The notes under the pieces are model-generated. The model was not told where the DNA came from. It saw only the letters and a list, made by a program, of their open reading frames with translations, and made no database searches. Position numbers and translations under genes: made by a program. Shown here piece after piece: positions 1-64,000 of a stretch of DNA of 64,000 nucleotides (position 1 is the first letter of the stretch; the number at the start of each line of letters is the position of its first letter). Origin of the DNA: Brachypodium distachyon (Eukaryota; Streptophyta; Magnoliopsida; Poales; Poaceae); the NCBI RefSeq assembly GCF_000005505.3, contig NC_016132.3, forward strand, positions 38,392,914-38,456,913. Direction: 5' to 3'.

Positions 1-1776
1 AGGTGATTAGCTCGAATCTAAGAATATAGAACCACATTAGTCAATTGTCAATGTAAGTCACAACTGAGCATAAGCTTCAGTGTCACAATAACATGCTAAT
101 AACTAAAATTCATATGACAAGTACTTCGCTACCTCAGAACAAGCATGGTGAGCGCAGTTCTTCAAGTCCATGTTCTTGGTAACACAATCGTCGTAAGCAT
201 GTATTAACTCATGAATTATGGTCTGTTCTATACTATCTTGATATAGCATGTGATTACAGCAAACTTTTACCTGGAAAAAACAATTTGGTAAATCAAAGCA
301 GTTTATGTATGAGGACGGATGGTCATTAGATAGTACTCCCTCCGTTCCATAATTCTTGTCTCAAATTTGACCAAAAATGGATGTATCTATTCCTAAAAGG
401 TGTCTAGATACATGTAATATTTCGACAAGAATTATGGAACGGAGGGAGTACCCAACAAAAGAAGGCATCAATCACTTTACTTAAAATAGAACCCGCAAGG
501 AAAGAAGGAAGGCCAATCAATGAATTTTGAGGGAAAACAATAATCCTTTGGACAACTGCCCTGGCTTAGCCACTAGTAATATACTCCCTCCGTCTCATAT
601 TAAGTGACTCAAATTTGCCCAAATATAAATGTATCTATACCTAAAAGGTGTCCAGATACATGTAATAGAAAGTCAGCTAATATGGGACGGAGGGAGTACT
701 ATCGAGCGAAGTTTTATCTTTAAACTCAGGTTTAACGAAGGATTTGGTCATCCCTTGTTAGTAAAAGGAAAACCATGCATTTCATAATAAGAGAACACAA
801 TAATGCACCCATATACTGAAGTCTTGTTGACAGGATTATGAACCCATAGTAACTCCTGCCAACATGTACAGAAAACAGGAACCAGCCCTGTCTACCCTTG
901 TTCTAAATGTTGGCAAGTGAGGTGCAGACGTGAATTTGACAGGAATTTCCAAAGCCAAACTCCATGCACCTAAAACACAGATGAATTGATCTTTTTGAAC
1001 ACTTTCAGTACTCTAACTATCCTCACAGGTGAGGAAAGTTCATAATTTTAGTTGCTCCTTCCAGTTAAGACTTTCCAAAAACGGGCGAGTGCTGCAAGAC
1101 AATTTATCTCCTCACATATCTAACATCATGGACGAATCTTGACAACCAAACACTATCCTAGTTAATCTTTTGAAAAAGCATGTTCTCAAACAACTAAAAC
1201 TCTATAATTTATCAAATGCTTATAGTAGTCTGGTTTGTATTGAATTGTTATGGCTTGCGAGCAACCAAACACGCTACCTAGCTCCAACCATTGCGGCAAT
1301 GCAAATCAAATTGCCAACATAAACCCTTGCGAGTGCAGTGCCAATCATATAAGCGTCCGGTTCTTCGGAACCAAGGGGCGGGGACAGGACTGGACAGGAC
1401 AGGAGCAGCATACCCCTTGGCGGCTAGCGTAGCCACCAGCACTGGAGCAGATTGACGCCTTGATGATCCCCGGAAACACGGGGCATCCGGCCTTCTCCAT
1501 CCGCTCCTTCAGGAACCGCACCGTCGGATCTACGCATCAAAAATTCACAAAGAGAATCAGCTATGGCGCTCACAGAACCGTCGAAAAGAAACTGCTGGAG
1601 GCGCAAAGCAAGCGCGTACGTTTGAGAGCCGAGGAGATGCCGGCGACGCACTCCTTGAACGGCATGGCGCCGGGGGTGGAGCCGGGGGAGGCGCGCGGTT
1701 GTGGCTGAGAAGCCGCCTCCACTCTGGTGGTCTCCGGCGCGACGTTGTCGCCTTCCCCGACCGCCGCCGCCGCCAT
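1..1776 (-). CDS. ATP23: ATP23-like mitochondrial inner-membrane metalloprotease, 3' end beyond the window
   Basis: Four exons can be joined on the minus strand: 1776-1620, 1529-1414, 280-133 and 17-1, with GT-AG borders and matching phases; the gene continues left of base 1. The protein starts with an Ala/Gln-rich leader, then MPFKECVAGISSALKH, PTVRFLKERMEKAGC, and, in exon 3, NHMLYQDSIEQTIIHELIHA. The HELIH zinc-binding motif (codons at 213-199) and the Cys/His-rich stretch DDCVTKNMDLKNCAHHACSE are hallmarks of the ATP23/Ku70-binding peptidase family (M76). In yeast this enzyme matures Atp6 and assists F1Fo-ATP synthase assembly on the intermembrane-space side of the inner membrane; that role here is inferred from the family. 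Exon 4 begins IRANHL, as in plant homologues. Intron 2 (1413-281) carries two Stowaway MITEs. The start at 1776 is the only ATG in frame with the family N-terminus. Family call is firm; the leader's targeting role is not tested. Confidence 0.9.
336..448. mobile_element. Stowaway MITE in ATP23 intron 2
   Basis: A 113-bp foldback element starts CTCCCTCCGTTCC and ends GGAACGGAGGGAG, flanked by TA on both sides (334-335 and 449-450). The terminal sequence and TA duplication are those of Tc1/mariner-type Stowaway MITEs. Interior ATGTATCTATTCCTAAAAGG is shared with the other copies in the window. Confidence 0.92.
584..696. mobile_element. Stowaway MITE in ATP23 intron 2 (second copy)
   Basis: A 113-bp element starts CTCCCTCCGTCTCATATTAA and ends ATATGGGACGGAGGGAG, flanked by TA. 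Same family as 336-448 but the subtype with the AAGTGACTCAAATTTG interior. Confidence 0.92.
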
Positions 1777-4700
1777 TATTTTCTATCTCCGCCGGCGGCT
1801 AGGCCGGAGGGCAGAGAAGTCAGAATGGGGCTTTAGGTCTACTAGTCTTCAGATTTTTTTTTCTTTTTGAGCGAAACTAGTCTTCAGGGTTTGGGAAGCT
1901 AGGCAAGTTCAGATCTCTGGTCTGAAGTCTGAACTCTTCAGTACTGGACTGGATGGGCGGGCAGGTAACTGGGCTCAATTATATAAAGAGCACCACACAC
2001 GGAACTGGGCCTAGTAGTATTGTAATTAAAACTACCCAAAAACTAGTTGTAAAAAGAATGCTCCTCTAAAAAAAGTTCTAAAAAGAATGCGATGTTCCTA
2101 AACAGAAGGATGCGCGTAAAAAAATACCACAGTAAAAGAATGGTTGTATTACCTGACAAAAGTTTTACCCAAGGACGAAGATCACTGTTAGATCATTTAG
2201 ACTACCTCCCACAGTCCAGCCCACGCATGAGCCACGAGGGCATCAAGAACTGTAATGCTCGAGCAACATTCCCTAAAAAAATGATCGGGTAACAAATGTA
2301 TAGATGACGAAGATCTTCGTATGTAGAGGTTATATTGTTGCCATAGTACTACGCATGGTCTGATATAAAGCATACCCTCCTAATAATTCAGCCTTAAAAT
2401 ATCTATCTGTTCCCAAAGACCAATTCCTAAACAGTCTGTTCCTAAACATGACAGGAATACTTCAAGGTGGTAGGAGAGCGAATGTCAAAGAAAAAAGTGA
2501 CACCAAGAGAGGCACTCCAAGTAGATAGGGTGTATTGATTCTTCATCATCACGAAAGCAATATTTTCTGCTATCATTGTACTCATGTTTTGTGAAGTTAT
2601 TCTTACTCATAAAAATGACTCTCGATCCATGACGATATTAAGAGAAAATTTCTTTTTTTTTAGGGTGGGGATGTACCGCAACACAACCTTTTTTTTCTTT
2701 TTCTCTTTCTAGTGCATACATTTCCATATCATTTTTTTCCGCAGGTGGATTATTGAGTCGACTGAGATCGACGAAGCCTGCGACTCAGCTTGTTTTGGAG
2801 TTGCAGGGATATAATGATTCGCATCAACTGCGTACCAAAAGCCAGCGACAATTCAAGAAAATGAAGTGTATCCAATGTAGTGTACCATGCGATCTTATAG
2901 AGAGACATGGGCAATTCGACTTAGAGTACATAAGTCAAATTGATCTAGCGGTTGAGATCTTAATTGAACCTGATGGTACCCAGATCCAAAATTCCTAACA
3001 CAGCAGAACTGAATCATCTTTACTTCTCCTAAATATATGTTCACCATGACATCTCCAGTCTCCACAATAAACTCCAAAGCCTAAGGTCAAGGATTTCATA
3101 TATATTTGGTGCGTCACATATGGTTTTCACCTTTTTGATGCAAAAGGGGGAATACATTTCATATGTCCCTATGTGGCATTACTTAATTGATAAAAGTATA
3201 TTTTTGGTTCATCAATTGGCAGCATAGTTTAGAAACAATCCATCAACTCGAAACCGTATATATTTGGTCTCTCGATTGGCGAAACCGGATACTTGCAATT
3301 TTTGTACCTGCGGATTTGACTGGTCTTGAGTTCACGAACCATTTCTAGGGTGAACTTGACGCCATCATGGCATCCGACGTGAAATTTTATGGGGAAACCT
3401 TTCCACGTGGAGTAAAAAAGTAGTCACCATTCAAATCCGGATGAAAACGGACCAAAAGTATCCAGGCGGTGGCGGCTCTATTGTTGTCTGGCTGATAGCG
3501 GCCGGCAACGCAACATACAACGCGTGACGAAGAGAGGCTACGAAAAAACTAGTATGCTCAACACGGGCTCGAGAGGGAGGCGAAGGTCGGGGCCGAGGTA
3601 AGGCGTTGTAGGGCGGCTAAATCAATGCTCCGAGGAACTTACTATCTGAAACACTCGAGTAAATCACTAGTCCCTCAACAAAGTTGTCATCATTCATTAA
3701 AACCCATACAGGGGTAAGGTTTTCCTTTCACAACCTCTTTATATTCATTGCGTCATCCGCTGCCTCCGACGCCGCCAAGAAATCACCGCGCTCCCCCAGA
3801 AGATCCGGCAAGCCCATCACCCTCGCCAGGAAGCGTTGGGCCGGTCTCGATATCGGGCTGGAGCAGGTCCTCGCCGACCGTTGCCAGCCGGGAGGAGATG
3901 GAGATTGTCGCCAACGAGGAGTCGGAGCCGGGGAGCTCAGACAAGGATGAAGAACCTCATCAAGAGGAGGGCGGGGAGTTGGTGCTCTGATGCGGAGATG
4001 CAAACCCTCATCTGCATCTCCTCCCTCTCCAAGTGAGCCAGGGAGCTTGCAGTCCAGGCCACGTCCGACTTCAAAGTTCTGGTGAGGAGTTCGGGTCTTT
4101 TGTTAGGTTTAGTGCTAGGTTAATGTTCATGACAGCTGGATCAACGGCACTAACCTCAAATCAATTTCCCCTAGGCTTTTCAAAGTGGCCACCGGTAAAA
4201 AGAAAAACGAGTTACACTTATAATTGGATCCGTGCGCTCGGCGGAAGCTCGTCAATTTCGCTTTGCCTCGTTGAGATTATTGATGTAATTCAACTGCAGC
4301 CTCTGCATGTGGCGGATGAAATCTCCTGAAAGTCGACAGCTAATGGAGTATACACAGCGGCTTCAACATATCAGACGTGTGGACCATGTTTCAGGAAACT
4401 TTCTCACGGCTGACAATTTTGCGTGCAGAGCACACATAACTCCTCGTGGTCCCAACACCTTGCCGCAAAATTGTCAGGACAGTATTCATATCCATTTATT
4501 TACTTGTCGTGATATTACATGCATCTAAATGTTTTTTAAACATAGATACATTCATATTTGAACGAATTTGAGACAAGTAATATGAATCGGAGAGAGTACC
4601 ACAGTATTACCGTACGCGCCAGTTGCGATATATGCATGGCTTGATCGATGAGTGCTCAATCCTCGGAGCACGCAAGGATGCCAACTGGGGCACGCCTTTG

Positions 4701-5280
4701 GAATCAATCACGTTCTCGTTAAGTAAACAAAGTTGTCACTTGTCACAATATTTGCCAGACTTCTTTTTTTGAGAATAAATTTGCCAGAGACTTTGTAACC
4801 TGATCACTTTCAGCCACAATTAATGTGATCTACTCAAGTCACTGAACAGAGTTATTTCCTCGGGTAGTGCATGTTTTAAGGAGGAATCTTTGTGGAGAGC
4901 TAGCTGTCATGTGGTCTGAATGAACTACATGCTAGCTCTCTGCCTTGATATTCAACTGACTGAAGAAAAGGACAAGCTCTCGTGGTCGATCACTAGGAGC
5001 TAAATTCCATTTTTACCATTGACGGATTATAAAAAAATCCTAGTAGTTGCACCGCACCAAGCCAGCAGATCTCTTAAATCGCCGGTTTTTAAAACGTTTA
5101 TACGGTTTACCTAAAAATGGTTTCAATTTGGTCCGGACAGAACATAAATCTAAAACAAGCACCATCAATTTTAAAAAACTAGACGACACTAGATTTCGAA
5201 AATAGAATTCATCAACTAGTTCATAATCCACCGTGGTTCGACAACATACATTTTATCTTCAATCTAAACATTAACCTAGC
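1777..5280. other. Intergenic spacer with decayed repeats
   Basis: No gene is supported here. The first few hundred bases are presumably the ATP23 promoter and 5' UTR. A GC-rich patch at about 3730-4040 gives overlapping open frames in several registers without a recognisable domain. The 3' half of a Stowaway MITE remains at about 4540-4598 (ends CGGAGAGAGTA). The rest is AT-rich, with T-runs at 2650-2735. Confidence 0.6.
4410..4477. repeat. Hairpin around one arm of a 37-bp inverted pair
   Basis: CTGACAATTTTGCG at 4410-4423 is the exact reverse complement of CGCAAAATTGTCAG at 4464-4477, so the stretch can fold with 14-bp arms. The loop holds 4425-4461, which is the exact reverse complement of 5281-5317. 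Read on the minus strand, the loop gives CVLC, matching the Cys motif of the LINE remnant at 5286-5653, so it is probably a second LINE fragment in opposite orientation. Confidence 0.7.
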
Positions 5281-5285
5281 AAGGT

Positions 5286-5653
5286 GTTGGGACCACGAGG
5301 AGTTATGTGTGCTCTGCAATCATGCATCTGAGACCATTGGCCACCTTTGCAGAATTTGCCCTTTCACTATGTAGGCTTAGGATTTGGTGAGGCTCTGGTT
5401 TGCTGATTCCCCGTCCAGAATCGAGACCACCTCATCTGTCGATGAATGGTGGGAGCATGAAGCCATAAAGGGATATTTCGACGGCCTAATCATTTATACC
5501 TGTTGGAACGTGTGGAAGGAGAGAAATCACCGTATTTTTCAGCATCAAGACAGGGATGAGGAGCGTGTTGTTTTTATTTGTTACGAGGAGTTTCAGGCGT
5601 TCAGGATGGCCATGAGACCGTCAATCGTAGGTGTTCAAATTTTGCGTGAGTAG
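5286..5653 (+). mobile_element. LINE (non-LTR retrotransposon) 3' remnant, zf-RVT region
   Basis: The plus strand reads WDHEELCVLCNHASETIGHL, then CRICPF, a stop, and then an open frame with SVDEWWEHEAIKGYFDGLII, YTCWNVWKERNHRIFQ and a short C-terminus ending RE. The C-x2-C, H and C pattern followed by WN-WKERN-RIF is the typical end of plant LINE reverse transcriptases (zf-RVT domain). It is a degenerate fragment with an internal stop and no reverse transcriptase core nearby. Confidence 0.8.
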
Positions 5654-6447
5654 TTCATTGTTGTGTGTGGTCTTTTTTTGTTCTAGCTTTGACCCGTTTA
5701 ACAAAAGCTAGATGTATTCATTTTCTTCTTAATTTAACGTCAGAGCTCCTTAACCTTAATGTTATAGCTCTCCCTCTTCCCCCCACCGACGGTTGTGGGT
5801 TTTTTCAAGGTTAGCTGTCGTCGCAGCACTTTTCTGACGATGGATACAGAATTACAGATATGTTCGATAATGTCGGGGAAAACGAAAAGCTTCTTGCCGT
5901 CAAGTCCCTCGCAAACAACCTAGCTTATTCACCAACTGCAACGGCGGGGTAGGAGGCGGAAGAACTCGAGGAGGAAGAAGACGAGGGAAATACTAGAATA
6001 GAACTCGGGGAGAGAAAATGGAACAGGATATTCGAAGCATTGTGGAACCCAAGTGGCCCACTGGTAACAGGATTGAAATACTGCCGCGATGTTGGAAATG
6101 CGGGATACTCGCAAGTGTATATATACCCCAAGCCAATAATATATAATACGAAATCCCTGATCACGAATCTTTGCGAACCAGCCAATAATAATACTGAGAA
6201 CTAAACTAAATTCTAAAGACACGACCCCTTGATCGATCAAAACGCTGCAAGTATGATATATTTTTTATTTCCTCTTGCAGATGAGGCTTTCTGGCACACA
6301 GATGAGAGACAGACACAGTAGGAGATCTGAAGGCTCCGCTGCTGCTTGCCGGGCTGCCGGAACGCATGCAATGCAACCTTAAAATAAGGCGCCGGCCGGA
6401 GACTGATCGAAAGACTAGCGTTGCAGCAGGCCAAATTAAATCGATCG
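5654..6447. other. Spacer between LINE remnant and wall-associated kinase gene 1
   Basis: The sequence is mixed, with T-runs and short incidental open frames on both strands, and no recognisable gene. The distal part presumably holds the promoter and leader of the plus-strand gene at 6448; no convincing TATA box stands out. Confidence 0.5.
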
Positions 6448-7754
6448 ATGACGGCCAGGTCGCCGGCGCCGGTAGTGATGTTGCTGCTTCTGCTGGCCAC
6501 CATGGCGTCGTCGTCGTTTGTGGGAGCACGAGCAGTAGTTGAACCAGAGGAGGCGATTGGGATGCCCAACTGCGACATTACCTGCGGCGACCTGAAGGTG
6601 CCGTACCCGTTCGGCATGGGCCCGTCCAGGTGCTACTGGCCTGGCTTCAAGATCACCTGCGACCACCGCACCGGCAAACACCCACGGCTGCTTCTCGCCA
6701 ACAACGGCAACAACGGCACCCTCCAACAACAACAACTCCAAGTCCAGGAGCTCTACTTGACGTATCCCTTCCTGCTAGTGACACGCAGCCCCGCCGCCGG
6801 CGGCACCATCGACGGCATGCCCTTCAAGCTGTGGAGCGGCAAGAACCAGCTGACCCTGACTGGCTGCAACGTCCGGGCGACGCTCAAGAACGGCACGCCA
6901 CCATGGCCAGCTGCTCCTCCGTCTGCGAGACCTACGAGACCACCACGGCGCCCTACGCCCTCACGCGCGACTCACTGCCGATGCCATGCTCCGGCACTCA
7001 CTGCTGCCAGGCCGACATCATCGTCAACCGCCAGCATCGTCGTCGTCGTCTTCTTCGCCGCCAGCAGCTCGGCTACCTCACGTCCTACCATGTCGAGCTC
7101 ACGTACCTGAGCTGGAACCGCCGCTCCGACGAGGCGCGGGTCCCCACTCGCGTCTTCCTCGCCGACAAGGGGTGGTTCGAGCATGTCTGGCTCGCTTCCA
7201 ACGAAACAACGACGGCCACAGCAGAAGATCATTATCAGGTGCCCATTTGGCTGCAATGGGAGGTCGTCGGCGACGGCGTGGAGCCGGCTTACCGGCGCAA
7301 CACCACGGCTTACCGGTGCCCCGAGGAAGCAGCTGCCAGAGTCTGCAAGAGCAAACACAGCGCCTGCCGCAAGGGTACAATTGGCTACACTTGCTCCTGT
7401 CATGAAGGTTTCCAGGGAAATCCCTATGTCACCCACGGCTGCAAAGGTATTACCTTCTTTTCATGAGTGTCCTTTAGAAATATATAGCAAAACCGTTTTT
7501 TAATTATTTCCCCCTCTTTTTCTAGAATTAATATATACATACTCCTTGATTTATGTCTGTCATTCCCTGCAATTGGACTAGATTAGCTAGTAACTATACT
7601 AATTTGAGACCACGAAAATGACTATGAACATGCCGCAGATCGTTGCTACTACCGTGATTTAAACGATTCAGCCAACAACTGCACGTGCCCGCTAGGAGCC
7701 CAAGGCAACCCTTACCGGCCTGACGGCTGCACCGGTCTCGTCACACATCAGTAA
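6448..7754 (+). pseudogene. Wall-associated receptor kinase ectodomain gene, frameshifted and lacking a kinase
   Basis: Two exons: 6448-7446 and 7639-7754. The ATG at 6448 opens a signal peptide (VVMLLLLLATMASSSFVGA), then MPNCDITCGDLKVPYPFGMG, the start of a galacturonan-binding GUB_WAK_bind domain. At about 6895-6903 the frame breaks: NGT is in the first frame, while MASCSSVCETYETTTAPYAL and the rest (GWFEHVWL, VPIWLQWEV, CKSKHSACRKGTIGYTC, GNPYVTHGCK) lie in another. The fit is one missing base. Exon 2 encodes an EGF-like piece (DRCYYRDLNDSANNCTCPLG) and stops at 7754. No transmembrane segment or kinase follows, and a Helitron begins at 7761. Intact family members sit in the plasma membrane and sense cell-wall pectin. 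The similar, more complete gene at 11020-13612 suggests local duplication. Confidence 0.82.
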
Positions 7755-7760
7755 AACTTA

Positions 7761-8318
7761 TCTATTATTACTTTCTAATAAATTGGAGTTAGTGATGATT
7801 GCCACGGACGCGGTAGGTCAACTTTGTTGAAATTACAACAAATATGTCACTTCCTGTTATTTCCTCTCCTTCCCGTTTTATTCATGATTCTTCCTCCTCC
7901 ACCTTACTACCGACGCCACCGCACCCATGTGAGCCCATGCCCGAGCCTCCCCCTCCACCCCCAGCCCGATGTCTCCTCCTCCGTCTTACAACCGAGGCCA
8001 ACCGACGCCACGGCACTCCGAGCAAAGCCGTCACATCGCCGCCCGCTTCACCTGTTCTCCCACTACCTCCGCCGCCGCCAGCCGCCGGACTTGTGGGAGA
8101 TGGCGGACCTTGACGGCGCCATGAGCTACTTGCTTCATTATGCCCGTCGCGTCAACTCCTCACTAGACCTCGCAACTCGGTGCAGCCGCATGACCGCATC
8201 CCCCAGCGCCCTAAGCGTCCCGACCTTCCCAGCCTTCGCCAACACCTGCGCACCCCCTTGCAGCTGATTCCAGCCACCGTGTTCCATAGCAAAGCACGGG
8301 CACACCTGCTAGTACTAG
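7761..8318 (+). mobile_element. Non-autonomous Helitron
   Basis: The element starts TCTATTATTAC after host A (7760) and ends CTAG at 8318 before host T. A GC hairpin, CCATAGCAAAGCACGGG (8284-8300), lies just upstream of the 3' end; an alternative CTAG ends at 8312. These are the defining Helitron features: 5' TC, 3' hairpin plus CTRR, A|T target, no target duplication. The near-5' sequence AAATTGGAGTTAGTG also occurs in the larger copy at 37705-38750. The interior is Pro-codon-rich and has no helicase, so it depends on enzymes supplied from elsewhere. Confidence 0.8.
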
Positions 8319-8597
8319 TGAGGCTTCCATTTTCATTTTCACTATACAACAACAACATATATACGGAGTACTTGATACTCTATATGCACTAGCATTATTA
8401 AGATTTTTGATTGGCTCAGATTTTGAATTGTGCGCCTCCAAGTTTTTGCATATTAATTTGAATTCTGGGTGATGAACTAGTTCAAATGGTGGTGGTCTCA
8501 CATTTTCCTGAGTTCAAAAGGTTCCAAAAAAGTTGAAAACTAGTTCAAACTAGCCATAATTTGAATTTGAAACTACTCTGCCACTGGAACACAAGTT

Positions 8598-8885
8598 CAT
8601 TAGTACAAAACAGGCTATAGGTGACCACCATCAGTGGTGGGTATTAGGAACCCGCCACTGATGACCCCCTATCAGTGTCGGGTCCAAAAATCCAGCCACC
8701 GATGGCTCCCTCGAGAACCCACAAAAAAAAACGACCCATCAATGGCGGCTCCTCCAAAATACGCCACTGATAACCCCCTATCAGTGGCTATGCTATCATT
8801 GGTGGTTTTACCTCCAAAACCCACCACTGATGACACACCTATCCGTGGCGGTTTTTAATTAAAAACCCGCCACTAATACCCTCCT
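8598..8885 (+). repeat. CACTA-like transposon terminus with GCCACTGAT repeat array
   Basis: The motif CCGCCACTGAT and its inverse ATCAGTGGCGG (with CCACCACTGAT, CATCAGTGGTGGG and other variants) recurs at least eight times within about 290 bases in both orientations. The left edge, CATTAGTACAAAACAGGC, resembles a decayed CACTA end followed by the subterminal transposase-binding repeats usual in grass CACTA elements. No opposite terminus or transposase was found, so the extent of the element is unknown. Confidence 0.5.
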
Positions 8886-11019
8886 AAAGACCGCTGAAAT
8901 TTGAAAAAAAATTCATAACTAATTCATAAAAAATCAAATAAATGTGATTTTTTTTCTAAAGTTAGATCTTGCCATGCCAAACAATATTACCAAATATACA
9001 TAAAAAAAATTTGGTTTAAAAAATGATTTTCCATTTTCTAAATGCAAAAAATAAAGTATTTTATGAAGCAAGTACAATTGTTATGTCTCAAAATGGCCCT
9101 TATCCAATTTCCACACGAAGTAGACCATATTTCATTGCTAGTGTCCAAAACTTTGGAATTTTCTAGCTTTTTAGCAACTTTTTTCCGTTTAAATGAATTT
9201 CTTGTTATTTCCCAAAAGTTATTCAAATTTGAACTACAAGTGTGTGATAGTTCGTTCCAATTTTTTTTCCAAAAAATCATTTTAAAGTACCCAAGTAAGA
9301 TTCAAAGAGGGTGTTGAAATATTCAACACCTTGCCATGATAAGATGTGCCGACAATTTTCACCTCATCTTAAAAAAAAGTCAAACAATATTAAAAAAAGT
9401 CAAAAAAGTAGGTTATTTAGCATGGAGTCCTTATATGCGGTACTAGTTGACATGAAAAATGATAAACTTGAATTTTGACAATTGTTAAAAAAAAACCCTT
9501 CACAAAATAGCTTATCAGGTATGAATGTTTATGTCCTTGAAGCCAAATGACCAAAATACTAGTCATTTCTATGTTTTAGTTTATGATAACGTTCTCATTT
9601 TTTGCACAAAGGTGCGTCTTGCAGTGCCAAACAATGTCGCCAAAGAGATTTACAAATTTCCTTGTTTTATAGTTGTAAAGACAAAAAAAACCAAAATTTC
9701 AGGACCATCACAATTTGACCCGCATGGGTCTAAAATAAAAGACGGGGAACCTGCGTGCTTGCATGCGATTGGTGGAGCATTGCAGCCATTGGATCGATGA
9801 CATGTCTCGCCCAAGGCCGTTGATCTCCCCCTCTCTGCTCCCATTCTCATTCTCCTGGATCGACCCCTTCTCTCTGCTCACATCCCGAATTCCCGAGTGA
9901 CCATCGATCTCCCCACCTCCCTTCCGAGCAGCAATCTCTCCCTCCTCCCCACCTCTCTCTTCTCCCTGCCTCGGCAACGCAGGCAACCGCCGCCCTCCTC
10001 CCTGCCTCGTCCGCCTGATCCCGCTGCCACCGGATTGCCTCGGCCCCGCCCTTCGTCGCCGGATCCTCCTCCGCCCGACGGCCGGCCCTCCCGCCGCCAC
10101 TGGATCCGCCGCCGCCGGATCCCGTGCACAGGAGGGTGAAGGTCTACTCGGAACTCCCCCCTCCTGTCTCTCGGTTCATCTCTCTCTGTCTTTCTAACTC
10201 TCCCGGATCTGTCTCTTTCAGTCTGCAGAAGAGTTTGCCGCCGGCATGGAGTTCCGAGCTCGCGGCGGGCGTGGAGACGAGTTCGTCGCCGGCGTGTAGA
10301 GGAGGTCCCCGCCGCTGCCTCCTGCCTCCTCCACTCGGGGTCCCCATGCCGTGGGTGTGCCACAAAATAACGGTGTACTCCAGCAAATTTTCTAATTAAT
10401 TAATATCACTTTTGGTCAGAAATTAAAATTATTATAATCATTCTCCACCCTGAATTTTCCTGGGATTTCCTTAATCGGTTTATGTATTTTTATTTGAATT
10501 AAAATGATTAAGGGATATTGGATTTAAGAGAGGGATTTTGATAATCAGATTTTTATAGATTTCTAGTTTCTTATTTGATGATTTCTTATATCTAGACAAG
10601 ATAGATGAGAGAGATCATTAAGATTGGATTCATGATGAGAAACTAGACAAGTAGTATTCAAGTTCATAAGGTTTTGAAACTCCACATAAAGGCATCAGTT
10701 AAGATTCTTCAAATAAATCGAAGAAAAAATAATAATTCCAAATGAACCTCCAATAAAGTTTTTGGAAAATGGTAATTTTTATTTTTATTAAAGAAAAAAT
10801 TGTTAACAATTGAGAAACCATCTCAAATAAGTTATTAAAGACAAAAGAAATTAAAATAGAGGAAAATAATAATTAATTAAATAGAATTATTTGTCTTTCA
10901 TTTGGAGATAGACGACTTCTCTATCGCATTTGCGAAGGCCAATATGCTGGTTTATTGAAGACAAAAAGGAAAGAAATTAAAGACCTTTATTTTTTGTTTT
11001 GAATGCTCCGGCCATGCAG
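8886..11019. other. Non-genic spacer, possibly the interior of a CACTA-derived element
   Basis: AT-rich sequence runs to about 9700, with a motif repeated at about 8965 and 9610 (CTTGCCATGCCAAACAAT and CTTGCAGTGCCAAACAAT). A GC-rich block at about 9830-10370 gives incidental open frames on both strands with no recognisable domain; it looks like captured or low-complexity DNA. AT-rich sequence resumes from 10380 to the exon at 11020. No gene is supported. Confidence 0.5.
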
Positions 11020-13612
11020 GTGGGTGCCAACATTCTTGCGGGAACGTGTCGGTGCCGTACCCATTCGGCGTGGGCCAGGGCCATGGCTGCTACCGGGAAG
11101 GGTTCAATCTCACGTGCAACGACACAGGCCACGAGCCACCGCGGCTGTTCCTGGACAAGAAGATGACGATGCAAGTCTTGGAGATCTCAATCCAGAACAA
11201 CACGGCACGCGTCCTCGACACCCGCGTTAGCGCCAGCGGGATCTGGAGGCCAACGGATGGCACCAGCACCAACACCACCACGGGGGGCGACAAGGAAAAC
11301 TTCTTCTTCACATTCAACACGGACCAAGAGATGATGCCTTACTCCCTGTCGACCCGCAACGAGTTCATCCTTACTGGGTGCAACCTGATGGCAGAGCTGA
11401 GCCGGGCAAGCGACGGGAGCATCCTCAGCGTCTGCGCCTCCAAGAAGCACCAGCAGTGCAACGGCATGGGCTGCTGCAGGTCGCGCATCTCCACGTACAA
11501 CAAAAGCAACATGCCCTCTCAGTTCATCTGCAAATGGAAATGGTTCAACAAGGGCCACGGTGACGACGGCGAATCGCCGCCCGCCTACGCGTTCATCGCG
11601 GAGGAGGGGTGGTTCAAGCAGGGGCGGGTGGAGGAGGAGGGGTGGTGGTTCCATCAGGATCAGGGCCCCGACAAGGACAGCAAGCTTCTGCTCCAGGTTC
11701 CCATTCTTCTCCAGTGGGAAGTATTCTCCAGCAGTGCTGCTGCTCACGACATCATCAAGTCTTGTTCCCGTTCGGATTGTCATTGTCCGCGGGAGGTGTC
11801 CGCCAGCCTCTGCAAAAGCAAGCACAGTTACTGCAAACGAGGAAGCAGAGGCGGCTATACCTGCCACTGCAGCAAGGGCTACGACTCTGAAGCGGACGCC
11901 AACCCGTACGTCTCCGGCGGATGCCGAGGTTAGTTTGTTGATTAATTTGCACTATATAATTATTATTTCCTCTAATACGCGCACAGTACAATATGTTATT
12001 AATTGCTCTGCCCCTTTTATATATCTCCAGGTCGCAACAATTTCGCTACTACAGGTGAGCAATTTCAATACTGGGGATCTCGCAGTCGCAGGCGCCGCTC
12101 CTGCTGTCTTTTCAGTATTTCCCTAGCTTCCCAGAAACATATACTCGTATTCTAATTTCAATCCACTCAAACTCTTAACAAATTTCTCCTTTCTAATGTC
12201 ATTAACTCTCAATATATGCACAGATTACTTGACTTACTTCGTTGCTTAGCAAGTGTAGATATATCAATCGAGGTTATGACACACGCACGCACGCACGGCA
12301 CACGCAAGCACCCATGCACCCCCCCACCCACCCACCCCCCCCCCCCCCCTACACACACACACGCACACACGCACACGCACAATAAATTAATCCTAATATT
12401 TTTCAGGTAAATACATCACTATAGTAGTTGCTATTGGGGCGGGTGTCATACTTTCCCTTTTCACTGCATCCTCCGTTTCGAAAAAGCTCAAACACCGAAG
12501 AGCGCAAATATTGAAGCGACAGTTCTTTGAGAATAACCGTGGGCAATTGTTGCGGCATTTGGTATCTCAAAGAGCTGATATTGCAGAAAGAATGATCATA
12601 ACCTTGGAAGAGATAGAGAAGGCCACAAACAACTTTGATAAAGCACGTGAACTTGGTGGTGGAGGCCATGGCACGGTTTACAAAGGGATCTTATCCGACC
12701 TCCATGTCGTAGCCATCAAGAAACCAAAGATGGTGGTTCAAAAGGAGATTGATGAGTTTATTAACGAGGTTGCTATCCTGTCACAAATCAACCATAGAAA
12801 TGTGGTGAAACTCTATGGTTGTTGCCTTGAAACACAAGTTCCTCTATTGGTCTACGAGTTCATATCCAATGGTACCCTTTATGAGCATCTTCACACAGGT
12901 GAATCAAGATCTTTGTCATGGGACGATAGGCTGCGGATAGCAGTTGAAACAGCTAAATCTCTAGCTTATCTTCACTCAACAGCTTCAGTACCTATCATTC
13001 ATAGAGATATCAAATCAGTTAACATACTTTTGGATGATACTTTGACAGCAAAGGTAGCCGACTTTGGAGCTTCAAGGTACGTTCCGGTGGATAGATCGGC
13101 TGTAACAACAATGGTGCAAGGCACAATAGGATATCTGGACCCCATGTACTTCTACACACAGCGTCTCACGGAGAAGAGCGATGTTTACAGTTTTGGCGTC
13201 GTTCTTGTTGAACTGTTGACTAGAAAGAAGCCATTTTCATACATGTCACCTGAAGATGATGGTCTCGTTGCACATTTTGCTACCTTGTTTGCAGAAGGCA
13301 ATTTGTTGCAGATACTAGACCCACAAGTTGTGGACGAGGGAGGCAAAGAACTGGAAGCAGTTGCGACACTTGCAGTAACATGTGTAAAATTAAGTGGAGA
13401 GGATCGCCCGGTCATGAGGCAAGTGGAGTTGACTCTTGAAGCCATTCGAGCATCCAATCAGGGTGTGTCAGCTAACAGTGGTTGAGGGAGTTGAGGAGAA
13501 TGGTATTGTGATCAATTGTCCACAAACTGAAGATCAAATAACCACCGAAGAATCGTCCAGACAATTCAGTATGGAAGAAGAGATGATGTTATCTTCAAGG
13601 TATCCTTGGTGA
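11020..13612 (+). CDS. Wall-associated receptor-like kinase, 5' exon not found, frameshifted tail
   Basis: Exons 11020-11928, 12031-12054 (24 nt) and 12407-13485 join in phase 1. Exon 1 has GGCQHSCGNVSVPYPFGVG (GUB_WAK_bind), then a WAK-associated Cys-rich region ending CKSKHSYCKRGSRGGYTCHC. The microexon gives RNNFATT, followed by the membrane span ITIVVAIGAGVILSLFTASS. The kinase has glycine loop LGGGGHGTVYKG, VVAIKKPK, HRD in IIHRDIKSVNILL, DFG in VADFGASRY, and KSDVYSFGVVLVELL. It therefore looks catalytically competent (RD type). The frame stops at 13485, but the usual C-terminal tail (SSRQFSMEEEMMLSSRYPW) follows in the +1 frame to 13612, so one inserted base has cut it short. The acceptor at 11020 is phase 1 and no in-frame ATG precedes it: the signal-peptide exon is upstream, lost, or supplied by the neighbouring gene. 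Confidence 0.85.
12280..12385 (+). repeat. CA/CCCA/poly-C microsatellite in WAK intron
   Basis: Low-complexity tract of CACG, CCCA, a run of about 15 C and CACACG units within the intron before the kinase exon. Likely length-variable and hard to sequence. Confidence 0.9.
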
Positions 13613-14813
13613 TTTGTTGCCTACCGAGTTCAAAATGGTTTATTTCTGATGTTAGATTCCTTTGTGTTCTGTTAATTAAAACATTCTGTGTTTAATATCT
13701 GATGTTAGATTCCTTTTCGTTCAGTCCATTGCCACACATTTTGCCCGTGGTCCCTTTTTAACTGATGGCACCTTCGTATCGTGTGTTCCCGGGAAATGCA
13801 AGTTGTAAATTTTATGCTACTCATCATCTGGCACTCGCTAATATTGAGCGCCACTAATAGTCGGGAAGCTACACAACTCACAAATAAAATGTACCATATA
13901 TAAAAATATATAATGTCAAAGAGGCAGTGTTAACTTAGAGAAGAACTTGCTTTTTTTATGGTTGCAAAGTGCGAAATATGAAGAGGAAGGGGAGAAAATG
14001 GTTTGCTCGCTTTTGGGCGTACTAGACCACATTCTTCGTAACCAGCTATTTGAGGTTTTGATACGGCATAATTGGGTTGGTTCCCCTGGGTCCTGTTTCG
14101 AAATGGATAACTTATAAGCAGATTCAAGGGATTGAGCCGGATAAGCAGATTCAGGAACAGCGGCAGCAGCTTGTAGCGATACTGCACGAAAAGGCTGCCG
14201 TCCAAGGGAATCTGATTTGCGCGTTTGGCTGTCAAGTTTCTCGTGATTTTCTACTTTCAAATCTTGTGAATTTAGCGAATTCGGGCAAGCACGAGCCAAT
14301 GTTTACTGGAGCTTACAGTGTCAGACAGTTGCGTCCAGCTTCCAGCGATTTGGCGCGCCGGAGTATTAAGGAAAATTGAATATATAAGGCACACTCTCAG
14401 GTCCCAACGCATCTAAACACTACCAGTACAAGAACATTGGTTGAAACTAAGCACTGTATAGTGTCCCCAACCTATTTCAAGGCTGGCATAAAGATACACC
14501 ATGCGACTGCGTGTAAAACTCATGGAAACTTAAGTATACACAAACCTAGCTTCCTTCTCAAGTACGCATGCTTCATAATGGTTCATAGCTCAAAGCACCT
14601 AGATGAGATGGTTTTGTTCCAACAAATCATTGGATGGGTGTTCAGTGTGGCTGCAACTTGCAACTGGTCATTTGAGCGAAAATAGTAAGCATTCCACCCC
14701 TGTCACTTTTATCTCGCTACATTGTCAAAATCTTGGTCAGTTCAAAACAAAAATGGTTGAATTCCCAGCAATAGGATCATGACATCGGCAAACAATTACT
14801 ATCAATCACCAGT
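13613..14813. other. Spacer between the WAK gene and mtIF2 3' ends
   Basis: WAK 3' UTR at the left and mtIF2 3' UTR at the right of a convergent pair. Around 13916-14370 several open frames overlap in a GC-balanced patch, but none shows a domain. TCTGATGTTAGATTCCTTT occurs twice (about 13650 and 13697), a short direct repeat. Confidence 0.5.
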
Positions 14814-17800
14814 TCAGCACTCTATCCTGACTGCCCCGCTTTGTGTGGATATGAACTTGGGTTTCCTGATCACCTGCTCCAAGCACTGGATGGTATCCCC
14901 AACCTGGAAATGATCGCAATCCTCAATCACCAGCCCACAGTCGGAACCCTTGTCGAGAGTGTCAGCATCCTGCTTCTCTCGCTTCAGAGATGCACATGGA
15001 CCCTCAAAGACGACATCTCCGCTCCTCAATAGTCTCATGGTTCCAGATCTGCTGAAGTGTCCGTCGGTTATCCGGCAGCCAGCAATCTTGATGTCTGGCC
15101 CTTTTGATTTGCTACGCCCTTTCAGCTCGAATATGTTCAGAACCTCAGCCTCCCCTGAAATTTGGGTTTCAGCAACCCCTGGTGCCTTCTCCACAATCAG
15201 CCTTCCCATTTCCTCAAGGAGATGGTAAATCACCTTGTGCAGCAAAATCTGAAAAGCAGACATGGTCAAGTCAGCTAAACTAAACTCAGTTGCAGTTCCA
15301 GATTGTGTAAAAGACAGCCAAAAAAAATCAACCTACATGTTTATGAGACACTTAAAATATATATTGTCTTTTTTTGTATGGGAACATATGTATTGCATGC
15401 TTGTGGAACAATTGAATGAGGCTAGTCTAAACACAGGATAATGTGAAAGTAGGGTTATGTACATATTGGGCCATTTCGATGGTGAAAACTCGTGCTTTTG
15501 GGATGATGAGTAAACATTTTTAGCACAGATGACTAGGGTTTGTGATTTATGTGGTGGTCTGATTTTTTATATTTAAAGATTTGATTGTTTGAGGGAAGTT
15601 CAACGGAATTAGCAAAGGTTTTTTTTTGTATGTGCCACTTTGGAGTTCTTCTTGATGAAGGTTACGATGTTTCTGATTTCTACAAGGGTTTGTGATCTTT
15701 AGCAAGGTGTTTTTTATTTTTGGTGCCCTACCGTTATGATGCTGCTGATTCCTATTAGGATCAAAGTTTAATGGCAATTTGCTTACAATTTGCATCATCA
15801 GTGCATGTTGTATCTTTCGTTTGTGTGATTTACGGCACAGACCGTCTACCCTCGTATAAAGCAACACTACAAACCACGGAAAGAGGAAGTGTTATGTACA
15901 ATAAGATCTAGCCTCTCTGCATGGAATCCGGAAGGCATATGTACATCTTACACTGGCCACAAAGAGACGGTGCTGAAAATCTACCAGAAGTCAGACAGGC
16001 ATTAGAGTAGCAATAAACATTGTACCTTTATGTTGGCTTGTGTTGCTCCTAGAGTGATTGCACTCGGTGGATTGCGAACGTTGAAACCAACTATGTATGC
16101 TCGGCATGCTTGTGCCAGATCAATGTCATGTTCACTTACTGGGCCCACACCAACATGAACAATATTCACAAACACCTACAAAAGAAGGTAATATGGCATG
16201 ACTTGAATTCGATAGAAATAATGGAACCGGTAATAAGAACATATATCACATCCAGCAATTGGAACACACCTATATGAGGTCTAAAAGGCAATGTAAGCTA
16301 ACAGCAATTTAGCACTGCTTGTGTGCATGTAGTCAAATTTTGCAAGACTAACTCCATATGTAAAACTAAAATGTTCTTGAGAAAATACCTGTGGACTATT
16401 AAGACTTCTTAAGGCATCTGTAACTGCTTGAACACTGCCCTGTACATCAGCTTTGACAATAATGGGCATCTCAACTCTCTCAGGAGTCTCTTCTGCAATT
16501 TCTGCCTCCTCTGTCATACCTTCATCAATCTTCCTAAGCCTATCTTTCTCCTGTTTCTTCTTCCTCCCTTGACTAAGCATTCTTGCCCTTTCCTCGGAGT
16601 CAACAACCACTACATCATCCCCAGCCATAGGAAGGCCCCTTAGCCCCTCAATTTCAATAGGCATTGCGGGTTTTGCAGCCTCTGTTACTTTACCTGCCGT
16701 ATCTCTAAGCGATCTAATTCTTCCCCACTCTGCTCCCACGACAATGTATTGCCCACTGATTAATGTGCCGGACTTAACAATAGCTGTAGCTAGTGGTCCC
16801 CTGCCCCTGTCCACCCTTGCCTCCACCACAAAAGCTTGAGCAGGCCCGTCTGTTCTGGCTTTCAGGTCCATTATCTCAGCTTGAAGGAGCAACGCCTCTT
16901 CCAGTTTATCCAAACCAAGTTTGGATAATGCAGAAATTTCAACAACCTGTACATCACCACCCATATCCTCCAAAAGCAATCCTTCAGAACCAAGCTGAAT
17001 TCTGACCCTCTCAGGATCAGCCCCAGATTTGTCACATTTGTTTATAGCAACAACGATGGGAACATTTGCTACTTTTGCATGTGACATAGCTTCAAGTGTT
17101 TGTGGCATCACACCATCATCTGCTGCAACCACAAGCACTACAATATCTGTAACAGCTGCACCTCTAGCCCGCATTGCACTAAATGCAGCATGCCCTGGTG
17201 TGTCAAGAAACGTGATAGAAGCTCCTGATGTCATCTCAACAACAAAGGCACCTATATGCTGAGTGATCCCGCCAGCTTCCTTAGCTGCAACAGATGTTTG
17301 CCGTAGGGAATCCAGAAGTGATGTTTTACCATGATCAACATGACCCATAACTGTTACAACAGCAGGCCGTGGTTCAACTGTGCCTTCACCTGTGTGCATT
17401 CTTTTGATATTAACACCAATTTCCTGTGGAACAAGCAAGAAACGTATGGTTTCATATCATAAGAAACAGAAGGTTCGCTAAAGCTTCTTAAATATTTTAT
17501 GATGACAAAACTTAGGTGTATATTGGAGATAATAGAAGATACAATTAATAAAAGATCAGTATAACTAGAGTTTTAACATGTATGTTTGCTCAAATATAAT
17601 GATATCATCAAGCTAGTAATAATTCCATTTTTATTTTGAGAATAAAACAAAGCAAAAAAGAAAAAGAAAAAGAAAAAGAAAACATGGGGAAAACAAAACA
17701 TTGTAACCCAATGGCAATACAATATAAAAACCAGTTAGATGGGAATCCACTATCGAACAAAAGTGGATCCATCCATCCATTCTCACACCACGACTTGTAC

Positions 17801-19953
17801 GGATAATTGGATAGACCAGGCCTGGGATAGAACAGCAAGATGGAGGGGCACAGTAGTATTGATGAAACTGCAACTACCGTCCACACTTGAAGTTTCTTGA
17901 TAAAAGCATGAAAAAAATATAAGAGTACAGTACTCACACTTGAAGATAAGAGTACTTTTTAGCATCATACTATCACACAGTGCAAAAGAATGATTTTGTT
18001 AGATGAGATCAAAAGCAACATCTAGAGTGAATTCAGCTATCATCACATTGAGTTATAGTATCATACGACATGATAAAACATAACACATGCAGATATGCTA
18101 TAACTGGGTACTAATATGCTTCAGTGTAGTATCAAGAAATGCAGATGTTTAAGAAGGAACAATTTATACATACCATAGCAACTAACTCAGCAAGATCAAT
18201 GCTGATAGAATCGAACTCTGATTCAACCTTCTCGCCAAGATCTTGTAGTATGCTTTGAAGTGCACTGATAGTTGCACCGGATCGTTTAGATAGGTCGAGC
18301 AGTGTCATGCCATCAAAAATCTCAACAGTTTTATCCGGTGATGTTTTGATGGTCATCTTTGGTTTTGGTGCAACATATGGCGCTTCTACCGGAGGTTGAG
18401 TCCTAGTTTCTTTCCTTACCCGCTTCTCCTTTTTCGGTGCTTTTAACCCTACAACATCCTCCTTTTTCCGACTCCATGCTAACATATACACACCTGCATG
18501 AAAATTCCTATAAAGAAGATAGTATTGTCACCTAATCTATAAATCCTAAAATACCTACCAAAACAATATCTAAAATTTAAAGACAAAAAAAATGTGAAGA
18601 CTAAAAAATCAGAAGATGAGATCAACAAGAATATGTGTAGTATAGTAAAAAAAAGATACTTATGAAAACAATGCCTAAAATTGGAAGCAAAGACTAAGAA
18701 AATCAGAAAATGGGAAAAACAAGAATACATGTAATATGGTAAAAATAAGAAGCTAGGTAAGTGCCTTCTGCAAAAAAGAATCAAATAAGATGAGAACTGA
18801 ATGCAAGAACTCCATGCAGAAGTTGCAACAGCATTTAATGGGGTGCACAAAAGTAACATGATGTCTAGTTCAGGTTCTCCAAAGAAATAAGATTCAGATT
18901 CCTAGTGCAATATAACACTCAAATTCAAATGATATATTAGGTTTTCCGAGCAGGTCCGTCTCAATGTCTCATGGTTTGTTGAATACGTCGATGTAGTTAG
19001 AATACTGAAGCCATCAGAATATTAAGAGTGCATGGATTGGGATACCTGATAGGGTAGTGTTTAAAGATCGTACAGTTAGCAGCACCTTGGAGTTTATTGC
19101 AATGTATGAACTCTGCATTTGAGAAGTAAAAACAAATGAAAAATAATAATATTTATGAGGTACACACAAAATACTAAAATAGTACTTCCTCTTAGAAAAG
19201 TGACCAGATAAGAATTCATGAGCTATACAAATTTCACATACTACTAAACTCAATAGTAAAAGCATTTTTCAAACCTCTATGCATTCAATTATGACAGCTG
19301 AGAGAAACTAGGAAATGCCAAGCTAGAGTCTAAGCCCATTTGTTCAGCACGTAACTTACAAAATACCTAATCGATAAAACCGTACACTGATAACTGGGTG
19401 ATAGCTCAGAAGTGGGTGCACAGTGGAGTCACAATGCCGGCTGGGTGCAGATTTAACCTCACAGGTCATTTACAGATCCAACCTCAATGGTCATTTTCCG
19501 GATCGAATAAACCTGAGTCTCTCACAGCTTAAGAATCTGCCGAGGGGTTTCTTCAATGCTATATTCTATTCATTCTTCACTAAAACCATATGCCGTACAG
19601 ATACTGCCTACTGGAGGGCAGCTTGGAATGCTGGAATCAGAAACGCATATAGTACAACTCTTACTAGAGAACAGAGCTTTGGTTGCTGAAATAATCATTG
19701 GACAATAATTAAGTAAAAATCAATCTACGCAATCATGGTATGACTGGAACTTTAACTTACGCGATGGCTTTGCAACAGCTCCACTGGAGAAACACTCCGT
19801 TCCACCAGCGCGGAAGGCCAAATTCAAAAGGCCTGTGTGGACATCCTGCAAAATGTGTCTCTGATTGTTAGTTCCATGTTACAGAAAATGCGTCGAGATT
19901 CATAAAAGAGAGGCGAAACTTACCTTTCTTCGCAGCAACACGCGCCACGCCAT
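14814..19953 (-). CDS. Translation initiation factor IF-2, mitochondrial
   Basis: Six coding exons: 19953-19924, 19845-19761, 18493-18174, 17423-16389, 16175-16026 and 15248-14814, giving about 684 residues with all phases consistent. The start [10 protein letters not shown] followed by [14 protein letters not shown] is an Arg-rich, acid-poor presequence suiting mitochondrial import. Residues about 110-145 form the IF2 N-terminal helix region ([20 protein letters not shown]). The G domain has GHVDHGKT (172-179), [22 protein letters not shown] and SALSKLG (G1-G5). The IF2 C-terminal domains follow, ending SGAVRIEC. Bacterial-type IF2 brings formyl-Met-tRNA to the small ribosomal subunit. The plastid factor is a separate longer protein; this one resembles the shorter plant gene assigned to mitochondria. 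The exon 3 border could instead be a few bases downstream (TTAG before CATGGAG), which keeps the frame. Confidence 0.93.
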
Positions 19954-21046
19954 TCTCGGTGATCCTCCCTCCGGCCTGACCACTCCACTCGACGACCCCG
20001 GGACACGAAATAGGGCCTGACGGGCGCTTCAGATTCCGAGAGGCGATAATGTCGCCATGCACGAGGAGGAGGCCGCGGAGGTGGGGGATGGGACAAGGTC
20101 GGCTCTAGGGCGGACGTCAGGAGGGCGCTAGCCTTAGGGGGTCGCCGAGGACGGCGGCAACCGCCGCGGCAGGGACGACCGCTAGGCTAGGGTTGTGTTT
20201 CCTATCGGGATCTTCCAGGGACGCGTGGGCCGCCGGCGCGGTTGAGCAGGAAGCCGGCGGAGGGTGGTCGCCGGAGACGTGACGATGGGGAACTAGGTTT
20301 TCTGAACTGAATGGCGAGCTGGATAAACGGGGAATGGCGGCTCCGCCCTACGAGAAAGGGCGTGGGGGAGTCCGGACGAGTTCCTGGGCCGGAGGAGGCA
20401 AGACCAGGACTATGGGCTCGATAGGTGGGCCGGGATCGTGGAGTAGCAGAGCTGGGCTTGGATTCGTGGATACGCTCTTCTCGCAAAAAAAAGAAGGATT
20501 CGTGGATACGCTCGTTTGGTGCAGCACTCGTGAAGCCCATGATTAATGGACACTGTGGGCTTAGGTTAGGCTCGCTGGGCTGCCATTTTTTTTTTGCGAA
20601 CTGAAAAACATAATGCTAGAGCCGTGCTTGATTTTGACCTCGTTATTGTTTATGTTTTTTCCTTTGAAAGAAGATAGAGTACTCTTTTGTCATGCTTTTG
20701 GCGTCCCAGCGCCATCTCGTGCTAGAAATATCTAAGTGGGATTAATTTTTTTGCGAGAATATTTAAGTGGAATCAACCATATCATCAACACAACCTGAAG
20801 AGAGTAATCAAGGCTCAACACATCCAGTGGAACTCTTACAACGAGATAATTAAAAAGCCCCAACTCTGATGAAGACTCTGGCATGAGTACGTGAGCACTT
20901 AGGAATATATATAACTCAATCCTCCGAAGCATGGCGCTTGTTCAATATACAGGTCGTGCAAAACACACATGCGTCAGTCAGATCAAAGAAATGCAACAAG
21001 GATTCATCGCAAGTCGTCGGAAGAACATGGCATTTTTAATTTAATT
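19954..21046. other. mtIF2 5' region and spacer
   Basis: A GC-rich stretch at 19954-20480 is the likely 5' UTR and promoter of mtIF2 and also gives incidental open frames on both strands. GATTCGTGGATACGCTC is repeated within 40 bases at 20461-20513 around an A-run. AT-rich sequence with no gene follows from 20580 to 21046. Confidence 0.5.
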
Positions 21047-21579
21047 TTACATGGCAGGGAGAAGAGAATACACAAATATCAAGAGTTCCACCTGGTTGCT
21101 GTGGCCGCACTTCTTCTTGCGGCAGTTGGTAGCTCTGAGAGGCAGCCGGGCATAGCACTTGCAGCAGATCATCTTGTTGGAGTTGTGCTTCTCGGCGAGG
21201 GCTCGGAGGCTGGGCTCGAACCTATACAAGCATCCGCGGAATCCCCCGGACAGGCGGAGCGCGAGTTGAAGCGTGGACTCCTGCTGGACGCCGTAGTCCG
21301 ACAGCGTCCGCCCGTCGTCCTCCTCCTCCTCCAGCTGCTTCCCGGCGAAGATCACCCGCTGCTGCTGGTCCGCCGCCCACACGCCTACGTACGTACGCGG
21401 ATCATCCAACACAATATTGCATCCAAATTAACTGACCGATCGATAGAGAATTATGTGTTTTTGATGATCAAAATTACCTTCCTTGGCCTGGATCTGGCCT
21501 TGACATCTTGGAGAGTGTGGCTGCTGTCGACCTCCAGGGTGATGGTCTTTCCGGCCGGCGTCTTGGCGAAGATCTGCAT
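21047..21579 (-). pseudogene. Divergent ubiquitin-ribosomal protein eL40 fusion gene, frameshifted
   Basis: Exon 1 (21579-21478) encodes MQIFAKTPAGKTITLEVDSS and HTLQDVKA, then loses one A where ubiquitin has KIQAKE, so it ends in the wrong phase for exon 2 (from 21384). Exon 2 reads [43 protein letters not shown], then [20 protein letters not shown] and [12 protein letters not shown] of eL40. Intact genes give a ubiquitin that is cleaved after GG to release the 60S protein. Here the cleavage-site context is LSGG instead of LRGG, Lys63 is Gln, three acidic residues are inserted after QLE, and the final basic eL40 peptide is absent: the frame runs into [17 protein letters not shown] after SNQ may mark a lost last intron. 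It appears to be a decaying paralogue. Confidence 0.85.
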
Positions 21580-22849
21580 CTTTTTCCTTCCTTGGATCAA
21601 TGCCCCTTTCGCTGTCCCTTTGCCTCATTTGGGGTAAGTTTTATTGGTCTTTATATAGCCGCGCTCTTACTTGGCACGTAATTCGTCCGTCAAGTTTGTT
21701 TTCAGGGAAGGAAGCTAGCGCGGCCGTCAAGTTACCCAAAGAGTACCACCAACGGCCACCGTTTTGTAGCGTTCCAATAAGAACTTATATGGGCTATATG
21801 GCTTGTACCGGCCTGTATGCGATTCAGGCCCAGCCCAAAACGCGGTCCCGGTACTATTTTTTTCTTTTGAAGAAAAAACATTGACAGCTGACCTGACAGG
21901 GCGTGCCCTGGTGCAGCCTCTCTTGCTTGCTACCTCATGTTCAGTTCTTTATTAAGCATCGGTAATTTGCTAGCAATGCTACTTGCATATTCAATGGGCG
22001 ATCAAGCAACGGAAGCAAATCAAATCACCAATTGTTAGAATGTAAAGATTATTTTTCATTGTAATTATCATCTGCGCCTAAATTACAAGCCTCTTGCTCC
22101 AATCAATAGTATGCACTTGAACTATATGCCGATTATCTGATCAATCCGGACTATAGCAGCTGACCAGGGGCATTTTGTCAGACTAAATTTCTCATGTTTT
22201 CAATATTTGTATTTGCGTGTATTGATCTAACTATGTTATTCAAGTAACAAGAAATTAGTCCATGAAATCATTTGGCCACTAGACAAGAGTATATGCACCA
22301 ATGATCATAGTTGGTCCAGATTACAACAATATAGATGAAACTTGCACGAAGTCATATATCTGCGGCATCACTTAACAACTGGCAGATCAGTATATTGGTG
22401 GGCATGCATGTCATAGGAAGGAACCAAAACAGTGTTTTAGCTAGCTGGTGCATGTAACAATAAATATATGGCATGACATCAAGCATTAAAAAAAAGAGCA
22501 ACTGCCTTAGCAAAACGTTAGACAATTTCTTTTTTAAAAGTAATTACCGCCGATACACAAATACTCCCTCCGTTTCATAATTCTTGTCGAAATCTTACAT
22601 GTATGTAGACACCTTTTATGAATAGATACATTCATTTTCGGACAAATTTGAGACAAGAATTATGAAACGGGGTAGTAGTTTCTGGATACCGAAAGTTATA
22701 GTTGGACACCTCTTACATGGCTAACTGATACAGAAAAACTAAAGACACTTGGACAGACCGATATATAGTCCTTGAGTAAAAAGGCCTGGCTGGTGTTGGG
22801 CATATCTTTTCAGCACTCCTCTTCAGAACTTACCCTCCACCTGCCATTT
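21580..22849. other. Spacer with one Stowaway MITE
   Basis: Upstream flank of the ubiquitin-L40 copy at the left, then AT-rich sequence without a recognisable gene; the MITE at 22564-22675 is listed separately. Confidence 0.55.
22564..22675. mobile_element. Stowaway MITE
   Basis: Starts CTCCCTCCGTTTCATAATTC and ends with the degenerate inverse TATGAAACGGGGTAG, about 112 bp, with TA at both flanks. Confidence 0.85.
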
Positions 22850-24117
22850 TCAAAAGCCATCCAGGAAATCCGGTTCCGCGATATCCTGCTTCTCCTCAAC
22901 AAGAAGGGACCAGGCCACAGTAATCTCCACCACAGCATCACCAAGGCGACATCTATCCTGACTTATCTGGCAATCTTTGGCCTTGAAGCAGACAAGACCT
23001 CGTTCAGCGATACCACCAGATGGTGAGTAGGCCTCTATGAACCACCTCCAACTTACCTGCCAATTGCACAGAAACAACTTGCCTCGACAGATTCAGGTAA
23101 CCATCAGAACTCTTGGCCAATTTTCCATCTTTCGAATCAAGCAGCAGAACTGGCCCCGATGAGGGATTAGCATGATACGTGGTTCCATCAACAACAGAGC
23201 TCGCAACTGTCCTTGTTGAAGGGTATGCTGCAACTCGACAGCCATGTTCAGAAGGCCATGACCCACATTTGACAACACGAAGACCCAAAACAGTGGCCTG
23301 GACCGAGCGTCTAACCTGCTCCAAACATACCTCAGCTGTGCAGAAACAGCTCCTAAAGCTGAAGGTGGATACACCTGGACAACGTTCGGTGTAATGCCAT
23401 ATATCGGTGATCAACAACCGATCCGGCTTTGCGCTACGTTTCGCTTTAAGCTGGATCTCAAAATCAACGGGGTCCGTCAACACGATCGCACGAGATGGGC
23501 CAATCTCTCAAGCGCAGAAAAGGATCGTCTTCCCAAAGTTCTTGGGGCTCCGTCGAATCACGAAAGAAGAGAAGGTTGCGATTGCCGTCCACGTGGTCTC
23601 GGGCAGCGACCAAGCCGTAGACGGACAAGGGCCATCTGAAGCCACCTTTTATGTCCGTGAGTTTGATGGTGAAGATCTGCAAGGTGGTCTCGGTGCCAAC
23701 ATCATAACGAGAGGTGCCTTGAGGTGTCAAGTGTGTGAATTGCATGGAACTCAGTGTCGTGACATCTGAGAAGGAACCGCTGGTTCGGCCCCATATAGTT
23801 TCCCAGAAAGAACGGTACTGTGTGAGGTTCCACTCCATGTAGGCCAATTCATCCTTCTCGGCGGCTAATTGTGCGTCCGGTTTGCCTCTGTCCATCTCAT
23901 CGACAGCAGCATCGGCGTAATAATAATCATCGTCGTTGGGCATCATGAAGGAGGAAATTATGAGATCTTCTCCTTCCTGTTCAGGGATTGTGTTGGTCTT
24001 GTCTGATTTGGATCTGGACGCCTGGTTATTGGTACCTGCATCTGCATCGTCCATCACTGGATCTGAGTTTATCTCCAACTTTAATTTGGGGTCGATCATC
24101 ATCAGCACCTCCTCCAT
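22850..24117 (-). pseudogene. DUF6598-domain protein with two frameshifts
   Basis: From MEEVLMMIDPKLKLEI (24117) the frame passes through an acidic linker and TQYRSFWETIWG to SMQFTHLTPQGTSRYDVGTE, TTLQIFTIKLTDIKGGFRWP and LSVYGLVAARDHVDGNRNLL, the conserved core of the grass-expanded DUF6598 family. Near 23515 one extra base shifts the frame: GPSRAIVLTDPVDFEIQLKA continues in another register. Near 23040 a second extra base shifts it again, to IEAYSPSGGIAERGLVCFKA and LGDAVVEITVAWSLLVEE, ending at 22850. Correcting both restores a full-length domain, so the gene is either recently inactivated or misread. An in-frame ATG at 24159 could extend the N-terminus. The family has no firm biochemical function. 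Confidence 0.8.
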
Positions 24118-24334
24118 GGCTGACTTGCCGCAGCTCGTGTTAATCAGGCAACTACTCAATCACTACTCAATCGCGGCATGATGTCCAATCGCAGTTAAAA
24201 TCAATCAATTTAATTAGGCAACTACGGAGTTTCGATCGATTAAAACATGTTTCCTCATCGTAGCTGCAATCTTAGGCAACTAGCAATCGATAGATTTGTA
24301 TAGATTTGTGTGAGCGTACACGTTTGGATTAAGT

Positions 24335-24460
24335 ATGAGCCGACACAATCAACGACCGCCCCTACCGTGCCTCCTGAAAGTGGAGTCAGTCCACCTGTTT
24401 TTCACATGTCACTGGGCTACGCAAGTTTGGCTGACGCTCGGCGTCACATTTAGGAGTTTT
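24335..24460 (+). mobile_element. LINE zf-RVT fragment
   Basis: Plus-strand translation CLLKVESVHLFFTCHWATQV then WLTLG matches the Cys/His end of plant LINE reverse transcriptases (ES-HLFF-C--A--VW). Only about 40 codons are recognisable. Confidence 0.6.
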
Positions 24461-24931
24461 GCTGTTCTCGTGAAACATTGGGGTAGAATAGAAGTTCGGA
24501 CGGACGCCTTGGTTTTCATCTGTGCTGCTGAATTTGCTACTGTATATGTTTCTTCATGTCCAACTCGAGCTGGATTCAAATCAATGCCACGGCCAACCAG
24601 GCAAGACATGGCTGTGAATCTGTGCTTTTGATTCATCTCGAGTTTCTTTGTTCAGCACTATGGTGTGATTTTCAGCCTGTGCTTTTTTTTTATTCATCTC
24701 AAGCCTCTTTGTTCTGAACTGTGCTATGGTTTTCAGCCTGCTCAAGGGACCTGGTTTTGTTATAGAGGAAATACCTATTACTAGAGCAAAACAGAGCCAG
24801 CCTCCAGATCATAGTAAAAAGCTCTTTCACTTTCAGCATTGTTAACAAATCTTTGTACCATAAGGGTATGGTACATTATAGGATGGCCACAGTATTAAAA
24901 AAGCATTCAGTTCTCTACTAATGAACTGGCA

Positions 24932-25343
24932 GCTCGTTTGGTTGGGGGAAATTAGAGATAGGGAATGGGAGTTAAGGGGTTTGTGATGTTAAATGATTCG
25001 TTTGGTTAGAGAGAATTGGATTTTAATAGAGATTGGGCATGGGATTTGAGAGACCAACTCACACCATTTCAATAACAGGTGGAGAAGTGGGAACTTTTAG
25101 AGAATTGTTTCGTAGAAATGATCTCAACCCTTCATCATAACTTATGTTATCCTCTTTAAGCTAATTCCCCGTGAACTCCCTCCAACCAAACACGAGAACA
25201 GAATTTCCTCGTTAATTCTCACGTATATTTCTCACTCCATACCAAACTAGGGATTGAGACTAAAAATCCATTTCCACGTCTAATCTCATCTAAACTCCCT
25301 CCTCTGAATTCCCACTCCCATTCCCTAATATTGCCAAACAGGC
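24932..25343. mobile_element. Foldback MITE, superfamily uncertain
   Basis: Starts GCTCGTTTGGTTGGGGGAAA with ATAGGGAATGGGAGTT inside; the end read in reverse is GCCTGTTTGGCAATATTAGG with AGGGAATGGGAGTGGG. The arms match over about 45 bases with mismatches. Length about 412 bp. I could not see a clear target duplication. Confidence 0.6.
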
Positions 25344-26280
25344 TGTGCGAGGATTTGGCTCCGTAGCTTTTCAGTGCCACACACGCCCACACTGGGAGTG
25401 GGAGATTTTTACTACAGTAGCATTTACAGGTCAAAGCAGTCTGCTTCAGAGGCAACATGTATCAAGGTGGAGTAAGAAAGACAAGCGTGGATCTTACTGT
25501 TTGATGAACCTGACTACCTGAATTGCCTTGGCGTTGAGCTGAATTTTGCTCAAAATTTTGTACCACAAGATGCAAACTAGGGTACACATCAGTTACATGG
25601 ACCATGAAGATGATTGATTGGCTTAATGGTTTGGGAACTCTCCAAATCTACAACAGAACGAAAATTTGAATATAACTAGTTGAATCAAACTCCAGCGCTT
25701 CACATTCACTGCATCAAAACCACTTGGAACTTGCAAGACGAACTCTACAGTTGTGGCAGTGCATTTCGCTTCAGGCACCATGGTGACCTGCCAATCTTTA
25801 TCTTCCTACGTTTCATACACCTACGCACAGTTTTAAGACAATGGCACAGATAATACAAACTGCACATTCACACACACACAAAAATAGGGAGTACTTGCAC
25901 CTTCCTCATTCAACTTTAGGACGCAAGCTCAGAACAAACCACAACAGGCTAAACAGAAACATGACAACATATGTGCCACAGCAGATCTTTCACATAAGAG
26001 ATGGAACAGAGTGCCGCTGAACTACACATGTAGGTTGATGAACTCACAGCAGGATCGAAAATTGTTTGAAAATTGCATCCATGCCAATACAACGACTAGA
26101 CCAACATGATAATAGTTCATTCACCTAATGGGCTAATGGTAACACGACATACAATATTTCTCCAGCAGATACCACATCTAGATAAACCTGCACCGCCTTT
26201 GCAAGTCCAAAGCTAAACATTTGAGCGCATAAGATAAACCGTTTCCAAGCACGCTTTTCATCCCCACTACCTGACATGAC
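25344..26280. other. MTP1 3' flank
   Basis: Downstream of the minus-strand MTP1 stop; likely its 3' UTR near 26280 and otherwise unremarkable sequence, with a short CACACACACA run near 25870. No gene supported. Confidence 0.5.
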
Positions 26281-27540
26281 TTACTCGCGCTCGATCTGGA
26301 TGGTCACATGACTGATGTTGTACTCTGCCTTGATGTACCCAATGACCTTGTCAAGCATTTGATCAGCATTCGCCTCCTGCGTGATCGTCACATGGCACGC
26401 CAAGAGCACCTTCCCCACTGTGATAGCCCAGATGTGCAGCTCATGAACAGCAATCACACCTTCCATTTCACGTAGACCATTCTCAAGCCTTGTAGCATCG
26501 ATCTCACGAGGAGTGCTCTCCATCAGGACTTCAAGTATGTTTCGGATCATCTTGATTGTGGTAAACAGTACAATCACGGAGAAGATGAGTGTGCATATGA
26601 GATCGATAATCTTCCATTCAGGCTTGTACCAGATGAGAGCCCCTCCAATCATTACACCGACGCTCTGGATGGAGTCCCCAATTACATGCAGATAGGCACT
26701 GTGTACATTGATATTACGCTTCTTGGCAGCCTTACCACCAGGCTGGGCACTCTCACAATCACCATCATGCTTAAGCAACGGTTCCTCAGCACCCTGATGT
26801 TGTCCAGTGCTGGAATGAGAGTGCTGACGGGTTGTGATGGTTATAGAACTACCATGGCTGTGCTCATGGTGGTGCACATGGCCCTCCTCATGATCTCCAT
26901 GATGGGTATGGTGGTCGCCTGAGTTATCATGATCATGGTCATGTGAATGTCCATGGCTATGACCATGGCTGTGCCCATGTCCGCCATGCCCATGGTCATG
27001 ACCAAGCAAGACTGCCATTATGATGTTAACAAACAAACCAAAAGCTGATACAGCAAACATGAGGGAGCCCTGTACCTCGCCACTTTCAGTAATGAGCCTC
27101 ATAATAGCTTCATACACAAGTATGCCAGCAAGGAGCCATATAAGCTGAATGGAAACCAATGCCCCAAGAATTTCTATACGGAAAAATCCATATGACTGCT
27201 GAGGTGTCGCTTCCCAACCAGCTGCCCAGAGAGAGAACAAAGATATTGCAAAGGCTGCAACATCTGAAAGAAGATGTGCTGCATCAGTCAAGATTGCAAG
27301 ACTGTTTGCTTTGATGCCTCCAACCACTTCCACGGCCATGAATATAACACAAAGGATCACCGCAATTAGGAGCTTCCTCATGGACGCAGATCTCTCCTGT
27401 GCATCTTTTGAGGTGTTATTGGAGTCAGAAAAGTCACAAGCCGCACCTCTACACATTTTGTTCCCAGCTGCTCCAGAAGCAGGTGTGATGTCCAATGTTA
27501 CTTCAGGGATATGGGGCACCGCTGAATCATGGCCGTCCAT
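26281..27540 (-). CDS. MTP1: Metal tolerance protein 1, vacuolar zinc/proton antiporter (CDF family)
   Basis: Single-exon CDS of 419 residues with six predicted membrane spans. The two zinc-site motifs of cation diffusion facilitators are present: HLLSD in TM2 (89-93) and HVIGD in TM5 (285-289). Between TM4 and TM5 lies a long His-rich cytosolic loop (about 181-242) made of HGH/HSH/HDH units, typical of plant MTP1. The C-terminal cytosolic domain carries [20 protein letters not shown] and ends [10 protein letters not shown]. Plant MTP1 loads zinc into the vacuole in exchange for protons, giving zinc tolerance. The N-terminus has a conserved-looking Cys pair (MCRGAAC). An intron acceptor lies directly before the ATG, so the 5' UTR is spliced on from upstream. 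Length and motif order match full-length, functional family members. Confidence 0.96.
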
Positions 27541-29131
27541 CTAAAGAAAAAAATCAAAGTCAATTACACAAGTACAATAATGATGCTAGATCTACAACTA
27601 CATATAAGAAAATGTGTGGTCTGCATTTACTACTCGAACTAGTGTGGAAAAATCAAGTGACAAGGGATACCATTTTGTGCCATTAGTAACGGAAGAACTG
27701 AAACAGCACATTCAAGCAGTCAAAGTGGAAAGAATATTTAAAACATCTAACTATGTTATCCATACGAGTATAAGAAAGACTATCACGGGATGGCGAGTAA
27801 AAAAAGGCAAGACATCGATTCGGACAAATAACAGCCATTAAAGCAATTTCTAGTAGTTATGAATGGGTCAGCTAAGGCAAAGTGAGTATTCAATAGTTAT
27901 GAAGAGCATGGCAGAAGTCTAGAGCTTGCTAGCACAAAGAACATATGCATTCAAATTTATGAAAGCGGTTTTTACTGTCTTTCCTCGTCAGGTGCGAATT
28001 AACTCAAGTGGGCACATCTAGCAAATTCAAGTGAGCATTAACAACAAGTGCATCAAATCAATTTTATATGTCATCACATAAAAAAACAATTACACAGGCA
28101 CTGCAAAACTAAGAAATCCACAACGGTGCCACAGGCATGACGCGTCCTGCCACGCAGCTCCCTCCACGTCAGCCTACCTCACATCACAAACACGAGCGGA
28201 CAGCTCCATGAGGCAATCGGACGGCTGGAAGCATGTCGTGTTGTACCGCCTCTGCTCAGTACATACACGCCCTACTTTTCCCGCCATACTAACTGGTTTC
28301 CTCCCTATCCTCCCCCACAAATTAGACCGCCTAAAACCTCAACGGCAATCATTACACTGATAAACAGGCACGGCTCAATTCATCAAGAGTTCAAGACTAT
28401 CAAACTGCAAGCTAGACAAGACAGACATGACATCTATGATCTACCCCACTGCTCAAACACATGAAACAGATCACCAGAGAACAACAACCATACGACGCCT
28501 CCAGATTTTCCAATCTGATGCACATAGCAAATCCATCCTTACCATGTATGCAGGAAGAGCTCCTACACGAACCACACTATGCTGCGTGGAATGACAAGAG
28601 AACCGTACACAAATTGGTACTCGACGCGGCGGCCGCCGGAGATTGATTGAATCAGGCCACCACCTGCAGATTCGTATCTGCATCGCATCGCCGCCGACGC
28701 AAGGACCCAACGCGCAACCCAACAAAAACAATAATAATACCGTGTACGGGGTCTGCGGAGACAGCGACCCTGCTGCGCTGCGATCCGATTTCTCCCGGTC
28801 GTTCTTCTATTCTCCCTCCGCCCCGCCCCCGGCGTCTGACCCGAACCGCCCCCGCCGATCTCACCCCCCAACCATCCGTATAACTCAAAACTCCCCTCCC
28901 ATCGGAAAACAATCCACCACGAAATTCCTGGGGAGAGACGCCCTAGAAACTGGAGCCCGTGCAGAGCGCATGAATAAACCACAGGGAACACAACAAAATC
29001 GTCCTCCATTGATCGGAACGGAACGAAGCAGGCAAAAAAAAACCTATGGATTGGAGAAGCGATCCCACCTTCAGATAGGGGTAACCAGCGAGACGAGACG
29101 AGGGGAGGGGATACAGAGGGGAGGCGCTAAC
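27541..29131 (-). promoter_or_regulatory. Probable 5' UTR intron of MTP1
   Basis: On the minus strand a T-rich tract and TTTAG end exactly at the ATG (acceptor 27542-27541), and CAAG|GTTAGC gives a donor at 29131. The region between, about 1.59 kb, has no coding signal. The putative leader exon lies just above 29131 in a GGC/GGA-rich stretch (CCG repeat at about 29170-29193 on the plus strand). The assignment rests on splice-site form only. Confidence 0.55.
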
Positions 29132-29848
29132 CTTGAGGGAGGGAGGGAGGGGGGCTCGGCAGCCGTACCCGCCGCCGCCGCCGCCGCCGCCGCGGAGTCT
29201 GGAGACGCGATGGAACAGAGAGGGAGAGGCGGTTTTGGTGATGATGATGACGAGGAGTCAGGAGGAAAGAGGAAAGAGGAGAGGCGTGTGATAGCCTGAT
29301 AAATTTGCGTCCGACAGAAAAAGGGGAAGGTCTCGTGTCGTGATTGGACCGAGATGGGAGGGGCAGTCTGGTAACTTTGCGTGCCGGGACGGATGACAAC
29401 TGCTCCCCCGTGCTGACGTGGAGCCCCCCCTGGGTCCGGGCCTCCTAGGCTCCTACCCCTAGGATCTTTTTTGGAATGTGCCTCGGATCGCATTCGAACG
29501 TTGCTTTCTCGGCTTTCATCTTTTTTCTACCACTCCCTCTGTCCGAATATGTATTAATGTTTGCATCTTTGGTACTTCGGCCAGATCTTTATCTCTTGAC
29601 TTGTAGCCGCCGAGCCGGGGCATATTGTTGATGGTGACAACTTGGTCCTGCCGGAGCTGTAGAACAACTTAACAATTTAGCATTATCGTAGCCGTAAGGT
29701 TGTACATTAGCGGACTGTTGTCTGATAAAAAAGAAGTCGGCAATAAAACAGCAAATTAAAAGTTTTGAAAAATGTTGATGATGAATGTTCTGGAAAAATG
29801 TAAGAGAAGAAATTCATGTTGAATGGTAGGGTTGCTAGTTAACTGCTA

Positions 29849-29897
29849 CTCCGTATTCCCATTCATAATAAGTGTCGTTAATTTATTACAGAGGGAG
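29849..29897. mobile_element. Miniature Stowaway relic
   Basis: CTCCGTATTCCCATTCATAA to ACAGAGGGAG with TA flanks, only 49 bp; both termini are present but the interior is deleted. Confidence 0.6.
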
Positions 29898-31441
29898 TAC
29901 ACGACTCGGAATTCATGTTCGAAATGAAACGAACAACGGAACTCTGTTTATAAAGCAGTTGCTGAGCTGAGCCAGACAAAAGAGGCAAGGGGATGGATCA
30001 GCTAGCTTAGCCTAGCGTGATCGCAATTCGCACGACCGCCGTGGATGCGATGCAAGAAATTGCCAGAGTTCAGTTTCTTATTCTATTCATTCATGGTACT
30101 AGGAACAGAGATTCCATACTTGAATCTCTATGTATTTAATACCGTGATTTCACTAACAGTTAGTAGTACAGTAGGTATCAGCTCTCTATTCTTTTCTTAG
30201 AGATAAAAAGCGTCTTGCACTCACTAATCGCCGGTCATATGATTGCATCTCGATCATCACTCGATCGAGACACCAGCAGCTAAGAGCTAGGCAGCTGCTG
30301 CTTGTAGCAAGATGACACGGTACGGTGGCCGAGCTAGCAGAGAAAGGGACGCGCACTATTTTCAGCCGGGTCTCCATCCATTATTCCATTACATTACCAT
30401 CTTTGTCCGTTTCCGGTGAAATCCTGATCTGGACAACACATATCCACAGGCCCTTTCCACCTAAACTTCAGTAGATTCTTCACGGACCCAATGCCTTTCC
30501 GTCTTCCCCCTAATCATGTCGGGGAAGGACAGAGCAGTCCCTTTCTGGAACAGGGGAGACAATCAGTGACAGAGTAGCACGAGCAGTACAATGGTCGACA
30601 GGTCGAGCGAGGAGTAATTTAGTAGTACTCCGTACTGTAAAATATGTTGCCACGCCTTTTATTTTATGAATGACGCAAATGTGTGGAGTATCAGGCGCTA
30701 TAGTGTCAGGCAAGTTCGTTTCAGCGTACGTTAGTTTGCAGATAAACTTGGTTAAATTTTTGGGGTTAGTGGCCTTTCGTGCTGGACCGTAGCGCCTCTG
30801 TTGTTCAAGGTGATTAGATGAACGAAGTAAACTGCGTACCACTATCCACAGAATAAACAAATGGCGCATGTGATCCTTGCGCGAAAATGCACCACCTGTA
30901 GTAGGTTGAAATCTTCACCTCCATGTCAAAGATCCTGAATGTGGACCTTTTGTCACGAAAAAGTAAAGTTATTTGTATATTTTCGAAATTGTATGTAATT
31001 TTAGCTTTGGAAATGTGAACCATTTGCAGTTGCTCTGGATTTCGTATCTAACACGTAGTTTTGTCATTTGAAAAACGGTTCTTCGATCGCTCTACTTCCA
31101 GCCCGTGCTACCGTAATATCGATCCAATCCTAAGTCGGAATGAAATTTCCTACTCTGGCATGTTTCCTCTTTTTTCCTGATTATATTTTTGTCTTTCTAT
31201 CTTTCTATGGCAGCGGCGAGTTTGTCTCTTGCTCTCGCCGCATGCGTCTTCCTCCAACTCCACTACCTCTTTCCGCCAACTGTCTCCTGGACAACATCCA
31301 TTGTTGTGCGACCATGCCACCTCCCTAAAATTACTCGTAATTTTAGCTTTAGAAAATGTGTGTCTAAGCAATTGTAGTTGCACAAAAAAAATCATGTAAA
31401 TAATTTCATGACGCCCAATTTTTTCATTTATAAATCATGTA

Positions 31442-31549
31442 CTCCTCCGTCCCATATTAAGTAATGAAATATCACATGTATCTACATGCTTTTTGGATAT
31501 AGATGCATCTATATTTAGACAAATTTGAGTCACTTAATTTGGAAGGGAG
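31442..31549. mobile_element. Stowaway MITE
   Basis: Starts CTCCTCCGTCCCATATTAAG and ends ACTTAATTTGGAAGGGAG, TA on both sides, about 108 bp. Confidence 0.85.
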
Positions 31550-34022
31550 TACAATTTGCACCATATTTTCCAAACGACAGAATTGTGCTACCACATGATA
31601 CGTAAGGAATGTGCTAATTATATGAAATTCGGGATTCTAATTTGGGATAAAAGAGACAACACGAGATCTAAATAGACCTAATATTTGGAATATGTGGAGA
31701 AAGATACATTGTACCATCACCGTCAAGAGACAGTAAATCCAAATAATTGTCTTGACGTACGGTACACATCTCTGATCTCTTGCCATAGTCTGGGCTGTCC
31801 TTGTAGCCACGTTCCAGACTCTTCCAAATCAATCGACAGTTCCACAACCTCCAAATCTCTATACGTCGGAAGGCGAGATCACAATGATACGCGCCGACAA
31901 AAGGCTTTCCGGCCGGTAAGCTTACTGGGCCAACAAAAGGCTTTCGGCCCATTCAGCTGGACGGGGAGGGCTCCTGACTTCTCAGCTCGGACGGATCGCT
32001 GGGCCGCACCAGAGAGTTTAGTACCACCCCGCGGGATTACGTTAGGGCCGTGCGACTTAAAAGGAACACGGGGTTCGCTCTCTCGTCCTGAGTGACGTGG
32101 CTGTCACTCGTGAACCAGGCCTAGGGGGACACAGCTGGGATGACGAGATGGAGGTGGAAGGAGCGAGGATACTTGCTGGGCCCGACACAAAGGAGGACCC
32201 GCTAAGCAAGCCCTCGTCTCTCTTCTCAGCGAAAGCGTTTGCTGGGCCTATCATCATAGGTCATTTGTGTTGGGAGCAAGCCCCTATCACTACCGGTTGT
32301 CTTTTTTTCACAAAAAAAATTAGAGGGGAAATTTGTGTTGGATGGTACAGTTTCTCAAAAAAAAAAAGTGTTGAATGGTACATTTGCTAGTTATAATGAT
32401 TGTAGGTTAAATTTGCATCGAACAGAACAAAAAATTTAAATTTAGGTCTGGGATGAACAATGTGAAACCCGTGGGCAGTGGCCCCTTGATTTAGGTTACG
32501 GTGGCATCAGTATTCATCCCCACACTTTACATGGAGAAAAGGACATCATGAGATTCAGTTGAGTTTATAGTCTTATGAAGAGAAAGACCCAGTATAGCTC
32601 AAAAAAAAAGTAGAGGGAAAGACCCAGTATGGGCCTCGGAAGGAGTGGCCCGTTACCATCGGCAAGCAATGACAGGCCCGAGGGCCACAATGCGCGCTCG
32701 TGATTACTAGTACTTGAGAAATGTGCTACTTAGCAAAAAAACCAGAAGCTGGATTATGAAATCTGTCATCTCCCGATGATACACTTTACAGCCTAACACG
32801 GCCGGTACAACACGTGCACAGTCTTGGCACGTGGCTACCCCATATTTTCTTAATTTTTGCCTAAGTATAGATCCTCCAGCGAGAATGAGCTAATTAAACA
32901 AGTACCGAAAGCCCACATGCTCCGATGCTCACGGTAGTACAGCAGGTGGCAGCACCCCTGATTACTGGAGGACAATCATCCATCCAGGTGCTAGCAGATA
33001 CTGAACCTGCCTGTGAAAACGGGGCAGGTTCACCCTGATCCATGAACGGTGCCAGTGTCAATGTGCATGTGCAGATGTGCCGCTACCGGAAGCGATCCCG
33101 TCCCTCCATCCCTCGTCGGACGGTGCCCCGGAGGCCTGTAGCTAGCACCTGCGCCTTCTCTGCTTTACTCCCACTGCATTTATCTGCACATTTTTGGAAG
33201 CAACGAACGTCACATTTTGTGTCTACAACATTCTTATCCTCTTTCCAAAATTCTACAGTATACGTGGACCCTAAAATAGTAAAAGGAGGAGAAATTTCCT
33301 GCGGGCTGCGGCATGACACTAAGGTCTTGCTACATCATATTCCCTCATTTTTAGTACTGCAGTACGAGTAGTAGTGTTGCGTAGGAAAGACAAACTGGAC
33401 AAATTGCTGTCACGTCATTGACAAGAGTAGAAGAAAATCATGTGACCATCCAACCAAACGTGGATACATATATATTCCTCACACGTCTCCCGGACAATGT
33501 TCTAAAATCCGAAGCAAGTATAGGTTCCAAGGACGGATTTGCCGTAGCAAACTCGTAAATCCGCTCCATAACCTCGACCGCTCGCATAGAATCCGAGTCT
33601 TGGTGATCACCACGTAAGTAAGCATCCATCCCGAGCATCATCGCCGACGTCACGATGTACACTCACCGGCCAGGAAGCATCGGGGGAACCTTAATTATAA
33701 TTCCAGCAATTAACAAGCCATAATCCGTCCAGGCACCGGACCCCACCACTCAGAAAGAAACCGTAAAAAATTTATTAACCGCTCCCTTTTTCTTTTCTTG
33801 CCTTTTCTTGTCGTAAATCATCGTGAGCAGTCCAAATCATCCCCTGCAGCCGGGGGAAAGAGAAGAGCTGCGGAGGGAGCCGATTGGATGATGCGCGCAG
33901 CGGCAGCAGCGGCAGAAGCAGAAAGCAGAAAGCAGAGCGCACTCCAAGGCGTGCAGTCGTCGCCGCTGACGTCGGCCCCCCGCGCCGCGCCGCTGACCCG
34001 CGGGCCCCGCCGCCCCCACCGC

Positions 34023-34029
34023 TTTTATA
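34023..34029 (+). promoter_or_regulatory. Candidate TATA box of GSH1
   Basis: TTTATAA in a GC-rich context, about 260 bases upstream of the GSH1 start codon. A leader intron ending at TTTCCAG (34266) is possible; a donor such as GAG|GTTGGG at 34163 would fit. Positions are inferred. Confidence 0.4.
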
Positions 34030-34284
34030 ACCCACGGCCGACGCCCTCGCCTCTGCCCCCCTCCCACATTCCTAACGCTTCTTCCCGAGTCGAGGCCGCG
34101 GACGGCGGCGGCGGCGTGCGTTGGTTGGTCTTCGTCGGGTCTTGGCGCGAGCGAACCCTAGCGAGGTTGGGTTTCTTTCTCCTGAGCGCGACCATCGCAG
34201 TTCCTCGCTGAATTTTTCGTTGGTATGGGTTTTTACTTTCTCGGGTTTTTGATTTTTTTTTTCCAGACAGAGGGGTTGGGCGTG

Positions 34285-37200
34285 ATGGCGGTGGCGTCGC
34301 GGCTGGCGGTGGCGCGGGTGGTCGCGCCGGAGGGAGGCGCGGGCGGGAGGAGGAAGGGGCGGCCGGGGTTTGCGGTGGTTGCGGTCCCCACTGCGGGGAG
34401 GAAAGGGAGCAAGCGCGGCGGGGCTGTGGCCGCTAGTCCCCCGACGGAGGAGGCGGCGCAGATGACGGAGCCGCTCACCAAGGACGACCTCGTCGCCTAC
34501 CTCGTCTCCGGGTGCAAGCCAAAGGAGAACTGGAGGTGAGCAGCTTCGTCTTGCTACTGCTTCCGTACTTTTACTGCTGGAATTGGAATTGGATGGTTCG
34601 CGTCGAGACGCAATTCTCGAGTTGGTTCGAGGGAAATGGGTGATTCTTACTACTAGTTATTACCTTGCTTGCTGTTTAGCTCTGCAATTGAGGTTTTAGG
34701 TTTTAGTTGCTCGTGGAATGGCAGAAGTTTTCAGACGAATGGGTGCCTTGTCGTGACGAACTGGTTTGGAGTAGTTTGTAACTCTAATTTTAGCAATGCG
34801 TGGGTGGACGGCTTGGGGGCCTTTAGTTAGCGCATGGTTGGCAAAGAAAGCTTACCGCCATTCATAGAATTGTACGCCAAGATAACCAATTGGCAATGGT
34901 TAGCATCGTTATGTTGGAGCAGGAGCTAAATCGGGGTACATTATGTTGTGTCGTGGCAGAAAAGGCGCTGCTTATGCACTCGTATTATGCTGGAAGTAGC
35001 AACATTGCAATTTGAGCATGGAAGGACCAAAATTGTTATTCTGCCCGCTTTATAATCTCGTTTTCTGTTGTGTACATTGCTCGTCATATTGTATAAGTGG
35101 AAACAGAAAAGCTATAGCGTCGTAGGAACGCGTCCTGTTAATATAACTGGTATGCTCATCTTCTGCCAGTGAAGATAGTTCTGGTGCTGTGCCAAATTAC
35201 TTGTGATCTGACAATATAGTTTGGTTATTGTTGAAGTTTTATTCTGCATAATTTCTACAGAGTATTTGAGTTAATTATTTAGTTTATCCCGTCATTAAAT
35301 TTTTGATTTACAGAATTGGCACAGAGCATGAGAAGTTTGGTTTTGATATTGAAACGTTGCGCCCTATAACGTATGACCAGATTAGTGGCATACTGAATGG
35401 GCTGTCTGAGAGATTTGAGTGGGATAAGATAATGGAAGAAAACCATGTCATTGGTCTCAAGCAGGTACTGTGACTGGAAGAAAAATGATCATATTGCCAT
35501 TCACTAGGTCACTTTTAAATTTTGTATCAACCTATTTATATGGATGCAGGGAAAGCAAAACATATCTCTAGAGCCTGGTGGCCAGTTTGAACTTAGTGGT
35601 GCTCCTCTTGAAACATTACATCAAACTTGTGCTGAGGTCAATTCACATCTTTATCAGGTAACTTTAGAAGCGCATAGCATTGCATTTATGAGTATTATCT
35701 TACAGGTTCCCTGCAACATTAGGTCTCATGAAAAACAAATCAAACTATTACATTTTCTCTTTGTATATTGTGATCCAGGTTTTATCTGCTTTAGCCTCAA
35801 AGTATAATTGTACCATGCTGTTTTTTCTTCTTATTTTGGCAAAACCTACTCAGTTCTATACTACGTATCAACACTAGCCGGTTGTTGCAGGTCAAAGCAG
35901 TTGGAGAGGAAATGGGAGTTGGATTTCTTGGAATTGGTTTTCAGCCAAAGTGGGCACTCAGTGATATACCAATAATGCCCAAGGTAATTCTGTCATTAAG
36001 CTGTGTCGTCCACCTGAATTCAGTCATGACCATCCTTAAACCTTGTAAATATATAGTCACTTCAAAATTGTAGTGGTTCTTCATAAATGGCTTTGTCACT
36101 TTCATTTAATTCCAGTTCCGTTAGTTGCAAAGGAATGAACCTGCAAATCTGGTTTTTGGAACTAGTACATCAATACTCCCAAGATTCTTGTATTGGTATA
36201 AATGCTGGCTTTTGGTGCATGCCATTATGCGTCACGACAAACCTCCACTGCAACTGTATCGGGCACTTGCGCAAAATGACAGATAACTCACTTCTTTTTA
36301 CGCATGCTCAGTCGCTCACTTGCAAGTTATGCATACACTTGCCGGACGCAACACCATTGAACTGTTACTGCCTCCTATTTAATCTGATGATACAGTTTGT
36401 TACTTTGTAGGGAAGGTATGAAATTATGAGGAATTACATGCCTAAAGTTGGTTCTCTTGGCCTTGACATGATGTTCCGCACATGCACTGTACAGGTGAGT
36501 TTCATTTTTTTAATTCACGTACCATTTTTGAAACTCGTTGCTCTTTATCGATTCCATCTCAAAGCGACCAGAAAACATGTTTGCGACTTTACTAAACAAT
36601 TTCGATTTCTATTCTGGCATGCAGGTTAATCTCGACTTCAGTTCAGAGAAAGATATGATAGATAAATTCCGTGTTGGCCTCGCGCTGCAGCCTGTGGGTA
36701 TTTTTGTATTCGTATTATCTTTGCTGACAATGTACTTTGCTACCATGGTCTCACATGAACCTCACCCATTCATTTAACAGATCGCAACAGCAATATTTGC
36801 TAACTCTCCCTTCAAAGAAGGAAAACCAAATGGGTTTCTCAGTTTAAGAAGGTGACTGCTTTGTAGCTTTTCTGCCGTGCATATGATGTTTCAATGTGTG
36901 GAGCTGCTAACATCATTATCATCAATTTTCAGCCATATCTGGACAGATACTGATAACAACCGCTCAGGGATGCTTCCTTTTGTTTTTGATGACTCGTTCG
37001 GGTTAGCATTCATATGAACCCATGCCTCATTTTGCTGAAATATAATTCCTAGGAGTACATGAAAGGAGGATTTTCTTGTTAACGAGTTCTGATTATAGTT
37101 TGTTTTTCACTGCAGATTTGAGCAATACGTGGACTATGCATTAGATGTCCCAATGTATTTTGTATACCGGAATAAACAATACATTGACTGTACCGGGATG

Positions 37201-39524
37201 TCATTTCGGGTCTCTTCCCATCTCTGATATCTTAGTACTTGCAATTTATATGCTGTGAAAAAAAATTAAATGCTAGTGTATTTTCAAGCTTTTGACTTTA
37301 CATGGCATTAGTTATTAGTAATTCATATATTCTTATTTGTCTATATTTATTTTGCAGGATTTTATGGTAGGAAAGCTCCCACAGGTTCCAGGGGAGCTAC
37401 CTACTTTGAATGATTGGGAGAACCACCTAACGACAATTTTTCCTGAGGTTTACCCTTTGATTTGGTTAGCATGGTAAGATATTAACCATTGTTAATTTAC
37501 TGCAATATTTAGTTGCTATTTTTGGTCCTTCTTGCAGGTTAGGTTGAAGAGATACATAGAGATGAGAGGTGCTGATGGTGGTCCATGGAGGAGACTGTGT
37601 GCTTTGCCTGCATTTTGGGTTTGTTTCCTGACTCCTTCTGTGTTTGTTTTGTTTATCTACACCGTTCTATTTACCATATAAAGACAAGCTGCCAGTAGTA
37701 TGAATCTATACCAATATATTAAATTGGAGTTGGTGCTGATGGTACGGACGTCGCGGTACGTCACTTCATTAAAATTACGCTCAATATGCCACCGCACATC
37801 CTCGGTCCCGAAAAACATCCGTCTAACCCCCGAGCCCTAGCCGATGCGGGCTTCCTCAAACCCTATCCCTCTCGCTCTCGTCCCCTCTTCTTGTCCTGCC
37901 CGTCCACCCAACCACGCAACCGGTCCTCCACGGTATCCCATGTGCTCCTTCATCTCTCCTCTCGAGCTCCTTTCTCCCTCCCGATCTCCTCTGTCCAGCC
38001 CCCCCCCCCTCTCTCTCTCTCTCTCTGGCGCTCCTGCCTTCATTACTTGTCGTGCCCTCTTCTCCTCTCCCTCGCTGCTGCAATCCGCCAGCGCCGTCGC
38101 CAAGCTCCAGTCACCGTCGCAGCCCAGCACCCTCGTGTGCTGCTCTCGTCGTTAACCTCGCCGACGCTGCCTCCCCTTGCTCCCGCGCCTTGAACCTCCT
38201 CTCTGCCTCGCTCCCCCGCCTATGCTCCCCGTGCGCCGCTGCCCTTCAGCGCCGTAGCCTCGACCCTGCAGCAACCCCGAGCCCCCTTCAGGCCCACCAA
38301 CTCCATCTCCCCTTGGCCCATCTCCACCTTCCGGCCCAAGCAGCAGCCCTGCAAGCCCAAGCCAGCCCAGCCGCCATCCAGCCCATTTGTTAAATAAATG
38401 TCCCAAGCTTTTTGGTTGCCCTTGTTTCTGTTAAATGCGGTAAGAATGTTTCTATTTCTATTCATATCATACTAGACAAATAATGTGCTATAAGAGATGA
38501 TGGAATCCAGAATCAAGATCAACACAAAGTAGAGTGGAGCAATGGTAAGTTGATGAAGCCAAAGGCAGAATTGAGAGCAACAGGTGGTATGGGAGAAAAC
38601 GAGAAAGAGAAGGCAGAGAAGAGGGTGCCTCTGCCTTGCCTTCTCGTGGAAATGGAGCGGCAATGTAAAAGACGCCACTATTTGAAAATTAACCTATAGC
38701 ATGTTTTTTTTAAAATCTTCTTCCGTAGCAAAGCACGGGCTTTTTACTAGTAGTCCAATATAGTTACAGTAGTAATTAATAACCTTCATGTTTTTGGCAA
38801 AATTCTGAATCAGCTTTGCATGTGATTGGTCCTTCTCTATAGGTGGGGTTGCTATATGATGAGGAATCACTACAAAGTATTTTGGATATGACTGCTGATT
38901 GGACAAACGCAGAAAGAGAGATGTTAAGGCGGAAGGTATCTTAAGATATTTGCGTATTTTTTTGTCCTTCCAAATGGTAGAAATTATTGTTGATTGAAAG
39001 CTACATCTGTTTTGCAGAAACCTTTCAGTTTTGAGAAGCATAATTGCTACTTGAATTGTCAGTCATGTTGTGTTTTCTTGTATCAGGTACCAGTGACTGG
39101 TTTGAAGACACCGTTCCGGGATGGTTACGTAAGAGATCTAGCTGAAGATGTTCTCAAGTTGGCTAAGGTTAGTAACATTGTTTCGACACTGGTCTTTCTC
39201 CCAAACGCATAAACATGTTGCTTGTAATAACGATCCTATTGCGGCAATGCAGAGTGGACTAGAAAGAAGAGGATACAAGGAGGTTGGATTCCTGAGAGAG
39301 GTTGACGAGGTGGTTAGAACAGGTGACACATTTAGCATTCTCTGTTCATTCGATTGAGATAACGATTAGCTTGCCACAGTTGGCTCTGAGTTAAACCTGC
39401 TCCAGATCGGTAAATCTCAACCTACTCTATTGCAGGAGTGACGCCTGCCGAGAAGCTTCTCAACCTGTACGAGACGAAGTGGCAGCGCAGTGTGGACCCT
39501 GTCTTTCAAGAGTTGTTATACTGA
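34285..39524 (+). CDS. GSH1: Glutamate-cysteine ligase (gamma-glutamylcysteine synthetase), plastid
   Basis: Fifteen coding exons, all GT-AG with consistent phase, give 497 residues: 34285-34535, 35314-35464, 35550-35657, 35891-35983, 36411-36494, 36625-36693, 36781-36851, 36933-37001, 37116-37209, 37358-37447, 37538-37618, 38843-38935, 39087-39167, 39253-39322, 39436-39524. A basic, Gly/Ala-rich transit peptide (about 1-60) precedes [20 protein letters not shown]. Hallmarks of the plant-type ligase follow: [72 protein letters not shown] and the C-terminal DPVFQELLY. It makes gamma-glutamylcysteine from Glu, Cys and ATP, the rate-limiting step of glutathione synthesis; plant enzymes are activated by oxidation of Cys pairs. 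An upstream in-frame ATG at 34225 would add a hydrophobic leader but probably lies in a leader intron. A Helitron sits in intron 11. Confidence 0.96.
37705..38750 (+). mobile_element. Non-autonomous Helitron in GSH1 intron 11
   Basis: Starts TCTATACCAATATATT after host A, ends CTAG at 38750 before host T, with hairpin CCGTAGCAAAGCACGGG (38723-38739) eleven bases upstream of the end. It shares 5' and 3' termini with the copy at 7761-8318. The 1046-bp interior has a GC-rich block (37785-38390) of Pro/Ser-rich open frames in both strands and a C-run followed by CT repeats at 37998-38026; no helicase is encoded. It inflates this intron to 1224 bp without touching the splice sites. Confidence 0.85.
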
Positions 39525-40717
39525 TGCTGAGAAATATATCCTGTATAACTTCACCGATCACTGGATGGGAGTCTTCAGATTGCCCCATACAAGAACCCCA
39601 TCCTCCATTCTATTCCGAAAGCCAGGAGGGCTAACATGTTTGTTTCTCTGTTTCAGTCGTTGGGAGCTTTTACAACTTTTTATTTCCCAATCTCTCCAGG
39701 GAGCTGGAACAAACCAGTGTTTGTACCGACCCTGTTTCTTCTTTTCCTGATGAGTGCTGTATCCAAATAAAATCCATCTGGTGTATGATGGAAGGAACCT
39801 GATTTGCAGAAAATAATTTGAAGTGTTCGCGAGTTAAAGCGCTTTATCGTGCTCCTGGCCGTTTTATTTATTCCTGTGAAAATGCCCATACGTTTGTAGT
39901 CCGATCTTAGCTTAAGCATTCGAGTATCATAGTACAAGAAGCTTAATGTTTCATACGGACAAATAACATTGCTGACATCCGTTTGTTTCCTGCTATATTT
40001 TCGTGGTGGATCTTCATCTTCGTCTAGGGTCAAAGCTTTCCGTTGTTTATATTCCAATAGTTGCTTCTGTGCATGCCACTGACGGCCAGCCGTGCGATGA
40101 TCCATAATGAATCGGAGGGAGTAGTATAGTTGGACTGCAAAACCAAACGTGTGCGGCGTGCTTGTTCCCAAGTGCGAGTCTCGTTCTTTATCTGAAGAAA
40201 AATCGCAGCTGAAGTCTATTCTGACCAAGCCGCACGCCACTACCAACCTGGCGACATGCCCTAGTGCCCTTGCTCGTCTTTACACCTAGGAAATGGAGTA
40301 ATGCTGTCTCCGTAGCAAAAAATGTTACAAATCATTTCCTGGCACTATCACAAAATCTAGTTCTAACAGCAATTAGGCTGATTAAACACGTCATGTGTGG
40401 TATTTATATGACACATATAAATAACACAGGTACAGTACTACTCCAATTCCGAAGAGCCACACAACACAACACATAGATACAAAGGAATTCCAAGACGGAA
40501 AAAAGTCTATCAAAAGGAAGGAAGTCCAAGACGGAAAGAAAGTCCATGGCGAAGGGAACAGAGACCACGCGCTCGTTGAGCCGCCTCCACGCAACCAACC
40601 TCCTTCCTACGCCTACCAAAAGACCACTGACTCGAATAAAACTAAAAACCAAATCCCCAAATCCAGCCCGTACTTGATCCCTCGAACACTTCTCCAGCAT
40701 CCGCATCCCACTTCGCC
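39525..40717. other. GSH1 3' UTR and ARGD promoter
   Basis: Tandem gene spacer of about 1.2 kb. A half Stowaway end remains near 40106 (GAATCGGAGGGAGTA). Open frames on the minus strand here (39680-40246, 40404-40706) are incidental and have no family resemblance. Confidence 0.55.
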
Positions 40718-42420
40718 ATGAATTCGCTCCAGTCCTTCCTCGCCGTCGCGCCCGTCAAGCCGGCCGCGGCCGGCGCCAGGCTCCCGTCGTCGTCGTCCTC
40801 TCGATGGGCGCGCGTCTCCGCCTGCCTCGCGACCCCGGCGCCGCCGGCGCCTACCGCCGCCAAGCGGCGGGAGCTGTCCGCGGCGAGCCTGGCCGTCATG
40901 GCGGACGAGGCCAAGTACCTGGTGGGCACCTACAAGCGCGCGCAGGTCGTCTTCGTCTCCGGGCGCGGGTGCAAGCTCTACGACATCGACGGCCGCGAGT
41001 ACCTCGACATGTCCTCCGGCATCGCCGTCAACGCCCTCGGCTACGGCGACGCCGAATGGCTCCACGCCGTCAAGGGCCAGGCCGGCGAGCTCGTCCACGC
41101 CAGCAACGTCGCCTACACCGTCCCCCAGGTACGCCCTCCTCTCCACCCGCAATTCGTTCGACACTGTCCGCAAGGTGTTCGACGCTTTGCCTGCCCCATT
41201 AGTCTCTCCATCTCAACGTTGTTGTTGTCATCCTTCGCGCAGACGGTGCTCGCCAAGCGGCTCGTGGAGTCATCCTTCGCCGACAGGGCCTTCCTGGCCA
41301 ACACCGGCACGGAAGCCAACGAGGCGGCCATCAAGTTCGCCAGGAAGTACCAGCGGGTCGCGCACCCCGGCGGGGGCGCGCCCACCGAGTTCATGTCCTT
41401 CTCCAACTGCTTCCACGGCCGGACCATGGGGTCGCTCGCGCTCACCAGCAAGCAGCAGTACCGCGAGCCCTTTGAGCCGGTCATGCCTGGCGCGGCATTT
41501 GCGGAGTACGGCAACTTGGAGGAGGCCAAGAAGGTGATACGGTCGGGGAAGATTGCCGCTGTGTTTGTCGAGCCCGTGCAGGGTGAAGGTGGAATTCACA
41601 GCGCCACCAAGGAGTTCTTGCAGGGGCTGCGAGCTGCTTGTGATGAGGCTGGGACACTCTTGGTCTTCGATGAGGTAGGATACAGGTTGCCTCTACTAAT
41701 GTTATTTATGTTGTGATTTTATTTATTTATTCTATATCCTGCATGCAAATTCGTGATTGCATTTAGGATTTTCATACTTATTCCCCATGAAGAAAGGATT
41801 TTGGATTGCACCGTGAAGCTCTCAACCTCTGTTTGGTCTAAAAAGTGGAGATCATCTAAATAATCTACTGTCTGAAATCGCAGGTGCAATGTGGTCTTGG
41901 GCGCACAGGTTCCCTCTGGGCTTATGAGAATTTTGGAGTTGTACCTGACATGATGACCTTGGCAAAACCACTAGCCGGCGGCCTTCCTATTGGTGCAGTC
42001 TTGCTCACTGAAAAGGTTGCTGCTGCCATAAACTATGGCGACCATGGTACCACATTTGGCGGAGGCCCTTTTGTATGTGCGGCTGCACTAGTCGTATTGG
42101 ACAAGATCAACAAGCCAAGCTTCCTAGCAGAGGTGACCAAGAAAGGAGAAAACTTCAAGCAGCTGCTCCGTACCAAGCTGAGTGGAAACCCTCATGTGAA
42201 AGAGATCCGGGGATTTGGTCTCATTGTTGGCATTGAGCTCGATGTACCGGCTGGTCCTTTAGTCGAAGCGTGCTTGGACGCTGGTGTCTTTTTGCTGACA
42301 GCCGGAAAAGGCAATGTTGTGAGGCTTGTGCCGCCGCTCATCATCTCGGAGAAGGAACTGGAGCAAGCTGCAGATGTGATAAGGGAATGTCTACCTGCTC
42401 TCGACACCCCTGCCTCGTAG
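40718..42420 (+). CDS. Acetylornithine aminotransferase, plastid/mitochondrial
   Basis: Three exons, 40718-41128, 41243-41674 and 41884-42420, give 459 residues. A Ser/Ala/Pro-rich targeting peptide (about 1-50) precedes [20 protein letters not shown]. The class III aminotransferase fold is clear: [30 protein letters not shown] (PLP phosphate region), [38 protein letters not shown], and [13 protein letters not shown] with the PLP Schiff-base Lys at about 309. [13 protein letters not shown] and GLIVGIEL follow. It transfers an amino group from glutamate in the acetylated branch of arginine synthesis (argD-type). Ornithine and GABA aminotransferases are relatives, but the motif spelling fits the acetylornithine enzyme. 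Intron 1 is 114 bp, stop-free and in frame. The gene is convergent with the GH9 gene, whose stop lies about 445 bases downstream. Confidence 0.94.
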
Positions 42421-42464
42421 TGTAAAGGATATCTGCTGTTCCTTACCGCTATAATGAGATATGT

Positions 42465-42905
42465 ATCCTGAAGTTTCTTTCAAAAATTGGAAGGAAATAA
42501 TGTCATGTTTGAGTCAGCGCGTTCTGAGTACTGTTCTTGGTGTAAGTAAATGATTTATCAGGTACTGTCTCCTGTGTTCCAATAACGAGGACGGCAGCAT
42601 CATTCCTCATCTCATGACTGAAAACAGAACAGTCTCTCAACTATGCAGAAGCCTTGCCAGCACTCTGACGATGAGTTCTCTATTCCAAAGTTGCTTTCAA
42701 AAGTTTCAAGGAAATACGGTCATGTTTGATTCTCATGTTCCGAGCACTCTTTCGATGTTCTCGGTGCAACTCAAAACTGATTTATTACGTGCTCATGTGT
42801 TCCCGTAACAAGGATGGCATCATGATTTCTCATCTCATGACTGAAAAAAACAATGAAAAATCTCTCTAACTATGCACAAGTCTTGCAAGCACTCCGACAA
42901 TGGGC
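42465..42905. repeat. Tandem duplication of about 220 bp between ARGD and GH9
   Basis: Unit A (about 42465-42680) and unit B (about 42690-42905) align throughout with small gaps: TTTCTTTCAAAAATTGGAAG against TTGCTTTCAAAAGTTTCAAG, then TCATCTCATGACTGAAAA in both, and CTATGCAGAAGCCTTGCCAG against CTATGCACAAGTCTTGCAAG. Unit B includes the last GH9 codons; unit A holds a relic of them (minus strand IVRVLARLLHS then stop, against [11 protein letters not shown] in the gene). Confidence 0.8.
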
Positions 42906-44965
42906 GCGACGGTATAGGTCGACGTCTCGCCTTGCACGTAATTCCCCCGACTATCATTGTACCGGTCGTTGGCGTCAGGGCCTCCGACAATGGCGCCGAC
43001 GATCACATTTTCATTGGGTTTCGCCGTATGGAAGTAGCCGGACCCATCGCTGCAGCCGATCTTCGCTGGGCTGGCCTTGATGGACGGCAGCGACGCGCCG
43101 CGGTGGTGCACCTGCTCCGGGTACCTGTCTCCATACCCAACCATGTAGCTGATCTTCTGGGGGTTCTTCCCAAGGATGTAGTCCACCTGTGACCGTGCAA
43201 AGGAGACCAGCTGTGCCGGCGGTAGCTTCACGCCGCCGCACTGGAGCGAGCCCCCCGCCGTGGCCAGGTGATCGGCGTGCGCGACGAGGGCGAATGCCGC
43301 CGCCGTGACGCATTGCTGGTTGTCCCAGGGCTGCACCCAGAGCATGCCGCCCGGGCTGAGCTTCCCGCTGCTGCCGTCGCCGTGCTGCATGATGTTGCAG
43401 AGGTACTTCTCCAGGTTGCTCTTCAGCGCCCCGTAGTTGCCGGAGTCCGGCAGCTTCCCTTGGAGGACGAGCTGCACGATTGCCGGCAATTATCAGTTAC
43501 CGAAACTAGAAGTTGCCTCGCTTTGAAGAGAATTCAGTAGGATCATGGTACAATAATGGTCTGTGATTTATAACTTGCCTTGGCGACTAGTGTCTGAGCT
43601 CCGACGTATTTGTAGTCCCAGGTGAATAATGGCGGAACCCCGCCGTTGCCGCCGTCGGCGATGAATCTCTCGTAGTTCTTCTCGCCGGTGGCGATGTAGA
43701 GCCAGGCAGCCGCCCAGAGCAGCTCGTCCTTTTTGCATTTCCAGCGATGCAAACAAGTTTCAGGATATATGTGTTTTTTGCACAGATTGCATAAATAAAT
43801 AAAGATGGTAAAAATGCCTTTGATTTTTTTTTCATCAAAGTGATTACTGCAAGATGCGGATTTCTTCGTACCTGATCGCCGCCGCTAGGATAAAAAATTT
43901 TAGCTGACGGCACGCTGTTGTGGTAGAGACCACGGTGGTTCTTCGCGAACTCAAACAGCTGCAAAATTAAGCAAGACGGTCAAAAGAATTAATTCAGTTC
44001 ATACATAAACTTCAGCTGTACGTGCACATTGATATGGTTGCCATTTTCTGAAAAGATTTGCTTGACATACTACATTTAGTGTCATTACGTCCAAATTAAT
44101 ATTTTCCACAAACGCAAACCTGTTACTCCGTACTAATTTTGTGCATTCATTGATGCACACGTGTCAAAAATATGCAGTAGCGCAATTAATCTCTGCATGT
44201 GGTAATTCATACACGGTAGTAACACGCACCTGTTTGGCGTGCGTGAGAAGCGTGGCCGCGTAGTTGCCGCCGCCAGCGGCGTGGGCGTCCCTGAACACGA
44301 CGGAGGCGGCGGCGAGAGCCGCCGCGGTCTCGGCGGCGACGTCGGAGCCCGGGTGCGTAGCGTTCACCTCGTAGGCTCCCCTCGGCGTGTCCATGTCCTC
44401 CGGCCTTTCCCAGCACTTGTGATCCGAGTCCCCGTCGCCGACCTGCACGAACAGTTTCTCGCCGTCGCCGCCGTTGCCGGCGACGTGGGCCCTGACGAGG
44501 TAGTCGGCGCCCCAGCGGACGGCGTCCAGCGCGTGGCCCAGCTCGGCGGCCCGCTCCAGCCCGGCCCGCTGCTCCGCCACGGCCCACGACAGCATCGTCA
44601 CCGTGAAGGCCATCGGGAGCCCGAACTTGACGTTGTCGCCCGAGTCGTAGTACCCGCCCGTCAGGTCCACCTGCAAGCCACCGCCATTGTTGAATGTTGG
44701 TTAATGAGTATCAGCAGGAGCTTAATTTAGCTTAACTGGATTCGGTGCTGCTTACGCCGTGGTCGGCGCCGTCTTTGAGGGCGGAGTGGCCGCGCCATTG
44801 GACGCGCTGGGTGGCCGGAAGGCGGCCGGAGCGCTGGGCCTCGAAGTAGAGGAGCGATTTGGAGAGGGCGGCGGCGTAGTCGATGGCGCCGCTCGCCGCC
44901 GGGGTTGCCATAAACACTACCAAGGCTAAAGCGAGCAGCAATACTATCCTAGCCATGATCGCCAT
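42866..44965 (-). CDS. Endo-1,4-beta-glucanase, glycoside hydrolase family 9, secreted
   Basis: Five exons: 44965-44756, 44670-44230, 43958-43872, 43728-43579 and 43471-42866, giving 497 residues. A signal peptide ([20 protein letters not shown]) precedes [22 protein letters not shown]9 signatures follow in order: [20 protein letters not shown] (Asp79 and Asp82, catalytic base region), [27 protein letters not shown], the His motif [13 protein letters not shown], and the C-terminal [20 protein letters not shown] with catalytic acid Glu at about 478. There is no membrane anchor and no carbohydrate-binding tail, so it is class B (secreted, extracellular). It should act on amorphous cellulose or related glucans during wall remodelling. 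Intron 4 starts with GC (AAG|GCAAGT) instead of GT. A CTT-rich tract lies in the leader. Confidence 0.95.
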
Positions 44966-44971
44966 GGTCGA

Positions 44972-45013
44972 TCTTCTTCTTCTTCTTCCTCCTCTTCTTA
45001 TTGTTCTTCTTCC
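44972..45013. repeat. CTT/CCT microsatellite in the GH9 leader
   Basis: Imperfect CTT repeat (GAA on the coding strand) directly upstream of the GH9 ATG, within the likely 5' UTR. Confidence 0.85.
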
Positions 45014-45090
45014 ACTACTGCTTAATTAGTTGTGTATCGGTTACTAATGGGTGCAGTGGACTGAAGCGTGCTCGTGTACGGTTTACGGTA

Positions 45091-45118
45091 TAGGAGTATT
45101 TATAGGAGTATTTATACG
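45091..45118 (-). promoter_or_regulatory. Duplicated TATA box of the GH9 gene
   Basis: The plus strand has two exact tandem copies of TAGGAGTATTTA (45091-45102 and 45103-45114) followed by TAC. On the minus strand this gives two TATAAATA boxes 12 bases apart, about 140-150 bases before the ATG, a suitable distance for a short leader. Confidence 0.6.
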
Positions 45119-47635
45119 GGCTGGCGAAAAAATGGTGAGTAAATCCTGCATAAATGCATGCGTTCAAATCCGGAAATGCATGATAAGGCATGTATTGATT
45201 TCTGATATCGGCGCGGAGATATGTGGGCTTGAAATAACAAAAGCTAGTAATGCAAATCAGTATCATCTGGCGTATAAATATGGATTTAATTCACTAAATT
45301 GATCATTGTAGGAGATCGGAATAGGATTCATGGTTTACCTGGTCTTGCATGCGAAGATGCTTACCAGATGCTTAGAGAAATTAACCCGATTTTTTAAGCA
45401 ATGGTGCTAGACAGATGCCTAATTTGACACCTCTACTGTACAAATAAGCACTGATGATGCTTGGTTTATTTTCGTAAGCACCAATTTAAGGAAAATAAAT
45501 GCAGGGGAACCATGGATTATTGGATACTAGGAACATGTACAATGTAAGGAGTTTAAGTAGATGCCTATAAAATTAAACCGATTTATTCTTAAGCACCAGT
45601 GCTTAATTTTATATTAGACGTGCCAAACTTGGCACCTGCCCCATATAAACAGGAACCCGTGCTTAAGAAAAAACGGGTTTATTTTTTCTAAACACCTCTC
45701 TAAGCACCATGTAGGCGTTGTACGGGCTCCGAGGACCTTGGAAAAGTTGTGCTACCGTACAGAAATAAATGCAGAGGTCCATGAATTGATGGATACTTCA
45801 TAACTGGGAAAGTTGTTCCACCTTACATAAAGGACCTTGAAAAACATTGGGTTACAAAAAAGCCCTTAAGAGTTTTCCTTCTCCATTAAATCCTCTGCTT
45901 GTCGTGCTATTACCGTCGAATCGCTAGAGGTGAGGACAAAGACGACTTTTGAGTCGACCACATAGACCATTAGAAGAACTCTCATCGTCGATATCTGGGA
46001 AGAGAAGTTGTATCGATGCCATTCTCTGATCTATGTCGACAGACACACAACCATCTCCTGTCGAAAGAAGTGACCCATTATGCAAAAGCCCAGGAGTGGG
46101 AGCAATCTTCACAAACTAAAAGAAAACACCGCAAGGGGATAAGACCAAGACCAAACAAACTGGTGCCCAAAACAATGACACAGAACGCCAGAGCACAGGC
46201 TTGAAGAAGAGACACTTGTTTAATTAGCTCTTCGACATTGTCGCGATGCGATTCAAATTGGGGTACCATTATTTGACATAGTTGTCTCCGCCATCAGAAT
46301 AGCACCCGACACCGACACCTAATCCTAAATGTGTTGTGCGCGCAAATCTAGGGTCTCCTTACCTCCAAAGTACCACTTAGGAAGGGGGAGGGGACAGTTG
46401 ATGAGACTCGCTAGTAGCCAGGAAGCGGTGGAGTCGATGTGGGTGCTCTCTTATCGCACACAGAGAGAGAGAGCGTGGGTTGGGAAATTCCTCAACTAAC
46501 TAATCTCCCCTCATTCGTCCAATGTCATCCACACGATCTCCAATATCCTAGAGATGGTGACCCTGAACTCATCACAGTTGTCCTCATACATGAGCACGCA
46601 TCCTAGGGCCTTCAACACATTAACACTGTAAGTTTGGCGGCCCAATCACCCCCAACACCGTCGCCTCCATCGACAGGATGCCACCTATAGCCTTCTGCGG
46701 CCCGCCACCACCCTCCTACCCGATGGCACCGAGTCACCAACAAGAGTGCTATGATTTAACTATTGTCCATGAATCGAGGAATTTTGTTGAGACCATTTCA
46801 TTTAGTAGTTCACACGTGCAAAAACATTTATGGTACTATAAATAGCTGTGACATTATTTTTCTTTTAAATCTGGTATAAGATTAATTACTGCCTGCAGCT
46901 AATGAATCATGTAGTACTAAAAAATCAAAATTGTTTGCCCAACTCCCTATAAGGGATTTTTCTAGATCAACTCCCTACTACATGGTGGCACGCATTCACC
47001 GACCCACACATAATTCTCTTCTCTCGCAGGCGTCCATATATGTATTGCGGCATGACAATCGAGTTCCGTGGGAGCAGGATGGCAGCCTACCTTCGAGTTG
47101 AATAGCAGGATGAGGCAGAAACCACCTCCCTGTACATTGACAATCTTCACATCGCTCTGTATCTGCCACTGCCAGTCTCCAAATACCTGAACTCCATGGC
47201 ACATTGGCACCATCGGTCCCTCAAAGCCTCAAGACCCTCGTCAACTCCGAGAGCTTCAACGGCACCATCCGCAGCTTGCTCGGCTCATCGTCCAGCGGTT
47301 CCAAGGTTCTCCGTCAGGAACGTAAAAGAGCTTCTGAGGTTCAGTCTAATGCATCCTGATCAAACAATAAAATGGAGCGGAAGTACCAAATCCCATGCAT
47401 ACAGATGCAGGTTACCTGAGCAAAATGCGTTCGTTCCCAAAGTTGAGAGGAAATATGGCCAACGAAGAAGGGAACTTTTTGTTTCAAACTCTTGTTTAGT
47501 TGCGCTAGCTACACCCACTGACATAGTACATAAGATCTTTGAATTCATGATTTCATCTCCTGCCAACAAGATAGGTATAGTATCGCGGGCGCTGCTAGCG
47601 AAGACTGAAGAAGTATGATGATATATGCTTCAGGC
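45119..47635. other. Spacer between GH9 and the tandem-kinase gene
   Basis: No gene supported. Contains the foldback element at 45530-45730 and unassigned sequence. The plus-strand frame 47196-47618 and the minus-strand frame 46962-47213 show no domain I recognise. A GAGAGAGAGAG run lies near 46463. Confidence 0.5.
45530..45730. mobile_element. Small foldback element (MITE-like)
   Basis: Begins GGAACATGTACAATG and ends CGTTGTACGGGCTCC, whose reverse complement GGAGCCCGTACAACG matches the start at most positions. The interior is AT-rich with GCTTAA and AAGCACC motifs in both orientations. About 201 bp. It is flanked by imperfect 37-bp direct repeats (45491-45528 and 45762-45797), longer than a normal target duplication. 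Confidence 0.5.
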
Positions 47636-50600
47636 TCAAGATGCTTCGGCGGCGCTGGGGAGATTGCTTGAGCTGCTGAGCAATAACGGCCTCAGGGCCT
47701 CCACGACTTCGCTCATGTTTGGCCGAAAGTCCATCTCGTACTGCACACAGAGCGCCGCAATTTCAGCCATCTGCTATTCCAACGTACGGCGAGAATAAAG
47801 AAACATTTGTTAGCTCGTTCATAGTGTGTGAGTAGCCATTCCTTCGTATAGAAATCTAAAAATCCGACTAGCTAAATTTTGACCAGCATCTACAACAATA
47901 TATCCATATTTCAGTCTCTATATTCCACTAGTCAAATTTTAACGAGCTGCTCTCAACCTCTCCGGTAGTAGCAAAAGAGGATGAGAAAGGGTAATATGGA
48001 GGTCATGATGGCTATGTTATTGCGAACAATAGCCATTTCTAGAATAAAGGCTGAGATAGGTATGTCACTACGGATGCTCTTAGATTAGTTCTGTGCCGAG
48101 TGAGCCAACAAAAATTAGTTTTCTACTTTTTTATATTTGAGATATAGGCAAAAGATTGACTTACTCCAAACAGGCCAAAAAAACCACAAACGTCTATACT
48201 GGCAAGATTCCAAATGATTTGCCCGCACGTCCCTGAACCCAACCTGCCACAAAGATTTCGTACTAGTGACACGGTAGAGCATGGCAGAATACTCACGAGG
48301 TGTTGCTGTGTTAGACCAGGCTTTAGCGGACAGTCGTAAACTCCTATAGTTTCCTTTTACCTGAGTAACCCACATGTCATCGTGTGGGTCCCTGGTCTTG
48401 CACCAGTTTTCTGGCCGTTTGTAAATATCTGTAACTTGCTCTATTTCTTCCAAGTGAAAGGCAATGCCTCCTGCCGCTAACTCGAAAAAGAATGGCAGAA
48501 TACACAGGCTCAAGAATATACCTTGGCAAGAGCCTTAAGAGGGTAACCTCCTCCAAGCCTCGGATCTACGCATCTGTGCAACTTGGATTCCGAAAGTTTT
48601 GGTTTAGCCTGCATATCAATGGCACTAAGAGTTTTGCTGTTGCATCTACTCAATAAATGAAATTCCTAAATGCATTCATACGCACCCATGCCACGAGGAG
48701 AGCAGGGCGCAGTTTAGGATCATACGCCTTACGACCGGTTACAAGCTCCAGCAGCACAACACCGAAGTTGTAGACATCACTCTTTGTGGTCTTTTCTTGC
48801 ATAAACCATTCCCTAACAGAACCTTAGATTAGATTAGTAGGAGAGTAATATATCATCTTCCAAGCCTGGTGGAAGAATGTGACAGAATGAAGCATTTTGT
48901 TGCATACTCAGGTGCGCCACAAGGCCCACAATGAGGAATGGGGGAAATACGATCCAAAAGAATATCATCTTCCGAATAAGGGGCCTGTCTCGAAACACCA
49001 ATGTCGCCAATCTTTGCAACATCGTCATCAAAGAGAAGTACGTTGCTGGACTTGATTGCACCATGGATAACGCAAGGCCGTGCCTTCTGGTGGAGGAACT
49101 CAAGCCAGTTTGCAGCACTTAGGGCAATCTTCACTCGTTGCCCCCATGACAGAACAGGTCCTGGTTGGGCTCCCCTAACACCCTTGTTACCTGTGGTCCT
49201 AAACAAGCAGAATATCAGCCCTTTTTTGTCAAAATATTTTTAATTTTATTGGAGAGAAAAAAATGATATAAGAAAGACACTGAAATACATCAAATGGGGG
49301 TCTAGTTTTAGTTTCATACATCTCCCTAGGAGAAATATATACCGGCAAAACGGTTCATGGTTTGGATACTATCCTTGTGTGGAAAACTCATGTGCACCCC
49401 TGAATGGCTAGCATGTGGCATAGAGGCAAATGTGTCACGTGCCATGCGAAGAGAGCTCGCAAGTGGCTGCTAGAGGGGTACCCTCTTTCTAGCATATCTG
49501 TTTTTTCTATGCCTATACTCAGAACATTCCGGCAATTTGATCAAATACTTGTTGCATTTATTTTAAAAAGAGAGAATTTCACCTTTTTTACCCCTTATTT
49601 GTGATTTGGTTAAAACTTTTACCTCGTTTCAAAAATAATGTCATATTTTACTCTATTGTTATGACATTGTGACAACTTTTATCCCATTTTATTATTCCCC
49701 CAAATGACAAGCTGGACCCACATGACAATGTTGTAGCAGTAATCTTGGCAAACCCATAATCGTTATGGGCATATCAAATCATGTTGAGTTATATTAAATC
49801 ATGTTATGCTAAATAAATTTGATATTTTTCAGAAAAATGGCCACTTTAGTGTTAGAATTTGATGAAATATAGCAAAATTGTAAAAATCTTGATAGAGTTT
49901 AGCTTAATTTAGTGATTACATGTCTCCGTGTTGTCTGCCCACTGAGTTGTAAGTCATCCTGTTATGCAGGTCTAGCTTATCACTTCCGGGAAATAATAAA
50001 ATAGGATCAAAACCATCAGAAGGTGTCAAGTTGTCAACTGGACTAAAGGGTAAAATATCTTACATTTTTTTAAACAAGGTAAAAACTGTCATAAACTTAC
50101 AACTAGGGGGTAAAAGGCATACTTTAATTTTTTAGAAAAATTGAGCGACATGAGACCGGGCAGCACACAAAGCTCATAAACTGTTAAAAAATTGAGAGTT
50201 TTGGAAGGAACAACTCACCATGAAGAATATCGTGCAGGGATCCCCCGGGTGCATACTCATAAGCAAGAACACAATTGTCTCGATCAGAACAGTATCCAAG
50301 AAGCTGGACAACATCTCATGTTTAAATCTTGAGACCACCGGAAACTGCATCAGAAGTGTGGTAATTAGAAGCAAGCCTTGTTTATGACAGAACTACGGTC
50401 GGGCAAAAGCTGGCATGAACCAATTTTCCTTTCAAGGAAAGAACAGGACAGTACAAATAGTTGTACTAAAAAGATGAAGAGTATTAGCCGAAATTTTGAC
50501 AAAAGGCAAGGAACAGAGCCCATTACCTCCAAAAAAGTTTCTTCAATAGAGTTTGGGTCAAGCTTCAAGATGGCGGATTTCTGTCCATCTTTCAGCACTC

Positions 50601-50744
50601 CGAAGAAAACATTACCGTATAAGCCCCCTCCTATTAGAGTATCATTCCTAAAGTTCCTTGTTATTTGCTTCAGTTCGGCCAAGGAAATGGTCGGCACCAT
50701 TAGAGGATCATTGCTAAAGTTGGTAGTTATTTCCATCCGATCGT
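47636..50744 (-). pseudogene. PTI1-like kinase domain, predicted pseudokinase, second half of a tandem kinase gene
   Basis: Exons 50744-50527, 50344-50219, 49190-48908, 48812-48686, 48608-48522 and 47770-47636 follow the exon and residue order of PTI1-like (Pto-interacting) kinases: ISLAELKQITRNFRNDTLIG, GLYGNVFFGVLKDGQ, VSRFKHE, then [20 protein letters not shown] and [51 protein letters not shown] and [20 protein letters not shown]. The catalytic HRD is HGA ([13 protein letters not shown]) and DFG is DIG, so it should not phosphorylate even if intact. At about 50313 one base is missing (HE, then VVQLLGYC in another frame), which leads to a stop early in the next exon. The acceptor at 50745 is in phase with the donor of the kinase exon upstream (51230), so both belong to one transcript unless an unseen promoter separates them. 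Confidence 0.8.
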
Positions 50745-50852
50745 CTGTGGAAATGGTCGGTATTACAGATGGTGAAATTTTGTCAGTTTCATTGACAGAA
50801 AACTAAAATTAAAATCTAATATGAGGATATGTTCAGGAACATTATTTATATA

Positions 50853-50965
50853 CTCCCTCTGATCCTAAATTCTTGACTCAAATTTGCCCAAATATGGATG
50901 TATCTATTCTTAAAAAGCGTCTAGAAACATGTAATATTTCGACAACAATTTAGGATCGGAGGGAG
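50853..50965. mobile_element. Stowaway MITE inside the kinase-kinase intron
   Basis: 113 bp, CTCCCTCTGATCCTAAATTC to TTAGGATCGGAGGGAG, TA flanks. It sits in the intron joining the two kinase halves. Confidence 0.92.
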
Positions 50966-51229
50966 TATTTAGGAGTATATATTTAGCAAACCAAATACTA
51001 TGTATCAACAAATTCCTTTGGTGAAATTATTTGAATCAAATTATTCTCTGTGTGGTTGACCATGTGGACGTCAACCAGTCAACCACCAGTAAGAAACCTA
51101 GTAGAACAAAATGAATGAGGAATCACAAAACATTTTCATGGCATATATACAATAAATTTACCAACATTAATTGAAGCAGAGGAAAACTATTACATGATTG
51201 ACATGCCAACAGGGATTTTCTCATCTTAC

Positions 51230-52205
51230 CTATAGAACTTCTGCCCTTGCGCTTTTGGAGAACTTTTCTAATTGTCCTAAGTCTATCTGCTACTTCAACC
51301 ATTTCTGGACGTATTTTATCCTCCATTTTCAAGCATTCGGCTGCTAATTTTGCGATACCATCAAGCAACTTGATGTTCCCCTTTTCACTCGCAATTTCCC
51401 CATCAAACATTTGTCTCACCTTTTTCCCTTTCCTGAGAGCCTCAATAAAACTTTGGGTAAGATTGGTGTCACCTCCTGCAGCTTTCTTTCGGGTGAGCAT
51501 TTCCAGCAAAACGACTCCAAAGCTATAAACATCACTCTTTGGAGTTAGGATCCCAGTCTGACAGAACAAAGGGTCCATATAACCTATGCAACCAATGACA
51601 GTTCTCGTACGCTGAGCCTCGTCAGCAGAAAGCAATCTCGCTATTCCAAAATCAGATATCTTTGGCCGGAGATTTTCATCCAGCAGTATGTTAGCAGGTT
51701 TAATGTCACCATGAAGAACAGGACTATACATTGAGTGCATGTATGATAATGCTTCAGCTGACTCGATGGCAATATCCAAACGTCTGTCTAAAGCGAAGGG
51801 GGCATGACTATTAGCATTGCAGCAGTGAAGGATATTTTCCAGGTTACCATTACAGATAAACTCCATAACAATCGCTAGAGAGTTTTCCTCTGTGCAGCAA
51901 CCCAAGAGTCTAACGACATTCTTATGGTTTATTTGGGAATGCACTATCAACTCCTTGGCAAACTCTTCTTTCTTGGTTCCGTTTTTGTATCTCTTTACTG
52001 CGAGCGGACGCTGATTGTCTAATAATCTTCCTTTGTAAACCTTACCGAATCCCCCTTCTCCCAGCAGGGAGCGATATCCATTGGTGATGTCTTCTGTATC
52101 TTTTTGTGTGAAAGATTGTAGGCTACAGTTGTTGTCCACTCTTTCAAGCACTACACGTCCATTAATTTGTAGGAACTCCCTAACATTGCTGCCTTGGTAA
52201 TCCAT
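51230..52205 (-). CDS. WAK/LRK-type cytoplasmic kinase domain, first half of a tandem kinase gene
   Basis: ATG at 52205 opens MDYQGSNVREFLQINGRVVL and a complete protein kinase: glycine loop LGEGGFGKVYKG, Lys in LAVKRYK, EFAKELIVHSQINHKNVVRL, catalytic loop LHGDIKPANILL, DFG in ISDFGIARLL, GYMDPLF, KSDVYSFGVVLLEMLTRKKA and a C-lobe ending RPEMVEVADRLRTIRKVL. HGD in place of HRD marks a non-RD kinase (catalytic Asp kept, Arg lost), the class common in plant immune receptors. No signal peptide or membrane span is seen, so it is probably cytoplasmic. The exon ends SSI with a phase 1 donor (ATAG|GTAAGA), which splices in frame to DDRMEITTNFS of the PTI1-like part. If the donor is not used the frame runs to 51123. 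Intact combined length would be about 650 residues. Confidence 0.87.
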
Positions 52206-52438
52206 GTGCAAACTGTAGACCAGTACTAGATTTACAGGACAGGGAGTACCAATGGCTGTCCTACTTAAATGAATTTATATAATTCATCGATATTGCAATT
52301 TGAATATTCAATCATTTGTGGTGAAAAGATAGTAGGCATAGGTCAATCTGTTTATATGAAGTTGGAACCAAGACAAGAGAATTAGCAGGGAAAATGGCTG
52401 GAGAGGGACCCTGTTTCCGTTTTGTTAGTACTCATCTA

Positions 52439-52551
52439 CTCCCTCCATCCCATATTAAGTGACTTTCTATTACATGTATCTAGACGCTTTTTAGGCATAG
52501 ATACATTCATATTTGGACAAATTTGAGTCACTTAATATGGGACGGAGGGAG
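52439..52551. mobile_element. Stowaway MITE
   Basis: 113 bp, CTCCCTCCATCCCATATTAA to AATATGGGACGGAGGGAG, TA flanks, about 230 bases upstream of the tandem-kinase start codon, so possibly in its promoter. Confidence 0.92.
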
Positions 52552-53184
52552 TATTTGGAACTTGTTAGTCGTTGTAAGGCTTTTTGAAATCTGCTGTTTG
52601 GTTTCAGTATTCAGGGCATGTTGGTTTCATATGTGAAATGGAGCCAGGGGGCTGACCACTGTTGATCGAAAAAAAAGATGGTAGCCATTCCATTGGCTAA
52701 TTCTAAATTCATATGTATAATAGCATAATTATGATTGTTTAATTCCAAAAGTCAAGTCTCTTGGCTCTTGTCACACTTTCTCACAAACGGATGAAGAAAT
52801 AGATTATTTTTTTTAAGTTTGGACAAACCAATAACCATTGCAGGTCTAAATTCATATGTACCTTCACCTCCTCCGGGATCTCCATATATAGACACCGACG
52901 ATGTCTAGAATGATAGTAAGCATCTACTTCTGCGACTGCAGAGTTTGTCTTGCGGCCGATTCGATAAGTTTTGATGCAGTGGAGCTTGATCCAACAAGTC
53001 ATATTCAGAATCGCAGACAACAACCTGGCAGTTGAACATGTGTAACGTTTAGTTCTGAAATCCCTCTTATGACATTCATTGTTCTTCATGTTCCGTATGG
53101 TAACTGATCCGTAGCATTCATTTTGTTACGAATTCAGCTCTGTGCCAATGCATATATATACTCCCAATAAGATCCATTCACGTT
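52552..53184. other. Spacer before the solo LTR
   Basis: AT-rich, no gene recognised; the minus-strand frame at 52781-53089 has no domain. Confidence 0.5.
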
Positions 53185-53189
53185 ATGAA

Positions 53190-54515
53190 TGTTGGGAATA
53201 TGCCCTAGAGGCAATCATGTATGATGTAATTCCCAATGTATTCATAAATATTATTAAGTTGTCCTTGTTTGAACATCTGATATGTATCATTGAATATGTG
53301 ATTTGATTGTGGAACTATGTATTCATGTTGTTCATACTAAATTGTTCTTAGTCATTGAGGTTGTGCTGGACACATAACCTAGACTAATGTGAAAGTTGGC
53401 TGATGACTCGGTTCCACTTGTCATGGGCATGGTGATGTCATTCCAGCTTACACGGACTCGGCTAAAGAGTTTAGCGAGTCGGACTGACCCATATTGAGAT
53501 GCAACGAGTAGGTCGTCATTTGCATGTCTCAATCAATGTAATCCTTAGACCTGAGGTTATCGCACAATCCGAGTTGTGGATCACCAACTTAGGTTCTGTC
53601 AAACGTTGTTCCGTAACAGGGCAGTTATAAAGGCAGAGTTCGGGTTGACTGAGAATCAAGCTGTGTGATGTGGATAACCAAGATGGGATTTTGCCCCTCC
53701 GACTGGAGAGATATTCTCTGGGCCCTCTCGAGTGATATGATTCGGGAAGCATGGCCATGCGCGACTTGGTTAACTGTTAACCGGGTCGATCGACTAAGAG
53801 TTAGTCAGATGAATCGTATATCACAGATCAAGAAGAGAGTTGAACTATTAAAGGGATGACGATTAATCGCCTATAGTTCGACAAGGTATATCGTGAGGCA
53901 AAAGGGACTAAGACGTATGTCACATTGGAAGGTACGTCGTCATGACTCGATGGTACTTGGGAGTCGGCACGTTCTGCTAGGAGCCGCTACCGATTGATCG
54001 ATTGAGAGTCGGACTCCAATCATGTCCAAGTCGCTATGAGCCTGCGGGGTCACACACTTAAGAGCGGGAGCAAGTATTTGGTCGGGTTGGACCCGAACTG
54101 GAATTGGGCTGACAATGCGAGTTGGACTCGCAGAGTGGATGGGCCACAAGTGCTGGAGCCCACTTCCACTCGGTATATAAGCAGGGGCGTGGGATACCTT
54201 AGGGGCACGGTTTTTCCACTCTCATGCGTTGAGAACCATAGCCCTATTCAGTCCAACCGTCGCACCGGACCTAGCAGTCCGCCGCCGGAGCTCCTCCTCG
54301 CAGTGTGGATACCGGCAAAGGTGTTGTACGTTCAGCACTTCGACGATCGAGGGATTGGATCGGCTGGATCGGATCGAGGGACTGCACTGCATTAAGGCGC
54401 CGCATCGATAATCCGCAACTGCGCGTCTAGTGGTAATCCTCGTGGCCTTCTACCTCGGTTAGATCTTAGGAGTTCGCGTAGGAAAAGTTTTTGTTTATCT
54501 CTACGCGCCCCATCA
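53190..54515. mobile_element. Copia-type solo LTR with intact target duplication
   Basis: Starts TGTTGGGAATATGCCCTAGA (the BARE/WIS/Angela-like Copia LTR opening) and ends GCGCCCCATCA. ATGAA occurs at 53185-53189 and again at 54516-54520, a perfect 5-bp target duplication. The length is 1326 bp; no primer-binding site, gag-pol or second LTR follows, so it is a solo LTR left by recombination. A TATA-like GTATATAAGC at about 54173 would be its own promoter. Confidence 0.85.
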
Positions 54516-54520
54516 ATGAA

Positions 54521-56059
54521 TTCGTCCAAATTCTGCTAGATTTTGTTTGTACTGCATCGTGATTCATGGACATGGAGCAGCTGGAGCAGATCGCTCGGTG
54601 TATATGCCTTGTGATTACTATATATATTTCAGTATCAGAATTATCTGTACCTGGAATAACAGTGGTCCTAATTTGGTGTGTACCTGGAATAGCAGCAGCG
54701 GCCGCGGCCGCCGCCAAACGGGGCGCCTGTGGACCTTCTGCCGCGCCTCCGTTTCGAGCATGCGCCGCCATGGACGTCGTCGCCCATCACCCACACGCCT
54801 CCGCTGAAGGCGTTGTGGAAGACGCACGGGCACAGCTGCAGACGGCCGACGCGGCCCTGGCGACGCCGGCTCAGCCACGCATACGACGTGGGCCCAGACA
54901 TACGCGCCAGCGCGGGTGAGCACCCGCGTCCCACGTCGTCGAGGAGAAGGTCCCGGCGTGTTCGCGGTGGACGACGGTGAGGAGATCCGCACACGAAGCA
55001 GACGCGTCGGCGGACGAGGGGGCCATTGCTTGCTGGACTGGGCTGGGCTGGTTAAGGATTTCCGGCCCATTTCGGTGGACGCGCCCCGCAGCGGACGGCG
55101 CGGAGAGCTGGGCCACCGACGCCGCGAGCACAGCTTTCGTAATGATGGTCCATGCTCTCTCAAAAAAAAATGAAAGCAAGGCTGGTCCATTGGCAACTGT
55201 ACTGAGTGTTGCTGCTGGTTTCTGGCTATGTTTTTGGAACCTTTTTCCTAGTTTTTTTTTATTTTGAAAATTCTTGCTCGTAGTGTTTTTTTTTGTACAC
55301 CGTGAATGTTTGTAAGCAAATATTTATTTACTCCAGTAGTAATGCTAGGCCCATTATTGGAAATTCCACTTAGGGCCTCTGAAATCTCATTGCCACCCCT
55401 GCAAACCTCAGAAGATAAACAGTAGTTAGGCCGACCAAAGGTTGACAATAGCCACAGCGAGCCGCTAATGGCCATTCTCAAAATGAGCCGGTGAGAAAAG
55501 TCGACGGACGATCAAGTAAACTAATGTCCATTCGTCTCTCGTGTAAAGCAAAGACAAAGATAATCAAAGCCGAGCAAGCATGGCACAATTCGTCTACATG
55601 ACTGCTTACATCAGCCACGATGGACACATAACTATAGTGCCTTAATCTAAACGTAATTTACTACGGAGTACTAGCTTTGTATGGTGACATCGCAACTAAT
55701 GAATGACGATGGTTATGCTTGAGTTAGGTTAGTGGGGGCGGAGGACACCGCGAGAATGAACGAAAGTGCACCGGTGAGCGATGGCGATGTTAAATTTGTC
55801 ACATCGCTCGGTCCATACCAAGTGCTCCATCACATTGATGCCAGCAAAATATACTACAGTACACGTAATTATTTGATTTTTTTTTTGTCTCTCTAGCTCG
55901 GTGAGCTGATATTATATGCATTAATAATTTGCAGCGAGGGTGTGTCCATCAAAAAGGATATGCAGCCGACTAACTTGCATTAAGCAAGCAATGTGCTAGT
56001 ATCGTGTCGGTGTATTATTGGGGTTTTAGTTGGGTCCGTCGGCATAAAAGGTCTTTCAA
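54521..56059. other. Spacer with a GC-rich unassigned block
   Basis: The block 54700-55110 is GC-rich with overlapping open frames on both strands; it could be a captured gene fragment, but no domain was recognised. AT-rich sequence with no gene follows to 56059. Confidence 0.45.
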
Positions 56060-57152
56060 AGAGCCTGTTTGATGCCGCTTCACTTCACAGGTTCACCACT
56101 GAAGTAGGTGAAGTTGTCCCAAACATCTTCAGCTTCATATGTTAGGTGAAGTGGAGCAGCACAACCCTCTAGTTCATTTTACTGGAGTCAAGAAATAGGT
56201 GTTTCACCTGCTCCACTTCAATGAGTTGGGGTAAAATTACCACCAATGCCACCAAGTTACCCCCAACTGACCACCATCGAGGTCCGATTTCTTTCCCGTT
56301 CTGTTCATCTACCCCCAACTGACCACCATCGAGGTCTGATTTTTTTCCGTTCTGTTCATCTTCCCCATGGCGGCTCTCCTCCTCCATCCCATCTCCGTCT
56401 AGCCCGTCCTCCTCCTCTGCCGTCGCATCTCCGGCGAGCCCACACTCCTTCTCCACCGACCCATTTACTCCACCAGTACAAAGCCGCCGCCGCTGCTCCC
56501 ATCTCAGGAGAGCCCACGCCCTCATCCTCCGTCGCATCTCCGGCGAGCCCGCGTTTTCCCTCCGCCTGCCACCGGTGTCGCAGCTCCGTTGTCGGGAGGG
56601 CGGGTCTCACACTCCCGCCGCGGGCGTCATCTTTTACTCCCGTCATGGTCGCAATCATCGTAGAGGGCGGCTGGGACAGTTGCAGCGCGGTGCTCAAGGC
56701 AGCGATACCCGGTCATGGCGCGGATGCAGCACACAGCTGCGGCTACCTGAGGTAGCGAGGGAGTCTGGAGCGGCTGCAGAGCGGTGCTCGAGGACGTTGT
56801 TGCTGCTCGTCCGGGGCTACTGCTGCTGCTCTCGATGGCTCGATCTACGCAGCCATGACACGGACGCAACTCGTGGCTGCTGCTGCTGCTCGTACGTCCA
56901 CAACGGTGGTGATACAATCAATCAATTGAATCCTTGGGCAAACTAATCGATCGATTCTTCTACTAGAGTGCACGAGTACAACGTTTCACTAATTTGGATC
57001 TGGACTTAATTTTCGATAAAGAAAAAAACTAATTTGGATCTGGAGCTAATTTGTGTGCCAAACACTTTTGTTATGTGAAGTGGAGTTGAAGTGGAGTGAA
57101 TTTTAGGAATGAAGTGGAGTTTAGGTGGAGTGAAGCCCTCCAAACACACCCT
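56060..57152. mobile_element. hAT-like or unclassified non-autonomous DNA transposon
   Basis: The 5' end AGAGCCTGTTTGATGCCGCTTCACTT... and the reverse complement of the 3' end AGGGTGTGTTTGGAGGGCTTCACTC... match over about 29 bases with mismatches. Subterminal GTGAAGTGGAG motifs recur in both halves. The 1093-bp interior has a GC-rich Pro/Ser-coding block (56240-56760) and a 52-bp tandem repeat, but no transposase. No target duplication was confirmed. Confidence 0.55.
56259..56362. repeat. 52-bp tandem repeat, two copies
   Basis: Unit ACCCCCAACTGACCACCATC continuing to GTTCTGTTCATCT at 56259-56310 is repeated at 56311-56362 with a few substitutions (GTCCGA to GTCTGA). Confidence 0.9.
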
Positions 57153-57932
57153 AAATGTCCTAAACCAGATTAACAAGCCATCCATTTCAATCAAATTTAC
57201 TGGACCATGTCAAGAAATTCAAATCCTCCCCTCTATAGTTCAGATCCAATGGCTAGCTTATTTATATGGGGATAATCCAAAAGATTTCAAAGCATTTCAT
57301 CACTGTACTGCCTGCCACTTCTCTGAACAAAATCGTGTGAGATTTTAGGGAAAGCAAACAAGGCGAGTGCGTATCTACAGAATCCGTCAAACGGACAAAC
57401 GTAAAAGGTAAAATTTTTGACATGACAAGAGGTCAAAAAAGATTCAAGAGAGGTCAGAGCAGTAAAGTTAAAAGAGAGAAGATATGATAAGATACGGGGG
57501 TACAGGGGTGCACGTGGGATTTTTGCTGCCGTGAGCTGTTCCTGTACAAGCAGGCTGTCGTCCAATACCACGTGGTGCGGGCCGGGCCGGGGCGGCCCAG
57601 TCATCCGTCGGTGGACGTCGTACCAACTTGTCCCCCGCCCGCCGTCTTTGTACCAGGTCTAGTTTTAGTCCGTCTCCCTTTTACGTGGGCCCCACTTTGT
57701 CAGAGCATTACTGGTATACTACTAGTGCTGCCCATTATTTGAACCCACCAAAGTACACCAACACATGTTCCGAGGAGTAAATTTAAAAAAAACAGCAACC
57801 GGTTCGTGGTGCATTTTCTGTAATTTAGTTTGTTCTGAACGATAATCAGAGACAAAAGAACTATAGTTGTTACCAAAAGAGATGGTTAAGAAGGTCACAA
57901 CTTGGAGTATACCTCAAAAGGAAATGGCAGTA

Positions 57933-58056
57933 CTTCCTCCGTCCAACAAAAGATGTTTCAAATTTATCAAAATTTGGATGTATCTACACATGACTTGGTA
58001 TACAGATGCATTTAAATTTTGTCAAATTTGAGACATACTTTGTTAGACGGAATAGG
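57933..58056. mobile_element. Stowaway-like MITE, diverged
   Basis: CTTCCTCCGTCCAACAAAAG to CTTTGTTAGACGGAATAG, about 124 bp, TA flanks. The interior carries ATGTATCTACAC as in the other copies. Confidence 0.75.
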
Positions 58057-58361
58057 TAGAAGAATTCTGATGCCAACCAAAAGAAGGAGGAAAAAGAAAA
58101 CGCCTGCTAAACTGTTAACACAAAAGCTTTTAATATTTTAATGTTATGAGTGCACGCCTTGCGTCCGTTTCGATGTGATGTGGCACACAATATTGATCCT
58201 ATGGGTCTAAATTTTATTTCTGATAAAGTTGAACGGAAACCTTTTTTGCAAAAAAGTTCGTTTAGGTCGAAATTGGTAGGTGCGTGCCAAGGTACTCAAA
58301 CCCCGCATGGGTCTTATGCTTGTAATTAAGACGTTCCTTTGGCATGTTTCAATAATATTAT

Positions 58362-58602
58362 CTTCGTTCCTAAATATAAGCAATATAATTTTATCCTAAA
58401 TCAAATTTCTTCGACTTTGACCAAATTGTAGAAAATCTTATCAACATTTAGAACTCCAAACTAGTTTTATTAAATATGTCATTATATATGATTTCATAAC
58501 ATACTCAATTGATATTGTAAATATTACTAGATTTCTCTATAACTTTGGTCAAACTTGAAACTTAGAACAAACATAAGACTTCTTGTATGTGGGAACAGAG
58601 AG
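58362..58602. mobile_element. Long Stowaway-type MITE
   Basis: Starts CTTCGTTCCTAAATATAAGC and ends CTTGTATGTGGGAACAGAG; the end in reverse gives CTCTGTTCCCACATACAAG. About 240 bp with the CTTTGACCAAATT and TTTGGTCAAA arms usual for this subfamily. Confidence 0.7.
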
Positions 58603-60546
58603 ACGGTGTTGATTACCTCAAAATTGATTGCATCAAAAAACGCATTCCGATTTACTAGGTATCCTCATACGGCTGAACATAACTAATTGTAATCAAGATT
58701 TAATCTTAGAAAACACGTACATTATATATCCGTGACGGAGGAATATCACTGCTACGCAACAATGTCTAATTCTACCATTCCAAGACACGATAGTAACACC
58801 GAGTTTATTGTGTTCCACTTTTTATTTGCAAAATAAAAATACTGACACTTTTTCACTAGAGTTCGCAAAAGCCAATAGACCGTACAAAAAAGAGAGCAAT
58901 TATATCAACTTCCTCGTCGATGCACCTTGCGCGCACGATGCGACGCTGTGACCACGAGAGGTTAACTAATTAGCCATATGCTTAGCCTTAAAACGACAAT
59001 CACCAATTGTTAACTCACTCACACGGAGTGCTTTACAAGGGAAGCTTCCATTTCAGCCCTGGCATCAAGGTCACAGAAGAAGACCACCAGCGGCGGCACA
59101 AGGTAAAGCAGATGGTTTCAAGAACCCTTTTTGTGGTTAGACCAACTTAGCTTCAAGATAAACTCAAAGACTAAAAAAAAGAGAGCATCTAGAACTAGAA
59201 TATCCTCTAGGAGAAACAATGTCACTTTCAACCCCAGCCAATCTGGATATACATGCATGCCCCCATTCATTATTGAGTAACCGCGTTCAGTGAAAAGTGA
59301 CGACATAGTAGTATCCAGTTAAGTTTTTGCTAGGTGATTTTTTCTATGAAGAAGAGAGGGTTGTTGGTCAATGGTCCATCTAATCCTCTGTTCATCCCAA
59401 GCCAAAACAGCTGTTTGTGTTTGTTCTCTGCTGGTTTTGAGGCGATTTTATATGTGGGAGGACAAGAAAAAATATCAAATGGCTGGCAGTGGCACTTGGC
59501 AGATGCTTCACGTTTCTTGGCTTGGATTGGCTGGGCGTCTTTCCTGCCATCTTCTTTGGACTTTGGTCCATCTAATGGAGGATATGGATTGCATTTGAAA
59601 CATGTAATCGGTGGGCAAATTTGGTATTTCTTGAATAGATTAATTTTAGGAGGGCTTTAATGACCAGAAAGGACGAGCTGGGCGCCTGTATGCGTGAACG
59701 CGTCACCGTCACAGCTCTTTTTTTTTTGTCCGCGTCGTTTCGGCCAATCAATGGGTTGCTTTGCTAGTTTGCTTCCTGTGCTGTCTTTGTGTTTTTTGCC
59801 CTTCTTAAATTTTGAAATTGCTCAGCTGGTATGTAATAGTACAATTTTGTAATCTCCGATACATTGTATGTAGACGTGATACACATGTATATAGACAAAG
59901 CCACGGCAATTAATTTGGATATGAGGGTAGTAAAGTTATTCCTTTTTCTTGCTTGGTTTGCAAGGCTTGTTACCTATTTTTTTACTTTTTTTTGTTATTT
60001 CTAAGAAATCGAGATAGCTATTTCTAAATCATGTTTTAAGGACCGTTTGATCAAAATTCAATATTTTTGTATATGTAAAAATGATCAGAGATTTCGAGAG
60101 TAGCTACCTAGATTGAGTCACGGTTACCCTTTGATTGAGCCAAGTCGATCTAATAACAATGACGGTCATAATTTGTCGGAGATGCCACCCTTTCACCGGA
60201 TGCTCGATCAATCTCGGTAAATACATGTGATAACGTATTACTCGAATCAGGATAACTGTGTGCCTTATGCTTGGATGCCAAAATACCCCGCATCAAATAA
60301 GCGTCGCATGGTCGGCGGAAACAGTAGAATTGTTGTGTAACTAGCGAGCCGCGGTATTTACCTGGTGCAAAATATCCAATTTTTTGTCAAAATGGAAATA
60401 TCCCCTTTGCCGGGTGTAGAATTGCAAAACTGTAAAAGATATCTAATTAAAAGTTACTAAAAGAATAGGCCATGACAGGCTGTCCTCATGAAAATGCCAC
60501 CCACCTTCCTCGTTTCACAAATTCCCGAATTGCCCCCCGCTCCACT

Positions 60547-60554
60547 TATAAATA
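60547..60554 (+). promoter_or_regulatory. TATA box of the bZIP gene
   Basis: TATAAATA about 550 bases upstream of the bZIP start, placing transcription start near 60580 and giving a leader of roughly 520 nt, long enough to hold the uORFs described below. Confidence 0.7.
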
Positions 60555-60603
60555 AGGCCCTCCCACGGCCAAGCTAAACCTTCCCCATCTCCTCTACCTG
60601 CTT

Positions 60604-60852
60604 ATGCATTAGAGCCACCGGAGTTGTCCTCATTTGGCAGCTAAGTTCTCCTTTCCCAATCTTTTCGTTTCATTTCGGTCCTTGTAGTTCCGTTTCATTT
60701 CCAGTCTACTCCTCGTTCTCTTGCAACCAAGCCCCTGAGCTCTGTCCAATTCTAGTCTCCGCTCCTTCTTCTTCCTCCTGGGAGGAGTCCGCAGATCTGG
60801 TCTAAGATAGAGAACCGTAGCTTCGCCCATGTTTACCTACCCCTTCCTCTGA
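60604..60852 (+). promoter_or_regulatory. Two minimal uORFs in the bZIP leader
   Basis: ATG CAT TAG at 60604-60612 (2 codons) and MFTYPFL at 60829-60852 (7 codons) precede the conserved uORF. S1-group bZIP leaders usually carry several small uORFs. Confidence 0.6.
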
Positions 60853-60868
60853 CGGCTGCCGTCCTCCG

Positions 60869-60943
60869 ATGAAGCTGCGCGTCCGCTGCCGCTCCCACTC
60901 CTTCTCCGTCGCTTTCCTCTACTGGTTCTACGACTTCTCATGA
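60869..60943 (+). promoter_or_regulatory. Sucrose-control peptide uORF (SC-uORF) of an S1 bZIP
   Basis: ATG at 60869 encodes MKLRVRCRSHSFSVAFLYWF then YDFS and stop, 24 residues. The HSFSVAFLYWFYDFS core matches the conserved uORF peptide of group S1 bZIP mRNAs (Arabidopsis bZIP11/ATB2 type), which stalls ribosomes at high sucrose and represses translation of the main frame. It lies in the leader, 161 bases before the bZIP ATG. Identification is from the peptide itself together with the downstream bZIP. Confidence 0.93.
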
Positions 60944-60999
60944 ACTCTTCGCCCCTCGGGAACACGCCGCATCCTTCGATCCAGTCTCTAGTTGATTAG
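60940..60999 (+). promoter_or_regulatory. uORF overlapping the SC-uORF stop
   Basis: ATG at 60940 shares ATGA with the SC-uORF stop codon and encodes MNSSPLGNTPHPSIQSLVD (19 residues), ending at 60999. The overlap could allow reinitiation; function is unknown. Confidence 0.5.
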
Positions 61000-61104
61000 A
61001 TCTCGCTTTCTTTCTCTCTAGTTTTTTTGAATCCTCTTCCTCCCACCAACAAAAAAAGAGATCCCGCCTGGTTCCTGAGCCAAGTTTCTCTGAGAAATCC
61101 GACC

Positions 61105-61557
61105 ATGTCGCGCCGGAGCTCCAGCCCGGAGAGCAACATCGATGGCGGCAGCGGCAGCGGGTCCGCCGGCGACGAGCGGAAGCGCAAGAGGATGCTGTCG
61201 AACAGGGAGTCGGCGAGGCGGTCCCGCGCGCGCAAGCAGCAGCGCGTGGAGGAGCTCATCGCCGAGGCCAGCCGCCTCCAGGCCGAGAACGCGCGCGTGG
61301 AGGCCCAGGTCGGCGCCTACGCCGCCGAGCTGAGCAAGGTGGACGGCGAGAACGCCGTGCTCCGGGCGCGCCACGGCGAGCTCGCCGGGCGGCTGCAGGC
61401 GCTCAGCGGCGTCCTGGAGATCTTCCAGGTCGCCGGCGCCCCCGTCGACATCCCGGAGATCCCCGACCCGCTGCTCCGCCCGTGGCAGTCCCCCTTCGCG
61501 CCGCAGCTCATCCCCGCCACCGCCGCCGGCGCCATGGCCGACGCCTTCCAGTTCTGA
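61105..61557 (+). CDS. S1-group bZIP transcription factor (ocs-element-binding type)
   Basis: Intronless CDS of 150 residues. After a Ser/Gly-rich head comes the basic region ERKRKRMLSNRESARRSRAR with the invariant N-x7-R (Asn33 to Arg41), then a zipper with heptad hydrophobics (LIAEASRL, VEAQVGAYAAEL, VDGENAVLRARHGEL, LAGRLQAL). Short length, single exon and the QVGAYAAEL zipper are typical of group S bZIPs, which bind ACGT/ocs elements, often as heterodimers with group C partners, and act in sugar and stress signalling. An upstream ATG-less extension of the frame (from 61027) is open but lacks an initiator. Start chosen at ATG 61105, in context ACCATGTCG. The conserved SC-uORF in the leader confirms the S1 assignment. 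3' UTR signals follow from 61558. Confidence 0.95.
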   Translation: MSRRSSSPESNIDGGSGSGSAGDERKRKRMLSNRESARRSRARKQQRVEELIAEASRLQAENARVEAQVGAYAAELSKVDGENAVLRARHGELAGRLQALSGVLEIFQVAGAPVDIPEIPDPLLRPWQSPFAPQLIPATAAGAMADAFQF

Positions 61558-62422
61558 GATTCCCCCCAAGACAAGACATAGCCTTATGCCATGGCATTGC
61601 CATGGATCATGATGGGGTTTGCTGATTACTGTTACTGCTGCTGCTGAAGAAGAAGAGTACTGCTAGTCTACTGCTATTAGCTTGTGTTGGTTAATGTTTA
61701 ATTATGGTTTGATTCATGTCGCTTGTGGTAATTCTAGAGCATTATTAGTAAGTGTTTTGTGATTGTAATCTTGCCTCTGATGCCATGTGCTCCTACCAAG
61801 AAATTTCCTATGGATGGATAAGAACAAATGTGACTCATGTGTGTGGATGGGGCACATGGATAATGGCTTGAGATGATTTGTAATAATATCTTGACATTGG
61901 AACCTTTATATGTTTGCATTATCAACTTTGTGTTGCATTCGCAAGCCTATGATTATGATTGAATTGTATGAGATGGTTCCAGATTAATTGGCGATTCTGA
62001 CCGAATTCTGCTATCAAAAGCATGATCACAGAAATGCCTCTATTTGCTAAAATTAGCTTAGACTGGTTAATTATCCCCTGTTTACAAAAGTTTTGACACG
62101 ATGCACAGGAAATTGCTCAAAAGGAATAAAAACAAGGCAACAAACTTGCATACATCCTTAGGTTTGACACTTATCATCTTCTACACGACTTTGCACGATT
62201 GGAGATTAGCAAATATTACCCCTTTCATGGAAGATGTCGGGTTCACCAGTAATGCAAAACTAGGCTAAACCTTAGCTCCAGTCTCCAGTGTGTTCTCTGT
62301 TCTGGTTTCGGTGTCTCTTACTTGTAACCTCTTGGATTATTTTCAACCGTCTTTGGAGATAAATAGCTCGTAAATAAAAACCAGTTGAGTAAGAAATCCA
62401 GTTCGCAAGGATTAATTCATAT

Positions 62423-62534
62423 TCCCTCCTATCCTGAATTGTTGTCGAAATATTACATGTATTTAGACGCTTTTTAAGAATAGATACATTCATATTTGGG
62501 CAAATTTGAGACAAGAATTTAGGATCGGAGGGAG
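62423..62534. mobile_element. Stowaway MITE
   Basis: TTCCCTCCTATCCTGAATTG to TTTAGGATCGGAGGGAG, about 112 bp, TA flanks; the interior is close to the copy at 50853-50965. Confidence 0.88.
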
Positions 62535-62734
62535 TAATTAGTAAGATTATCCATTGCATCCACTTCAGCTTCTGAATCCGGAGGAAATTGTTGTGGTATA
62601 GGTACAGCCATAATTTATAAACATCTGTTGAGCATTGGTGACTACAAATGCATCCACGATATTATATACAGTATCTGATTAAAAAGGAGAGGGATTGGGA
62701 TTTGGGAACGGTACATTGATAAGAAGAAACAGTA

Positions 62735-62843
62735 CTGCTCCCATATTAAGTGACTTTTTTACGTGTCTCTAGACGCTTTTTAGACATAAATACATCTCTA
62801 TTTGAGTAAATTTGAGTCACTTATTAATATGGGACTGAGAGAG
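62735..62843. mobile_element. Stowaway MITE
   Basis: CTGCTCCCATATTAAGTGAC to AATATGGGACTGAGAGAG, about 109 bp, TA flanks; slightly degenerate ends. Confidence 0.82.
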
Positions 62844-63472
62844 TATGTTGCATTTTTTTCAGAAAACTTCAACATTCCAATTAAGATGGGCTCAGAAACG
62901 AGACTCTTTATACAGTTCAGGCTAGATTCTAGCTGGGCTAAGAACCCAACTTGATCTTTAATCTATGTTGCTCCGGCTGATGATTGACATGAACCGTATC
63001 ATCATTCATCAACAGTAGATGCAAAGCAGAGGACGGCAGCTTCAGTCTTAAAATTCAGCTCATGCACATCCTGAGCCGTCACACCAACTCATTTTTTTTC
63101 CTCTTGTCAACTTTGTGGCAAATTTTGCAACAGCATGCAAAGACAGTGACATACCCTTCCTTCCTATCCAGAATGATTGAACTGGGCAATCGCTACAGAT
63201 ACAACAAATTTGATTAATGTTATTTGCAGTAGCTTCAGAAAAGATTTTACATGTAACCTCAGTTCTGTCCTGTTACAGCGCACATATACACAACAACAGT
63301 TTCCACAAAATGGTCATGAGGCTATTCATCCATTTGATTGATTGATTAATTCATCTTTAGTATCTTGATCTTATCCCTTACTACTAATCACAGCCACCGT
63401 GTCTGCCTGCTTAAAACTTAAAAGTGCCAGTAAACTTTACGCCAGCCAGCTGAAAATGAGAGAGATATCATC

Positions 63473-64000
63473 TCATGGCCCGATGGTGCCCGTGTCGAAG
63501 TACAATGTCGTCCCGGAGGATGACCCCCCTCCTCCGTTGACGCCCTCCATGAGCGCGAACCGCATGTCCTCCGAAGGCTTCCAGTGTCTCTTCCTCTGGT
63601 TGATGAACCAGTTGTTGATCTGCTTCGGGTCGAGGCCCGTCATCGCCGCAAGCCTCACCTTATCATCTTCCTGCAAACATCGCCACACCGATCATGACCG
63701 GATATCACTTTTCAGAGTAGGAGTTGGACATTTTGAATGCCGAAGGAAGAAAAGCGCGACTTAGGTGTTTACCGTAGGGTAAGGCCAGCGGTAGTGTGTG
63801 TTCCACCAGTCCATGAGAGCTAGCCGGGCATCCTTGGGCAGCTTCCCTTTCTTCCTCTTCTTCAGGAACTCGGACCGGAGGCGGCTGAGGCAGCCGCTGT
63901 ACTTCTTGAGCAGCATCTCCTTGAGCTCATGATCAGCCAACCGGGAGGTGTGCTCTTGCATGCCCGCCTCGGATGCGTCGCCGTCTCCTGAGCACGGCTC
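63473..64000 (-). CDS. Class I KNOX homeobox protein, C-terminal part, 5' end beyond the window
   Basis: Two exons: 64000-63773 (open at the window edge) and 63670-63473. The protein fragment starts [13 protein letters not shown], then the ELK domain ([34 protein letters not shown]) and a TALE homeodomain with the three-residue insertion: [51 protein letters not shown]. It ends MRFALMEGV, a Gly/Ser stretch and [11 protein letters not shown]. The homeodomain intron falls at the usual place (PYPT|EDDK). Class I KNOX factors keep meristem cells undifferentiated. From memory the C-terminal tail resembles rice OSH71/OSH6 and maize lg3/lg4 more than OSH1/kn1, but I could not check this. Confidence 0.94.

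Follow-up and report, generated by a model that had tools for sequence, protein, structure and literature searches.

Two kinase domains lie head to tail in the window, as we call the whole 64-kb stretch of plant DNA that was analysed, and the question is whether they belong to one gene and, if so, of which kind and in what state. On the minus strand, a non-RD WAK-like kinase (52205-51230) is followed by a PTI1-like pseudokinase (50744-47636). PTI1-like kinases are RLCK-VIII. That the two belong to different subfamilies and share one strand had been proposed from the letters alone. The Pfam matches are PF00069 for kinase 1 and PF07714 for kinase 2.

Exon structure and the junction between the kinases

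Exon 1 (51230..52205, minus strand like all parts of the gene) starts with the ATG at 52205 and codes for the WAK-like non-RD kinase 1 (PF00069, E 7.3e-46). It is 976 nt long, and its phase 1 end at 51230 is followed by the donor GTAAGA. Intron 1 (50745..51229) separates the two kinases; the last base of its acceptor AG is 50745, and exon 2 (50527..50744) takes up the same frame at 50744. Exon 2 contains the linker and the glycine loop with the VAIK Lys of kinase 2. Exon 3 (50219..50344) is frameshifted by one base relative to its kin: its 126 nt do not lead into exon 4 in the phase required there. Exon 4 (48908..49190) harbours the HGA catalytic loop and the DIG motif (PF07714, E 3.2e-07 on 48885-49188), and exon 5 (48686..48812) also matches PF07714 (E 1.4e-04 on 48686-48802). 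Exons 6 (48522..48608) and 7 (47636..47770, with the stop codon at 47638-47636) complete the gene. For kinase 2, five exon pieces (2, 4, 5, 6 and 7) were searched against Pfam; those without a match of their own, i.e., exons 2, 6 and 7, were positioned with the help of related sequences. Each of the six introns begins with GT and ends with AG. A weak GT at 48883 was discarded as the donor of exon 4 in favour of the GT at 48907-48906, which puts the end of this exon at 48908.

The latter correction, like the positions of exons 2, 5, 6 and 7, was taken from P0031, a database protein found with the read-through fusion as query (X at the broken codon; 120 matches listed). P0031 has 393 aa, stems from a contig of 2460 bases and bears the source label 'lgn', which is taken to mean contigs assembled from public reads. 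It is partial, its start being a methionine inside kinase 1. Its first 60 residues are identical to the last 60 of exon 1 (60/60), and it continues without a gap at 50745. Mapped on the window, it follows exons 1, 2, 3, 4, 5, 6 and 7. It lacks introns 1, 2, 5 and 6 precisely between the borders predicted for them, and also intron 4, here with the predicted acceptor and the corrected donor. Intron 3 is removed in an altered form: exon 3 is left at about 50241, then 50157-50122 follows, then the sequence resumes at 49198, so that 36 bases of the modelled intron are included and exon 4 is entered eight bases before the model. An allelic difference, alternative splicing or a join made during assembly may account for this altered middle. 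As P0031 crosses 51230/50744 without introns, a nearly identical gene somewhere gives rise to a single spliced transcript, and the in-frame junction of the original prediction is met by a sequence that crosses it exactly.

Could two separate neighbouring genes nevertheless have been joined wrongly? If intron 1 is left in place, the kinase 1 reading frame stays open up to a stop at 51123, and precisely this unspliced ORF of 360 aa is found in the database as P0121 (4 members, 2 contigs of up to 1524 bases), which may represent genomic DNA or a retained intron. The removal of intron 1 from P0031, unless this entry is chimeric, speaks against two genes, and so do 74 of the 120 listed relatives, in which the kinases are fused. 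Two separate genes are therefore considered ruled out, with hardly any probability left for them. The same fused relatives and the P0031 junction bear out the proposed layout of kinase plus pseudokinase in one gene, and homologues with the halves as separate genes throughout, which would have argued for the opposite, are not the rule.

The surroundings of the tandem kinase gene are gene-dense. They comprise an IF-2-like GTPase (16284-17456), a DUF6598 protein (23007-24159), a zinc transporter (26284-27540), a class-III aminotransferase (40646-42417), a GH9 glycosidase (42869-44700) and a bZIP protein (61000-61554). The zinc transporter reaches no more than 91% identity with any of the 120 proteins listed for it (P0174, 91%; barley P0161, 90%; Brachypodium P0162, 88%). 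The source species therefore seems to be absent from the genomes named in that list, and together with the tree described below this suggests an early branch of the pooids. On the opposite strand there are two wall-associated receptor kinase genes or pieces of them, 6388-7463 and 10959-13482; both contain GUB_WAK_bind, the second also a kinase. Among the 18 ORFs of the window searched, none matched NB-ARC, and a search of the window with Rfam (gathering threshold) and a tRNA scan yielded 0 matches.

The frameshift and the predicted product

The 'missing base' that had to be restored in the original reading proved to be a genuine frameshift in the given sequence. Exon 3 lacks one base for the frame that the rest of kinase 2 requires, and the break sits between the equivalents of KHE and VVQLL of its kin. 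Joined unchanged, the exons encode 459 aa. These consist of kinase 1, then 83 residues that cover the linker and the part of kinase 2 ending in FKHE, and lastly a tail of 51 foreign residues. A single frame with both kinase domains is thus a property of the layout and of P0031; the window copy is frameshifted and, as sequenced, probably does not make a two-domain protein. Most likely, judged from the sequence, it is a non-functional allele that retains kinase 1 and a stub of kinase 2. Such alleles would not be without precedent. At the Yr15 locus, frameshifted non-functional alleles and homoeologues have been described, and Chinese Spring and Zavitan carry wtk1 alleles with a changed reading frame in exon 4. 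The window copy resembles the latter in having a broken reading frame and, most likely, in being inactive.

The break could, of course, be an assembly or read error, the genome holding an intact and working tandem kinase gene. The seven-exon gene deviates by a single base, no stop interrupts the kinase 2 frame in exons 4-7, and the six introns are all of the GT-AG type; moreover, P0031 reads through without the break. Broken alleles are, however, what has been described for the Yr15 locus, and we regard an error as possible but rather unlikely.

Alternatively, selection might have favoured kinase 1 alone as a shortened regulator, the functional product being either the 459-aa stub or the unspliced form of 360 aa. 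All catalytic sites of kinase 1 are intact although kinase 2 is broken, the unspliced form exists in the protein database as P0121, and minor isoforms of WTK1 that encode truncated proteins are reported to make up together 14.3% of the cDNAs. Yet mutations in either half of WTK1 are reported to abolish resistance, i.e., both halves are needed; the contigs behind P0121 may be genomic DNA; and no 459-aa product with such a foreign tail is among the 120 best matches listed in the protein search. A role of kinase 1 alone is accordingly judged improbable, and the non-functional allele remains the preferred interpretation of this copy.

Relatives, catalytic residues and the linker

Both halves were found in the order of the window in 74 of the 120 matches listed, when kinase 1 had to match with at least 60% identity over 250 aa and kinase 2, further along, with at least 40% over 150 aa. 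For the trees, 44 of these 74 were chosen by hand; the 30 omitted are additional copies or shorter versions, and they come from the same species or similar ones. The concatenated tree shows the window gene as the sister of 16 proteins beside the WTK1 clade (support 98/95), branching off before these split. The 16 comprise 12 from Triticeae, one from Avena, one from Lolium and two without a species label. Phylogenies of the separate halves, which had been suggested as a check, place the window gene alike, kinase 1 with a support of 98 and kinase 2 with 90; in the kinase 2 tree it pairs with P0031. Forcing the window gene into the WTK1 clade (8 rows) costs 19.2 log units, which is not rejected (p-AU 0.071). 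The phylogeny thus puts the gene most likely on a sister-paralogue branch of WTK1. Its nearest rows in the tree are WTK1 paralogues from Triticeae, Avena and Lolium (P0003-P0018 in part), with 73-80% identity in kinase 1, and the 16 sister proteins are probably the 'group 6' WTK1 paralogues mentioned in PMC6170490.

Two-half relatives also occur in Oryza, Leersia, Phragmites, Aristida, Stipagrostis, Setaria, Panicum, Urochloa, Miscanthus and Paspalum; a row named Brachypodium was not among the 120 matches listed for the fusion query. The presence of the pair in rice kin and in panicoid grasses makes it look older than the wheat-Brachypodium split, which is named in PMC6170490, unless fusions recurred. 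If all relatives stem from one fusion, their distribution suggests that WAK and PTI1-like kinase were paired before the lineages of rice kin and panicoids split.

Some relatives of about 1000 aa, P0012 (Oryza), P0009 (Phragmites) and P0022 (Urochloa), have three kinase-like domains. In P0012 and P0009 Pfam recognizes three kinase stretches each, and a match to kinase 1, at 29-31%, is seen in the middle part of each of the three proteins. P0009 and another Phragmites entry, P0172, which matches the zinc transporter, have the same length given for their longest contig, 34437603, and may share a chromosome.

The two halves differ in their conservation. Kinase 1 has the VAIK Lys, the alpha-C Glu, HGD and DFG, and all eight sites checked are identical in the 44 relatives and the window gene. 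The corresponding motifs of kinase 2 are HGA and DIG, and its VAIK Lys is retained; the residues named in the original prediction for either half were found again in the alignment. The HRD Asp is replaced by Ala in kinase 2 of the window; of 47 other rows, 8 still have it, namely Stipagrostis, Urochloa, Miscanthus, Panicum, Setaria, one unlabelled relative and two PTI1-type outgroup rows. The VAIK Lys is shared by the window gene and 34 of the 47 others, the DFG Asp by the window gene and 28 of them. With the HRD Asp lost and the other two residues kept, kinase 2 probably is a pseudokinase, perhaps one still able to bind ATP. Its sequence also changes faster: the median end branch is 0.23 for kinase 2 and 0.054 for kinase 1.

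A further feature of the window gene is a 66-bp tandem duplication across the start of exon 2 (50633..50760, minus strand; TRF: 66-bp period, 1.9 copies). The copies are identical in 49 of 62 bases, and the acceptor of the fusion, before 50744, sits in the upstream copy. The stretch just before this acceptor is an open frame, VNETDKISPSVIPTIS, and resembles the coding linker of relatives, e.g., that of P0001, VNNNDETLPSVVPTIS. It thus seems that a part of the linker that was once coding is now intron, the duplication supplying the acceptor. Related short inverted-repeat elements with arms of 28-29 nt are seen at 52437-52553, upstream of the gene, and at 50847-50971, in intron 1; both resemble Stowaway MITEs.

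The Yr15-type kinase pair and other tandem kinases

The closest known system is WTK1, the product of Yr15, which is P0047 in our list (A0A2Z5GZM3, 'Tandem kinase 1', Triticum dicoccoides). It aligns with 98% of the window query at 59% identity and has the same start, MDYQG. Exon 1 is 77% identical to KinI of WTK1 over 324 aa, and kinase 2 is 46% identical to KinII over 337 aa. In the alignment of both halves, WAK comes first, the RLCK-VIII/PTI1-like kinase second, and the linker has the same position. The original prediction had supposed the pairing of a WAK-like with a PTI1-like kinase to be uncommon. It is, instead, the pairing of Yr15/WTK1, which is given as WAK + RLCK_8 by Klymiuk et al. 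2018 (PMC6170490) and as WAK + RLCK-VIII in the Sr62 paper (PMC8956640). 'Undescribed', another attribute it had used, holds for this copy; for its kind it does not, the WTK1 type having been published. The window gene is a new member of the family of Yr15-type kinase pairs and ordinary in kind. The truly new points are small ones: the fusion acceptor inside the 66-bp duplication and the three kinase domains in rice-type relatives.

WTK1 is described as having a non-RD KinI and a KinII that lacks most key residues. It has six exons, the window gene seven; WTK1 contains extra residues exactly at the position of intron 5 of the window gene, which would explain the difference. Functional WTK1 also differs from the window copy at the frameshift.

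All in all, the locus is best explained as a pooid WTK1 (Yr15)-type tandem kinase gene that most likely belongs to the sister-paralogue branch; its intact alleles would be immune receptors, and this copy would be a defective one. We consider this explanation reasonably probable. An intact allele would give rise to a soluble intracellular immune receptor. Its fast-changing pseudokinase might sense or bind a pathogen effector or act as a decoy, the conserved kinase 1 would pass the signal on, and a helper NLR might act downstream of kinase 1. In this copy, the frameshift would leave a product of 459 aa, made up of kinase 1 and the stub of kinase 2. The decoy model for tandem kinases is stated in a sugarcane paper (PMC11041754), and according to the Pm4 paper (PMC12830362) Sr62 and RWT4/WTK3 depend on an NLR; both steps are carried over by analogy from tandem kinases other than WTK1. 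One may go further and assume that an early-branching pooid grass has both intact and frameshifted alleles, segregating like Wtk1 and wtk1 in wild emmer, the intact allele being a resistance gene of its own lineage with a linker rebuilt by the 66-bp duplication, which gave the new in-frame acceptor. This we consider unlikely.

The favoured explanation extends the Yr15-type pair to another grass lineage, represented here by a copy with a broken pseudokinase half and an intact kinase half. Breeders can draw on intact alleles of such genes for rust resistance; the window copy is probably not among them.

That the domains have the kinase fold is beyond doubt. Among the best 60 of 2658 matching solved structures are plant receptor kinases such as BRI1, SymRK and CERK1 and animal IRAK kinases; none of these 60 has a tandem kinase among its molecule names. 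Rpg1, Pm24/RWT4, Sr60 and Sr62, as compiled in PMC8956640, likewise have two kinase domains per protein and confer resistance to fungi. Their domains are, however, of other subfamilies: Rpg1, Pm24 and Sr62 are listed there as DLSV-DLSV and Sr60 as DLSV-CR4L, unlike the WAK and PTI1-like domains of the window gene. With these proteins it shares the layout, but not the fusion.
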